A DNA stretch of 64,000 nt from Lepiota brunneoincarnata (taxonomy: Eukaryota; Basidiomycota; Agaricomycetes; Agaricales; Agaricaceae). The position numbers and the translations under genes were made by a program. The stretch spans positions 1 through 64,000 of the forward strand of contig JAEBUN010000048.1 of NCBI GenBank assembly GCA_023014365.1. The letters are read 5' to 3'. Shown one piece after another: positions 1-64,000 of this stretch (position 1 is the stretch's first letter; each line of letters starts with the position of its first letter). The notes beneath the pieces were generated by a model, which was not told where the DNA came from, did no database searches, and saw only the letters and a list, made by a program, of their open reading frames with translations.

Positions 1-1
1 A

Positions 2-1189
2 TTGAGGGAACTCTGCACAGAGAGTAGAGGCATTGCGATGAATGAGGAGCATAAAGTCTTGGACTTTAAAAGGCGATTCATTCTCGAAGCAGAGAAGTGT
101 CTGAAGTCGCCAGCGGTAGTCTTGAACCGAGAACTAGTTGAGTTATTTATGAGCGCACTGGACTCAGTGTTCCAGGATGTACTCAATGCGAGATTAGCAA
201 TCACCAGGGCGCGTAGAACCGCAAGCGATGGGTCGGCACTGACTGCAAAGGATTTATGCGAAGAGAACCCCTATGATTGGAGGATCGTCGTGGATAAAGC
301 CGTCAAAATTTCGATTGGCAAAACACTTATGCGATCCCTTCATCAGGATTGGAGGCCAGTAAACTCGGCATCGATGAGCCATCCACCCGCGACGTCCAGA
401 ACAGGGACTTATGACCCGGTAGTAAAGCGAGAGCTGCAAAGCTTAAAGCAGAAATTTCAGGATGAAGTCTTGCAGATGGCAGGTGGCCTCACTGAGCTTA
501 AGGACCTCATGAATATCCAGGGGCATACCTTAAAATCATACTTAGAGAGCTTGGCAAAAGACGGACATAATCATGCCAGTTATAATCACGCTCAGAGGAA
601 TACTGGAAGTGGGTCGGCAGGGTCGCTTTCTGACCGCAAGTGTTTCTACTGCTGGTTATTAGGGCATAGTTGGTTATTCTGCCCGGACATGGAGGTGGAT
701 AAGCAAGCTGGCCGAATTAGAGTCGAAGGGAACAAAATATATATGGGAGATGGCTCGAGTATCCCTTGAGGAGAAGGGCCTATTAAAGAGAAAGTGGCAA
801 AGTACTATGCGACAAAGGGACAACTCTTCATTCAGATACCAGAACTGCCGGAGGTTGAGCCTGAGTTACCACAAGTGCCAACGTCAGTGGTGTTTGCACA
901 GAGAGCGTTCCCGAGGTCAGAAAACCAAAGGTCACCAGTGGAAGAAGAAGTCCACCGTCTGAAGCAGCACATGGAAATATTGGAGACAGCTGCCATCCAT
1001 GCTGGGAGTGCCCCAAAGGTTAAGCTTATGACCAGGAAGGAGGATAACGTCGAAATACAGTCTTTGGCCAAGCAATTGGCCCAGATACAGGCTAAGCTTA
1101 GTGGTTTGACGGATGGTATGCCCTTGGCAAGCCAGTATTTGGACACCAGAAGTGGCACGAAGACTAGGAACTCGGAGTCGGGTTTCTAA
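2..1189 (+). pseudogene. Gag, C-terminal two-thirds (copy A)
   Basis: One reading frame continues from the left edge to a TAA at 1187-1189. It carries a CCHC zinc knuckle (C-X2-C-X4-H-X4-C, about 634-690) expected to bind element RNA in the virus-like particle. A coiled, glutamine-rich tail follows. The frame is broken once by TGA at 767-769; copy B has CGA (Arg) there, so this is a C-to-T change at CpG. The N-terminal capsid part is missing here but visible in copy B. The terminal stop directly follows a -1 slippery heptamer that leads into the protease frame. Confidence 0.85.
1180..1186 (+). promoter_or_regulatory. Candidate -1 ribosomal frameshift site at gag end
   Basis: The heptamer G-GGT-TTC, read in the gag frame, fits X-XXY-YYZ and is followed at once by the gag stop TAA. 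The protease frame is exactly -1 to gag and opens here (VGFLKGSRKE). The same heptamer and stop occur in copy B. A GAGCCGGCTC self-complementary stretch lies about 20 nt downstream and could form a hairpin. The layout is as seen; use as a frameshift signal is inferred. Confidence 0.6.
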
Positions 1190-1863
1190 AGGGTTCGAGG
1201 AAGGAGCCGGCTCTGAAGAAGAAGGTTGCCTTCGCCAGAGGACAGACTCCTGAGGACGCATTGGATTCCGAGCGATCAGAAGAATCAGAAAATGAGGAAA
1301 TAGGGCAGACAACGGAGAAACCAATGCGTGCCGCAGCAGGAGAATTATGTACGGTGCTCTGAGAAGGCTCGGCAACCCAAGCCTGGGTAGCTCAGGATCC
1401 AATCATGCAGTACTTGGAGTCACTGCCCCGAAGAGACAGGGGATGACAAGTGTTTATTGTGAAAGAATGCAAGCCATTGAGAGTAGTGCCAACTCTGATA
1501 AATGGGATTCGGCAGGAAGAGGCCTTGCGAGATAGCAGGTCACAGATCGTCTCCATGAGTCAGGAAGCGGCGATTGCATGTCAAGTTTCTTGGGACCCAG
1601 ATACTACAATTAATTTGCAGAGTGCAAATGGGCAGGTTGAAAAGACTTGTGGATTTGCAAAGAACGTAGGCTTTACCTGCGGGGGAGTCACAATCTATAG
1701 GCAAGTTCACATCGTTCGTAACCCCGTGTATCGAGTACTCCTGGGACGACCCTTTGATGTAATGACGGCTAGCGAAGTCAGGAATAGTGCCAGTGGCAAG
1801 CAAACCTTGGTTATTACGGACCCAAATACCAGAGAAAGGGCTGTGTTACCAACTTATGCTTGA
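1190..1863 (+). pseudogene. Retropepsin-like protease domain (copy A, defective)
   Basis: This encodes the aspartic protease that would cut the Gag-Pol polyprotein. The catalytic triad is DSR here, where copy B keeps DSG, so the active site is destroyed. The flap-like middle and the final hydrophobic stretch (VLLGRPFDV) remain. About 0.35 kb of the linker before the domain is deleted relative to copy B. Two further stops lie upstream: CGA to TGA near 1359 and TGG to TGA near 1444. The frame ends at TGA 1861-1863. Confidence 0.8.
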
Positions 1864-1889
1864 GGAGAGTGTAATTCTCTTAAGCTTAG

Positions 1890-3140
1890 AGAAAACAGTC
1901 AAAATTTTCAAGAAACCTCAATGAGTTGACTGAGGGACAAGGAGAGGTGGCTTGTATAATAGACTATGATGATGAGAAGGGCCCTGTCGTCACACAAACA
2001 CTAAGCTTAGCGAAAGGCAGCTTCTCAGAGGCCGAGCTACAGCTAATGTTCATTGACCGAGTCATACGCAATGAGGACTGTCCACAAGAAGATAAAGCGA
2101 TGGCGTTATTGTGCCTAGGACACATAGCCAACGCGCAGGGCACAGAGGACCAGGGAATAACTGTCTTCGAAACAGAAGAAGATGACAAAGATATGGTACA
2201 ATGCCTGGCTGGGAAGAAATATAAACCAGTAGCCTTAAAAGTGAGGCCAGTGTTGGGTGATCTACCAGAGAGATTCAGGATAAAACGAGAAATAAAAGGG
2301 GACCCACTGGCAGAAATGCCTGAGCTTAGTGTGCATCCTCCAGAGTTTGTCCCAACAGGCAGATATACAGAGGAGCGTAAGCTTAAGCTGGACGAAGCCC
2401 ATGCAGGGGATTTCTTGTGGCCAGAGGAAAGAAAGCTGATGCACCACATCATGATGCTTCAAGAAAAGGCATTCGCCTGGACAGATGAGGAAAAGGGATG
2501 TTTTAGGGAAGATTTCTTCCCGCTGATCGAGATACCAATGGTAGAACATACTCCGTGGGTTGAAAAGCCCATTCCAATTCCACCAGCAATCTATGATGAA
2601 GTCTTTGCCATTATAAAGAGAAAGATTAGTGCTGGTGTATATGAGCCGTCAAACTCATCCTATAGATCCAGATGGTTCTGTGTGGTGAAGAAAGATGGGA
2701 AAAGTTTGAGACTGGTACACAGCTTGGAACTGCTGAACAAAGTGACGATAGCACATTCAGGACTGCCACCAGCAACGGAAGATTTGGCAATGCACTTCGC
2801 AGGCAGAGCTTGCAGAGGCATTCTGGATCTATATGTTGGCTATGACAAACGACTGTTAGCTGAGTCGTCTCGGGACCTAACAACATTCCAGACGCCTTTT
2901 GGAGCGCTACGCTTAGTGACGTTACCCATGGGATGGACCAATTCAGTGCCTATATTCATGAGGATGTAACAGCGATCCTGACCAGTGAGATACCAGAATA
3001 CACAATGCCGTACATAGATGATGTACCTATCAGAGGACCCAAAACTAGATATGAGTTGCCAGATGGCACAGAAGAGATGCTGAAAGAAAACCCAGGGATC
3101 CGACAATTTGTATGGGAACACATGCAGACGGTCAATAAAA
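1890..3140 (+). pseudogene. Reverse transcriptase (copy A, truncated, frameshifted)
   Basis: The RT domain synthesises element cDNA. The frame opens after a TAG at 1887-1889. It shows the fingers and palm region (SSYRSRWFCVVKKDGKSLRL) and, after the shift, the catalytic YIDD box. A one-base deletion near 2956 (TATATTCATG here, TATATTTCATG in copy B) breaks the frame before YIDD. Everything after MQTVNK, meaning the RT thumb and RNase H, is missing; sequence resumes at the spacer before integrase. As in copy B, the RT frame differs from the protease frame, so a second recoding step or independent initiation may be needed. Confidence 0.85.
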
Positions 3141-4653
3141 ACCATCAACAAGTACTAAGCTTAATGATGGATGGCAGGCTAGTGCCAGATTTTGAAGAGG
3201 AAAAGTCGACCGAGATAGAGGAAGCATATGATGAGTCGCACAGGACAGATACAGTGCGAATACAGGACAAAAGAATACCCAAAGTCAGGGAATACCTGAA
3301 AACAGGGGGCAGTAGCGCAGCTGAAGGCTTGGATGAGCCGGATCTGCGTAAGCTTAAGCATATGGTGGAGCATTTCTTCTTGGACAAAGAGGGGAGACTG
3401 TATAGGATGAGCCCTAGCGGTCAGCATCAGCTAGTAGTGGATAAGGAGCAACATATGTATATGTTGCGAGCCAGCCATGACTTCCTAGGACACAGGGGAA
3501 TATACGCAACCACTAAGCTTATAACGCAGAGGTTCTGGTGGCTGGAAGTTGAAGGAGACGTAGCTTGGTATGTGCAATCGTGCCATCTATGCCAGCAATG
3601 GCAAAAGGCGATCATCGAGACGCTGCCAATAGTAATGCCCACGCCTGTCGATATTCCAAGTGCTACATGTGGACACACTACATATGACGCCAAGTTCTAA
3701 TGGGTGTAGTTATATTGTGCATGGAAGGTGTGGACTGTCATCCTGGATGGAGGCAAAAGCGTTGAGAAAAGAGAATGCCAGTTCAATTGCGCAGTGGTTA
3801 TTTGAAGATATCATTTGCCGATGGGGCTGTATAGTGAAGATTGTCATGGACAATGGTTCTCCATTTAAGAAAGCTGTTTGATGGCTGGAAGAAAAATATG
3901 GGATAAAAGGAGTAACAATATCTCCTTACAATTCCAAAGCGAACGGGATTATTGAAAGAGCCCACTGGGATGTGTGGCAAATGTTGTACAAAGCTACAGA
4001 TGGAGATGTCAAAAAGTGGTATTGGCACCTACTGCATGTTATGTGGGCAGATCGGATAACCATTAGAAAAGGAATGGGGTGTTCCCTGTACTTTCTGGTA
4101 ACCGGAGCTGCACCCGACACTACCTCTGGATGTCAAAGAGGCCACTTGGCTAGTACAACTACCAAATAAGTACTTAACCACGGCTGAGTTGATAGGATAC
4201 CAAGCTCAGGCTTTGGCAAAACATGTTCAGCATGTTGAGGAGGTGCGTCAGCATGTTTCAGACACTAAGCTTAGCAAGGCTTGGGAGATGGAACAACAAG
4301 CAGCGCATAAGATAAAAGATTATCGCTTCAGCCCAGGTGATTTAGTATTAGTGAGAAACACAGCTATAGAGAGCTCAGCAGACAGGAAGATGAAACCCAG
4401 GTATCTAGGACCCATGGTGGTCATATCTAGATCAAAGGGAGGATCATATATCCTGGCAGAGTTGGATGGCTCTGTATGGCAGAATAAAGTGGCGGCGTTC
4501 AGAGTAATTCCCTACTTAGCCAGAAAACATATGCCGTTGCCGCTGGAGTTACAAGAGTTGTTAGATCTGTCACCAGAGGGACTGACGACCCTGGAGGAGA
4601 CTACTGAGGATGAGCCTAGTGACAGATGGGAGCCAGAAGAGTTGGAGGGATAG
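3141..4653 (+). pseudogene. Integrase and GPY/F-type C-terminus (copy A)
   Basis: The integrase inserts cDNA into the host genome. The HHCC zinc finger (HDFLGH then CHLC) spans about 3475-3595. The catalytic core shows HVDT, MDNGSPF and IIER as the three acidic boxes. The C-terminal GDLVLV and YLGPMVV segments resemble the GPY/F module. An extra base near 3648 shifts the frame, TGG to TGA near 3880 stops it, and further shifts follow near 4090. Codons 4189-4653 are again open. The gene ends 77 bp from the 3' end of the antisense gene below, so the two are tail to tail. Confidence 0.85.
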
Positions 4654-4729
4654 AAAAAACCTGATATTGTGGACAGAACTATCTACTTATCGAAGGAAAA
4701 CTATCCTAGGGACTGTAAAAGCATTAAGC

Positions 4730-6077
4730 TTAAGCGGGGGAGGGCTTGTTCAAGTCGGAAAGGTTGCGCAAAAGACTTTTGAGATGGATGCGCTCTTGAA
4801 TAAGGAATTGGAACCTCTTTAAGTTAGCTTCAAGCAAGGGAATAGCCTCAATGAAGTCCCGGCTGAGTGAATTGAGGTCGCATTTGACAGACCGAGCATC
4901 ATCACTGTGAGATTCGGACTCGTACTTGTCGTGAGAGTAAGACAGGAGGTTTTGGAGTTCCTGGAGCAAACGAGCTGCCCGGAACAAGTGTCAGAACCAC
5001 TAAGCTTAGCGAACAGAAGTGAGAAATTGCCCACCAGATAAGCCTGCGAAGGTGCGCTCATCAGAAGCAGACTCGGTACAGGCACGCTTGGCAGTATTGG
5101 CATTGGCTTTGGCTAGAACCTGTTCAGCCCAGGCATAACAGCAGTGTTTAGTGTTCATATTGGGAACTTGACAATAGGGAAGAAGACGGACGGTGCCTTT
5201 AGATGAGGAGGACTTTTTGACGGCCTCCTAGTGAAGGATGAAGTCAGAATCAGTGGTTAGGGGGAGTGGAGCTGGCGCACCACGTCGGAGGTAGACAAAC
5301 GACGCTTGCGATAAGGCAAGACTACATGAACCTCTTCGACGATAGCTTGAGAGACCTCCTCATCGACCATCATGTCCTGGAGGCGAGCGATTATCTCAGC
5401 CAATGTAATAGGTTGAGAAGCAGCTATATTACTGTGTCAGCACCGGTTGCTCGGGAGTTGGAAGCACTGGTCATACTCTCAGCAAGCTCGGTATCAGTGT
5501 CTACCACAACAGCAGCAGAGACAGGGGCCTTGCGACCTTTGCGAGGCTAAGCTTATACATGAGGAGACGATTGGAGCCAAAAAAATGCTAAGCTTACGCG
5601 TTTGGGGACAGCAGAGCCTTCGGCAATGTTGGAGGAAGTAGAGCCAGTCGTGGACGATGGGTTCTGAGCCTCTTCGGTCCTGGATTTCTGGGATTCTTCA
5701 GAACGAACACGATTAATGTGGCTACAGCATTCAGAGAGCGCCTTATAGATTGCGGGCATCTCATAAGACGAATGGTAGTTGTTTTGGTAAAATTTTGTAG
5801 AGCTTGCGGATACGGAAGACGTAGTCCTGGTTGACATGAAGCTTGATAGCCTCATTATCCTCTGATAATGCTTCAATATAAGCAGACTAGAAATGATTTA
5901 GAAACAGCGAGAGAAGCATGGAAAGAGTAGACATACCCCAGGGGCGTCAAACGCAAGGAGAGCCTTCTCGACAAGGGGACAAGCAACTTGGCCATTTTGC
6001 AGGCGCTGAAGACAACCTTTGGCGTTGCTGATGAGATTGTCGAGCTCGACCTGGAGATGGGGGATAGACGAAGCCAT
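4730..6077 (-). CDS. Antisense accessory gene 2 (spliced, unknown function), copy A
   Basis: The gene starts at ATG 6077-6075 (MASSIPHLQVELDN) and runs against pol to TAA at 4732-4730. Exon 1 ends at a GTATGT donor near 5935. An intron at 5547-5597 runs from GTAAGCTTAG to TATAAGCTTAG, and another GTATGA...CTGAC...TATAG intron of about 54 nt is likely near 5430-5490. The last exon (LLQELQNLLSYSHDKY...) is leucine-rich and probably coiled. Copies B and C carry a shorter version lacking 4735-5264. No known domain is recognised. Intron-bearing antisense coding would survive retrotransposition because its splice sites cannot be read in the genomic RNA. Exon borders are inferred. Confidence 0.6.
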
Positions 6078-6306
6078 TTTCTTGCAAAGGGTGTCTGCTA
6101 GAATGAGGCGTCGCTCCCTTGCTCTTATAAGAAAAGGCCATAGGCAGTGATGACAAATCATAACAAGTGGATGAAGAGCACCCTCCACCCTAAGCTTATG
6201 ACCTGAGGGGTCTAGGAAACCTGTAATCTTGAGTAGCCAGCCTTCAACAGACTTGCTGAACCACAGTTGCCTTATTAGGTGACATGTCGCCAGGGTCTCG
6301 CAGTTA

Positions 6307-6585
6307 TCAGTGTGCACAGGGATTCTGATGGAATGGTGAGGGCACCGATTTCAATTTGGCTAGGGGGAGATGGGCCCCAAGTGGCGCAAGTGGCGCTTCA
6401 GTTTTGTTTGACGCGACCTTTTTCGCGGCAAACACCATGTACAGGCTGGTTCGGGTCTGGGCTTGTAAGAAAACCAGAACGGATGACCAGGTCACTACAT
6501 GTTGCGGGTCATGGCGCGCTGAGATGTCAATAAACATCACTGATAGATCAGAGAGGCATATAATGAGTATATAAGTGACTGGCAA
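6307..6585 (-). CDS. Short conserved ORF between the two antisense genes (copy A)
   Basis: A 92-codon ORF (MPVTYILIICLSDL...) recurs almost unchanged at 10884-11162 (copy B) and 31689-31967 (copy C). It starts with a hydrophobic stretch that could be a signal peptide or membrane segment. It may be only untranslated sequence shared by recent copies, because the whole element is conserved at this level. No family is recognised. Confidence 0.3.
   Translation of the reverse strand: MPVTYILIICLSDLSVMFIDISARHDPQHVVTWSSVLVFLQAQTRTSLYMVFAAKKVASNKTEAPLAPLGAHLPLAKLKSVPSPFHQNPCAH
6353..6373 (+). other. Second polypurine-tract-like motif inside copy A
   Basis: AATTTGGCTAGGGGGAGATG nearly repeats the true polypurine tract at 9111-9130 (AATTTGGTTAGGGGGAGATG). 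It is present in all three copies, and a TATA-like GAGTATATAAG lies about 200 bp downstream. It may mark a fossil LTR junction or a central polypurine tract. Confidence 0.4.
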
Positions 6586-6763
6586 CCTAAACTAGCTTAG
6601 GAGTCTCCCAGGAGGTCTTTAGCTTAGCTTTAGGAGATGACAAGAAAGTCAGAAACAGTTTAGCTTAACTCAGTAGGAGACAAGGAACAACAAGATGACT
6701 ATTGGGATGTATATACATGACAAGATTATATACTACATCCAAGAAGTAAACTAGGCGCAGAGA

Positions 6764-8801
6764 TCACTCAAGGTCTTCTAGAACAGACTAGGGATCCTGA
6801 GTCATCGGGAAAGCGAGGAAGAGAAGCAATTTGAGCTCCTCGAATTCCTTGTATGTCGGGACCCCCGGAAAGTTGTTGGCGAACTCAAAGAACACCCGGA
6901 CGTCTTCAAGGGAGTCGGCCATACCCATCTCTACAAAAGCCATGTCATTACCATCCAAGGCAGTCCTGGTAGCTTGCATCTCCTGGACAAATTGGTAAAC
7001 TACATGGCAGTGGTGAAACGCCGAAGCCTCATAAGTGACGCAGTTCGCCTCCAGGCTGACCAAGCTAGAGGACACAACACGTGCAAACACGGCCAGATCT
7101 AGAAAAATAAAGAGAATAAGAAAAGGGAAAAATAGTGAACAGAGAAACTTACAGTATTCACTGGTCAGTGAGGATGTGACCAGGGTGTTCGCAACACCAC
7201 CTGAAACCTGGGGATGGTCCGCGAAGGTACAAGGGTAGTTGTACAAGTCACAGCTGCGACACTTCTTACCCTTGCCCAGAGGCTCGCACTCCAACTTACG
7301 AGCAGCGCAAGAAGGACACCGAGACCGAGGTGGCATGTACAGTACTGGAGCAGATGTCAAAGCCATCAGTAAGGAACCACAAGAAAACTTGGAGAACGTA
7401 CCGAAAGCTGGCTAGCTGCCAGCAGCCTAGGAAAGTCCTCACAAAAGAGCGGGACTGGGTGCTGGTATCCATGGTCCCGAATAATTTCGGCCTCAGAGTG
7501 CCGAACGCGAGCCCGGGGAACATATTTCTTCATCCGCATGTTGGAACTCTTCTTGGACAAAAGAACGCGTTGTTGACGCGATGGGCCAGCATGAGGGGAC
7601 TCTTGAGGGATCTCCGGAACCACCGGGCTAGGCAAACGAGAAAGGACAGGGGTCAGAGAAGCTAAGAACGCATCTTGAAAAACAAAAGTTGGTTCTTGAG
7701 GGGCAGGCAAAGGCTCCAGAAGGAGCTCCAAATCTGGAGAAGGAGAAATCTCCACGGTGCTTGCGGGAGACTCGACTGGAGCGCCAGCTAAGTGAGGTGG
7801 TGATGGTGTTGGGCACCTAGGCAAAGCCAGCACATGTTGCCCATCTAGAGACAAGGACCAGCTAAAGATTTTAAAGAGGTCGGCTTGAGAGACCTCAGGG
7901 ACTGGAGAATGCAATGGCAAGTTTGAATTTGCCAAGAACAGAGGTGTAGGGGGCAGCGTCGATGGTTTCGCCGTCTGTTTGCCTTTAAGGGCAGCTGGGA
8001 TATGCGCTAAAGTGGAAGTTAGCAGAAAGGACAAATATACCTTGTAAAAGGCTAAGCTTACACGTTGAAACAGTTGAAGAGGCTACTGGGAGAGGAGGGG
8101 CGGTTTGTTGAAGGGCCCAGCACCTCTGAACCTGATGCAATACCCAGGGGAGGGAGCACCAGCGAGCCTTCACCGTCAAGGGAGTGCAGAGAGACGGCAA
8201 GAGGGGGCAGCGACATTAAACTTGACGAGGCCTCTGTGGACAATCCACCAGAGGGCCCGCCAATGGGGATACCTGACTGAGGGTTCTGCGGAAAATCCGG
8301 CAGAGCGCTCATCGGTTGGATTGCACAACGACGCGATGGAAATCACTGCGTCTTGGCACTGGAGCGGACAAGGGAGAGGCTGGCAGAGGAGTTGGTGCAT
8401 GAGGCGGAGAGTACGGTGGAGGAGGGGTCCTTGCCACACCTACCTGACAATTTCCGCAAGCTCCTCAAGCTCCTCGCCCTCCTCTAGCTCTCCTAGTATG
8501 CGGTGCTGGTGGTTCCCATTGAGGTAGGAGGTTGCGACGCGCCGGGAGGTGAATAGTGAGACCCAAAAGTAGAGAAAACATAAGTAAAGACAATGAGAAC
8601 AGGGGAAAACACAACTTACGTTGCACAATCAATGATGAAGGCGCACCTTGGGAAGCCGTTGAGGCGTTGCTCGGCCCAGGGTAGCCTGAAAACAGTGTTA
8701 AGAAAACAGAGAAAACTGTAACTTGAACTCTACTTACTGGAAGAAGAGTCCGAGTCCTCCTCATAGCGAGCACATTTGCTGCTGCGCGTGTTTCTGTCCA
8801 T
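6764..8801 (-). CDS. Antisense accessory gene 1: Zn2Cys6-cluster protein, copy A
   Basis: A spliced gene read against pol, starting at ATG 8801-8799 (MDRNTRSSKCARYEED). Supported introns are a GTAAGT...TTTTCAG intron near 8739-8685, one at 8007-8061 (GTAAGCTTAG donor, TGCTAAC branch, TTTAG acceptor, phase 1), one near 7330-7400, and one with GTAAGTTTC...TTTCTAG near 7100-7155. The protein has a Ser/Pro-rich middle, a basic patch (KKSSNMRMKKYVPRAR), then C-X2-C-X6-C-X8-C-X2-C-X6-C, which is exactly the fungal binuclear zinc cluster of GAL4-type DNA-binding proteins. An alpha-helical tail (FVEMGMADSLEDV) ends in LEDLE. Copy A has a 5-nt insertion at the third acceptor and a TAG near 6788, so it is probably damaged. 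It may regulate its element or be a captured host regulator. Confidence 0.65.
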
Positions 8802-9117
8802 TGTTGATAGAAGTGGGCATTAAAAAGTGAATATGCGAGCAGGATAGACGAGTAAGAAGTGAGAGGGAGAACGAAGGAGATGAAATGAGACCTTGGGACA
8901 TTTAAAAGACCCAATAACGAGATAAAAATTTAAGCTATAGCAACCAGAAGTTGATCTATACATTTAAACTTGGTGACATGACATCATTCTGAAATAAGCT
9001 TAGCAAAAGTGCGCTACCCTCGAAGCTGGTGAACGTTCTAGACCATAGAGCACGTCAGAGAGACTCAGATACTGCAAATTTGAAGGAGATAATGACTGAG
9101 GACAGTCAGCAATTTGG

Positions 9118-9128
9118 TTAGGGGGAGA
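9118..9128 (+). other. Polypurine tract of copy A
   Basis: TTAGGGGGAGA directly precedes the TG of the 3' LTR and would prime plus-strand DNA synthesis. The same tract precedes the LTR of copy C at 34485-34495. Confidence 0.8.
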
Positions 9129-9132
9129 TGAT

Positions 9133-9438
9133 ATGCCGATTTCACACCTATACATGAATTCCGTACTCCAGAACGATTCTCTACATAGAATCATTGGCTA
9201 TATCATTAAAGAACTCTATAGAGGATTGGTACTATATCCCGTAGTAGCCAGTTTGACCGAACTGAGGATATTTGAGCCTCGGAAGTGTTCAAACCAGCTC
9301 ATTATCACTAAGCTTAGTGAACCAAGCTATCAGAACGCTCTCCGGAGGGATTCAGGGCTCTACATAGCCTATCGAGTATACCCCAGTCGCATCAAGGGAC
9401 CTTACAAGCAGTTTTCTGATGAACCTGAATGCGTTTGA
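9133..9438 (+). CDS. Conserved short ORF 1 in family-1 LTR
   Basis: This 101-codon ORF in the 5' part of the LTR (MNSVLQNDSLHRIIGYIIKE) is also open in copy B (28513-28797, 94 codons) and, after removal of the Tc1 insertion, in copy C. Differences are mostly single residues. No domain is recognised. It lies upstream of the TATA box, so expression would need a neighbouring promoter. Coding status is unproven. Confidence 0.3.
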   Translation: MPISHLYMNSVLQNDSLHRIIGYIIKELYRGLVLYPVVASLTELRIFEPRKCSNQLIITKLSEPSYQNALRRDSGLYIAYRVYPSRIKGPYKQFSDEPECV

Positions 9439-9729
9439 ACATAAAAGAATGTACCTAGTGGCTGTCGCAGGCGTATTACATCTATAGCAAGTTCAATAAT
9501 GATGACCAGGACCACGGAACGGAACGTCCAACGTTCAGGAAGCAATACCCGATGCCCAAAACCCTAGAAATATCAAAGACTCCTAATTAACAAGTGCTTT
9601 GTGGGTCCCGGCACTTTGGCATACTGCTTAACTGAGATTAATTACAACAGATCAAGGGATTGTCCATCTGCTATACATTCTGATCATAATTGATCCGGAA
9701 ACTTAACACACTCGCATGGACGCAGAATA

Positions 9730-10014
9730 ATGCAGACAAGCATGGAACACGTCTGGCTGGATTGCCATTTGTTAATCAGAGAAAAACCCATAACCCAGGG
9801 TGAGGTAGAAATGCTGCCGAACCTTCCAAAATGTTCTACAGTGCCTGTAACAATTAAGCTTATTGTTTTCTATTTCATATTTACTATCTCTCATATGTAT
9901 CTAAACAATATAAATACGGTCGCACTTGTTTGTGAAGAAGCAAGAGGTCTCACCCCTGCTTCTACACGCAAGTCTGCGAGCCGTGATCAAGAACGGTTTC
10001 AGAGGGCTATTTAG
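9730..10014 (+). CDS. Conserved short ORF 2 in family-1 LTR
   Basis: A 94-codon ORF starting MQTSMEHVWLDCHLL with a hydrophobic central stretch (LIVFYFIFTI) that could span a membrane. It is repeated at 27938-28222 (copy B) and 36686-36988 (copy C) with few changes. It overlaps the likely core promoter, which argues against a true gene. No family is recognised. Confidence 0.25.
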   Translation: MQTSMEHVWLDCHLLIREKPITQGEVEMLPNLPKCSTVPVTIKLIVFYFIFTISHMYLNNINTVALVCEEARGLTPASTRKSASRDQERFQRAI

Positions 10015-10055
10015 TGTGCGTCATTAAGTGTGATTTCTTCAGTTGTCGACCAACC

Positions 10056-10118
10056 CAGAGACAGAGACAGAGACCAGAGTTCAGAGACCAGAGACCAGAG
10101 ACCAGAGACCAGAGACCC
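10056..10118 (+). repeat. AGAGACC heptamer tandem array in LTR
   Basis: Imperfect repeats of AGAGAC and AGAGACC lie downstream of the TATA box. The same array, of different length, occurs in copy B (about 27815-27870) and copy C (about 37025-37135), so it varies between copies like a microsatellite. Confidence 0.85.
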
Positions 10119-10384
10119 AGCGCTTTGAATTGGCAGGGATTGTCCTTTCATTGTTGCACCGTATGGCTAAGATAACTTCAACGGCTGTTCATAAACCTCT
10201 AAAAACACTACTCTCTTGAATTTCGCTGTCAGAACGCACCCCCAGAACACCCTAAAAGACAAAACTGTTCATTATCTATCTCATTCCACTTGTATTAGCT
10301 TAAGCTTATTGAATTGCGGCTAAGCTTAGTGAAAACAAGCCCACTATCGATATTAAAACCTACGAAAGTTTCTCCACCTTTTCA

Positions 10385-10705
10385 GCGCGTGTTGTGTCCT
10401 CTAGCTTGGTCAGCCTGGAGGCGAACCGCGTCGCTTACAAGGCTTTGGAGTTTCACCACCGCCATGTAGTTTACCAATTTGTCCAGGAGATGCAAGCTAC
10501 CAGGACTGCCTTGGATGGTAACGACGTGGCTTTTGTAGAGATGGGTATGGCTGACTCCCTTGATGACATCCGGGCGTTCTTTGAGTTCGCCAACAACTTT
10601 CTGGGGGTCCCGACATACAAGGAATTCAAGGAGCTCAAATCGCTTCTCTTCCTCGCTTTCCTGATGACTCAGGATCCAGAGTCTGTTCTAGAAGACCTTG
10701 AGTGA
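10385..10705 (+). pseudogene. Last exon of antisense gene 1 (copy B, truncated)
   Basis: The C-terminal exon (VVSSSLVSLEANRVAYKA... to LEDLE, stop at 10705) matches the final exon in copies A and C. The zinc-cluster exons are missing because copy A's LTR replaces them at 10385. Unlike copy A, this exon keeps GAG where copy A has TAG. Confidence 0.7.
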
Positions 10706-10883
10706 TCTCTGCGCCTATTTTTCTTCTGGGATGTAGTATATAATCTTGTCATGTATATACATCCCAATAGTCATCTTGTTGTTCCTTGTCTCCTACTGAG
10801 TTAAGCTAAACTGTTTCTGACTTTCTTGTCATCTCCTAAAGCTAAGCTAAAGACCTCCTGGGAGACTCCTAAGCTAGTTTAGG

Positions 10884-11162
10884 TTGCCAGTCACTTATAT
10901 ACTTATTATATGCCTCTCTGATCTATCAGTGATGTTGATTGACATCTCAGCGTGCCATGACCCGCAATGCATAGTGACCCGGTCATCCATTCTGGTTTTC
11001 TTACAAGCCCAGACCCGAACCAGCCTGTACATGGTGTTTGCCGCGAAAAAGGTCGCGTCAAACAAAACTGAAGCGCCACTTGCGCCACTTGGGGCCCATC
11101 TCCCCCTAGCCAAATTGAAATCAGTGCCCTCACTGTTCCATCAGAATCCCTGTGCACACTGA
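10884..11162 (+). CDS. Short conserved ORF between antisense genes (copy B)
   Basis: Counterpart of the 92-codon ORF at 6307-6585 with a few substitutions. Coding status is as uncertain as there. Confidence 0.25.
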   Translation: MPVTYILIICLSDLSVMLIDISACHDPQCIVTRSSILVFLQAQTRTSLYMVFAAKKVASNKTEAPLAPLGAHLPLAKLKSVPSLFHQNPCAH

Positions 11163-11371
11163 TAACCACAAGACCCTGGCAACCGTGGTTCAGCTAGTCT
11201 GTCGAAGGCTGGCTACTCAAGATTACAGGTTTCCTAGGCCTCTTAGGTCATAAGCTTAGGGTGGAGGGTGCTTTTCATCCCCTTGTCATGATTTGTCATC
11301 ACTGCCCCCAGCCTTTTCTTATAAAAGTGAGGGAGCGACGCCTCATTCTAGCAGACATTCTTTGTAAGAAA

Positions 11372-11513
11372 ATGGCTTCATCTATCCCCAACCTTCAAGT
11401 TGAGCTCGACGATCTCATCAGCAACGCCAAAGGTCGTTTTCAGCACCTGCTAAACGGTCAAGTCACTCATCCCCTCGTCGAGAAGGCTCTCCTTGCATTC
11501 GATGCCCCTGGGG
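11372..11513 (+). pseudogene. Exon 1 of antisense gene 2 (copy B), cut by element D
   Basis: ATG at 11372 opens MASSIPNLQVELDDL and the exon runs to GCCCCTGGGG. In copy A this is exactly the exon-1 end followed by the GTATGT donor. Element D inserted here and duplicated TGGGG, so exon 1 is separated from its intron, which resumes at 19687. Confidence 0.75.
11509..11513. repeat. Target-site duplication of element D, left
   Basis: TGGGG is repeated at 19687-19691. Copies A and C show the uninterrupted sequence CCCCTGGGGTATGTC. Confidence 0.95.
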
Positions 11514-11900
11514 TGTTATCAGAAACCACATCAGAAGGACAGTTACTTTTAGCTCACATTCCCATGTCACTATGAAACTATCAGTAGTGTACATCAGAAG
11601 GACTATTCTTAGTATACACCTCATGTTTTCTTATCTCTGACTCATAGTTACCCCGGTCCGAACCATTATAGTAGGAGTACAGCCACACTTAGGAGTATAT
11701 AAGGATACCGTACAATACCCTTGTATCCTTATCTTAGTGTTATACAGTTCTTGCCTCCTATATCTCTTTGCCCTTAAACCGGCTGGACTATAGTGCTACG
11801 TCGTCTCCAAGTCATGCCTAGTAGGACAAGACCAAGTCTGTATAGACATCTTGCCACGAACACCGTGCTACTCAAGAGTGAACCCCTAACCCGGGTAACA
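11514..11900 (+). repeat. 5' LTR of element D
   Basis: TGTTATCAGAAACC to GGGTAACA, 387 bp. TATATAAG at 11696-11703 is the likely TATA box. A start near 11730 would begin the transcript with TATCTTAGTGTT. Confidence 0.93.
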
Positions 11901-11901
11901 A

Positions 11902-11913
11902 AACACTAAGATA
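11902..11913 (+). other. Self-priming primer-binding site of element D
   Basis: AACACTAAGATA begins 2 nt after the LTR. It is the exact reverse complement of TATCTTAGTGTT at 11730-11741, which lies about 34 bp after the TATA box at the expected transcript start. No TGG of a tRNA-type site adjoins the LTR. Tf1/sushi-group chromoviruses prime in this way from the first bases of their own RNA. Confidence 0.7.
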
Positions 11914-12249
11914 CTCTGCTGCTTATCTCTTGCTCGCCCTCTACCCTGCTCTGCTCTGCCGACGTACTGAACGCGTCGAGATACCCTGGTCATTCAAAAA
12001 TGACGTACGAAAGAAAACCGCCTCTCTGTGTAGCCATTGCTACGTCCCTCAACCTCTCTCCACCAGAAGATCTGGCTTACCTACTCATCTTCGTTTTCAC
12101 TTCTACCGCCACCCTCATTGCCTACCAAATCATCACCCTAGAACTCGAACGCATCACGTGCCCCTGCCACTGCTGTGTTGTCAGATCGTGGAACCTATAT
12201 TCAGGAATATCCATAATCGCCACCCAATTCTTCATACTTCTAGCGATAA

Positions 12250-12890
12250 TTGATCGCTAGACAAATATCACCACGCCTCCAAAGAAATTCTCGGCCTGAG
12301 AATCCCCATCACCCCCTCCTCCCAAATCAAGAAACAGAATCTCAGGATCAGGAACCCAAAATCCAGATCCCAGAAGAAACCCTATCCCCACTCAGACACC
12401 ATCCCCGTTCTATCCTCCATCCCCATTTGATTCACCTAAACCACGTGCATCAACATCCACCCAACTAGTCCCAACAACATCATCAAGTTTCTCAGCCGCA
12501 TTAGCCGAAAAACAAAGACAACATGAAGAACAAGAAAAACGCGATATCAGTCGCAAACCAACTCTCACCATTTGAACTTAAAAGACTTCAACAAGCCGTA
12601 CAGCAACCAAGAGAACTCACAGGTTCTGAAGAGAATCTCCTATCGAGACACGAAGCCTTCGTCAAACTCAACTGAGGGAAAACTCCCATAGATAACGATT
12701 CCAACGTCTACATAACAGACAACAACCAATCAGATCCCGATCCACAATCACCCGCACTACCCACGTCAATAACACCCTTAGCCCTACCAGCTCCTCCTTT
12801 ACGACCAACACAACCACCATCACCACCACCGCCGCCGCCACCCTGGACAACTACAAATAATGGCTGCCGCAACTACCCCAAAGGAGTTAG
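12250..12890 (+). pseudogene. Upstream ORF of element D (before gag)
   Basis: A degraded coding stretch lies ahead of the gag ATG in another frame. Readable parts include SSFSAALAEKQRQHEEQEKR, then PFELKRLQQAVQQP, then a proline-rich end. A CGA to TGA stop lies near 12674 and a shift near 12572. It overlaps the gag start at 12860, which would fit a gag N-terminal extension joined by frameshift, or a separate leader protein. Function is unknown. Confidence 0.5.
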
Positions 12891-14050
12891 GACTCCTCAA
12901 ACCCATCGCCTTCGATGGAACTAGAAGACTATTCGAAGATTGGATCTTCCAATGTGAAGTTTACGTGCTCGCTAATGCGACCACTTACAACACCGACCTC
13001 GCTAGGACCCTATTCGTCCTTTCGACGATGCAATCAGGAGATGCCTGAGCCTGGGCTAGACAATACCTCCACGAGAGAAATGCCCAAACTCAACAAGGGC
13101 AACCCATAGCCATGGAGTCATGGGACAACTTCACCGCTCGACTTAGAGCCAACTTCACCCCAGCAGACAAACATGCATACGTGCATACCAGACTTCAAAC
13201 CCTGCACCAAGCAGGCAAACCAATGACTGAATTCAACGCTCAGTTCAAAGAACTCGTCTGCCAATCCGGACTAAACAAAGATCGCACATTGATTGATCTA
13301 TACCGCAAGGCAATCAACCGTCGCATTGCCATGAAAATCAACGAATCAGAGAACCCTCCAACAACTATCACTGCTTGGTACACCCGAGCCAATAAACTCG
13401 ACAACAATTTCCACCGAATCAATGCCCTCTATGGCACCCCCAGAAATACATTTCCCCAGAGGAACCAATACCAACCCAACCGCGGACCAAGCCATCCAAA
13501 CAACAATGTACCCTACACACAATTCTACCAAAGGAGCAACACTCCACGATTCACTCCATGCGACCCACATGCCATGGAAGTAGACCATGTCACAATAGAA
13601 GAAGGATTCGAAGATCCTTATCCCGAAATCCCACAACCGGAATATACTGAAGAAAACTCCGCACAAGAACCGTTGGAATTAGATGCTGTTGTCACCGGAC
13701 AACAAATGAAATCATACCAAAACCAGGAATGCTTCCGATGTGGAGCCAAAGATCATTGGGTCAGCAAATGCCCTCAACCACCGCCAACTAGACACTTCCC
13801 AGGAATGCGCACCAATCCTCCTTGCCCTGCGAGAAACCCCAACCGTCCCTTTCCTGGACAACAAAACACTCGTCCCAGATTTCCAAACTGGAACACCCAA
13901 CAATCACTGCAACGCAAGTATTCCCTTGCCGTCGCAGAAGTCGCATCTCAGATGCGCCAAATGGTCGATGATCTCGATCCTGAACTCCAACAAGAACTCC
14001 ACTCCGCGCTAGCCGAGGATCCGGAGATGCGTCCATTCCAGGATTTTTAA
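12860..14050 (+). pseudogene. Gag of element D
   Basis: A 396-codon frame from ATG 12860 with one in-frame TGA at 13046-13048; the related fragment at 37423 has CAA there. It has the Retrotrans_gag capsid region (WDNFTARLRANFTPAD, then MTEFNAQFKELV) and a CCHC zinc knuckle (C-X2-C-X4-H-X4-C, about 13735-13775). It ends in TAA at 14048-14050. It would form the virus-like particle and package the RNA. The pol frame starts about 180 bp later in another frame. Confidence 0.88.
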
Positions 14051-14226
14051 AAAGGAATGCTGTCGACCGATGTGCCCCTGCACATTCCAGAATTCAGAAG
14101 GACATTTCGTACTCTCACTCCCAGAAAGACATTTTCTCAATAAACTCTGTACAATTATGACTATCCCCAAATAAATGATCCCTTTTCTTACCCATCGAGA
14201 TTTGGAGTGAATGGACATCAAAACCC

Positions 14227-15795
14227 ATGGCCATCACTGCCCTGATAGACTCAGGAGCCCAAGGGAATTTCATCTCCCACAAGGTCGTTGAACGACATGG
14301 TTATCAAACAAAACGGCTGGACCAACCAATCCCACTCAGTAACGTTGACGGAACTGACAATCAACATGGCAAGATCCATGAATACATTGAAATCAGAACC
14401 ATCATCAATGGAAGAGATTGCATGCTAGAAGCATATGTTACAAACACTGGTGAGAAAGATCTCATCATCGGATTCCCATGGTTGGAACAATACAATCCCA
14501 ACATCAACTGGAAAACCAAGACATTCTCTTGGGAACCCCAAATCGATCACCAAGACTTTTCCAAACTCCTCAGAACCCTACAACGACCTGTTGAACTCAA
14601 CTCCATCGCCATGGACATAATGGCTGGAAAAACCTTTCAACCCGAGGAAAACCCCGAAGAATACGTCAACCTATCAAACGTTGACCTCGATACCTTCTCT
14701 CTGGAAAGAGAGATGAACCCGATGCTTCTAACCCCATTAGAAGTAAACGCCAAAGCGACACATGCCACAAACCTCCACAATGAGCAATACAACCCGACAA
14801 AATCAGCAAACCAAAAAGGAAAACAACCAGAATCAAACAAAGAACCACCCGAGATTCCTCGAAGATTCGCCTGATGGGCTAAAATATTCAACAAGAAAGC
14901 CTCTGAGTGATTCCCACCACCAAGAACGTTTGATCATGAAATTGAACTAAAACCAACATTCGAAGCAAAATCGATGAAACCTTATCAAGTGGCACCTGCC
15001 AAAGAAAAAGCACTGAAGGAATTCATAGATGAAAACCTCCAAAAAGGCTACATCTGCCCCTCAAAATCCCCTATGGCATCACCCTTCTTTTTCGTTGCCA
15101 AGAAAGGAGGAGACCTCCGACCCTGCCAAGACTATCGTTATCTAAATGATCATACCGTCAAAAACGCCTACCCAATCCCCATGATTTCCTCTATCATGGA
15201 TAAACTCAAAGGAGCTAAGTATTTCACCAAACTCGACGTCCGCCTAGGATACAATAACATCAGAATCAAAGATGGCAATCAATGGAAAGCAGCATTCAAG
15301 ACTCCCACGGGTCTTTTCGAACCGACTGTCATGTTTTTCGGACTTTGCAACAGTCCCGCAACGTTCCAACATATGATGGACATGTTATTCTCCGAAATAA
15401 TGGAGAAAGGAGGAATCATCATCTATATGGATGACATCCTAATCTACAGTAAAACCCAGGAAGAAACCGACAGGCTCACAGAAAAAGTACTGCAAATCCT
15501 GCAGGAAAACAACCTCTACCTCAAAACAGAGAAATGCGAATTCAACAAACAACGACTCGAATATCTCGGCATGATCATCACACCAGATGAGATCAAAATG
15601 GATCCCGGAAAACTCAAGGGAATAGAAGACTGGCCAGTGCCAAAAACAGTCCAACACATTCAGAAATTCCTCGGATTTTGGAACTTCTACCGGAAGTTCA
15701 TCCGCAGCTACTCCCACCACACCAAACCCCTGAACCAACTCCTTTCAAAATCGAACAAATTCGAATGGAAAGAAGAACAACAGAAAGCAGTTTGA
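14227..15795 (+). pseudogene. Protease and reverse transcriptase of element D pol
   Basis: The protease opens with the catalytic ALIDSGAQGNF, then IIGFPWL. The RT follows in the same frame after two stops at about 14872 and 14908, both consistent with CGA to TGA (readable across them as WAKIFNKKAS). RT motifs are PLPSP-like fingers (KSPMASPFFFVAKKGG), LDVRLGYNNIRI, GLCNSPATFQ and the catalytic YMDD at about 15426. The frame is lost at 15793 by a missing base after QQKAV. The ATG start is nominal; pol may be translated as a fusion. Confidence 0.9.
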
Positions 15796-16434
15796 AACAC
15801 TCAAGAACGAATTCTTAAAGGAACCGGTACTCCTCATGCCCGACTCCACAAAACCCTTCGAAATAGAAGCCGATGCTTCCAAATTCACATCAGGAGCGGT
15901 CCTGTACCAACATGACATCAACGGAATACGGAAACCCGTATCATTCTATTCAAAGACGTTTGGACCAGCGGAACGCAATTACAACATCTATGACAGGGAA
16001 CTCCTCACTATTATCCGAGCCCTCGAAGAATGGCGCCACTACCTCCTTGGCAGCCCCCATACCATCCGTATCAGAACTGGACCACCAAAACCTCACATAC
16101 TGGCGTAAACCCCAGAAAATCAATCGCCGACAAGCACAATGGGTACAGACCCTCACTGACTACAACTTCAAATTAGAACACGTCCCAGGATCAAAAATTC
16201 CTGCACCAGACGCTCTATCAAGATGCCCAGACCACATCCCTGATGAGGATAACGACAACGAAGACATCACCATGCTTCCAAACAACCTCTTTGTCGCCGC
16301 AACCGACATAGAAGATCAAAACTTGATCACAGTACTCCCAGAACACCTCTTTATCACCACCATCGATATGGAGCTCCAAGGAAGAATCACGGAATCACCA
16401 AAATACGATGCTAGAACCACCTGAAGCGTTCAAA
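15793..16434 (+). pseudogene. RNase H domain and linker of element D pol
   Basis: After the frame change the RNase H fold is readable: [16 protein letters not shown] carries the first acidic residue and [15 protein letters not shown] the second. A further frameshift near 16075 moves to the frame containing the third-region LEHVPGSKIPAPDALSR and an acidic linker (PDEDNDNED). A stop follows at about 16422. The domain would remove the RNA strand during cDNA synthesis. Confidence 0.85.
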
Positions 16435-17230
16435 CTCCTGAAAGAAGCCCACCCTAACGCTGCCAATAAAGACTTCAGAACAATTCCAATCCCAAATGGT
16501 TCACTCCTCACGTTCCAAGAACATGTCATCATTCCAGAAGATCTCCAACTCAGACGCGATGTCATCGCAAGATACCACGACCACCCTACACGTGGCCACC
16601 CTGGAGAACAGGAAACGTACCTGCCTCGCTAAGAAAGAAGTGTATTGGCCAGGGATGTCGACGTTCATAAAGAACTACGTCAAAGGCTGTCCAGAGTGTC
16701 AGCAACATAAAATCATACTGCAGACCGGATTGTGCACTGACCCAACCAATTCCTCCACCAGCATCTAAACGCCCATTTGCCCAGATCTCATGGGATCTTA
16801 TCACCGGTCTACCACCTAGCACCGGCCACAATGCGATATTGTCCGTGGTGGACCACGGCCTTACAAAGGGGGTAATTTTCATCCCAACCTCAGATCGATC
16901 GAACGCTGACGACATCGGATGACTATTAATAGAAAAAGTCTTCACCAGATTCGGACTACCCAACAAAATCATATCAGATTGAGACCCCAGATTCGCTGCC
17001 AACTCCCTCCAACAACTAGCCAAATGACTAAACATCCAACAAGCATTCTCAACTGCATAGCACCCCCAGACAGACGGCTCTACCGAACGATACAATCAAG
17101 AAATCGAAACCTATCTTGCCATATATTGCACCAGAAACCCTCTTGACTGGTCAGAAACCCTCCCTATCGCCGAATTTGCACACAACTCCAAGATACATGC
17201 CTCAAGGCAGAAATCCCCATTTGAACTAAT
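16408..17230 (+). pseudogene. Integrase N-terminus and catalytic core of element D
   Basis: The HHCC zinc finger is split across frames (YHDHPTRGHPG, then CPECQQHK). The core reads ISWDLITGLPP, then a broken KIISD-DPRF box, then HPQTDGSTERYNQEIE with the catalytic Glu. Stops interrupt SD-DP (CGA to TGA), LAK-LN and TA-HPQ, and there are small shifts near 16610 and 16735. The integrase cannot be made in one piece. Confidence 0.85.
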
Positions 17231-17891
17231 CATGGGATACAACCCTCCGCCGATACCCATGGTAATGGAAACATCGAACTTTCCATCAGTAGACAAACAC
17301 ATCAGACTCCTTGATGATGCTAGAAAAGAAGCACACGTGGCACATCAACTCTCCACCGATATTATGAAACAAAGAACCAGAACAACTGTCAAACCCCTTG
17401 AAACATGTCAAAAAGTATGGCTAGAAGCCAAGAACCTCAAACTTCCCTTCATGTCCAACAAAATATCCCCAAAACGACTAGGACCCTTCCTTATCACAGA
17501 AGTCTTATCGCCACTCACCTACAAGCTAAAACTCCCGATCAAATGGAAGATACATCCAATATTCCACAGAAACCTTCTAACTCCATACACCGAAACAGAA
17601 GCATACGGATCTCATCCGACTCCACCACCACCAGACATCATCAATGAAGAAGAGGAATACAAAATAGAAGCCATTCTAAATCACCGCCAATACCGTGGAA
17701 AACTCCAATACTACGTCAAATGGAAAGGATACTCCCACACGGAGAACGAATGGATCACCGATGAAACACTTCATACAAATGCCGAAGAATACTTAAACAA
17801 GTATAAAGAAGCTCATGGAATCCTCCAGAAAGAACAGGAACCCACCAGAACCAACCAAAGACAACTTTGCTCCCACACTAAACGTACTTAA
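17231..17891 (+). pseudogene. Integrase C-terminus with chromodomain (element D)
   Basis: An open stretch of 219 codons. It holds the GPY/F-like module (ISPKRLGPFLITEVLS) and a C-terminal chromodomain, EYKIEAILNHRQYRGKLQYY followed by VKWKGYSHTENEWI. The conserved aromatic residues (Y, W, W) that cage methylated lysine are present. Chromodomains on chromovirus integrases direct insertion to marked chromatin. The frame ends in TAA at 17891. Confidence 0.9.
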
Positions 17892-17994
17892 AAGATGCCC
17901 ATGAACCTCGACCTCACTCGCCCCCAAACTACTCCCCCTTTTTCAACAACACCTTCACCAACCTCCTCATCATCCTCCGTTGTCATTATAAACA

Positions 17995-19263
17995 ATGCAA
18001 GCGTCGAACATACTACACTTCAAACAACTCCCGTTCCGGCCCCATCTCCCTACACCCCCTCTCACACCTTCACTGCAACATATGCCTCCCTCAGGGACGA
18101 GACCCCCGACCCCAACAACACCCCAGAACCAACAGCCGCCCCAGCCGCCTCCCTTAGATACCATACAGCTGGAGTACAATCATATGGACCAGATCACCCT
18201 TCTGATGGAGATCTGCGCAAGGCTGCCACCGACGGAGCCTTTACGACTAAACTGGAACACACTTCAATTTCAAAATACGACCGACAACTCTGGTATGACT
18301 ATACCCACCACGTACGACAGACTAAGGCTCTCGCTACTGCGTACAATACGCAACGTGCCTGGGCAGAATCACTCGAGCGACTTCTCCGCTCAAGATCGGG
18401 CCTCATGTCCGAGGTGTCAAAGAACCTACCCAAATGAGATGAGGTACATACCTCGCAGCCCCCCACCGCAACCATCCCCACCACTACCATGACGACCACT
18501 GCCGCTATCATCACCACCGTCCCCAACAAGGGAAGAAAGCCCACCAGTATCAGAAATCCCTTCAGACTTCTCACCCCCACCAAGGACACCACCCACACTG
18601 TTGCCAGTAACAACGTCCCGATTCGGAACTCCCCCAACCCCATTCACCCATGAACCAACCCCCGAACCACCGGCAGATCAGTCTGCATCCAATGCAGACA
18701 CACAGGACACTGGGCCATGGATTGCCCCCAATTTGCCTGCCTCGGATGCAAGCAATATGCCCCAGGGCACTACTCATACGACTGCATCAAATATAGATGT
18801 CCCCATTGCGCTGTCTTCCAACCGTGCCATAAACGGACCGAATGCCCAAGTTGAAAGACTCAACACACCCCCTACTCCAGAAATCCTACAACCCGTCCCT
18901 CGACCATTCCCACAACTCACCATCGATACATCAACCTCACCCACGACGATTACTATGAGGAGTGCTACGATGACGTGGCCGAATCAAACATCACAGGAGA
19001 ACCATGCGGTTCCTTCTGAAGCAAACCAAATCACCCCACCAGAAGAAAGAATCGAAAGTCCCCATTTCAGACGCCTTCTATACGACATCTTTTACCCAGG
19101 ACAACCCCCATCCCCAGAAACCGCCACCATACTCGATCTTCACAGAACTCCCACTCCCACCTTCTCCCCCATCATTCCCCCCAGACCAGACTCCACTGAC
19201 CCACCACAGATCGATTACTATGAACCAAATTACCTAGCCAAGTACCCGGAAGAAGGAAACTAA
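17995..19263 (+). pseudogene. Downstream zinc-knuckle ORF of element D
   Basis: A coding region after pol, split across frames. The first part is proline-rich (from MQASNILHFKQL) and is open to 18492. A second frame, about 18675-18850, encodes a cysteine/histidine array. It contains a CCHC knuckle (CIQCRHTGHWAMDC), a second CLGC...H...C unit and two more C-X2-C pairs. A third frame, to 19263, is acidic and proline-rich, ending near the 3' LTR. A TGA near 18652 and frameshifts separate the parts. Chromovirus F has a matching region at 59543-61212. The gene is probably an RNA- or nucleic-acid-binding accessory protein; its role is unknown. Confidence 0.6.
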
Positions 19264-19300
19264 CGAGTTGTATGGAAAACAACTCTAGAAACGGACCTAA

Positions 19301-19686
19301 TGTTATCAGAAACCACATCAGAAGGACGGTTACTTTTAGCTCACATTCCCATGTCACTATGAAACTATCAGTAGTGTACATCAGAAGGACTATTCTTAGT
19401 ATATGCCTCATGTTTTCTTATCTCTGACTCATAGTTACCCTGGTCTAAACCAATATAGTAGGAGTACAGCCACACTTAGGAGTATATAAGGATACCGTAC
19501 AATACCTTGTATCCTTATCTTAGTGTTATACAGTTCTTGCCTCCTATATCTCTTTGCCCTTAAACCGGCTGGACTATAGTGCTACGTCGTCTCCAAGTCA
19601 CGCCTAGTAGGACGAGACCAAGTCTGTATAGACATCTTGCCACGAACACTGTGCTACTCAAGAGCGAACCCCTAACCTGGGTAACA
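19301..19686 (+). repeat. 3' LTR of element D
   Basis: A 386-bp copy of the 5' LTR with about a dozen differences, starting TGTTATCAGAAACC and ending GGGTAACA. The differences put the insertion well in the past. Confidence 0.93.
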
Positions 19687-20375
19687 TGGGGTATGTCTAT
19701 TCTTTCCATGCTTCTCTCACCGTTCCTCAATCATTTCTAGTCTGCTTATATTGAAGCATTATCGGAGGATAATGAGGCTATCAAGCTTCATGTCAACCAG
19801 GACTACGTCTTCCGTATCCGCAAGCTCTACAAAATTTACCAAAACAACTACCATTTGTCTTATGAGATGCCCACGATCTATAAGGCGCTCTCTGAGTTCT
19901 GTAGCCGCATTAATCGCATTTGCTCTGAAGAATCCCACAAAACCTGGACCGAAGAGGCTCAGAACCCATCGTCCATGACTGGCTCTCCTTCCTCTAACGT
20001 TGCCAAAGGCTCTGCTGTCCCCAAATGCATAAGCTTAGTGTTCTTTTGGCTCTAATCGTCTTCTCATGTATAAGCTTAGCCTCACAAGGGTTGCAAGGCC
20101 CCTGTCTCTGCTGCTGTTGTGGTAGACACCGATACCGAGCCTGCGGAGAGTATGAACAGTGCCTCCAACTCCCAAGCAACTGGTGCTGACACGGTAATCT
20201 AGCTGCTTCTCAACCTATTACATTGGCTGAGATCATCACTCGCCTTCAGGATATGATGGTCGACAAGGAGGTCTCTCAAGCTATTGTCAAAGAGGTTTGT
20301 GTAGTTCCGCCTTATCGCAAGCGTCGTTTGTCTACTTCTGCCATGGTGTGCCAGCTCCATCCCTTGCTTAAGCTT
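19687..20375 (+). pseudogene. Antisense gene 2 remainder (copy B)
   Basis: This continues exon 1 at 11372-11513 beyond element D. The TGGGG copy leads into GTATGT, the intron ends TTTCTAG at 19740, and exon 2 (SAYIEALSEDNEAIKLHVNQ) follows. The next donor, GTAAGC in copy A, is ATAAGC here (about 20030), so splicing is lost. Sequence from about 19906 on is identical to copy C in inverted orientation. As in copy C, the final exons found in copy A are missing. Confidence 0.65.
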
Positions 20376-20447
20376 AACGCTTTTACAGTCCCTAGGATAG
20401 TTTTCCTTCGATAAGTAGATAGTTCTGTCCACAATATCAGGTTTTTT

Positions 20448-22186
20448 CTATCCTCCCAACTCTTCTGGCTCCCATCTGTCACTAGGCTCATCCTCAGTAG
20501 TCTCCTCCAGGGTCTTCAGTCCCTCTGGTGACAGATCTATCAACTCTTGTAACTCCAGCGGCAACAGCATATGTTTTCTGGCTAAGTAGGGAATTACTCT
20601 GAACGCCACCACTTTATTCTGCCATACAGAACTGTCCAACTCTGCCAGGATATAAGATCCTCCCTTTGATCTAGATATGACCACCATGGGTCCTAGATAC
20701 CTGGGTTTCATCTTCCTGTCTGCTGAGCTCTCTATCGCCATATTTTGCACTAATACTAAATCTCCTGGGCCGAAGCGATAATCTTTTATCTTATGCGCTG
20801 CTTGTCGTTCCATCTCCCAAGCCTTGTTAAGCTTAGTGTCTGAAACACGCTGACGCATCTCCTCAACATGCCAAACATGTTTTGCTAAAGCCTGAGCTCG
20901 ATATCCTATCAACTTGGCTGTGGTCAAGTACTTATTCGGTAGCTGCACTAGCCAAGTGGCCTCTTTGACATCCAAAGGTAGCGTTGGGTGCACTCCAGTT
21001 ACCAAAAAGTACAGGGAACACCCCATTCCTTTTCTAATGGTTATCCGATCTGCCCACATAACGTGTGGTAGGTGCCAATACTACTTTTTGATGTCTCCAT
21101 CTGTAGCATTGTACAACATTTGTTGCACATCCCAGTGGGGACGCTCAATAATCCCGTTCGCCTTGGAATTGTAAGGAGATATTGTTACTCCCTTTATCCT
21201 ATATTTTTCATCCAGCCACCAAACAGCTTTCTTAAATGGAGAACTGTTGTCTGTGAAAATCTTCACTATACAGCCCCATCGGCAAATGATATCTTCAAAT
21301 AACCACTGTGCAATTGAACTGGTGTTCTCTTTTCTCAACGCTTTTGCCTCCATCCAGGATGACAGTCCACACCTTCCATGCACAATATAACTACACCCAT
21401 TAGAACTTGGCATCATATGTAGTGTGTCCACATGTAGCACTTGGAATATCAACAGCGTGGGCGTTACTATTGGCGGTGTCTCAATGATCACCTTTTGCCG
21501 TTGCTGGCATAGATGGCATGATTGCACATACCAAGCTACATCCCCTTCAACTTCCGGCCACCAGAACCTCTGCGTTATAAGCTTAGTGGTTGCGTATATT
21601 CCCCTGTGTCCTAGGAAGTCGTGGCTGGCTTGCAACATATACATATGTTGCTCCTTATCCACTACTAGCTGATGCTGACCGCTAGGGCTCATCCTATACA
21701 GTCTCCCCTCTTTGTCCAAGAAGAAATGCTCCACCATATGCTTAAGCTTACGCAGATCCAGCTCATCCAAGCCTTCAGCTGTGCTACTGCCCCCTGTTTT
21801 CAGGTATTCCCTGACTTTGGGTATTCTTTTGTCCTGTATTTGCACTGTATCTGTCCTGCGCAACTCATCATATGCTTCCTCTATCTCGGTCGACTTTTCC
21901 TCTTCAAAATCTGGCACTAGCCTGACATCTGTCATTAAACTTAGTACTTGTCGATGGTTTTCTGGACAGGCTGGGTCTTCTATAACCCTAAGCTTAGCCT
22001 GTTGTTCATCCAAGTACTCTTCCCGAGCTTGATCCAGCTCATACTCAAAATCATACACATCATGCACCAGACCCTAGTTGAAGCCAGAGCAACTGTCAAT
22101 CTCATCACAGAAGGCTTCCAAGGGTAACGGATCTGCAGCCCCTGGATCTTCTTTGATCAGTTTGAACTCCTCTCCCTCATCCTTGG
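20448..22186 (-). pseudogene. Integrase (copy B, in the inverted repeat)
   Basis: The HHCC finger (HDFLGH...CHLC) and core boxes HVDT, FTDNSSPF and IIER are present. The usual DNG of the second box is DNS. The C-terminal GDLVLV and YLGPMVV module is open to TAG at 20448. TGG to TAG at about 21080 splits the frame, and an upstream CAG to TAG lies near 22073. Both stops are shared exactly with copy C, as expected if one copy overwrote the other. Confidence 0.85.
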
Positions 22187-22215
22187 TGATACACTGATTT
22201 CACACCTATACATGA
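22187..22215. other. 29-bp LTR remnant inside copy B pol
   Basis: This is the first 29 bp of a family-1 LTR (TGATACACTGATTTCACACC...), in plus orientation, sitting between RNase H and integrase of minus-strand copy B. It matches copy B's own LTR start (28794-28822). The pol stretch on one side (22206-22380) is repeated on the other (22060-22186), so it marks a recombination junction. Confidence 0.85.
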
Positions 22216-24387
22216 TCCAGCTCATACTCAAAATCATACACATCACATGCCAGACCCTGGTGGAAGCCAGAGCAACTGTCGATCTCATCACAGAAGGCTT
22301 CCAAGGGTAACGGATCTGCAGCCCCTGGATCTTCTTTGATCAACTTGAACTCCTCTCCCTCGTCCTCGGATCCATCATCAAAATGACAGGCTGTCTCATC
22401 ACCAGGATAGTAATGTCGTCTGGACAGTCCATCCGGCCCAAATGTCTTCCCTTCTTTGTGTACTAGTGTGAAGTGGAACAATCTAATGAAGTCCACCCAA
22501 CGGTTTACAGTAGTGTTTGGGAGTTTTCCTGGGTTGTTTAACATCCCAAAGAGAAACTTTGCATCTGTTTCCACTACTAGATTTCTCGATCCCCACAATA
22601 AATATTTCTCCTGTTCCAGCACCATTCTTAAGCCGCATAGCTCTCGCTTGGGCTGAGAATACCTCTGCTGTCTCTCATCCAATAATATTGACCCAAACTT
22701 CGCATAATGTATAAGCTTAGCGTCTTCTCCATCTCGCTGATATATGTAGTATCCCACTGCCCTCCATGAGGTATCCACGGCTACTACTATGGGTTGTTTA
22801 CTTGGGAATTTGGGGTTCCTGGTCAGGAAACAGTGTTGAATCGCATCTTTCAGCTCCTGCTGCGCTTTCCGTTCATTTTCTCCCCATTCAAACTCTTGCC
22901 CTTTCTTAAGCTTTTCGTATAGAGGTGCAGCAATGGCTATGAACTTCGGGATATGATTCCTGCAGCACGTAGCTGTTCCTAGAAAACCCCTTAGCTCTGA
23001 GACATTCTCACAATCCCCCCATCTTAAAATTTTTCCGATGGTGTCTGTGGCAGGCAACTGTCCTTTATAGGAGCATTCAAAACCCACTACAGTGATTTCA
23101 TCAGCGCAGATAGTCGTTTTGGGCCCAGAGAAGGTTCCCCCTATGTATTTCATCCTCTGTAGAATCCTATTGACTGTCTGCATGTGTTCCCATACAAATC
23201 GTCGGATCCCTGGGTTCTTTTTCAACGTCTCTTCAGTGCCATCTGGCAACTCGTATCTGGTTTTCAGTCCCCTGATAGGTACATCATCTATGTATGGCAT
23301 TGTGTATTCTGGTATCTCACTGGCTAGGATCGCTGTTACATCCTCATGAAATATAGGCACTGAATTGGTCCATCCCATGGGTAACATCACTAAGCGTAGC
23401 GCTCCAAAAGGCATCTGGAACGTTGTTAAGTCCCGAGACGACTCAGCTAATAATCGCTTGTCATATCCAACATACAGATCCAGGATGCCTCCACAAGCCC
23501 TGCCTGCAAAGTGCATCGCCAAATCTTCCATTGCTGGCGGCAGCCCTGAATGCGCTATTGTTACTCTGTTCAGCGGTTCCAAGCTGTGTACCAGTCTCAA
23601 ACTTTTTCCATCTTTCTTTACCACACAGAACCATCTGGATCTATAGGATGAGTTCAACGGCTCGTATACACCAGCACTAATCTTTCTTTTTATAATGGCA
23701 AAGACTTCATCATAGATTGCTGGTGGAATTGGAATGGGCTTTTCAACCCATAACCCACGGAGTATGTTCTACCGTCGGTATCTCGATCGGCAGGAAGAAA
23801 TCTTCCCTAAAACATCCCTTTTCCTCATCTGTCCAGGCAAATGCCTTTTCTTGAAGCATCATGATGTGGTGCATCAGCTTTCTTTCCTCTGGCCACAAGA
23901 AATCCCCTGCATGGGCTTCGTCCAGCTTAAGCTTACGCTCCTCTGTATATCTGCCTGTTGGGACAAACTCTGGAGGATGCACACTAAGCTCAGGCATTTC
24001 TGCCAGTGGGTCCCCTTTTATTTCTCGTTTTATCCTGAATCTCTCTGGTAGATCACCCAACACTGGCCTCACTTTTAAGGCTACTGGTTTATATTTCTTC
24101 CCAGCCAGGCATTGTACTGTATCTTTGTCATCTTCTTCTGTTTCGAAGACAGTTATTCCCTGGTCCTCTGTGCCCTGCGCGTTGGCTATGTGTCCTAGGC
24201 ACAATAACGCCATCGCTTTATCTTCTTGTGGACAGTCCTCATTGCGTATGACTCGGTCAATGAACATTAGCTGTAGCTCGGCCTCTGAGAAGCTGCCTTT
24301 CACTAAGCTTAGTGTTTGTGCGACGACAGGGCCCTTCTCATCATTATAGTCTATTATACAAGCCACCTCTCCTTGTCCCTCAGTCAA
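22206..24387 (-). pseudogene. Reverse transcriptase and RNase H (copy B)
   Basis: RT begins in its own frame (MTEGQGEVACIID). Fingers, palm and the catalytic YIDD (MPYIDDVPIRG) are clear. The RNase H fold follows: VVAVDTSWRAVGYYIYQ, KRELCGLRMVLE, LVVETDAKFL and VHKEGKTFGPDGLSRRHYY. A 7-bp duplication near 23745 (GGGTTATGGGTTG) breaks the frame early in RT; from 23657 the rest is open for 483 codons. It is the only RNase H of the family in the window. The normal link to integrase is replaced by the recombination junction at 22187-22215. Confidence 0.88.
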
Positions 24388-24449
24388 CTCATTGAGGTTT
24401 CTTGAAAATTTTGACTGTTTTCTCTAAGCTTAAGAGAATTACACTCTCC

Positions 24450-25517
24450 TCAAGCATAAGTTGGTAACACAGCCCTTTCTCTGGTATTTGGGTCCGTAAT
24501 AACCAAGGTTTGCTTGCCACTGGCACTATTCCTGACTTCGCTAGCCGTCATTACATCAAAGGGTCGTCCCAGGAGTACTCGATACACGGGGTTACGAACG
24601 ATGTGAACTTGCCTATAGATTGTGACTCCCCCGCAGGTAAAGCCTACGTTCTTTGCAAATCCACAAGTCTTTTCAACCTGCCCATTCGCACTCTGCAAAT
24701 TTATCGTAGTATCTGGGTCCCAAGAAACTTGACATGCAATTGCCGCTTCCTGACTCATGGAGATGATCTGTGACCCGCTATCTAGCAAGGCCTCTTCCTG
24801 CCGAATCCCATTTATCAGAGTTGGCACTACTCTCAACGGCTTGCATTCTTTCGCAATAAACACTTGCCATCCCCTGTCTCTTTGGGGCAGTGACTCCAAG
24901 TACTGCATGATTGGATCCTGAGCTACCCAGGCTTGGGTTGCCGAGCCTTCTCGGAGCACCGTATCATACTTCCGAGGACCGTCTGCTAGCTCCATTATCA
25001 TGACTTGTACAGGCCCACTATTAATCTCTATATCTTCTGTATCATTGTCCCCGGGCCCTACTCCTGCTATTAAGCTTTGACTCGTGGGTACCTGTTTTCT
25101 CATAATGCGCTCTCTATAAGCATTCCTGTATATCGGTGACAATGCCAAGAGTTCTCCATGCGATACTGAGGCTTCTCGCTTCAATACCCTGCTGAGTACT
25201 TCCTCAACATTGACATTCCTCTCTATAGGGGCCTGGTGCTTATATGCAGGCTCCTTCTTGGATGGTTCCATCCTTCTGACAGGCAGTGGTGGTACATCAA
25301 CGACCGGGCGCAGTGGTTTCACATTCTTATATGGTAATTCCCCTGCTGCTGCACGCGGTGGTTTCTCCGTTGTCTGCCCTATTTCCTCATTTTCTGATTC
25401 TTCTGATTGCTCGGAATCCAATGCGTCCTCAGGAGTCTGTCCTCTGGCGAAGGCGACCTTCTTCTTCAGAGCCGGCTCCTTCCTCGAACCCTTTAGAAAC
25501 CCGACTCCGAGTTCCAA
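24450..25517 (-). pseudogene. Protease region with linker (copy B)
   Basis: A 355-codon open frame that follows gag in the -1 frame. A charged linker comes first. The retropepsin core shows the intact catalytic ALLDSGSQIISMS, a flap-like region and VLLGRPFDVM, ending LPTYA at TGA. It cuts the polyprotein. The linker keeps the 0.35 kb that copy A has lost. The RT frame opens about 60 bp later in a third frame. The domain itself has no lesion, but its element is defective. Confidence 0.82.
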
Positions 25518-27418
25518 GTCTTCACGCCACTCCTGGTGTCCAAATACTGGCTTGCCAAGGGTGTACCATCCATCAAACCACTAAGCTTAGCCTGTATCTG
25601 GGCCAATTGCTCAGCCAAAGACTGTATCTCGACATTATCATCCTTTCTGGTCATAAGCTTAACCTTTGGGGCACTCCCAGCGTGGATGGCAGCTGTTTCC
25701 AACATCTCCATGCGCTGCTTCAGACAGCAGATTTCTTCTTCTGCTGGTGACCTTTGGTTTTCTGACCTCGGGAACGCTTTCTGTGCAAACACTGCTGCCG
25801 CTGGCACTTGCGGTAACTCAGGCTCAACCTCCGGCAGTTCTGGTACCTGAACAAAGAGTTGTCCCTTTGTCGCATAGTACTTCACCACTTTCTCTTTAAT
25901 AGGCCCTTCTCCTCGAGGGATACTTGAGCCATATCCCATATATACTTTGTTCCCTTTGACTCTAATTCGTCCGGCTTGTTTATCCACCTCCATGTCCGGG
26001 CAGAATAACCAACTATGCCCCAATAATCAACAGTAAAAACACTTGCAATCGGAAAGCGACCCTGCCAGCCCACTTCCGGTATTCCTCTGAGCGTGATTAT
26101 AGCTGGCATGATTATGTCCATCCTTTGCCAAACTTTCTAAGTATGATTTTAAAGTATGCCCCTGGATATTCATGAGGTCCTTAAGCTCAGCGAGACCGCC
26201 TGCCATCTGTGAAACTTCATCCTGAAACTTCTGTTTTAAGCTTTGCAGCTCTCGCTTTACTACAGGGTCATAAGTCCCTGTTCCGGACGTTGCAGGTGGA
26301 TGGCTCATCGATGCCAAGTTTACTGGCCTCAAATCCTGATGAAGGGATTGCATAAGTGTTTTGCCAATCGAAATTTTGACGGCTTTATCCACGACGATCC
26401 TCCAATCATAGGGGTTCTCTTTGCATAAATCCTTCGCAGTCAGTGCCAACCCATCGCTTGCGGTTCTACGCACCCCGGTGATCGCTAATCTCGCATTGAG
26501 TACATCCTGGAACACCGAGTCCAGTGTGCTCGTAAATAACTTGACTAGCTCTCGGTTCGAGACTACCGCCAGTGACTTCAGGCACTTCTCTGCTTCTAGA
26601 ATGAATTGCCTTTTGAAGTCCGAGACTCTATGCTCCTCATTCATTGCAATGCCTCTACTCTCTGTGCAGAGTTCCCTCAATTGTCACACTGATCCCTGCT
26701 CGGCTGCCACAGTCTTGGGATACTCTTTCTTCAATCTCTCTACGAAGCCTGTCCAGCTTCCTGCTGGGAACTCTGCAAAACTCATCCACTCTTCACGGAT
26801 ATCCTGGTCCACATATGACACTGCCCAATTTATCCTTTCTGCATCGTCCATCGTCTTCATTATCATGAAGAGCCGTTCAAGCGTCCAGAGATAATTTCTC
26901 AATGTCTGTGGTTTTGATGCATCCCATCTGGGAGCATTATTGCTAAAGGGAATTGGCATACGCTTGTGTCCCATTTTACTAGCTGTAGTTGTTGTAGATG
27001 GCGTAGTTTGGTTTGTCTGTACAGTTGGAGTTGACTGTAATATCTGTGGTACCGTAGAGGCACCAGGAGGGTTTGTATGAAACGAGTTTTGGTTTGTAAA
27101 TGCTAAGCTTAGCGTAGGAACGGTCTGACCATCCTGGCTTTTGGTGTGCAGAATATGCGCTATGTTGCGAGCTGAGGCTGGGAGCCTTATAGTACAGTAC
27201 ATAATTCTGGGAGCAGTAGAGATCAGCGGTGCGACTTCTCTCGATACTGCAACTGCTCAACCGCTTGCTGTGCTTGCAGTTATAGAACTAGTAGGATCTT
27301 TTCGCTTTCGAGAGGTACTAGCAGCGATGAGGCCTTCAGAACCTTCTGGACAATTAGAATTCTGAGTAGTTCCCTGTTTTGGGGGGTCGACCTTCCTGAG
27401 ACTGCTCTCGAAGGACAT
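25493..27418 (-). pseudogene. Gag (copy B), full length with stops
   Basis: I place the start at ATG 27418-27416 (MSFESSLRKVDPPKQG), about 130 bp after the 5' LTR, in the context CCAAAATGTC. The frame runs 641 codons to TAA at 25493. The capsid-like region (LRNYLWTLERLFMIMKTMDD, then WTGFVERLKKEYPK) is followed by the zinc knuckle near 26020-26045 and a glutamine-rich tail. Three in-frame TGA stops are seen: near 27263, at about 26690, and at 26033 inside the knuckle, where copy A has TGG. It builds the particle shell and binds RNA. Confidence 0.8.
25496..25502 (-). promoter_or_regulatory. Candidate -1 frameshift site (copy B)
   Basis: G-GGT-TTC followed by TAA in the gag frame, identical to copy A at 1180-1186. 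The protease frame is open through it in -1. Confidence 0.6.
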
Positions 27419-27529
27419 TTTGGGTGACTTTACAGTCTCTGCTTGAACCTTTTTCTGCTTCGCAGGTGAAAGGCGGGCCAGTGTCCAAGTCTTTTGGTGT
27501 TTGTCTCGTGAAATTCAACTGAAAGCCCC

Positions 27530-27547
27530 CCTCACGGTGGGCTCCAG
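27530..27547 (-). other. Candidate tRNA primer-binding site of family 1
   Basis: TGGAGCCCACCGTGAGG starts 2 nt inside the LTR boundary on the minus strand. A TGG start matches the CCA end of a tRNA. The tRNA species is not identified. Confidence 0.45.
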
Positions 27548-27548
27548 A

Positions 27549-28822
27549 TGAAAAGGTGGAAACTTTCGTAGGTTTTAATATAGATAGTGGGCTTGTTTTC
27601 ACTAAGCTTAGCTGCAATTCAATAAGCTTAAGCTAATACAAGTGGAATGAGATAGATAATGAACAGTTTCATCTTTTAGGGTGTTCTGGGGGTGCGTTCT
27701 GACAGCGAAATTCAAGAGAGTAGTGTTTTTAGAGGTTAACGAACAGCCGTTGAAGTTATCTTAGCTGTACAGTGCAACAATGAAAGGACAATCCCTGTCA
27801 ATTCAAAGCACTGGGTCTCTGGTCTCTGGTCTCTGGTCTCTGAACTCTGGTCTCTGTCTCTGTCTCTGGGTTGGTTGATGACCAAAGAAATCACACTTAA
27901 CGACGCACACTAAATAGCCCTCTGAAACCGTTCTTGATCATGGCTCGCAGACTTGCGTGTGGAAGCGGGGGTGAGACCTCTTGTGTGTGGAAGCAGGGGT
28001 GAGACCTCTTGCTTCTCCACAAACAAGCGTGACTGTATTTATATTGTTTAGATACATGCAAGAGATAGTAAATATGAAATAGAAAACAATAAGCTTAATT
28101 GTTACAGGCACTGTAGAACATTTTGGAAGGTTTGGCAGCATTTCTACCTCACCCTGGGTTATGGGTTTTTCTCTGATTAACAAATGGCAATCCAGCCAGA
28201 CGTGTTCCCTGCTCATCTGCATTATTCTGCGTCCACGCGAGCACGTTAAGTTTCCAGATCAATTATGATCGGAATGTATAGCGGATGGACAATCCCTTGA
28301 TCCGTTGTAATTATTCTCAGTTAAGCAGTATGCCAAAGTGCCGGGACCCACAAAGCACTTGTTAATTAAGAGTCTTTGATATTTCTAGGGTTTTGGGCAT
28401 CGGTTATTGCCTCCCGAATGTTGTATGTTCCGTTCCATGGTCCGGTCATCATTATTGAACTTGCTATAGATGTAATACGCCTGCGACAGCTGCTAGGTAC
28501 ATTCTTTTATGTTCAAATGCATTCGGGTTCATCAGAAAACTGCTCGTAAGGTCCCTTGATGTGACCAGGGTATACTCGATAGGCTATGTAGAGTCCTGAA
28601 TCCCTCCGGAGAGCGTTCTGATAGCTTGGTTCACTAAGCTTAGTGATAATGAACTGGTTTGAACACGTCTGAGGCTTGAGTATCCCCAATTCGGTCAAAC
28701 TGGCTACTACAGGATATAGTACCAATCCTCTATAGAGTTCTTTAATGACATAGCCAATGATTCTATGTAGAGAATCGTTCCGGAGTATGGAATTCATGTA
28801 TAGGTGTGAAATCAGTGTATCA
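27549..28822 (-). repeat. 5' LTR of copy B
   Basis: This 1274-bp LTR starts TGATACACTGATTTC at 28822 and ends CCTTTTCA at 27549. It keeps both short ORFs (28513-28797 and 27938-28222), the TATA-type promoter and the heptamer array, with a small local duplication near 27955-28000. It abuts pol of copy C at 28823, which suggests copy B inserted into copy C. Confidence 0.9.
28513..28797 (-). CDS. Conserved short LTR ORF 1 (copy B)
   Basis: 94 codons matching 9133-9438 with scattered substitutions and no stop. Unknown function; coding status unproven. Confidence 0.28.
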   Translation of the reverse strand: MNSILRNDSLHRIIGYVIKELYRGLVLYPVVASLTELGILKPQTCSNQFIITKLSEPSYQNALRRDSGLYIAYRVYPGHIKGPYEQFSDEPECI

Positions 28823-31103
28823 CCAAGGATGAGGGAGAGGAGTTCAAACTGATCAAAGAAGATCCAGGGGCTGCAGATCCGTTACCCTTGGAAGCCTTCT
28901 GTGATGAGATTGACAGTTGCTCTGGCTTCAACTAGGGTCTGGTGCATGATGTGTATGATTTTGAGTATGAGCTGGATCAAGCTCGGGAAGAGTACTTGGA
29001 TGAACAACAGGCTAAGCTTAGGGTTATAGAAGACCCAGCCTGTCCAGAAAACCATCGACAAGTACTAAGTTTAATGACAGATGTCAGGCTAGTGCCAGAT
29101 TTTGAAGAGGAAAAGTCGACCGAGATAGAGGAAGCATATGATGAGTTGCGCAGGACAGATACAGTGCAAATACAGGACAAAAGAATACCCAAAGTCAGGG
29201 AATACCTGAAAACAGGGGGCAGTAGCACAGCTGAAGGCTTGGATGAGCTGGATCTGCGTAAGCTTAAGCATATGGTGGAGCATTTCTTCTTGGACAAAGA
29301 GGGGAGACTGTATAGGATGAGCCCTAGCGGTCAGCATCAGCTAGTAGTGGATAAGGAGCAACATATGTATATGTTGCAAGCCAGCCACGACTTCCTAGGA
29401 CACAGGGGAATATACGCAACCACTAAGCTTATAACGCAGAGGTTCTGGTGGCCGGAAGTTGAAGGGGATGTAGCTTGGTATGTGCAATCATGCCATCTAT
29501 GCCAGCAACGGCAAAAGGTGATCATTGAGACACCGCCAATAGTAACGCCCACGCTGTTGATATTCCAAGTGCTACATGTGGACACACTACATATGATGCC
29601 AAGTTCTAATGGGTGTAGTTATATTGTGCATGGAAGGTGTGGACTGTCATCCTGGATGGAGGCAAAAGCGTTGAGAAAAGAGAACACCAGTTCAATTGCA
29701 CAGTGGTTATTTGAAGATATCATTTGCCGATGGGGCTGTATAGTGAAGATTTTCACAGACAACAGTTCTCCATTTAAGAAAGCTGTTTGGTGGCTGGATG
29801 AAAAATATAGGATAAAGGGAGTAACAATATCTCCTTACAATTCCAAGGCGAACGGGATTATTGAGCGTCCCCACTGGGATGTGCAACAAATGTTGTACAA
29901 TGCTACAGATGGAGACATCAAAAAGTAGTATTGGCACCTACCACACGTTATGTGGGCAGATCGGATAACCATTAGAAAAGGAATGGGGTGTTCCCTGTAC
30001 TTTTTGGTAACTGGAGTGCACCCAACGCTACCTTTGGATGTCAAAGAGGCCACTTGGCTAGTGCAGCTACCGAATAAGTACTTGACCACAGCCAAGTTGA
30101 TAGGATATCGAGCTCAGGCTTTAGCAAAACATGTTTGGCATGTTGAGGAGATGCGTCAGCGTGTTTCAGACACTAAGCTTAACAAGGCTTGGGAGATGGA
30201 ACGACAAGCAGCGCATAAGATAAAAGATTATCGCTTCGGCCCAGGAGATTTAGTATTAGTGCAAAATATGGCGATAGAGAGCTCAGCAGACAGGAAGATG
30301 AAACCCAGGTATCTAGGACCCATGGTGGTCATATCTAGATCAAAGGGAGGATCTTATATCCTGGCAGAGTTGGACAGTTCTGTATGGCAGAATAAAGTGG
30401 TGGCGTTCAGAGTAATTCCCTACTTAGCCAGAAAACATATGCTGTTGCCGCTGGAGTTACAAGAGTTGATAGATCTGTCACCAGAGGGACTGAAGACCCT
30501 GGAGGAGACTACTGAGGATGAGCCTAGTGACAGATGGGAGCCAGAAGAGTTGGGAGGATAGAAAAAACCTGATATTGTGGACAGAACTATCTACTTATCG
30601 AAGGAAAACTATCCTAGGGACTGTAAAAGCGTTAAGCTTAAGCAAGGGATGGAGCTGGCACACCATGGCAGAAGTAGACAAACGACGCTTGCGATAAGGC
30701 GGAACTACACAAACCTCTTTGACAATAGCTTGAGAGACCTCCTTGTCGACCATCATATCCTGAAGGCGAGTGATGATCTCAGCCAATGTAATAGGTTGAG
30801 AAGCAGCTAGATTACCGTGTCAGCACCAGTTGCTTGGGAGTTGGAGGCACTGTTCATACTCTCCGCAGGCTCGGTATCGGTGTCTACCACAACAGCAGCA
30901 GAGACAGGGGCCTTGCAACCCTTGTGAGGCTAAGCTTATACATGAGAAGACGATTAGAGCCAAAAGAACACTAAGCTTATGCATTTGGGGACAGCAGAGC
31001 CTTTGGCAACGTTAGAGGAAGGAGAGCCAGTCATGGACGATGGGTTCTGAGCCTCTTCGGTCCAGGTTTTGTGGGATTCTTCAGAGCAAATGCGATTAAT
31101 GTG
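28794..31103. repeat. Perfect inverted repeat, right arm
   Basis: Partner of 19906-22215. The first 29 bp (28794-28822) belong to copy B's LTR and the rest to copy C. The junction between the two elements is thus present in both arms. Confidence 0.85.
28823..30561 (+). pseudogene. Integrase (copy C)
   Basis: A single frame from the element junction to TAG at 30561, with TAG stops near 28935 (from CAG) and at 29926 (TGG in copy A). The HHCC finger lies at about 29390-29510. The core boxes are HVDT, FTDNSSPF and IIER, and the C-terminal GDLVLV and YLGPMVV module is near 30240-30330. It is identical to copy B in the inverted-repeat arm. Confidence 0.87.
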
Positions 31104-31459
31104 GCTACAGCACTCAGAGAGTGCCTTATAGATCGCGGGCATCTCATAAGACAAATGGTAGTTGTTTTGGTAAATTTTGTAGAGCTTGCGGATATGGAAG
31201 ATGTAGTCCTGGTTGACATGATGCTTGATAGCCTCGTTATCCTCCGATAATGCTTCAATATAAGCAGACTAGAAATGATTGAGGAACGGCGAGAGAAGCA
31301 TGGAAAGAATAGACATACCCCAGGGGCGTCGAACGCAAGGAGAGCCTTCTCGACAAGGGGACGAGCAACTTGACTGTTTAGCAGGTGCTGAAGACAACCT
31401 TTGGTGTTGCTGATGAGATCGTCAAGCTCAACTTGAAGGTTGGAGATAGATGAAGCCAT
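30633..31459 (-). pseudogene. Antisense gene 2 (copy C, shortened)
   Basis: ATG at 31459-31457 (MASSISNLQVELDDL), exon 1 to a GTATGT donor near 31317, and exon 2 with SYEMPAIYKALSECC. The GTAAGC donor of copy A is ATAAGC here. The last exons, 4735-5264 in copy A, are absent: copy C goes directly from the TAAGCTTAAGC motif at 30632 to the GGAGCTGGC region. The gene probably no longer works. Confidence 0.6.
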
Positions 31460-31688
31460 TTTCTTATGAAGAATGTCTGCTAGAATGAGGTGTCGCTCCC
31501 TCACTTTTATAAGAACAGGCTGGGGGCAGTGATGATGAATCATGACGAGGGGATGAAAAGCACCCTCCACCCTAAGCTTATGACCTAAGAGGCCTAGGAA
31601 ACCTGTAATCTTGAGTAGCCAGCCTTCGACAGACTAGCTGAACCATGGTTGCCTTATTAGGTAACATGTTGCCAGGGTCTCGCGGTTA

Positions 31689-31967
31689 TCAGTGTGCACA
31701 GGGATTCTGATGGAACAGTGAGGGCACTGATTTCAATTTGGCTAGGGGGAGATGGGCCCCAAGTGGCGCAAGTGGCGCTTCAGTTTTGTTTGACATGACC
31801 TTTTTCGCGGCAAACACCATGTACAGGCTGGTTCGGGTCTGGGCTTGTAAGAAAACCAGAACGGATGACCAGGTCACTATGCGTTGTGGGTCATGGCACG
31901 CTGAGATGTCAATAAACATCACTGATAGATCAGAGAGGCATATAATGAGTATATAAGTGACTGGCAA
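31689..31967 (-). CDS. Short conserved ORF between antisense genes (copy C)
   Basis: Third copy of the 92-codon ORF, intact. See 6307-6585 for doubts about coding status. Confidence 0.25.
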   Translation of the reverse strand: MPVTYILIICLSDLSVMFIDISACHDPQRIVTWSSVLVFLQAQTRTSLYMVFAAKKVMSNKTEAPLAPLGAHLPLAKLKSVPSLFHQNPCAH

Positions 31968-32145
31968 CCTAAACTAGCTTAGGAGTCTCCCAGGAGGTCT
32001 TTAGCTTAGCTTTAGGAGATGACAGGAAAGTCAGAAACAGTTTAGCTTAACTCAGTAGGAGACAAGGAACAACAAGATGACTATTGGGATGTATATACAT
32101 GACAAGATTATATACTACATCCAAGAAGTAAACTAGGTGCAGAGA

Positions 32146-34170
32146 TCACTCAAGGTCTTCTAGAACAGACTCCGGATCCTGAGTCATCGGGAAAGCAAGG
32201 AAGAGAAGCGATTTGAGCTCTTCAAATTCCTCATATGTCAGGACCCCCGGAAAGTTGTTGGCGAACTCAAAGAACGCCTGGACGTCTTCAAGGGAGTCGG
32301 CCATACCCATCTCTACAAAAGCCACATCGTTACCGTCCAAGGCAGTCCTGGTAGCTTGCATCTCCTGGACGAATTGGTAAACTACACGGCGGTGGTGAAA
32401 TACCAAAGCCTTGTAAGCGACACGGTTCGCCTCCAGGCTGACCAAGCTAGAGGACACAACATGCGCAAATACGGCCAGATCTAGAAAAATAAAGAGAATA
32501 AGAAAAGGGAAAAATAGTGAACAGAGAAACTTATGGTATTCACTGGTCAGTGAGGATGTGACCAGGGCATTCGCAATGCTGGCTGAAACCCGGGGATGGT
32601 CCACAAAGGTACAAGGGTAGTTGTACAAGTCACAGCTGCAACACTTCTTACCCTTGCCCAGAGGCTCGCACTCCAACTTACAAGCAGGGCAAGAAGGACA
32701 CCGAGACCGAGGTGGCACATACTGGAGCAGATGTCAAAGCCATAGGAACCATGAGAAAACTTGGAGAACATACTGAAAGCTGGCTAGCTGCCAGCAGCCT
32801 AGGAAAGTCCTCACAAAAGAGCGGGACTGGGTGCTGGTATCCATGGTCCTGAATAATCTTGGCCTCAGAGCGCTGAACACAAGCCCGGGGAACGTATTTC
32901 TTCGTCCGCATGTTGGAACTCTTCTTGGATGAAAGGATGCGCTTTTGACACAATGGGCCAGCATGAGGAGAATCTTGAGGGATCTCTGGAACCACTGGGC
33001 TAAGAGAACAAGAAGGGACAGGAGATGGTGAAGCCAAAAGCAAGTCTTGAAAAATGAACACTGGCTCCTGGGGAACAGGAGATGGCTCCAGGAGAAGTTC
33101 CAAATTGGGAGAAGGAGAAATCTCCACGGCCCTTGAGGGAGGCTCGACTGGAATGCCAGCCAAGTGAGGTGGTGATGGTGTTGGGCACCTAGGTGAAGCC
33201 AGCACATGTTGCCCATCTAGAGACAAGGACCAGCTAAAGATTTTAAAGAGGTCGGCTTGAGAGACCTCAGGGACTGGAGAATGCAATGGCAAGTTTGAAT
33301 TTGCCAAGAACAGAGGTGTAGGGGGCGGTGTCGATGGTTTCGCCTTCTGTTTGCCTTTAAGAGCAGCTGGGATATGTGCTAAAGCGGAAGTTAGCAGAAA
33401 GGACAAATATACCTTGTAAAAGACTAAGCTTATGCATTGAAACAGTTGAAGAGGCTACAGGAGAGGAGGGGCGGTTTGTTGAAGGGCCCGGCACCTCTGA
33501 ACCTGATGCAATACCCAGGGGAGGGAGCACCAGCGAGCCTTCACCGTCAAGGGAGCGCAGAGAGATGGCAAGAGGGGGCAGCGACATTAAACTTGACAAG
33601 GCCTCTGTGGACAATCCACCAGAGGGCCCGCCAACGGGGATACCTGACGAGGGTTCTGCAGAAGATCCAGCAGAGCACTCGTCAGTTGGATTGCACAACG
33701 ACGTGATGGAAATCACGCGTCTTGGCACTGGAGCGGACAAGGGAGAGGCTGGCAGAGGAGTTGGTGCGTGAGGCGGAGAGTACGGTGGAGGAGGGGTCCT
33801 TGCCACACCCACCTGATGATTTCCGCAAGCTCTGCAAGCTCCTCGCCCTCCTCTAGCTCTCCTAGTAAGCAGTGCTGGTGGTTCCTATTGAGGTAGGAGG
33901 TTATGACGCACTGGGAGGTGAATAGTGAGACCTAAAAGTAGAGAAAACATAAGTAAAGACAACGAGAACAGAGGAAAACGCGACTTATGTTGTGCAATTG
34001 ATGATGAAGGCGCACCTTGGGAAGCTGTTGAGGCGTTGCTCAGCCCAGGGTAGCCTGAAAACAGTGTTAAGAAAACAGAGAAAACTGTAACTCGAACTCT
34101 ACTTACTGGAAGAAGAGTCCAAGTCCTCCTCGTAGTGAGCACATTTGCTGCTGCAAGTGTTTCTGTCCAT
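32146..34170 (-). CDS. Antisense accessory gene 1: Zn2Cys6-cluster protein, copy C
   Basis: ATG at 34170-34168. The exon-intron layout matches copy A. Splicing CTTTCA|GTATGT...CTCCAG|TATGTG joins the basic region in frame to YVPPRSRCPSC. The cluster again fits C-X2-C-X6-C-X8-C-X2-C-X6-C. The Ser/Pro-rich middle and basic patch (KKSSNMRTKKYVPRAC) are kept, and the tail ends LEDLE at 32146 without copy A's TAG. The donor after SEY reads ATAAGT instead of GTAAGT, so one intron may be retained. Conservation of the zinc ligands in two copies, amid many other changes, suggests the domain mattered to the element. Confidence 0.65.
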
Positions 34171-34601
34171 TGTTGATAGAAGTGGGCGTTGAAAAGTGAA
34201 TTGAGAGCAGGATAGACAAGTGAGAAGTGAGAGGGAGAACGAAGGAGATGAAATGAGACCTTGGGACATTTAAAAGACCCAATAACAAGATAAAAATTTA
34301 AGCTATAGCAACAAGAAGTTGATCTATACATTTAAACTCGGTGACATGACATCATTCTGAAATAAGCTTAGCAAAAGTGCGCTACCCTCGAAGCTGGTGA
34401 ACGTTCTAGACCATAGAGCACATCAGAGAGACTCAGATACTGCAAATTTGAAGGAGATAATGACTGAGGACAGTCAGGAATTGGTTAGGGGGAGATGATA
34501 CGCCAATTTCACGCCTATACATGAATTCCGTACTCCAGAACAATTCTCTACATAGAATCATTGGCTATATCATTAAAGAACTCTATAGAGGATTGGTACT
34601 A

Positions 34602-34811
34602 CAGTGACCCACAAAACCGTTCCAATGTTTTGTACTTTTGACTTAAAGTAGTAATAGCTCAGTAAATAAAATAGCTAAATTTGTGAATATATTTATAAAC
34701 ATAGCCAAATATGCCATATCTGACCCTGCAAAGTCGCGTTATGTAATACTTCTAAATGAGGCAATTATGAATTTTGTAATCATTTTAAGTCATTGGAACG
34801 GTTTTGTCAAT
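34602..34811 (+). repeat. Left terminal inverted repeat of Tc1 element
   Basis: 210 bp, paired with 35998-36207. It carries an outer and an inner copy of the tip sequence in opposite orientation. Confidence 0.9.
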
Positions 34812-34950
34812 AGTAATTTTTAATACTAATCCAAGCAATCACATGACTCTGTTGATTGTGAATCAACAAGATCATGTGACCACGTGTCTTTGACATATAA
34901 ATAGATGTGCTGACAGCCATGTCCCATCATTCTCAACCCCCCTACTTACC

Positions 34951-35967
34951 ATGAAGCCATTATCTTCTACTCTAAAGCAAACCATCCTCTCTTTGCTAAA
35001 TTCTCATCATTCCTATACTAAAATTGAGGCAATTACTGGTGTTGGGCGCAGTACCATATCCAGGCTAGCCTCTAAAAATTGTTCCAGCCTTACTAAATCA
35101 CTTGGAGGACATCCTTCAAAACTCTCTACCACTAATATTCGGCATGCTATCCATCTTATCTCTGCTGGCAAGGCTGAAACTGCTGTAGATATAGCCAAAT
35201 CTCTTGCTCCCATCATTGGGACATCAGTCTCTTCACAGACTGTAGCAAGGCATCTCAAACAGGCAGGAATGAAGGCTGTAGTCAAGCAAAAAAAGCCTTT
35301 ACTCTCTGACAAGCATAGGAGGGCTAGGCTGGATTTTGCTCTGACACACCAGCATTGGACTATGGAGGACTAGAAGCTGGTTGTATGGTCTGATGAGACC
35401 AAAATTAATCGTTTGGGGTCAGACGGGAGGAAGTGGGGATGGAAAAAGAAGGGAGAGGGGCTTAGTGAAAGATTGGTCAAGGGAACTCTGAAGTATGGAG
35501 GAGGATCAGTGATGGTTTGGGGCTGTATGCTGTGGGATGGCCCAGGCTATGTAGTGAGGATTGATGGAAGGATGGATGCAGAGTTGTTTGTGCAAATTTT
35601 GGAGGAAGATTTGAAGAAGAGTCTCCAGTGGTACAAGCTTAAACCCCGAGATATTATCTTTCAGCAAGATAATGACCCCAAACACAAGAGTACACTGGCC
35701 AAAGAATGGTTTCAAAAAAATCATTTTAGGCTCCTAACCTGGCCAGCACAGTCACCTGACCTCAATCCCATTGAACACTTATGGGAATATGTGAAGAGAA
35801 AGTTGGGAGAGTATGAATCTCCTCCCAAGGGTATGGAGGAGTTGTGGCAGAGGGTAGAAAAGGAGTGGGATGCTATTCCAGCTTCTGAGTGTCAGAAGTT
35901 AATTGAAAGTATGCCTAGAAGAGTAGCAGCTGTACTCAAAGCCAGGGGGGGCTACTCTAAGTACTAG
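34951..35967 (+). pseudogene. Tc1-type transposase with one internal stop
   Basis: A 338-codon frame from MKPLSSTLKQTILSLL. It has an N-terminal helix-turn-helix pair (GVGRSTISRLAS, then SVSSQTVARHLK). The DDE catalytic domain shows VVWSDETKIN, IFQQDNDPKHKS and DLNPIEHLWEYVKR. There are 34 residues between the second Asp and the Glu (DD34E, Tc1 type). One TAG at 35371-35373 replaces the Trp of the usual EDW motif; the rest is open to TAG at 35967. The enzyme would cut and paste the element at TA sites. The single lesion suggests recent inactivation. Confidence 0.93.
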
Positions 35968-35997
35968 AAATAATAGGATAGCCTAGTATAATATGTC

Positions 35998-36207
35998 ATT
36001 GACAAAACTGTTCCAATGACTTAAAATGATTACAAAATTCATAATTGCCTAATTTGGAAGTATTACATGACGTAACTTTGCAGAGTCAGATATGACATAT
36101 TTGGCTATGTTTATAAATATATTCACAAATATGGCTATTTTATTTACTGAGCTATTACTACTTTAAGTCAAAAGTACAAAACATTGGAACGGTTTTGTGG
36201 GTCACTG
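35998..36207 (-). repeat. Right terminal inverted repeat of Tc1 element
   Basis: 210 bp, reverse complement of 34602-34811 with a few mismatches. Confidence 0.9.
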
Positions 36208-37422
36208 TATATCCCGTAGTAGCCAGTTCAACTGAATTGGGGATACTCAAGCCTCGGACATGTTCAAACCAGTTCATTATCACTAAGCTTAGTGAACCAA
36301 GCTATCAGAACGCTCTCTGGAGGGATTCAGGACTCTACATAGCCTATCGAGTATACCCTGGTCACATCAAGGGACCTTACAAGCAGTTTTCTGATGAACC
36401 CGAATGTGTTTGAACATAAAAGAATGTACCTAGCAGCTGTCGCAGGCGTATTACATCTATAGCGAGTTCAATAATGATGACCGGACCACGGAATGGAATG
36501 TCCAACGTTCAGGAGGCAATACCCGATGCCCAAAACCCCAGAAATATCAAAGACTCCTAATTAATGAGTGCTTTGTGGGTCCCGGCACTTTGGCATACTG
36601 CTTAACTGAGATTAATTACAACGGATCAAGGGATTGTCCATCTGCTATACATTCCAATCATAATTGATCCAGAAACTTAACGCGCTTGCATGGATGCAGA
36701 ATAATGCAGACGAGCATGGAACACGTCTGGCTGGATTGCCATTTGTTAATCAGAGAAAAACCCATAACCCAGGGTGAGGTAGAAATGCTGCCGAACCTTC
36801 CAAAATGTTCTACAGTGCCTGTAACAATTAAGCTTATTGTTTTCTATTTCATATTTACTATCTCTCGTATGTATCTAAACAATATAAATACAGTCGCACT
36901 TGTTTGTGGAGAAGCAAGAGGTCTCACCCCCGCTTCCACATGCAAGTCTGTGAGCCATGATCAAGAATGGTTTCAGAGGGCTATTTAGTGTGCATTGTTA
37001 AGTGTGATTTCTTTGGTCGTCAACCAACCCAGAGACAGAGACAGAGACCAGAGTTCAGAGTTTAGAGTTCCAGAGTGCTAGAGACAGAGACAGAGACAGA
37101 GAACAGAGTTCAGAGACCAGAGACCAGAGACTAGAGATCCCGCACTTTGAATTGACAGGGATTGTCCTTTCACTGTTGCACTGTACAGCTAAGATAACTT
37201 CAACAGCTGTTCGTTAACCTCTAAAGACACTACTCTCTTGAATTTTGCTGTCAGAACGCACCCCCAGAACACCCTAAAAGACAAAACTGTTCATTATCTA
37301 TCTCATTCCACTTGTATTAGCTTAAGCTTATCAAATTGCAGCTAAGCTTAGTGAAAACAAGCCCACTATCTATATTAAAACCTACAAAAGTTTCTACCCT
37401 TTTCACCGGACAACTACAAATA

Positions 37423-38135
37423 ATGGCTGCTGCACAAAACCCAAAGGAGTTAGGACTCCTCAAACCCATCACCTTTGATGGAGCCAGAAGACTATTCAAA
37501 GATTGGATCTTCCAATGTGAAGTATATGTGCTTGCTAATGCGACCACCTACAACAATGACCTTGCCAGAACCTTGTTTGTCCTCTCAATAATGCAATCAG
37601 GAGATGCCCAAGCCTGGGCTAGACAATACCTCCATGAGAGAAACACCCAAACTCAACAAGGGCAACCCATAGCCATGGAGTCATGGGACAACTTCACTGC
37701 CCAGCTCAGAGCCAACTTCACCCCAGCAGATGAACATGCGTACGCACATACCAGACTTCAAACCCTGCATCAAGCAGGAAAACCGATGACTGAGTTCAAC
37801 TCTCAGTTCAAGGAACTTGTCCGTCAATCCAGACTCAATGAAGATCGCACCCTGGTCGATCTATACCGCAAGGCAATTGACTGCCATATTGCCATGAAGA
37901 TTGACAAATCGGAAAACCCTCCAACAACCATCGCCGCTTGGTACACCCAAGCCAACAAACTCGATGACAACTTCCACTGAATCAATGCCCTCTACAGCAC
38001 CCCCAGGAACACGTTCCCCCAAAGGAACCAATACCAACCCAACCGTGGACCAAACTGCCCAAACAACAATGTGCCCTATGCACAATAGTACCAAAGGAGC
38101 AATACTCCACGTTTCACACCATGTGACCCACACGC
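37423..38135 (+). pseudogene. Truncated chromovirus gag fragment
   Basis: Closely related to gag of element D (MAAAQNPKELGLLKPITF...), from its ATG to just past the capsid region. It has a TGA at 37978-37980 (CGA in D) and breaks off near 38135 at the ACCCACACGCT junction. Copy C's LTR ends 17 bp upstream. An LTR-internal frame starting at 37336 runs straight into this gag, adding 29 residues. It keeps CAA where element D has TGA. Confidence 0.85.
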
Positions 38136-38292
38136 TGAAATGCGGATTACTTTACGAGATTGAAAACGAAGTTCATTAACAGGTTCGCTAATTCCGACTT
38201 TATAAGTTCGTGGGGGAGAGGTTGTCACAGATCTCCAGAAATATATTCAATTCTAGTGTTTTTAGGGTTTTGGTACGTTATTCTCTTAGTCT
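38136..38292. other. Short unassigned spacer
   Basis: About 160 bp between the broken gag and the KH element. I see no gene or repeat in it. Confidence 0.4.
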
Positions 38293-38297
38293 CCAAC
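38293..38297. repeat. Target-site duplication of KH element, left
   Basis: CCAAC, repeated at 40201-40205 directly after the second LTR. Confidence 0.95.
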
Positions 38298-38608
38298 TGT
38301 TAGGGGAAGTAAGCGCACTGGAACCAAGTTGATATTTGGGTGGCGAATACAATCGACACCCACACTACTTATATACATAGAGGCCTGCGCACAGACCGGG
38401 TAGCCAAACACTACGTAGCTACTAGAACATAACGTACGCAAACAATATACAAACAACGTCAGTCGCACGTGGGTTAGACTCGGGGATGGGGGTGGCCGAA
38501 GGCCGAGGCCGGGCTTAGGCATCGGGCATCGGCTAGAGAGGCCGAGCACGGATACCCAACCACAGACCCCTAGACGTACCTTGCGTAAGGGGGTATAGTC
38601 CCCTTACA
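38298..38608 (-). repeat. 3' LTR of KH element
   Basis: 311 bp, with tips TGTTAGGGG and CCCCTTACA. Compared with the other LTR I see one difference (CACTGG here, CACCGG there). Solo LTRs with the same tips occur at 56746-57075 and 61566-62018. Confidence 0.93.
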
Positions 38609-38624
38609 CCAGCCCCCTCTTAAG
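38609..38624 (-). other. Polypurine tract of KH element
   Basis: On the minus strand CTTAAGAGGGGGCTGG directly precedes the LTR. It fixes the element's orientation. Confidence 0.75.
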
Positions 38625-38656
38625 AGTCGATGACCCGACGACTCGGTTCCTTTGTC

Positions 38657-39808
38657 CTAAGCAGCACGAGCCCAGCGACCATCCACGAGCCGAATGACAA
38701 GCCCATCCGCCAGAAGGGAACGGGCATAGTCGAGACGGGCCGGGTAGGTGACAGGCGGAAGTCCCTGGCCCCAGGTCGAGATGACACTGTCGACCTCCAT
38801 CGGGGTCAAGGCCGGGGTAGGGGTAGCGCTTCCCATCCGGACTGATGGGACTCCGGGAGTAGACGCACCGGAGGGGGTAGAGATGGGCATAGGGGAGCCG
38901 CGCGACGGTTGCCGAGAAACCGCGGGCGAGCGCATAGGGGTGGGAGTAGGTGCAGCCGTACGCATAGTAGTCGATGGGACGCCGGCCGGGGTAGAGATCA
39001 TGGGGGGAGTGGGAGCGACAGAAGAGGCCTGTGAGGAAGACCGTGCACCCGGATGCGCCCAGTCAGGGACCGGGGTAGCAGAGCCGGAGGCAGTGGGATC
39101 CACACGAGCTGGAGCGGGAGCCTGCGCCGCTGCAGGAGCGGACGGTCCGGGGGCTGCTGGGGCGGGGCCGGAAGCCGCCGTTGTCTTCTCCTTCTTCGTC
39201 TTTGGAAGGTGGACGCGCTTGCGCGCAATCCGCTTACCTAATACCACAAGGGCATCACCGAGTTGCTGCTCGGTCCCCCTGATAGAGACATGGCGCTTGT
39301 CGGCACCATCCGTGGCCACAGAATAGACCCGGAGGTGAGCGCCACTAATGTCGGCGACCTGTTTAAGGCCGCGGCCGCCGCGACCAACCACGTGCCCACC
39401 CATGTCGTCGGCGATGACAAGGGTGGCCTGATAGCGATCGGCCTTGTCGTCCCGTGGGTAGTGAGCCGACAGCGGGAGGGCGGTAGAGGTGCCTTTTACC
39501 GCGGGGCGAGTGGGGCCCGGGCGGTTAGAAGTGCGTGGGACATCCGCGGAGATCCGCGAGCGACCCTTCTGGGTAGTAGCTGCTTGGATGACAGCTGGAG
39601 TAGGACCGGCAGCAGCCGTCGAGGTGCGATCCTCGAGGGTGCGCAGGCGGGATGAGAGCGAACCGATCGAGCGGTTAAGCTCGCCGATCCGGGCCAGTAA
39701 GGCCTGAGTATCCTCGCCTGAACGCGAGGGTCCTGCCGAGGCAGGGGCCATTGTCGGTAGGGCGGGCACAGTCGCTTTCTGTTTGCCTGAGGACTTTCGG
39801 CGGGGCAT
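38657..39808 (-). CDS. KH-domain Gag-like protein of the non-autonomous LTR element
   Basis: An intact 383-codon ORF starting MPRRKSSGKQKATVP. Residues about 50-75 form a heptad-like coiled coil (LLARIGELNRSIGSLSSRLR). Residues about 125-200 form a KH RNA-binding fold: ATLVIADDMGGHVVGRGGRG has the GxxG loop, followed by LKQVADISGAHLRV and ALVVLGKRIARKRV. A basic patch (PKTKKEK) and a long Ala/Pro/Ser-rich tail with repeated TPTP and PMSTP units follow. No zinc knuckle is present, so KH may replace it for RNA packaging. GC-rich third positions set it apart from all neighbours. Gag-like function is inferred from its position between LTRs. Confidence 0.8.
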   Translation of the reverse strand: MPRRKSSGKQKATVPALPTMAPASAGPSRSGEDTQALLARIGELNRSIGSLSSRLRTLEDRTSTAAAGPTPAVIQAATTQKGRSRISADVPRTSNRPGPTRPAVKGTSTALPLSAHYPRDDKADRYQATLVIADDMGGHVVGRGGRGLKQVADISGAHLRVYSVATDGADKRHVSIRGTEQQLGDALVVLGKRIARKRVHLPKTKKEKTTAASGPAPAAPGPSAPAAAQAPAPARVDPTASGSATPVPDWAHPGARSSSQASSVAPTPPMISTPAGVPSTTMRTAAPTPTPMRSPAVSRQPSRGSPMPISTPSGASTPGVPSVRMGSATPTPALTPMEVDSVISTWGQGLPPVTYPARLDYARSLLADGLVIRLVDGRWARAA

Positions 39809-39889
39809 ACTAGCGTTAGAGCTGAGAAGACAGGGTAGGTGGGGTGCAGAGGGCTAGATTGGCGAGTCTGCGTAGAGACCCAAATATTC

Positions 39890-40200
39890 TGTTAGGGGAA
39901 GTAAGCGCACCGGAACCAAGTTGATATTTGGGTGGCGAATACAATCGACACCCACACTACTTATATACATAGAGGCCTGCGCACAGACCGGGTAGCCAAA
40001 CACTACGTAGCTACTAGAACATAACGTACGCAAACAATATACAAACAACGTCAGTCGCACGTGGGTTAGACTCGGGGATGGGGGTGGCCGAAGGCCGAGG
40101 CCGGGCTTAGGCATCGGGCATCGGCTAGAGAGGCCGAGCACGGATACCCAACCACAGACCCCTAGACGTACCTTGCGTAAGGGGGTATAGTCCCCTTACA
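39890..40200 (-). repeat. 5' LTR of KH element
   Basis: 311 bp, near-identical to 38298-38608. On the minus strand TGGGTCTCTACGCAG lies a few bases beyond it and could be the primer-binding site. Confidence 0.93.
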
Positions 40201-40205
40201 CCAAC
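40201..40205. repeat. Target-site duplication of KH element, right
   Basis: CCAAC, matching 38293-38297. Confidence 0.95.
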
Positions 40206-40335
40206 TAGACAGACAGTTGTTCTATCTGAATACAATGGGAACTTTTGACGGTCGTTGCTATATAATATGTTAACTAATATCTTCATGATTCGATAAGTCA
40301 GGCAAAACGCAAGCTTTCGCAATCAGTGAACCTCC

Positions 40336-40650
40336 GTAGACCTAGCAGACAACGTGTTCTAACAGGCCCTAGCGTACTATGTCCTTTTCTCTTGACAATA
40401 CTGTAAATTTACACTACCCAGCGAGACAGGCTTTTGACAAGCTCCTGCAGTAAGTGTCTTTAAGCTAGTAGGCCTAGCGGACGGCGTTATCTAATGGGCC
40501 CTAGCGCACTACAGCTTCTGAACAAGGCAATAAAACTTTTATACTACTCAGTGAGACAGGCTTCTAGCGAGCTCCTGCAGTAAGTATCTTTAAACTAGAT
40601 AGACCTAGTGGACAGCATTTTCAACGGGCCCTAGCATACTATGTTTGCTT
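40336..40650. repeat. Imperfect tandem repeat, unit about 125-130 bp
   Basis: Two and a half units. Each contains TAGACCTAGCGGACA, GGGCCCTAGCG, ACTACTCAGTGAGACAGG and GAGCTCCTGCAGTAAG, with substitutions between units. The surrounding 40206-41551 is AT-rich with short hairpins (for example GTTAGCGAG...CTCGCTAAC near 41165) and no convincing gene. Confidence 0.65.
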
Positions 40651-41551
40651 CTCAATTAAACAGCTCTACAATTCAATGGTATACTTCTGAGGCAAGGCCT
40701 CTAAGAGGAACCCAAAGAAACGGAAGTTAGTGAACTTTTCTACTTAAGAACCGAAGAGGCGTAGCAAATTGTATTCAGTTCTTGAGTCAAGCAGAAGGGT
40801 CTGTCAATATCTCAATCATTTCAAAGGGTCTGGTTTTAAAGAGTATAACTCTTTAAGTCTCTGGTGGTCTTATGACCGAAGAAAATCGCGTAAAATTGCT
40901 TTATATTCTTATCCTAATCAATCATACAATCAGGGGGGGAAATAGGCAAGCGGTTTCTTGCCTCCCATGTAATTTACAGACGAGTTTTTATAACAATATA
41001 CAATTAACTTATGGGTATACCTGAAACAAGCCTTCAGCTTCATCATTTTATTGTCTCCTCATCATTTAGGAGCATCATTCTAGGAGTTCCGATATCAGCG
41101 ACATCAATTTGCTCTCAGGGACTTGCTCCCTAGGTGCCTGGCTATTTATATCACAGCCAGCTGGGTTAGCGAGTTTCCTCGCTAACGTTTATCTATTGGT
41201 TTTTATTTTATTCTCGGACTCTCCACACCTGAGCTTTTCAACCCTAATGTTCTAAAGTCCACTTCCATAGTCTTCAGGTAGTAGACTAACACTAAAATTA
41301 ATTAGCTTATTCTATTCTTATCAATCTTCATTTTCTAGTTCATCATTTCTGATCTCTTTTTGTTTCTATGAGGGGGCATCCTTCCCTGAGTACCCTCGGG
41401 GATACCCCCATTCGATCCCTTAGGTTTCAATATCATCAGAACCGTTTCAAGGGGACATTCTTGTCAGGGCATTCAGCTAATCCCTACATTCTTTTGTCAA
41501 GATTCACTCCCGGACCTGTTATTATGACTAGGTACCATCCGGATGACATAG

Positions 41552-41910
41552 GTGTTGCGACTCGTCCGCTTTCTAGGGCAGAGGCAAAGAAATGGGTCTT
41601 TTTGTGCAGTCATGAGTATCTTAACTAATATCTTAGTTAACACGGTATTGGATACAATGCTCGGGTACATTCATACCAGAGTCATTCTTCCATAGCCTTG
41701 TCACCCATAAGTTAGTTAACATCACTTTTACTTGTCTGGGTGTTCTGGTTCTGTTTCTGAGATGTCCGCCTTCACATATTTTAGATAGTATTCTAAATCT
41801 CTCGCACCCAGTGTCTGACCATGGCCATATACTGATATTATTCAGTAACAGAGAGTTAGTTACTTTATTAGCTAGTGATTTCACAAATGAAATGATTTTG
41901 CGGCACAACA
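41552..41910 (-). repeat. Candidate LTR, copia-like
   Basis: On the minus strand a strong polypurine tract (AAAAAAAAAGGGGGAGA, 41911-41927) is followed by TGTTGTGCCG. A matching inverted tip TGTTGCGAC lies at 41552. No second LTR, target duplication or pol is visible, so the outer end is a guess. Confidence 0.4.
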
Positions 41911-42493
41911 TCTCCCCCTTTTTTTTTAAATGACTGTCCTCAGTCTCCAAAAGCCTCCATTTTTGTCATTTTCATCGGAGTTTTATCACGCCTGTCTTCT
42001 CAGTGGTTATCAGTCACCATGACCGGTTTTTAGATTTATTATCCTTTATAGGGAATTATTGATTTCACAGCCACTCGTCTCGGAACTGGCACTAGCACCG
42101 TTCCCGTTGATCCGGCCTTGTAATGCCAAGCCCATTTATGCGATTAGGTCTAATATTAGCCTAGGATATAGAACTCTAGGTTGTCCATCCTCGTTTGCGC
42201 CTTGCCCTTGGAAATGGTATGGTAGGTCGGGCTGGCTTATCAAATCTCATTTGATAATCACATATTTCGGCAAAGGCCATGAGTCACGAATTCGGCGATT
42301 CCCTCCCTACTGAATGATTTTAAACTTCGATTTCTGATTTTCCAGGTATTTCCAATTCCCAGGAGTCTGTCTTAGGTAGGTGGGATTCGAATTTCGCACA
42401 GCTGGGTCCGTGCGCAATCGATTGCCACTTACAAGTCCTCGATCTCAGCAGCTGCTACCACGAGAACGAGGATTTTAACTGATCCTGTACCAA

Positions 42494-42904
42494 GTGGATC
42501 ATGGCCACCGTGGGTCCCACCGTCGACAAGTTCTCACTACAGCTGTCTCCAATGACAGCCTCTTTGCCAAGCCCTCTGAAACTCCGCTTCAAAAACTCTG
42601 CAAGTTGCACATCACCCCCTTCTTCCCCATCAACAGCATTGTCAAAACCATTTCCAACCTCACTGGATCACCCATCGAGTCACTATCCATGCAATGCTAC
42701 GAGGACGATGTGGTTGATGTTTGTACTGCTTTGGAGGATTTTCTCACTCTCAAGCTTGAGCAGGGCTCTGAGTTTTATAAGCGGCTTGCAAGGATCGATG
42801 TTTCAGTCACCGCTGCCGGGTATGCTCTGACAGAAGGAGAGGTGGAGACAGAAGGAGAGGTGGAGGAGCGGGCGAGGACTGCAAAGAGATTGCAGGAATT
42901 ATGA
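42494..42904 (+). CDS. Hypothetical protein, partial (possible host gene remnant)
   Basis: An open stretch of up to 136 codons without a clear ATG. It reads SLFAKPSETPLQKLCKLHIT, then VKTISNLTGSPIESLSMQCY, then an acidic, glutamate-rich end. The hydrophobic spacing is weakly like a ubiquitin-like domain as in tubulin-folding cofactor B, but this is only a guess. An ATG at 42501 in another frame (MATVGPTVDK) could be a first exon or a sign of frameshift. Sequence after 42905 continues in GGC-rich repeats with no clear frame. It may be a degraded gene. Confidence 0.35.
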   Translation: MDHGHRGSHRRQVLTTAVSNDSLFAKPSETPLQKLCKLHITPFFPINSIVKTISNLTGSPIESLSMQCYEDDVVDVCTALEDFLTLKLEQGSEFYKRLARIDVSVTAAGYALTEGEVETEGEVEERARTAKRLQEL

Positions 42905-43163
42905 AGGTTGTCGAGTGCTGTGGGCAACTATGGCCTTGACCAGTGACCTGTTGCGAGCTCAAGGGGGGCTCGCATGTCGTTTGTGGTCAAGATGGGTGTT
43001 GATATTGGCAAGGGTGGCGGTGGCGGCGGCCAAGTTCCTCAGCTGCTGCTGCCGCTGCTGCTACTTCAGCTATACCTATTGGAAAAGCTAGGTCAATGAC
43101 AATCTACTAGGCACTTTGTTTTGTGACTATAATTTGTGGACACTTTTTTCATGCATCCCTTTA

Positions 43164-43690
43164 TCATAACATATCAAATATATTCCCGTTTCCCCTGCGA
43201 ACACTATTCCAGGCCGCCGCAATGGCTTGTCTTCTTCCTTCCTCATGAGCTTCTTTTTCCTTTTGTAACCTTAGTTCTTTTTCTTGTAACCTTAGTTCTT
43301 TTTCTTGTATTTTTGCCCTTTCTGCCGCTTTCGCGCTTATTTTCCTTAATTCCTTGTCACGTGTCCTTTTTTCTCTTCGTGCCCGGTCGTGCTCTTTGCG
43401 TGCTGCTGCTCGTGCCTTTCGTTCCATTGTTGTGAATTTACGCCCCGTCTTCATCCTCTCTTGCTGCGTTTTTGCCTCCAACTTTTCTACCTCCCCTTTC
43501 TTGATGTTCTACTGTTGGCATCAATCAACAGATCAAAGGAGAAATGAGATTCAGTCATGCCGGTTTTGCTTTGCGATTCGCCCTTTCTTGGTCCCTGTCT
43601 TCCTGCACAGATTTCTGCATCTTTTGTGTTGATACCCCTGATAGCTCTACTTGCACGATCTTCTACTGCTGGCATCAACCAGCAGATCAA
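43164..43690 (-). CDS. Charged coiled-coil protein, small, unknown
   Basis: The main frame, 43164-43481 minus, encodes 105 residues that are almost entirely Lys/Arg/Glu. It includes a tandem EKELRLQEKELRLQ unit, encoded by a 20-bp direct repeat at about 43255-43310. This predicts a long single helix or coiled coil. An upstream frame, 43487-43690, may add a spliced N-terminus; that DNA holds a 125-bp direct duplication (TTTGATCTGTTGATTGATGC and its variant). A TATATAAACC box lies upstream near 43875 on this strand. The family is unknown. A basic ORF at 53533-53736 has the same setting. Confidence 0.4.
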
Positions 43691-44205
43691 TGTAGAAATG
43701 ACATTCAGTCATACCGTGGGTTCGAATGTCTTACCAACGTCTGTGGGATAATATCCATACCAATCCATTGTAGAATGGTCAAGTTATGGACAGGATTTTG
43801 GAAGAGGCAAGAGAGTGCTGGAGCTTTTTGCTTCTGTAATTCCTCTGTTTCTTCACTAGCCAAGGGTTTATATACCATTGACCCATGTTGTCTGGAACTG
43901 TGATTTTATTGGGTGCTCGGACATGCAATCACATGCGACCTAGAATGAGTTGTGAGCTTCAATTGTTATCACAAATGGGGATGCGATTTTTTGTTGGTTG
44001 TCGTCAATAAGTGGGCACCGAGACTAACCCTGGGGCCGGGCCCAATCCGGCATATTTTGTGCACCTGGCTCACCTGGCTTCAGTGGTTATTTGCATGTCC
44101 GAGCACTCAAATTTCTCAGGTGTATCCAATATCCAGCCTCACGAGAGTCTACAGGATTAAAGTTTGTTGAAACGCGAGTTTTAGCTCGCTCGTTGTACTC
44201 AGGTA
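43520..44205. repeat. Dispersed repeat, copy 1
   Basis: It aligns over several hundred bases with 53740-54275 (for example CGAGAGTCTACAGGATTAAAG against TGAGAGTCTACAGGACTGAAG), with many substitutions and small gaps. In both places it lies just upstream of a basic or coiled ORF on the minus strand and carries a TATA box pointing that way. Confidence 0.6.
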
Positions 44206-45281
44206 GAGAGATAACTCGACTGAAATCCAATACTTCCATTTGGATCCTAGTGATGCGTGAGACATATGCTTGTCTTGACGTGATACTCTGCGTAAATATT
44301 CTCCTTAAGTTTACGAGGCGTAGATAAGTTTTATCAAAATGTATTGGGCATGAAGTGCTATCCGCTTCAAATTGCTCCCCCTTCTCGTTCGGGGTGGTTA
44401 TCTGTTTTGTTTGAGTTTATCATTCCCTGGTGCTCCATAGCTGTTTGTTTGTTTGTTTGTTTTTCTGGAGGACGGAGGTTGTTCGAGATTCGAGTGGGAT
44501 CATCAGTGAGTTTAAAAACTACTATACTTCACCCTTGATTGAAGGTCCCCCCCGATTGCCGCTTTCTCCCTTAATCCTTTCAGAATCTCACCAAATTTGG
44601 GATATGAATTAGTGGCAATGTCAATACCACATTTCAATTTGATTTATCGAAAACAGTTCAAGCCGAGTCCCGTATCGGAGTGTGATTATCATGATGATAT
44701 CAGTGCCACAGCAAGCAACGTCTGGCGCGCGTCTGCAGTTCAGACATGGCTTCGGCGAGGGTGCGACTGTGATGTGGGGATCGAAGTGAGTTAACACACT
44801 CCTTGTGCCCTGCTACATGATTCCCATAGGTTTGTGACTATATGTTGGCCATCCTGGACTGGACCCCGGACCCAGGGTAACCGACACACGGCGCTTGCAA
44901 GCTCACCCACTAAGCACGTCAGCTCTCTGACAGTAGGGTGAGGGACGCTTCTGGTTTCTGTGGTGCACCGCCAGTGCTTCATTATGCCCAAGGGAGTGGC
45001 CATCGGTGTCATCGACGCCCTACAGCCACACACTCCGCACGCCCCCTTCCATTCGGAGATGTGTAGCCCGGCGGGCCAAGTTCCGGTGGCTACTCAGAGA
45101 CGACAGGCGTCCTCGACTCTATTCAAGCTCTAGAGGTTAATATTACTTCAAGCTTGGAACCGCGAACTCTTGACAAGTTTACATTTTGAACGTCGAGCAT
45201 GCAGAGTGGTGTGCGTGTATCTTATCTATCTTATAAACTTCCTGGCTGGGTTCTCACTGAATACAATTCACCTAACGGGCC
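44206..45281. other. Intergenic stretch without recognised gene
   Basis: I see no supported coding region, RNA gene or mobile element here. Short open frames lack domains and plausible splice partners. Confidence 0.4.
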
Positions 45282-45885
45282 AATGACAGCGATACCTTTT
45301 TGGGCTATCATGTTGACCCTTTCTGCTAGCCGATATCGTGATATCTGCAAGAGGATGGCCAAAGATTTAAGACTCAGTGATATGACGCTGTCTGAAGCAC
45401 GAGTACCCCTGTTCGTCGTGTATATTTAACAAGGGGCTGATGCAACTGGGGGAAGTGGCTGCTATCATCCGGGCAGGGGTGAGGAACAGGAGCCGATTGT
45501 GGGTGAAATCCGTTGTAACCAGTGGGTTGGGCAAGGATGCTCTGAGGGTTGTGGAAGCCATCCGAACGCATGCAAAAATGGGCCACAAGCGAACGATGAC
45601 AAGGGCTCGAGGGAAGGGAAAGGCAGAGAAGCGTTGTGTTGTGAAGGCGATGGATTGGTACCGTGAATTCTGGCTGATCAATCAGCATCGTCAGAAATGC
45701 GTACTTAGTAGGGAATCAGATGTGAATCAAATGTGGCAGTAGATATACACTACGAACAGGGGTACTCGCACTTCGGGCGGCGCCACATCGCTAAGTCTTA
45801 ATTCTTCATGCATTCCCTTGCGGATACCACGATTTCGGCTAGCAGAAAGGGGCAATATGATAGCCCAAAAAGCTATCGCTGACAT
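45282..45885. repeat. Inverted repeat with 145-bp arms and 314-bp spacer
   Basis: 45282-45426 and 45741-45885 are reverse complements at most positions (for example TTTTTGGGCTATCAT and TTTCTGCTAGCCGA). The spacer contains a 100-codon ORF. A transcript would fold into a long hairpin. Confidence 0.75.
45440..45742 (+). CDS. Hypothetical ORF in the spacer of the inverted repeat
   Basis: A 100-codon ORF (MQLGEVAAIIRAGVRNRSRL...) with a basic middle (KMGHKRTMTRARGKGK) fills the spacer almost exactly and ends at the start of the right arm. No domain is recognised. The fit to the spacer is the only argument for it; it may be chance. Confidence 0.25.
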   Translation: MQLGEVAAIIRAGVRNRSRLWVKSVVTSGLGKDALRVVEAIRTHAKMGHKRTMTRARGKGKAEKRCVVKAMDWYREFWLINQHRQKCVLSRESDVNQMWQ

Positions 45886-46824
45886 TATGTCGGGTGGCAC
45901 TCCACTTAGAGTATTATTTTGTTGTGTAGTTGTCCCTACGATTCTAGGAAACCACCCTACAACTTCTTATCAGAAGTATTGCTATTGACAGGCTGATTCT
46001 GATTACGTTGAAGGCTCACAATCTCAAGTGAGATTTCGGAACATCCCACGACTCGGAGGTGGCTGGAATACCAATCATCCCTAACGTTTGTTCGAATAAT
46101 CACCAAGTTCTGTGCTTTCTCCCCCCCCTTTCTCATGAGTAGCCATAGATATCTCTGGAGAGGGAGCCAGGGACTCTAGCCCAGGTTCTCAGAATTTTTT
46201 TGACAGTGCGGCTAGACGTCCGTCCAACTTATCACACGTGGCTTTATTCTCAGTAGCGTGTGCGCCACGCTCCGAACTAAGAGGTCGTAGGGTGGTGCGA
46301 AGGTGAGGCTAGGAACGTCAGTTTGATCAAAGGGAAAACGGAATCAGTCGGTCTGTAAGCATCAATGGTTCAGGGGAGGAGGGCAGGTATCACTACACCC
46401 CCTGGCTGGTGCCTTCCACCGCCCCAGGCTTTCAAAGTACGTCCGAGAATGAAGCCAAAGGAAAGTCATACTCCAGTTTATAATCAAGGGGGCCTTCTAG
46501 TCTAGGCATGATCCTCGGCGCATCCTCGGGCTCGCCATCAACATCAAACATTCGAGCTGCCAGCCATCTACAAGGAAGTCTAGGGCAGAGATGTGCGGTT
46601 ACTTGCAGCTGAAAAGGGGAAGGTTCGAGTGGCTACTCCCTACTCTTCGTGATGGCGATGATGCCTTGGTGAAGTCACCTGTTCCATAGCCAGACCTAGC
46701 TCTTATGCTTCTATCGAGTGCAATGGCCGTGGCTTCGTTGTCAGACATTAGCCCCTCCACATTGGTATGTAACCCCGCAGGGGGGTCAGGTACGAACCGA
46801 TTTCATAGTTCCAGTCTCTCAACG
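45886..46824. other. Intergenic stretch without recognised gene
   Basis: No convincing coding region. It probably contains the promoter of the nuclease-like gene starting at 46825. Confidence 0.35.
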
Positions 46825-47855
46825 ATGATACAGGGAGCTCTCCTAATTGCTTGGTTCACGCTCTTAACCTGTATTGTGGCAGACTCTGTAGAGTGCGATC
46901 CTTGATTTCATCTGCGACATGATGCTGACCGCTGTTCCTGGGCTTTAGTGATATTAAAGATGTGCTTGATAATCTCACCGACGATATTCTCACTGCCTCT
47001 GTAAATCCGGTATATAATATCGACTGCTCGAAGTATGGCACCCACCTACATCGCCAGCTACGATGCCCCTGATGACTCCGACCAGGTATCCAAATGTTTG
47101 CCTTAACTGGTGCCACTTCGCCTACTGTAAGACTTCCTGTTAAGAGATTCAAAGCGACAAATAACTCAGGAGATCCACACAAAGGCAAAACTAAGAACAC
47201 GAACCCGTGGACGATCACAGTCGATCGAGGCGCAGTAATTAGTCCCGATGAATGTAGTCTGATCCCCAACCCCCGAGCTCGGTGGCTTGGCGCGAAGTCG
47301 AATTGCGGTGCGTGCCATTATTTCTCAGGTTTCCTCTGCGTCTCGTTTGAAGCCCGACACATGTGCCCAAAGGCTGGGGTTGCGATAGGCAACGTAGGAT
47401 GCAGGCGATGAAGGAGGTGCATATACTCCTGTGAGGTGTTTGCCCTCCGCCGAAATCTTGGGTAAGAAGACTGGATCGTGTGGGTACAAGTTGTATTCTC
47501 TGCTCATTTTATTATTTGTTTCATCAAGGCGAGAGGGCGGCTTGGGTTGGCTTCATCGGTCGGTCTTAATCGGGTTCTGGTGGGAGCCAAGATGAATAAC
47601 GTATTTCACTAGACATGCCTGGTGCTACGATTGCAAACGGTGCCAAGGTCGACGTTCAACTTGGTGTGTACGGCTCGTCGCGAATTCGTGTTAAGAGTCC
47701 AGTGCTCAACCTGTTGGTCCTTAGTTTTCCCTCTTGGCACCGCAGTACCAGGCTATTGTGGACCGTTGGCGAACACGCCTACCGCAGCCGGATGCACACC
47801 TGTTGTCCAAAGCTATCCAGCTGGTGTTGCTGCAGATGGGGCTCGCCAGTACTGA
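46825..47855 (+). pseudogene. Secreted NucA/NucB-like nuclease, paralog 1 (probably damaged)
   Basis: ATG at 46825 opens a signal peptide (MIQGALLIAWFTLLTCIVAD). Exons are separated by short introns: VNPVYNIDCSK, GTATGG...GACCAG, YPNVCLNWCHFAY, GTAAGA...CTCAG, then KTKNTNPWTITVDRG. Later parts read GDEGGAYTPVRCLP and end in VAADGARQY at TGA 47855. The layout and the DEGG-type segment recall fungal extracellular DNases of the NucA/NucB family. Near 47380 the CDE-type segment is out of frame (CDRQRRMQ), so this copy may be broken. A related gene lies at 51350-52411 on the same strand. Confidence 0.5.
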
Positions 47856-47953
47856 AGTGGAGTCTGGGAAGAAATTGGAATGATTTATTGGGGAAAGCGA
47901 AGTATCAGAAGTTTGTATGCCTCATGTACTTGTATGTGTGTGTAAGATCTGGG

Positions 47954-48780
47954 TTAGTTATTTACGCTCAAGCTCCACTCAGACTTGACTGCAAACCCAA
48001 GCTCCTCCCACATATCCAAACTCCTCGGAAACTTCTCAATATACTTCTTCACATACTGCGTCATCTCCTGCACCCACTCCTTCCCGGTATACCTCTCCAC
48101 CCTCCTCACCCTCGCTGCATACTCATTCACTCCCAAATCCAACAACTCTGCAATATCCTCCTCATCATCCGGCACCTTGGCCCTCATACGCTGGCGACGG
48201 TCAGTCCCATGTTCCGCCCATGACCTGACCTTCAGCATCAACAAGGGCAGGAACGGCATCAGGGGTATGTCCGCAAAATGCTTATCGTAATGGATTTTCG
48301 CCTGGGGAACGGGGGGAATGCCGAGGATGCCAGGGTGGAGAAGGTCGACTTTGCATGCTCGGTGACCATGCTCCTCAGGTCCATATTGTGGGCTGAGGGT
48401 GCACCATAAAATTTGATGTGTTGCTTCGGGGTCCTTGGATGGAACGAGGTAAAAGTCGGAGTTGTTATCAGCGATCAGGAGTTTGATATCTTCAATTTCA
48501 GAGGCGCTTGCGTTGAGGACGACAACGTCTACGTCCTGTATATCAGCTCTGGTACGTCAAACAGCTGTTTAGTTGCAGGAGGTAGGTGGGGGAGGGGTTG
48601 TGTGTACGGTTCCATGGAGGAGTGACTCACGTTTGGATTGCGATTCTCAGCTCCGTAGATCGCATTTGCGGTACTTCCGATGAGACAGCAGTTGAGGTCT
48701 TGTTCTGCTAAAACCCTGACCACGGCCTTAGCAGTCCTCTGGATTTCTTTCGCTGTCGGGGTATATGGTTTAGGTGGCAT
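47954..48780 (-). CDS. Nucleotidyltransferase-fold protein, two exons, intact
   Basis: Exon 1 is 48780-48631 and exon 2 is 48535-47954. The intron is GTGAGT...GCTGATATACAG. Together they give a 243-residue protein from MPPKPYTPTAKEIQRTAKAV. The motif CLIGSTANAIYGAENRNPN joins across the intron to DVDVVVLNAS. A GS motif followed by DxD is the metal- and nucleotide-binding signature of the polymerase-beta superfamily (minimal or AbiEii-like nucleotidyltransferases). A third acidic residue may be in CKVDLLHPG. The C-terminus is helical and charged. There is no stop or shift, and the sequence differs in style from the surrounding repeats, so I read it as a real host gene. The substrate is unknown. 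Confidence 0.8.
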
Positions 48781-49073
48781 TTTGAGCCCTAGTATGCCAT
48801 CGATGGGAGAGTTGTTGTCAGATAAACAAGAATAGGTTATGTGTACCTGTTTGTTCACAACTTTGAAGACAACCAGTATAAATGTCTAAATTATATGCAG
48901 AAGCCTCTAAGGCGAATATTCCTCATGGTAAGCGAGAAAGGAGGGGAGGGTGTACCGGGGAAAGAACAGAAATAGGTGGCAAAGGTTCGTTTCGAGCAAA
49001 AGCTATCCGAGAACGCAAGCGGCAAAAACGACTAAAAAATGTTCACACTCAATAGAACCCATCTAAACATTTA

Positions 49074-49937
49074 TCACTCTGCCGTTTCCTGCCAGTTCGA
49101 TACATCTGTTATTCCCATTGGTATTTCCCGAACCCAGCCCCCCCGTCCATCCCGGCCGCCATTGATCAGGTCTTCCAGTGCTGCAGTGGGGGCAGGTTCG
49201 GTGATATAGCGGGTCCTTTGCGGTTCAACAAGTTGCTGTTCAAGGTCGAGACGGATTTTCCAATACTGGGCTACCGCAACCCGCTCCTGTTCCTGCTGGT
49301 CCCTCCTCTCCTGCATTTCTTGCATTGTGGCGTCTTACAGGAGCTTCAGGTACTTTGCGATACCAGCCAAGGGGTTTACTTCATCGGGTTCTTCTTTCCC
49401 TGATTTGCGTATGACTTTTGCCGGTCGGGTGTCGGAGAGGTCGTCGTGGGACTCGTTTTCTGACCCGGATGTAGACTCTTGTCGTGCATGTTCCTTTCCT
49501 ACTGTGACTCTACTTTTTATGGATCGTCGCGGACCCGCTAGTGGGCATTTGACTTTGTTGGCCGAACAAACAAGGCAGCTGTTATATTCGCGATTGGTGG
49601 TGTCCTGGACCCAGCAACTATTGCAGTTACCACAATTCTTGATGGGCTTGACAAATTGCTTGCCGTCTGCATACGCGTGGCCATCCGGTGCAGGTTTTGG
49701 CTTGGTCATTTGTTCATCAATTATTCCGCTTCTTAACAAATATTGAACTCACATCCCTATAATTGGCAGTGTTGCCCCAGCGCTTGACGGCTTCCTCGAC
49801 ACTGAGGGTTTTTGGGGCCGCTTCAATAAGCCCATCGCTGCAGATTTTGACTTCGTGCTAGGGGAAGGTGTCGGCTCGACATCGTCATCATCAAGTTCAG
49901 TTATCATTGCCTTTGAAGTCGGTCCTGCACTTTTCAA
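49074..49937 (-). CDS. Cysteine-cluster protein, spliced, unknown function
   Basis: The first exon, on the minus strand, has an acidic region with DDDD and ends EEAVKRWGNTANYRD at a GTGAGT donor (about 49752). The intron ends near 49682 (TATGCAG). The next exon reads GKQFVKPIKNCGNCNSCWV, then C-X2-C-X6-C (CLVCSANKVKC), a possible zinc-binding cluster, and a Ser/Glu-rich tail. A final helical, glutamine-rich part lies at 49325-49074. The cluster hints at nucleic-acid binding. Exact exon borders are uncertain and no named family is recognised. Confidence 0.5.
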
Positions 49938-49989
49938 TTGTCGAAATCGAGTAATGAGAATACTTATGCAGAGTCACACGTCAAGACTA

Positions 49990-51349
49990 GGATTTATATT
50001 GGATCACTAGGATTCAAACAGGAAGACCAATTTGCGTCTACCAGAGACAACGAGTGAGTATGTTACGCACCCGGGGTTTAAACAAGAAGGTTTGATCCCA
50101 GTAGGGCTACCTCTCTACCTAAGTACGATGAGAGCCATGTACCACTATTTTATGTAGGAATTTAGAGCGATCGTAGTTGCTAACTAAACCATAGTAGGAG
50201 TTCAATCGTCTACCCACAGTGTCCATGAGAAATGTCAAATGGGATTATAGGGAACACAAAAGAAATAATAAACATCGAGCTGTGCACTCGATATTCAACA
50301 TCAAGCTCATCCGAAGCATTTGATGAACGAGGCTTAGACGGTTATACTTGGTTAAGGTCTGGTAGAGGGACACTTCTAGCACTAGATGGGTTTCTCATGG
50401 CACTAGCGGTTGAGAGATGTCAATGATAGACACCGAATTATGACCCTGCTCTGGTGAGTAACAGGTTTGGATGGGTATAGAGAAGAGGCGAAAACAGAAG
50501 TACGGGCCGTCCAGTAAGTCAGGGAACTGACCTTGGTTAACGACACTCAAGTGGATGTTCTACGAGAAGCTATTCTTCTTAATGCGGCTGGGCTCACTAT
50601 CTTGACGCTAATTCCGGGCAGTCGTTCTATACCCTCACCACACGGCCAACAAAGATGCACTAATGTCAGGCACATATTTTAATATGGCATCGCACCGTGA
50701 ATGACTGCCAATTGTAGGTCGTGCCTCTTTCAGTTAAGCATTGCGGAGCAGAAGACTAGTCTTCTAGGTTCTTCAGGGCAAGCCATAGACTGTATCCGAG
50801 GAACTAATCAATCTTACAGCACTGCCTAATAACAAAAGGCTCGGCAGCATTGGGACTAGGACAAACTCCATATGGAGCCCATATGTCTAGTAATGTAGGC
50901 CACAGCGGGGCGGTAGGGTGGTAAGAAGACGAATGTGAGGGCAGCAGGAAAGTTAGTCTAGAGAATGACGTTGGGCTATAGGCATTAGTAACAGGAAGCG
51001 CTGCCAGTGCCATCGCATTACCTCTCATCTGTACCTTGTACCACATCTTAGCACGACTGCATTCGAAGCCAAGGAACATATTGTAGTTGTGCGAATGGTA
51101 GAGGCAGGTTCGAAGGAGCAATTTGAATATAGGGGCTTACCAAGTGATGAGCCTCAGCCTCAGCAGCTATTCGCAAAGAAGCTAGAATGACCACCAAGCC
51201 GTTCTAGATGGCCGTTGGATCAGCTTGCTTCTATTAGAGCACAATAGCCATAGGGGTCTATCATTAGGTGCTTGTAGTGGTATATAGTCCAGTAGAGGAC
51301 ATTCTCATGATCTGCAGAAAACAGGCCCCTGCAGTTTAAGCTCCTGAAG
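49990..51349. other. Intergenic stretch without recognised gene
   Basis: About 1.36 kb with only short open frames. I see no domain, repeat family or RNA gene in it. Confidence 0.35.
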
Positions 51350-52411
51350 ATGTTGAAAGCTCTTCTTGTCGCTCTATTCTCCCTCGTCGTTTGCATTGCA
51401 GGGGTAGCTATCAAGTGCCCATTCTCAATGGCTTGCCTTGCGGCCGTGATGCTGATCGTTACACCCCAGTGATCTTATGGATTTGCTCAACGAGTTGAGT
51501 ATCAGCGGCGAGGCTCTTGCTCCTGAGGCGAACCCCGTGTACAATATTGATTGCTCAAGGTATCACACTGGCCTCCATCTTACTCTACTGCCACCCTACT
51601 GACCTCGGATCAGGTATCCGAATGTCTGCCTTAATTGGTGTTACTTCGTCTACTGTGAGTTTTATTACCATCAAACGATTTCATGGCTCAAGTAACTCAC
51701 ACGAACCACTGCTAGGCAAAACCAAAAAAGCTAACCCCTGGACGGTTACTGTCAACCGAAGTGCAAACCTCCGTCCGCAATCGGACTGCAAGTCCCCCAA
51801 CAGGTGCAGTGCAACGACCCCCCAGACTGGATGGCCCAAAAACCCGAACACCAGTATGTACATACATATATGCTACATTTCAACTGAGTGCCTCTGGCAT
51901 GCTGGTTTTTTCTAAATTTGACACGGATCCACGAAGGCTGGAGCTGTGATGAGCAACCAAAGAATACAAATGACGAAGGAGGCATATTTGCTGCTACCAG
52001 GTGCATGCCTTCCGGTGAAAATTCGGGTACGTATGAAGAGTGTGAACAAAGTGGTAAAATTCTCGGTGCTTATTTTTATTTCCTTCCAAGGCGAGGGAGC
52101 CACTTGGGCAGGCTTCATCAGTAAGTCTTCTTTGGCGAGAGGACCGGATGAGGACTAACGGCGTTCCGATTAGACAAGTCCGGTGCTATGATTGCGAATG
52201 GTGTAAAAGTGGACGTTAAACTAGGTGTGTAGTTTGAATTCCCATGGCGATTCCTTGTGTTGATTCTGCTGATCCCTTAGTTTTCCCTGGTGGTACCAAA
52301 GCAACAGGTGATTGCGGGCCACTGGCGAGCCCGCCTACCCGATCTATATGTGCGGCTCCTGTTCAGAGCAATTTGGCAGGTGTCGCCCAAAATGGACCTC
52401 GCCAGCGCTGA
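51350..52411 (+). CDS. Secreted NucA/NucB-like nuclease, paralog 2
   Basis: ATG at 51350 gives a strong signal peptide (MLKALLVALFSLVVCIAGVA). After a likely first intron, SISGEALAPEANPVYNIDCS leads to an intron GTATCA...CTGAC...GATCAG, then YPNVCLNWCYFVYC. Further exons give KTKKANPWTVTVNRS, CDEQPKNTNDEGGIFAATRC, EGATWAGFI and SGAMIANGVKVDVKLG, ending NLAGVAQNGPRQR at TGA 52411. The C-D-E segment with downstream EGG matches the catalytic layout of NucA/NucB DNases. The paired cysteines suit an extracellular enzyme that would degrade DNA outside the cell. Some exon borders are uncertain. Confidence 0.55.
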
Positions 52412-53532
52412 GGTGTAGTCAAGAAGTTGAAGTAGAGATAGAAAGGACTTCGTCCTAGTACTTGTTCTCAGTCAGGAAGTGAAGTTTTGTGGGAAGTTTG
52501 TACGCCTTCCCTGTATTTGTATCCTAACATCCTGATTCTATGAATGCATAAGATCCGGGGGAATTTTCGGTTTAGCACTCAGGGTCTGCATCCAAGGTCT
52601 GCTCTGCAACCACCGCCCTAAGCATTATTATTTGAATGATAGGATCACAATATTTTTACAAGGCAGATGCACACAGGGTCACGGCCAGATTCTGTAGAAT
52701 GAGATTTTCGCCCGCGACCAGCTTAGACCATAGTTCAACTCATTGGTGTCCTTTAGGTAGATACTAGCCCACTCGACCTCGAGCTATACTGTTTTCGAAG
52801 TGGGTGCTCCTAGGACGACAAGTCATTCTCGCTGTACTTGAAGAGATTAAATGTCTCGTTCTAACGAGTAACAGACCAGGGGTTAATAGCAAGGGGATCA
52901 TACGGACGGGCAGCTTGAACCTCAAGCGAAGGGTGACCAAACAGAAGCAAACAGGACTATTTGGCAGCATCATCATGTCCTCCTAAGCAATCTCTTCCTA
53001 CGGAGCCCAAGATTTACGTCACCACCGCCCTTCAAGCTTCATCCTGCAGACAGTCCACGCCCTCGCCAACACTGGCCAGACACCCGGGCTTGCGTCCCTG
53101 CCCGTTTTAGAGTATGTCTCTCTTTTGTCGAGGATTAACGTCGGGACATCTGGTCCATGACGTTCCGCTCGTCATACAAGGAGTATGCGAGGAGCACCTG
53201 AGTACGGTTGCTCCTCAGTTAAGGAGTAATAAGTTTCACCGTTTTCTACATGTTTTAAACTTTTTTGCCTGGAGTCTAGGTTTCGTCCCTCGAACTCCAG
53301 ACTCCAGTAATAAATCTTCGCTTGATTATCTACACTCTGCGCAAATGTCTCAGCGACATCTTTCCATGTTCTTCACTACATTCTGACCTCTCTCCAGTCC
53401 AATAATCTACCCAGAAAATGTCTCGAAACTTCTCTCTCTGAATTCCCTCCCTCAAACAATGTGATCAAACGACGTGATCCCTTGGTTTTCGAAGCCCTGT
53501 AATCGTTTCGCCGATCACACTCGCCCCTTGTT
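52412..53532. other. Intergenic stretch without a convincing gene
   Basis: A readable stretch at about 53005-53115 (SFILQTVHALANTGQTPGLA) could be an exon remnant, but I find no start or partner exons. Confidence 0.3.
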
Positions 53533-53736
53533 TCACCGTGTTTCGCTTTGTTTCAGTTGGTTTTGGCTTGTTTCATTCTGAGTCTCACCACTCTTCTTCG
53601 AACGCATTTGCCTCTGAGCATCATTTCCCAGCCGTGAGAATCTCTTCAGGCGTGCCACTCGTGTCCTGGGTGGCTCTGGTCCCTTTCTTTTTTTTTGTTT
53701 TGTTTTTTGTGCCCCTTGTTTTGATGCTTCCACCAT
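53533..53736 (-). CDS. Small basic ORF, unknown
   Basis: 67 codons, very rich in Lys, Arg, Gln and Ser (KQGAQKTKQKKRKGPEPPRT). It lies downstream of dispersed-repeat copy 2, as the coiled-coil ORF at 43164-43481 lies downstream of copy 1. The two may be fragments of one duplicated gene whose promoter is the repeat. No domain is recognised. Confidence 0.3.
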   Translation of the reverse strand: MVEASKQGAQKTKQKKRKGPEPPRTRVARLKRFSRLGNDAQRQMRSKKSGETQNETSQNQLKQSETR

Positions 53737-53739
53737 CTG

Positions 53740-54275
53740 TATTCGCCTGTTGTACTACTGTTGGCACTGATCAACAGATCAATGGACAAATGAGGTTCAG
53801 TCAAACCTTGGTTTCGCTATTAACGTCTGTTGGATAATACCCACACCGACTCGCTGTAGAACAGTCAATTTACAAAGAGGAAAGAGAGTGCTGGGGTTTT
53901 TTGCTCTAATAATTCCTGTTCCGTCAATAGCCGAGGGTTTATATACCACCAACCCATGTTGCCCGGAACTGCAATTTTATTGAGCGCTCGGACATTTGCA
54001 ATTACACAATCACATGTGACCCAGAATGATTTGTGAGCTCTAATCTGTTCCAATTGTTATCACAAATGGGGACATGATTTGTTGCTGGTTGTTGTTGATA
54101 GGTGGGTACAGAAGCTGGCCCTGGGTCCGAAACTAATCCGGCGTATGTTGTGCACCTGACTCACTTGGCTATAGAGGTTGTTTGTGTGGCCAAGCACTTA
54201 ATTTGCTCACACGTATTCAATTTCCAGTTCATGAGAGTCTACAGGACTGAAGTTTTCGAGGCGCAGAGAAATGGA
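53740..54275. repeat. Dispersed repeat, copy 2
   Basis: It aligns with 43520-44205. It includes GGTTTATATACCACCAACCC (TATA box in minus orientation) and the ACTACTGTTGGCACTGATCA segment. Confidence 0.6.
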
Positions 54276-54990
54276 TTTATCGAAATGTATTGGACATGGA
54301 GTGCTATCCCCTTAAACTTGCCCCCACCTCTTGTTCGAAGTGATTATCTGTTTTGATGAATTATTATTCCCTGATGCTCCATGACTGTTTGTTTGTTTGG
54401 GAGGGGAGGGGCATGACGAATTTGAATATGGATCAGATGAATGTTTGTGACCCTTGGCCATGTATCCTCACCAACCTGCATCATACGCATGTATGCCCAT
54501 TGTGCAGGGAGTGTGTGGTTTAGAGTGTCACTTCTTTATTTTACATCGCCAAGGATTCTCTTTGAAGGCATCTGAGGGATGCATAATGCCACCAGTACTA
54601 ACACAGATTTTTTTAGGCTGGTGAGGTGCTCTTACCCTTTCGCCCTTTGTGGATCAAGAGAGGACCTGTCCGTTGCTGCACCAACTAGGAAAGTGTGGCA
54701 GTGACTACGATGACTCTAATTCAACCGTTCTTCCCTCCACTGCTAATGATCGTGTCCCGCCACTGATGGCTCCGTGAACCCTGTGCCCTTTACAGAAATA
54801 CGAAGAGGACTAGGCAGGGCACTCAGCAGCTTCAATTGCGTTGTTGAGCATTGAGAATAGTAACTGAGCAAGGTAAAGCAAGGAGCTAAATTAAAAAAGG
54901 ACTTGAGCAAGAGCTCTTCAAGTTATGTGCACTCCTCGGACTTTCAACTGCTGTAGTTCCTGCACCCGAGGTAACCAAGGAAACAATCTG
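54276..54990. other. Probable LTR zone of element E
   Basis: On the minus strand, pol of element E ends near 55033. It is followed by a purine-rich stretch and TGTAACAGATTG at about 54992, a possible LTR start. I cannot place the other end. No gene is seen. Confidence 0.35.
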
Positions 54991-55055
54991 TTACATATGC
55001 CCTTCAAAGGACTCCCGAACGGAGTCTTTTTATTTTTTCTTGTTAGAGAAATCAA

Positions 55056-55715
55056 TCATTGAGATATCCTTGTCGGGTTCTCCAGGCGCGTCGAGATCGT
55101 TAGGGGAGTTGACATCATCGAAATCTTGCAACTCTTCGAGGTCAGATGAAATTGGTTCGATATAGGTGTGGGAGCACGAGAAAATGGAGGAAGTGATGGA
55201 TTGGATGGAGATGGATTTGAAACAGAAGAAGGGGATAGGTTGTTAGACAAATCAGCAGGTTGGGCAATAGAAAGTAATCCTATTGAGGAATTGACGGCGA
55301 TATGAATTAATTTCTTCGAGTTAAGGGCTTTTTTGTAGGGGTCGAATCGAGATGATTTATGTGATGATTTCTGAACACCAGGATAAGCAGTAGGCTGTGA
55401 TAGGTTATTCCAGATTAATGATCGAGGCATACGCCCATAGTTTAAGAAGAATGGTGCATATCCCGTCACTTCTGACCTTGCGATGTTAATTGCAAATTCA
55501 ATTGCCAGTAATTTGATAACCCAGTTGTTTTGTTTCGGAGAAATACATTGCCGGATCATTTGGATAATAGTATGGTTCACGCGTTCTGTAGATCCATCCG
55601 ATTCGGGATGGTAAGCACTGGACATATTCAACTTAGTTCCAATTAAATCATGGAGGTGTTGCCAGAAGGTGCTCGTAAATAGACTATCTTGGTCGCTTAT
55701 AATGGATTTTGGCAA
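55056..55715 (-). pseudogene. Integrase core, C-terminal half (element E)
   Basis: Readable motifs are PKSIISDQDSLFTSTFWQHL (second Asp) and SAYHPESDGSTERVNHTI (catalytic Glu), followed by an insertion-prone tail. The first Asp (IGIDFVEPLPQSKN) and the CDSCITC part of the zinc finger are readable further upstream at about 55830-56000, between stops. The C-terminus lacks a chromodomain. It is one of two Ty3 types on the minus strand here. Confidence 0.85.
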
Positions 55716-56120
55716 CCCATGAAGTCAGTAAACTTCTCGAAATAATATCTCGGTAATGTCTTTTGCTTTATATTCCTGTTTAGTGGGAATTAAATGGATC
55801 ATCCCCATTAACCAGTCAATAACAATGGTAATGGTGTCAAAAGATCCATTCTAGTTTTTAGACTGTGGTAATGGTTCCACAAAATCAATACCTATACTCT
55901 CCCATGGGTAACTAAGCATTTTTAATGGTTCTAGTAACCCATATGGTTTTTGGTTGGCTGATTTCATTCTTCAGCATGTAATACATGAGTCACAATATGT
56001 AGACACATCTTGGGCTATGGTTTTCCACCATACATAATCCCGTAGGTAAGATAGAGTTTTTCGAGTGCCCAAATGTGCTAACATTGAGTGTGTTTCAGCT
56101 ATGATCATTTCTCGAAGTTT

Positions 56121-56745
56121 TCAGTTGTCAAAGAGTATGTCTGGAATACACAGACACTTCAAGTCTTGAAAATGAATAAACAGGGGACCTTGTTCAATGC
56201 TAAAGTTCTTGTATTCGCTAGGCTTGTTAATGATGTCTCGAAATATGTCATCATCATAGTAACAATCTCTAACAACATCTGGAATGTTTAACCCATTACT
56301 ATATTCACTTAGAGCTTTAAACAGGGTTGGATGATCAACAAAGTTAGTTTCATTTGATTTTTCTGTGTTTTCATGCATAGAAGGTAATGTTTCATCAGAT
56401 GATGGCTGAATGTGTTTCTGAGCTGGAATTTTAATTATTAATTTTTCGGAAGGTGATATGTGGCTTGCAATTTCCTTCTCCAAAGGTTGAGGTGGGATTT
56501 TGATTGTTAATTTTTTTGTATATTTGTTTGATTTGTTCTTTTCCTGGCATCTCCATTGGACAGCCAGTAATGATGCTTTAGCTTCACCATCCACCAATAT
56601 TGGCATGGTTATTAAAGAAGTTGGAACATCATGATTTATTACATCATGATATGTATATTTGCTTGGTGCTTGTACAGTCCTTGGTTTCTCATTTGAATAG
56701 ATTTGAGAGAGGGCATCTGATAGCCCATTTTCTTTTCCATGTACT
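56121..56745 (-). pseudogene. Pol linker after RNase H (element E)
   Basis: It begins HGKENGLSDALSQIYS, the usual end of RNase H, then a lysine-rich linker with KKLTIKIPPQPLEKE and KLIIKIPAQK, a repeated motif. It ends in a region preceding the integrase finger. The solo LTR separates it from the rest of RNase H at 57081. Confidence 0.75.
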
Positions 56746-57075
56746 GTTAGGGGAAGATAAGGCACCAGAACCAAGTTGATATTCAGGTGGTGATTATAAT
56801 CACCACCCAAGCTACATATATACACATAGTGGTCTGCGCACAGACTGGGTAACCGAACACAATGTAAGCTACCAGTAATAACATGCGCAAACAATAAACA
56901 AACAACTTATCAGTAATACAGCCACCTGAGGTCAGGCTTGGGGATGGGGGTGGCCGAAGGCTGAGACTGGGCTTGGGCATCAGGCATCAGCTAGGGAGGC
57001 CAAGCCCAGATGTCCAACCACAGGTCCCTAGACATACCTTGCATAAGGGGGGGCAATGCCACCAGTCCCCTTACA
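56746..57075 (-). repeat. Solo LTR in element E, KH-element family
   Basis: 330 bp, with tips TGTTAGGGGAAG and CCCCTTACA, and much of the interior alignable to the 311-bp LTRs at 38298 and 39890 (for example ACCAAGTTGATATT, GGGGATGGGGGTGGCCGAAGG). The flanks TGTAC and CATAC agree at three of five bases, as expected for an old target duplication. Confidence 0.88.
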
Positions 57076-57080
57076 CATAC

Positions 57081-57548
57081 ATAATTTATTTCAAAATCAA
57101 ATTATGATAACTTCTCCATCCAGCAAGCTTGCCTTCCAGAGAGATCTTTTTGTTTTAATAGGTTAATTAACCCTTTGTGATCTGTAAACCACCAAAAATG
57201 CATTCCCTGAAGGATATCTCAGTGCCGTAGCATAGTCTCTACTCCAGCTAACATTTCAATTTCATGTACTGGATAATTCTGCTGTGTTGGACTAAGTTTA
57301 GCAGAATAAAATGCAGCAACTTTTGCTGTTTTCCAATTTTCACTCTGACTAATAACTCCTGTAATTCCAGTGATACATCCATCAGTAATCATGTTAATTG
57401 ATAGTGCATTTGGTCCAGATTGTAATGGTTTATGGTAGTGATTTCGATGTAATTCAGTTAATTTTTTAATATCCTCAAAAGCACACTGGTGGGTGTATTC
57501 CCAATGAAATGGAACTGTATCTCCAGTTAATTCAGATGATATCCCCAT
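57081..57548 (-). pseudogene. RNase H (element E)
   Basis: The frame 57548-57219 (MGISSELTGDTVPFHWEYTH) contains INMITDGCITGITGVISQ and AAFYSAKLSPTQQNYPVHEI with the second acidic residue. It continues after a stop as FWWFTDHKGLINLLKQKDLS (third Asp) to about 57110, where it meets the solo LTR. It is degenerate. Confidence 0.8.
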
Positions 57549-57806
57549 TGGGATTTGGATCTGATTGATATCATTAGCTAAATACCTGGCAGATCCTAAG
57601 AATCCTCATAAAAGGTCATGGTTAGTTGGTACTTTCCATTGTGACAATGAATCTACTTTGTCTGGGTCCATATGGATTCCTTTGTTACTAACAATTGGAC
57701 TCAGTATCTTGAGTTCCTTTGCTAGAAAATGTAGTTTCTTTTCACTGACATAAAATTTCTCCTTTTCAAGAATATCAATGACTAGTTGTATATTTTGTAT
57801 ATGCTC

Positions 57807-58223
57807 TCACAAAGTTTGCAAGTGCACAATAATGTCATCTAAATATATCTCCAGAATATTACCAATGTATGGAGAGAATATATTTGTCATGATCATCTGA
57901 AAAGTAGCAGGGGTGTTGCAATCCCCTTGTTGCATTACGGTACTTATCATTGTTCCACTTGGGGTAGCCATAGCTGTTTGGTCAACATGCTCTGGATTAA
58001 CACACACTTGTTCATATGCATCCACTAAATATATTATAGACTTATATTTTGCATTGGCTACTCTTCTTAAAATAGCATCAATGTCAGGTAAGGAACATGT
58101 TAATTTCCAAGTATTGGCATTCTGTTCATGGAGATCAATAACAGTTTGTAATTTTAATGGTTCATTTTCTTTCCAAGGTTTCAGAATCAATAACATTGGT
58201 ACAGCATTGGGAACTGGTTTCAA
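57807..58223 (-). pseudogene. Reverse transcriptase fragment (element E)
   Basis: 138 codons from VPNAVPMLLILKPWKENEPL through QTVIDLHEQNANTWKLTCSL, AYEQVCVNPEHV and the catalytic EIYLDDIIVHLQTL. The template-grip region is present but the N-terminus is cut by the candidate LTR at 58244. The thumb continues with stops to 57560. Confidence 0.85.
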
Positions 58224-58243
58224 TTTCCAATGTCCACTTCTGA

Positions 58244-58578
58244 TGTTATTATCCTTGCTCCTTCTGTATCCAAAGATAACTGAAGAAGGCCTTCAATCAC
58301 TCTACAAGATGTCTGAGATGGTTGGCCTTGCAGAGCTTAGTGGATTGCACTCAATGAGATAACAAGGGAATATGCCAAGTTAAGGCAGATAGAAGTTAAT
58401 GACTCCTGTTAACAAGATTAAAGCTTAGGGCTTTAATCTCTACTTGCACAAGCCTTTATATACCTATGAGATACCATATACTCATTATAGGTTATTGGGC
58501 TATTCTACTTGTCCTGTGCAGCCTTGACCATGATGCACATCCTAGCTAATGGTGTCCTACTGCTATTCTTATCTTACA
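58244..58578. repeat. Candidate solo LTR within element E
   Basis: The tips TGTTATTATCC and TATCTTACA are partly inverted, and a TATATA box lies near 58457. It separates RT from gag-like sequence. No clear target duplication (TCTGA against ATGAG), so this is tentative. Confidence 0.35.
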
Positions 58579-59177
58579 ATGAGTCATTGTCCTTGCTCTC
58601 CATTCTACTGTTGTGTGATGTTCCATCGCTTTCTTTTGACTCATAATTCTCTTCTCCCAATCCTATCTCCATGGATCCTTCTTCATTCTTGCTCTCCATT
58701 CTCTTGGTGCTTCCATCTGTGTCAGAGATTGGGTCAGTCAATCCATAGCTATCTCCTTCATCCTCAGGGTATTCCAGAATATCCTCCAAGGTTACCTCCA
58801 TTCCTGTGTCTCTTGCCAGGTCCTGCATGGTGTTATAGTATTCCCCTTCTTCATCTTCATATTCCTGTGCTTATAGCTGGTCTGTGGTCTCTTGAACCCA
58901 TCTTGTAAAGTTGAATACCTGTTCCAGCTCCTTTCTGTCTGGACTGTTCTTAACATCTGATATAAGAATCACATTTAATATTCCATTGGTCTTCTAAAGC
59001 TTCTGGACACTTAGAAGGATGCCAATTATATCGTTTATTGACATCAATTAGTGGGATGTCATGATTTATCTCTTGTAATGGTGGTAAAGGTGTTTCTTTG
59101 GCATCTTTACATATCTTTTTGAAATATTGAACTATTTGTTGTTGAGCTCCATTTAGATGATCTTCATACAAAATCAC
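58574..59177 (-). pseudogene. Acidic gag-like remnants (element E)
   Basis: Two open pieces, 59177-58950 and 58828-58574. The first reads NGAQQQIVQYFKKICKDAKE, then PLIDVNKRYNWHPSKCPEAL. The second is highly acidic (DILEYPEDEGDSYG). Their position upstream of RT suggests the pre-RT part of element E, but no zinc knuckle or protease motif is visible. Assignment is uncertain. Confidence 0.4.
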
Positions 59178-59223
59178 TGCACATGAATCAATTTTAGTTG
59201 TCTGGGAGCCTTGAATTGGTTGG

Positions 59224-59509
59224 TGTTATCTGGGTAAGGGATCATCACTTAGTGGCAATACCTCTTACCCTCTACAGGCATCTATACAGACTTATTCCTG
59301 GAGGTATTCAGAGGTTGACTTGTGAATGCAAACACTTAGCAATCATTTGGGAGAGCAAAGGTAAGTGTATAGAATGGACTACACTGTACTGGAGTATGTA
59401 GGTAATTCTACTGTGTTTATATATGTATTTACAGTGGCTGTGCTACTGCTATATTTGGTAAGTTCTGGATCATTGGGGATTGTTCTATTCTAGGAATGTT
59501 CTGATAACA
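59224..59509 (-). repeat. 3' LTR of element F
   Basis: 286 bp, starting TGTTATCAGAACATTCC and ending CCCAGATAACA on the minus strand. The bases before it (GGACCTAA) match those before the 3' LTR of element D. Confidence 0.85.
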
Positions 59510-59542
59510 TTAGGTCCTTCTTACAAGTTGTCTCCATACAAC

Positions 59543-61212
59543 TCAGCATTCTCCAAAGATATTGTGGTAGGCATCATCATTGTAGGCAAACGCTTGAGGT
59601 TCTTCTTCATTTGTAGGGGAGGAAGGCATAGATTTGTTTTCTTTGGGTAAAGGTGCTAAATATTCAAGGTCATCATTATAGATAATATTGGTCAGGTAAT
59701 CCTGATTGTCAGGTGATGGGGAAGAGGATCTTGAGAGAGGAGAGTTAAGGGGGTTGGTCAGGAGTGGAGGAGTGAGTAGACCCTTGTTTGAGTAGGTGTT
59801 GATATTGTAGTTGGATGTTGTCATATTGCTCCCATTGCAAATCTCATTGACTAGGAAAATCATTTCCTGGGTGTTGTTGTCAGTATAATTGGTCTTGATG
59901 TAATGCATCCTCATAAGCTATTTGGGTGGCTTCTTCTTCACTCATATTACATAAGTCTTGCCAATGGGTTCGTTGCATACATGTTAGATTTGGCAACTGG
60001 GTCATAGTAGGAGAGAGGGGTGTCTGGTCAAGTGTTGATCTATCAAGGTTGATAATTTGGATTAAGGCATGGGTAAGGGCATCATAGGACTCAATATTGA
60101 GGACATTCATTTTGTTTGTGTCAGGGTTGGTAGGTCTTGCAGAATGGGCATTGGTATTTAAGGCAGTTGCATGAGTAATGTCCTGGGGCAGTTCTGTGGC
60201 ATTCAAGGCATTCAAATTGGGGGCAGTCCATTGGCCAGTAGCCAACCATTCTGCATTGACAACAGTATGCATTGGTGGGGGTGATGGAGTTGGTTGGTGG
60301 GTGAAGGGGTGTAGGGGAGTTTTGAAGTCTTCAATGTGTAATGATGGGGGTTGTGGTGGGGTTGACAGGGTAGAAAGGGTTGTTCATATCATTTTGAGAA
60401 CCAGGTTTGGGGTTTTGGTGATGATGAGTGGTAGGTTGGGTTTCATTTGTGGAGGGATCATTAATGGGGGTGGAGATTCAGTTGGTGTTGGGGATGGTGT
60501 TGGAGATGGAGTGAATTTGTACTGTAGAATCACTGGGCAGTCAATTTTGGGTCATTCCTGGGTGGAGGGATAAGTATGCTGATAGACCAAGCATAATCTT
60601 TGGTCTCATTTGTAATTGTTGTTTGAGTGAGGTTTTGCAGGCCTGTTGGGCCTTGAGTATTTCAGTGAGAGACATAACATATTGTACATGGTTGGCATAA
60701 GTTCACCAGATTGGTTGGTATTCTCTATGAAGGAGAGTGTTCTAAAATTGATGTGAAGTGGGTTCAGTGGCTGCAATTCTTTTGATATTATTTGTGTCAA
60801 TTTGAGGGGATCTGTGTAATCAAAAATGTATTGCAGGGGGACTGTGTCTTTGAGCTTGGGTGAAGGCAGGTACATAAGGGGTGTTTGCAGTGGTGGGCTG
60901 AGGAGGTGGGGACAGTAAGGCAGTAGGTGGAAATGAGCTCAATTTTCCTTTGATAAATTTGATAGATGAGTCTGAGGGTAACAGGGAGCAGGAGTGATGA
61001 TTTGATCCATGGGAGGAGGTGTAATCAGGGATGTAAGCAAGAGCAGCTTGGGGGTGAATATTGGTGTTGGTTTGATTCATGTTTTTAATGTATGCTGTCT
61101 GAGGCTTCTTCTGGGCATAGGGTTTGCTGTGGTGATTGGGAGGCCATGTGTTTCTTGGTAGGTATTTAAGTCTTCCAAGGCATGGGGTATCAGGTTGTCT
61201 TCTGGGATCCAT
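59543..61212 (-). pseudogene. Downstream ORF region of element F
   Basis: Counterpart of the zinc-knuckle ORF of element D. Pieces are 61212-60820 (pol end and proline-rich start), 60875-60606 (DPLKLTQIISKELQPLNPLH; SGELMPTMYNMLCLSLK, matching D's IPTTYDRLRLSL), 60272-59880 and 59914-59543 (acidic end, YNDDLEYLAPLPKEN). The Cys/His array is only weakly readable near 60200-60300 on another frame. Heavily shifted. Confidence 0.55.
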
Positions 61213-61560
61213 TCGTTCTCATCATGGCCAAAGCCTTTCCATTTCATGTAGTATTGATTTTTCCCATGTCATCAGTGGTGATTGATGATTGATTCAATTT
61301 CATATTGTTCTTCATCATTGATGATATCAGGTGGTGGTGGTAGTGGAGTTTTTCCATAAATCTTGTTTTCATGTAGTGGAGTTAGAAGAATGGCATGGAA
61401 CACAGGGTGTATCTTCCATGTTTTGGGTATTTTTAGTTTGCATGTGAGTGGTGATAGGATTTGCTTGATTGGAAAGGGGCCTAGTCATTTTGGCATTATC
61501 TTCTTTGATGGGAATGCTGCCTTTATATTCTTGGCTTCCAACCATACTTGTTATTCTAGG
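61213..61560 (-). pseudogene. Integrase C-terminus and chromodomain (element F)
   Basis: After the solo LTR the minus strand reads QVWLEAKNIKAAFPSKKIMP, LGPFPIKQILSPLTCKLKIP, and DEEQYEIESIINHH followed by YYMKWKGFGHDENEWIPEDN. The chromodomain aromatic residues are kept. Stops interrupt twice. Confidence 0.8.
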
Positions 61561-61565
61561 GCAAA
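61561..61565. repeat. Target-site duplication of solo LTR, left
   Basis: GCAAA, repeated at 62019-62023. Removing the LTR and one copy restores the pol sequence. Confidence 0.9.
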
Positions 61566-62018
61566 TGTAAGGGGACAATCCACAAACACCCCTAAGCCTC
61601 CCAGCACACTGTACATCCCCCCTTTCAAACGCTTACACCCCAAACATAACCAGAATGCATCAGAGGTCCCCTCACTGCCCAGTTAAACCCCTCTCTTCAC
61701 CCTCCTTAACCCTCACCTGCTTCCTCCCATTTCCCATAGACTTCAGACTGTTATCTTCACTCCCCACACTCATTTTAATCACACCTGGCCTTGTGCAACA
61801 CCCAGACACCACAGTCAAGCCTCATTCAATTTATATTGATTATATAAGTCAAGTATATACATAGTTTTCACCTGCAGGGGTTCCCTCATCCTATTCTCTT
61901 AGGATTTCCCTGCAGGTATGGACTCCCTACTTAGCTCACAGATTAATAATACTTAGGATTTCCCTGCAGTGACGTTTTGGCTCCCCGAGTTGTCCGAACC
62001 CTCCAGGTTGCCCTAACA
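61566..62018 (-). repeat. Solo LTR in element F
   Basis: 453 bp with tips TGTTAGGGC and GTCCCCTTACA on the minus strand and a perfect GCAAA duplication. The tips match those of the KH element LTR (311 bp), but the interior is unrelated. It holds two copies of TAGGATTTCCCTGCAG (61901-61970 area). Confidence 0.9.
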
Positions 62019-62023
62019 GCAAA

Positions 62024-62779
62024 GGGCTTGAAATTGGAGGTCCTTCTTTTGGTCATTGTTTCAGAAGCTAATTGGTGGGCAGCTTGTGCTTCTTTTCTGG
62101 CATTATCTACATTTTGGAGTCATTCATTGACAGAAGGGAAGTTGGTGTTTTCTATGATTCCGGGAATAGGTGGGGGATTGTATCCCATGGTTAGTTGAAA
62201 TGGGGATTGATTCCTTGTAGCATGTGTCTTCAAGTTGTGTGCAAATTCAGCCATTGGTAGTGTTTTGGACCATGAAGTTGGATTTTTGGTGCAATAGATA
62301 AAGAGATAGATTTTGATTTCTTGATTGAATCATTCAGTTGATCCATCTGTTTGAGGGTGATAAGTGGTAGAGAACACTTGTTGAATGTTGAGTCTATCCA
62401 TGAAGTTCTGCATGGATTTTGCTGTGAATTGAGGGTCTTTATCAGAGATGATTTTGTCTGGGAGTCCAGGTCTAGTGAAGATTTTATTGATAAGGATTCT
62501 TGCAATGTCATTGGCTGTTGCAGTATCTGAAGTTGGAGTAAAAACTACCCCCTTCATAAGGCCATGGTCCACCACAGACAAAATGGCATTATGGCCATAA
62601 GATGGTGGTAATGACATAATTAGATCCCAGGATATCTGGGTGAAAGGTTGGAGGGAGTTCAAGTGGGATATGGGTTGAAGGGGTGGGATTTTGGGTTGTC
62701 TGATGATCTTGTATTGCTGGCAAGTAGGGCAGCCTTTGACATAGTTCTTGATGAATGTGGCCATACCAGGCCAATACAC
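62024..62779 (-). pseudogene. Integrase finger and core (element F)
   Basis: The open part 62779-62330 reads MYWPGMATFIKNYVKGCPTC (end of the zinc finger), QISWDLIMSLPPSYGHNAIL (first Asp), KIISDKDPQFTAKS (second Asp) and HPQTDGSTE (catalytic Glu), then a stop. Beyond it, AEFAHNLKTHATRNQSPFQL and GYNPPPIPGIIENTNFPSV continue to the solo LTR. It matches element D closely. Confidence 0.85.
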
Positions 62780-62869
62780 TTCTTTCCGTGCTAGTCAGTA
62801 TGTTTCCTGCTTGCCAGGGTGGCCTCATGATGGATGGTTGTGGTACCAAGTTATGATGTCTTGTCAGAG

Positions 62870-63715
62870 TTAGAGATCTTCTGGTATGACAACTCTACTT
62901 TGGTAAGTGAGTAAAGGATCATGTGCTGTGTGTATCATTCCATAATTGCTATTGGTGGATTTGGGAAGAGAGTCTTTCAAGGTCTGGAGTGTTTTGGATA
63001 AGGTGGGGTCAAATTTGGGGGATGTATTGATTTGTTTCTGGAGTTCAATATTGATTGTGTTCAAGAATAGTTTATCTGGTAGCACTATTGTCAGGTTGAC
63101 AGAGTTTGTGAATAGTTTGTTAAGTAGCATTGTAACATCTTCATTGTCATTATCTTCTTCAGGTATGTGGTCTGGGTGGCATGAAAGTGCATTGGGTGCC
63201 AGTATTCTGGTTCCAGGCACATGTTCAAGTTTAAAATTGAATTGTGAGAGAATTTGCACCCATCTGGCTTGTCATTGGTTCAATTTCTGGGGTTTTCTCC
63301 AGTATGTCAAGTTCCGGTGGTCAGTTTTGATGATTGCAGTATGTAGCGGTCCTTCAAGGTAATGGCACCATTCTTCAAGGGCCCAAATTATCACTAGTAG
63401 TTCTTGGTCATAGACATTGTAATTTTGTTCAGCAGGGTTGAATGTTTTTGATATGAAGGTGACTGGTTTTTGGTTTGCATTTATGTCGTTTGGTATAGGA
63501 CTCCTCCTGAAGTGTATTTGGAAGCATCTGATTTAATTTTGAAGGGTTGATTTTGGTCTGGCATTAGAAATACCAGTTCTTTTGTAAAGGCTTCCTTGAG
63601 GGTATTAAATGATTCTTGTGTCTTGTTTGTCCATTGGAATTTCTTGTTCTTCATGAGAAGGTTATTAAGGGGTTTGGTGTGATCTGAGTAATGTTGGATA
63701 AATTTTCAGTAGAAG
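62870..63715 (-). pseudogene. RNase H and linker (element F)
   Basis: The frame 63259-62870 carries FNFKLEHVPGTRILAPNALS and the acidic PEEDNDNEDVTMLL linker, as in element D. Upstream, SDASKYTSGGVLYQ (first acidic residue) is readable near 63500 amid several stops. Confidence 0.8.
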
Positions 63716-64000
63716 TTGCAGAAACCTATGAATTTTTGTATATCACATATGCATTTTGGAATTGGCCATTCTTGGATTCCTTTGAGTTTGCCCAGGTCCA
63801 TCTTGATTTCTTCAGGTGATATGATCATTCCCAGGTATTCAAGTTGTTTTTTGTTGAACTTGCATTTCTTGGTTTTGAGATACAGGTCATGTTCCTTGAG
63901 TCATTGTAAGACTTGTTCCATTAACTGGTTGAGTTGCTCTTCTGTTTTTGCATAGATTAGAATGTCATCCATATAGATAATTACTTCTCCTTTCTCCAGA
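63716..64000 (-). pseudogene. Reverse transcriptase, C-terminal part (element F)
   Basis: At the window edge the minus strand reads SGEKGEVIIYMDDILIYAKT (catalytic YMDD), then QLEYLGMIISPEEIKMDLGK and CDIQKFIGFCNFY with a few stops. The fingers, protease and gag lie beyond the window. Confidence 0.85.

Follow-up and report, generated by a model that had tools for sequence, protein, structure and literature searches.

Why a fungal LTR retrotransposon should carry two intron-containing genes on the strand opposite to its own coding sequence, one of them with a zinc cluster of the GAL4 type, is the question raised by the locus described here. The window (the whole stretch analysed) comprises 64,000 nucleotides of Lepiota brunneoincarnata (GCA_023014365.1, contig JAEBUN010000048.1:1-64,000), and the genome comparisons were made in the 55.6 Mb assembly. 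We consider it rather probable that the family acquired an antisense two-gene block and that gene 1 would serve as a regulator of the element.

The element and its antisense genes

The element is a Ty3-type LTR retrotransposon in which protease, RNase H and integrase occur in that order, the integrase being last. In copy B, located on the minus strand, Pfam places an Asp protease in 24450-25580 and RNase H in 22206-23768, and in copy A Integrase_H2C2 (E 1.6e-14) falls in 2864-3700; the reverse transcriptase domain gave no Pfam match in the frames tried. The window copies and the fetched genomic copies are collinear. In two-LTR copies the LTR pairs are 98.2-99.1% alike, with TG...CA ends, and the 3' LTR of copy A matches the LTRs of B and C as well as both LTRs of the copies in L009-L012. 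At the C20 copy, ccgg(t) stands on both sides as a target duplication of 4-5 bp, while none was seen at the flanks of the old C28 copy.

1..4744, plus strand: gag-pol of copy A, Ty3-type, ending in integrase, with several frame breaks; the 5' part is outside the window
9129..10384, plus strand: 3' LTR of copy A, TG...CA, about 1256 bp (first base read from the sequence)
10385..11514, plus strand: piece of copy B with the gene 1 last exon (from 10385), spacer and gene 2 exon 1
19687..20363, plus strand: continuation of copy B gene 2 beyond a nested LTR element (inverted match to 5262-5940)
30646..31464, minus strand: copy C gene 2 region without its 3' part (similar to 5262-6082)

Of gene 1, copy B retains just the last exon, since copy A was inserted into copy B at the junction 10384/10385; the adjoining piece is an inverted match to 5935-7084 and also carries the last-exon match C45:10361-10699. 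Its gene 2 is split because another LTR element (about 11515-19686) sits inside, as read from the sequence at 11514/19687. Copy C lacks the stretch matching 4745-5261, and therefore the 3' part of its gene 2 is lost.

Both genes lie between the integrase and the 3' LTR on the minus strand, opposite gag-pol, and each has six exons, encoding 587 aa (gene 1) and 359 aa (gene 2). A sequence-only reading had proposed two multi-exon antisense genes in copies A and C, and partly in B, and its outer limits (6764-8801 and 4730-6077) are reproduced by our gene models, which were built from aligned genomic copies. The exons of copy A listed below are all from these alignment-based models.

8738..8801, minus strand: gene 1 exon 1, start codon at 8801
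8620..8685, minus strand: gene 1 exon 2
8062..8562, minus strand: gene 1 exon 3
7402..8006, minus strand: gene 1 exon 4, proline-rich part and basic patch
7153..7339, minus strand: gene 1 exon 5, carrying the zinc-cluster motif
6764..7098, minus strand: gene 1 exon 6, predicted C-terminal helical domain
6078..6763, minus strand: intergenic spacer including the putative gene 2 promoter region (alignment read by eye)
5937..6077, minus strand: gene 2 exon 1
5598..5886, minus strand: gene 2 exon 2
5477..5546, minus strand: gene 2 exon 3
5281..5423, minus strand: gene 2 exon 4
5035..5227, minus strand: gene 2 exon 5
4730..4974, minus strand: gene 2 exon 6
32146..34170, minus strand: gene 1 of copy C, six exons (34107-34170, 33989-34054, 33434-33931, 32774-33378, 32535-32721, 32146-32480)

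Outside the decayed window copies, gene 1 is intact in 4 of 10 aligned genomic copies, with GT-AG borders at all five introns, and gene 2 is intact in 6 of 8. The introns are indeed short, as had been suggested (52-58 nt in the intact copies of gene 1, 50-60 nt in gene 2), but they cannot be called in-frame, since their lengths in both genes are not all multiples of three. In copy A, gene 1 is broken by 4 in-frame stops, a GG acceptor of intron 2 and an insertion of 5 bp at the acceptor of intron 4. A frameshift disrupts gene 2 of this copy, its model containing 20 stops. In copy C, gene 1 carries a single stop, and three of its donors read AT. By eye, TATAAAA precedes the ATG of gene 2 in 7/8 aligned copies, copy A having TATAAGA. 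We suppose that minus-strand transcription of both genes probably starts at their own promoters. The intron places are common to the aligned classes and the exon changes fall mostly in third positions, which speaks for more than chance; the introns would be removed from a minus-strand RNA. The genomic RNA would be read from the other strand, so the antisense introns would stay and the genes would move intact with the element.

At the places scored, the block is a nearly constant component of the family. Gene 1 was found on the opposite strand at 39 of the 40 pol-end places scored among 144 candidates, 28 of them at 2024-2029 bp, and the spacing is fixed with respect to pol at 39/40 and to the LTR at 36/40 scored places. 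Coding DNA often contains antisense ORFs by chance, and chance ORFs or a separate nested transposon might be proposed; a nested element absent from most family members had been named as the finding that would overturn the antisense-gene reading. At the loci examined both are rejected, and we give them practically no credence: the block lies beyond gag-pol, each gene has five conserved introns, and the fixed spacing and the purifying selection described below speak against them as well.

A comparison of classes I and III gives dN/dS values of 0.15 (gene 1) and 0.16-0.19 (gene 2), so both antisense genes are under purifying selection at this level of divergence, as judged from the aligned sequences. 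For the cluster, where this measurement had been recommended, taken together with the C-terminus, the value is as low as 0.06 between the same classes. Other pairs gave 0.20-0.40, and recent class I copies 0.79 among themselves. Two young copies differ at 54 positions, 48 of which are CpG transitions; silencing by methylation is therefore plausible.

The zinc cluster and a dispersed palindrome

A six-frame pattern search for the six-cysteine pattern gave two matches in the window, both on the minus strand, in line with the proposal that copies A and C keep all six cysteines.

7229..7318, minus strand: cluster C-X2-C-X6-C-X8-C-X2-C-X6-C of copy A, CPSCAARKLECEPLGKGKKCRSCDLYNYPC
32611..32700, minus strand: cluster of copy C, six cysteines retained

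The Zn_clus family follows the spacing rule C-X2-C-X6-C-X5-12-C-X2-C-X6-8-C, which the gene 1 cluster fits. The six cysteines are present in 10/10 copies of the gene 1 alignment (by eye) and in 15/15 rows of the cluster alignment, these rows having been chosen by a pattern that requires them; in the distant copy V_C25 the cluster exon is frame-broken. Between class VI and class I or III, 27/30 residues of the cluster are the same, and the whole class VI protein is 57% identical to that of class III. The match to the Pfam model is nevertheless below its cut-off (18.6 bits for the cluster exon of copy A against 21). At E<=1 it is found in 12/15 members (best E 0.0017), and the whole class III protein scores 13.6 bits. 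Pfam found no regulatory domain in the gene 1 protein. Structure prediction gave a poor result for the cluster exon (pLDDT 53.9, no PDB match), and the model of the last exon has a predicted helix over residues 3-48 (pLDDT 81.7, the best of five models, the others ranging from 78.6 to 48.7). The cysteine spacing, the basic patch and the predicted helix suggest that the gene 1 product is likely a DNA-binding regulator encoded by the element.

No enrichment of CGG-type sites was seen in the element: 39 inverted sites were counted where 41.3 are expected, 46 everted ones where 41.3 are expected, and 37 direct ones where 44.9 are expected. Together with the score under the Pfam cut-off, this favours a structural zinc cluster instead of a sequence-specific DNA reader, the antisense genes having some other role in the life cycle, such as nuclear import, RNA export or packaging; PMC7264820 reviews antisense genes of plant elements to which a function in nuclear steps is ascribed. 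We regard such a role as rather unlikely, since the GAL4 spacing, the conserved cluster, the basic patch and the long helix predicted behind it would fit a DNA-binding dimer.

The best lead to the target of this putative regulator is a dispersed eight-letter palindrome, TAAGCTTA, which the sequence-only reading did not mention. One element contains 23 sites, where 0.17 would be expected and none of 300 simulations gave more than 2. Genome-wide, it was counted 5370 times versus 842 for the reversed word.

1021..10328: 20 sites of the palindrome in copy A, at 1021, 1093, 1881, 2002, 2378, 3156, 3349, 3514, 4266, 4725, 5001, 5548, 5589, 6191, 8053, 8995, 9309, 9855, 10301, 10321

The sites are single and dispersed over LTRs, introns and gag-pol, and are not mainly non-coding tandem repeats. 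In the C1 copy, 12/27 are in the gag-pol region, one of these 12 overlapping the stop codon of gene 2; its antisense genes have 4 sites in introns and none wholly in an exon. In six diverged copies the word is retained at 20/21, 16/16, 17/19, 9/9, 9/10 and 10/11 sites, in comparison with 0.36-0.64 for control words. When neighbouring words (up to 100 bp away) serve as the reference, the palindrome is conserved only modestly better, with per-copy p values from 0.0008 to 0.07 and copies that are not independent. The palindrome as a mark of the integration site was rejected: among the places examined, namely the copy A junction and the C20 flanks, the junction 10384/10385 is not at the word.

Perhaps the block is a passenger riding on a successful element, and the array results from homogenisation or from mutation-resistant words. 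Many copies are decayed, and the palindrome contains no CpG, CpA or TpG and therefore escapes CpG decay. We find this improbable: dN/dS values of 0.06-0.19 between classes I and III would be hard to reach by passive riding, the word is retained above control words that are likewise free of CG, CA and TG, and all 53 sites in the window are within the family, the remaining sequence of about 35 kb being free of them. That the palindrome is the binding site of the gene 1 protein is only a possibility. In the explanation which we prefer, this protein is probably a DNA-binding regulator dedicated to the element, an activator or anti-silencer, and would help the expression of an element that is probably CpG-methylated.

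A free-standing homologue and the origin of gene 1

Last-exon matches of gene 1 occur at 131 places. Two of these, C35 and C60, are near-identical and carry a free-standing homologue with a HAMP-repeat histidine kinase as its neighbour; the remaining places fetched proved to be copies of the element. The homologue agrees with gene 1 of the element in the spacing of its cluster, in where its introns lie and in the lengths of its exons (187 and 335 nt), and the 10 kb around each place contain no match to the LTR, pol, gene 2 or TAAGCTTA. Introns of the antisense genes point to a transfer of unspliced DNA. Capture from a host gene, which had been offered earlier as one option, is thus the likeliest origin of gene 1: the shared introns of the homologue support it directly, and in the tree one long branch, weakly supported where it attaches, separates the host and element lineages.

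The reverse direction, in which the cluster gene was born in the element or long resident there and an old copy was taken over by the host, is less probable, though it deserves consideration. In the tree, the C35/C60 gene attaches (support 40) beside V and VI, the lineages of the element that have diverged most, and the small number of free-standing places also agrees with domestication. Against it are the clean surroundings of both places and the length of the C35/C60 branch, which at 1.30 substitutions per site far exceeds that of any other and is outgroup-like.

Relation to known systems

According to the available parts of PMC7264820 and PMC8365987, additional antisense ORFs between pol and the 3' LTR are known in the plant elements Grande, RIRE2, Retand and PvRetro13 and as brtn of the fungal Boty. 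Those parts of PMC7264820 report no clear similarity of the antisense genes to other proteins, describe none outside elements, and give their function, and the origin of most, as not known. Likened by description, these ORFs share with our block the position, the orientation, the occurrence in most copies and a coding-like conservation; the block differs in having two genes with five introns each, a cluster with GAL4 spacing and a homologue that stands free of the element. Bdelloid rotifer LTR elements have also picked up extra genes, the captured ORF3 genes being enzymes or env-like proteins in the sections of PMC5408684 used here, whereas the genes described here are intron-containing, antisense and include a DNA-binding-type cluster. 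LTR elements with additional antisense genes are thus of a known kind, and the intron-bearing variant with a GAL4-spaced cluster was not found in the literature searched.

With the GAL4-type Zn2Cys6 factors gene 1 shares the cysteine spacing, the basic patch and the predicted helix after the cluster. It differs from them in the location of the cluster in the C-terminal third, its score below the Zn_clus cut-off, the missing Pfam regulatory domain and an element without enrichment of CGG-type sites.

VANDALs are DNA transposons. The anti-silencing protein VANC21 of the Arabidopsis VANDAL elements binds a YAGTATTAY motif, which in the accessible text of PMC5735166 is located mainly in non-coding DNA, often as tandem repeats in one orientation. 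The likeness is in outline: a possibly DNA-binding protein encoded by the element and a short motif dense in its own copies. Binding was demonstrated for VANC21, whereas TAAGCTTA is a candidate site; it is palindromic, single and dispersed, also in gag-pol. Tentatively, and with considerable doubt, we suggest that a Zn2Cys6-type gene captured from the host became the sequence-specific regulator of the element, that the palindrome is its docking array, and that both may represent an independently evolved VANC-like anti-silencing which keeps a methylated element expressed.

The family combines a recognisable protein type, a free-standing homologue, young copies in which both genes are open, and a candidate target site that is conserved. 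In one fungus, two questions become testable: the origin of antisense genes, and whether retrotransposons may encode a sequence-specific escape from silencing as some plant DNA transposons do.

Antisense genes in an LTR family

The two antisense genes lying between integrase and the 3' LTR are real, selected and, in the places scored, family-wide. The window is the 64-kb start of contig C45 (the assembly has 55.6 Mb in 95 contigs) and contains one Ty3-type LTR family in three copies, A, B and C:

1 to 10384, plus strand: copy A
28822 down to 19687, and 11514 to 10385, minus strand: copy B
28823 to 37407, plus strand: copy C
about 11515-19686: a different LTR element splitting copy B, with 387-bp LTRs 96.6% alike

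Copy B is interrupted twice, by the different LTR element and by copy A, which is why the antisense genes are only partly present in it, as the sequence-only reading had stated. A six-frame search of the window matched the six-cysteine pattern twice, once in copy A and once in copy C, both times antisense to pol. For gene 1, which carries this cluster, the antisense blocks of A, C and eight further copies from the stretches L009-L028 were aligned, ten in all on eight contigs; the gene 2 alignment comprised eight copies. Both genes comprise six exons and five introns at positions common to the aligned classes (element lineages), and the exon coordinates of copy A agree with the outer limits proposed from sequence alone (6764-8801 and 4730-6077); the search and the gene models together bear out two multi-exon antisense genes, one of them with the six-cysteine cluster in A and C.

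An uninterrupted gene 1 with GT-AG ends at every intron occurs in 4 of the 10 copies; it encodes 587 aa in class III, has 584-585 codons in class I, and its introns measure 52-58 nt. The remaining six copies are damaged by stops, an insertion or altered splice sites, and the intron 5 donor is AT in copy C, both class II copies and copy IV_C6. Gene 2 (359 aa, introns of 50-60 nt) is open in 6/8 copies, and its introns are all GT-AG in 8/8. The window copies fall outside the set of open copies.

The inserted LTR element encodes RT and a chromodomain integrase. An additional ORF on its sense strand (18493-19263) lies between its pol and 3' LTR; by eye this ORF has cysteine motifs resembling zinc knuckles, and a Pfam search gave no match for it. 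A Tc1/mariner-type element (34600-36209; 212-bp inverted repeats, 95%; HTH_Tnp_Tc3_2 and DDE_3 domains) sits in the 3' LTR of copy C. Copies B and C share a 2529-bp inverted repeat (19687-22215 and 28794-31322, 99.6% identical), which suggests recent conversion or inverted duplication, whereas their LTRs are just 88% alike. A 315-bp direct repeat (38297-38611 and 39889-40203, 99.7% identical) recurs at 56743-57051 with 80% likeness; it probably represents the LTRs of another element.

Occurrence, age and selection

Genome-wide, the last exon of gene 1 gave 141 matches among 144 scored candidates, or 131 places after merging those within 1 kb. Antisense and no more than 8 kb away, it was found in 39 of 40 scored pol-end places (144 candidates), 28 of these at 2024-2029 bp, and in 36 of 40 scored places at the inner 3' LTR edge (630 candidates), 26 of them at 1850-1859 bp, so that in the places scored the region is not a separate nested element absent from most members. 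Between its two LTRs, a short derivative on C28 (L019-L020, 60000-76000) has the 5' portion of gene 2 followed by gene 1, and no gag-pol match was found in it. The LTR pairs are 99.1% (C1, with the initial 76 bases of the 5' LTR missing from the stretch), 98.2% (C20) and 93.8% (C28) alike; therefore, insertions range from recent to old.

In the comparison of class I with class III, gene 1 shows dS 0.61 and dN 0.093 (ratio 0.15, repeated in a second copy pair), and gene 2 ratios of 0.16 and 0.19. Comparison of the cluster across copies, which the sequence-only reading had suggested, gives 0.06 for the last 170 codons, cluster included, of class I against III. Other copy pairs range from 0.20 to 0.40, and two recent class I copies reach 0.79, as expected from post-insertion decay.

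The likeness of classes I and III is uneven in 500-bp bins, being about 90-98% outside and 68-88% over the spacer and gene 1, and thus the gene 1 lineages are either older than the rest of the element or were recombined onto it. It looks as if the antisense module had been exchanged between these lineages. In L009-L010 against L021-L022, the block of spacer and gene 1 is far more diverged than gag-pol and the LTR.

A homologue outside the element

In its passages on antisense genes of LTR elements, a review (PMC7264820) describes their function as not known, the origin of most as unknown, and the genes as without clear similarity to other proteins or genes outside elements. No antisense Zn2Cys6 gene in an LTR element turned up in our literature search. 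A search of this genome for the gene 1-type protein outside LTR elements revealed a homologue on C35 and C60 (last exon 61% identical), loci that are 97-99% alike across some 8.6 of 10 kb and represent either alleles or a duplication. LTR, pol, gene 2 and TAAGCTTA, an eight-letter palindrome, were looked for in 10 kb of each, and none was found. The homologue has the cluster spacing of gene 1, introns 4 and 5 at the same positions, exons 5 and 6 of the same 187 and 335 nt and, by eye, a further intron where gene 1 has intron 3; no first exons could be located. Its codon-position differences from the class III gene (0.30, 0.17, 0.66) mark a coding gene. The adjoining gene has the histidine kinase domains HAMP and HATPase. 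By eye, the homologue is flanked by duplicated membrane-protein-like genes (L029, L030), and the one tested had no Pfam match. Sequence was inspected for a minority of the 131 places; among these, three more whose scores stood out, on C81, C73 and C8, proved to be element copies.

The proposal of a captured host regulator gains support from this free-standing relative with matching introns. In the tree, the homologue branch measures 1.30, the element part is far shallower, and the homologue joins next to copy V_C25 with support 40. Capture of unspliced antisense DNA is, in our judgement, about twice as likely as domestication.

The zinc cluster, the palindrome and silencing

The gene 1 cluster has GAL4 spacing and scores 18.6 bits against the Pfam cut-off of 21; hence, we term it Zn2Cys6-like rather than a Pfam member. 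The predicted structure of exon 5 is too poor for use. Among five models of exon 6, with pLDDT from 48.7 to 81.7, the best predicts one 46-residue helix and a small helical domain, for which a PDB search gave no convincing match; such a long helix directly behind the cluster would fit a dimer.

In the window, TAAGCTTA occurs 53 times (1021-37350), 53/53 within the LTR family; it is absent from the other roughly 35 kb, the second LTR element (11515-19686) included. One copy (internal part and one LTR, 13,338 bp) has 23 sites, and 300 first-order simulations averaged 0.17 and never exceeded 2 (any 8-mer, at most 9). Genome-wide there are 5370 sites versus 842 for the reversed word, and among the matches listed (100, all on C1) most cluster like element copies and single LTRs. 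Six diverged copies retain 20/21, 16/16, 17/19, 9/9, 9/10 and 10/11 sites and have up to two extra ones each, absent from the reference. Control words lacking CG, CA and TG, by contrast, are retained at 0.36-0.64. Compared with control words no more than 100 bp away, p is 0.0008 to 0.03 in the diverged copies, 0.005 in copy A (20/20) and 0.07 in copy C (14/15), these tests not being independent since the copies share ancestry.

Within its antisense genes, the C1 copy has four sites in introns (543 of 3378 bases) and none that is wholly exonic; a fifth site extends over the stop codon of gene 2, and the probability of this intron bias, calculated by hand, is about 0.0007 without it and 0.003 if it is counted as exonic. 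The gag-pol region holds 12/27 sites of this copy, the fifth site among them. The palindrome is still the commonest in V_C25 and class VI, whose gene 1 shares 53-79% (by piece) and 57% identity with class III, respectively; the class VI cluster keeps 27/30 residues, and the V_C25 cluster exon is frame-broken. This would be expected, without being proof, if the cluster reads TAAGCTTA. Zn2Cys6 proteins usually read CGG triplets, and these are not enriched in the element, which counts against this reading. The VANC system (PMC5735166) is the nearest functional parallel to gene 1 and the palindrome.

Transitions at CpG make up 48/54 differences between two young class III copies, 11/11 between the LTRs of the C1 copy and 26/80 between the old C28 LTRs, where the context of 31/80 is not assignable. 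This excess reads as the mark of methylated CpG decay, which makes escape from silencing a sensible candidate function; we infer that gene 1 encodes a regulator.
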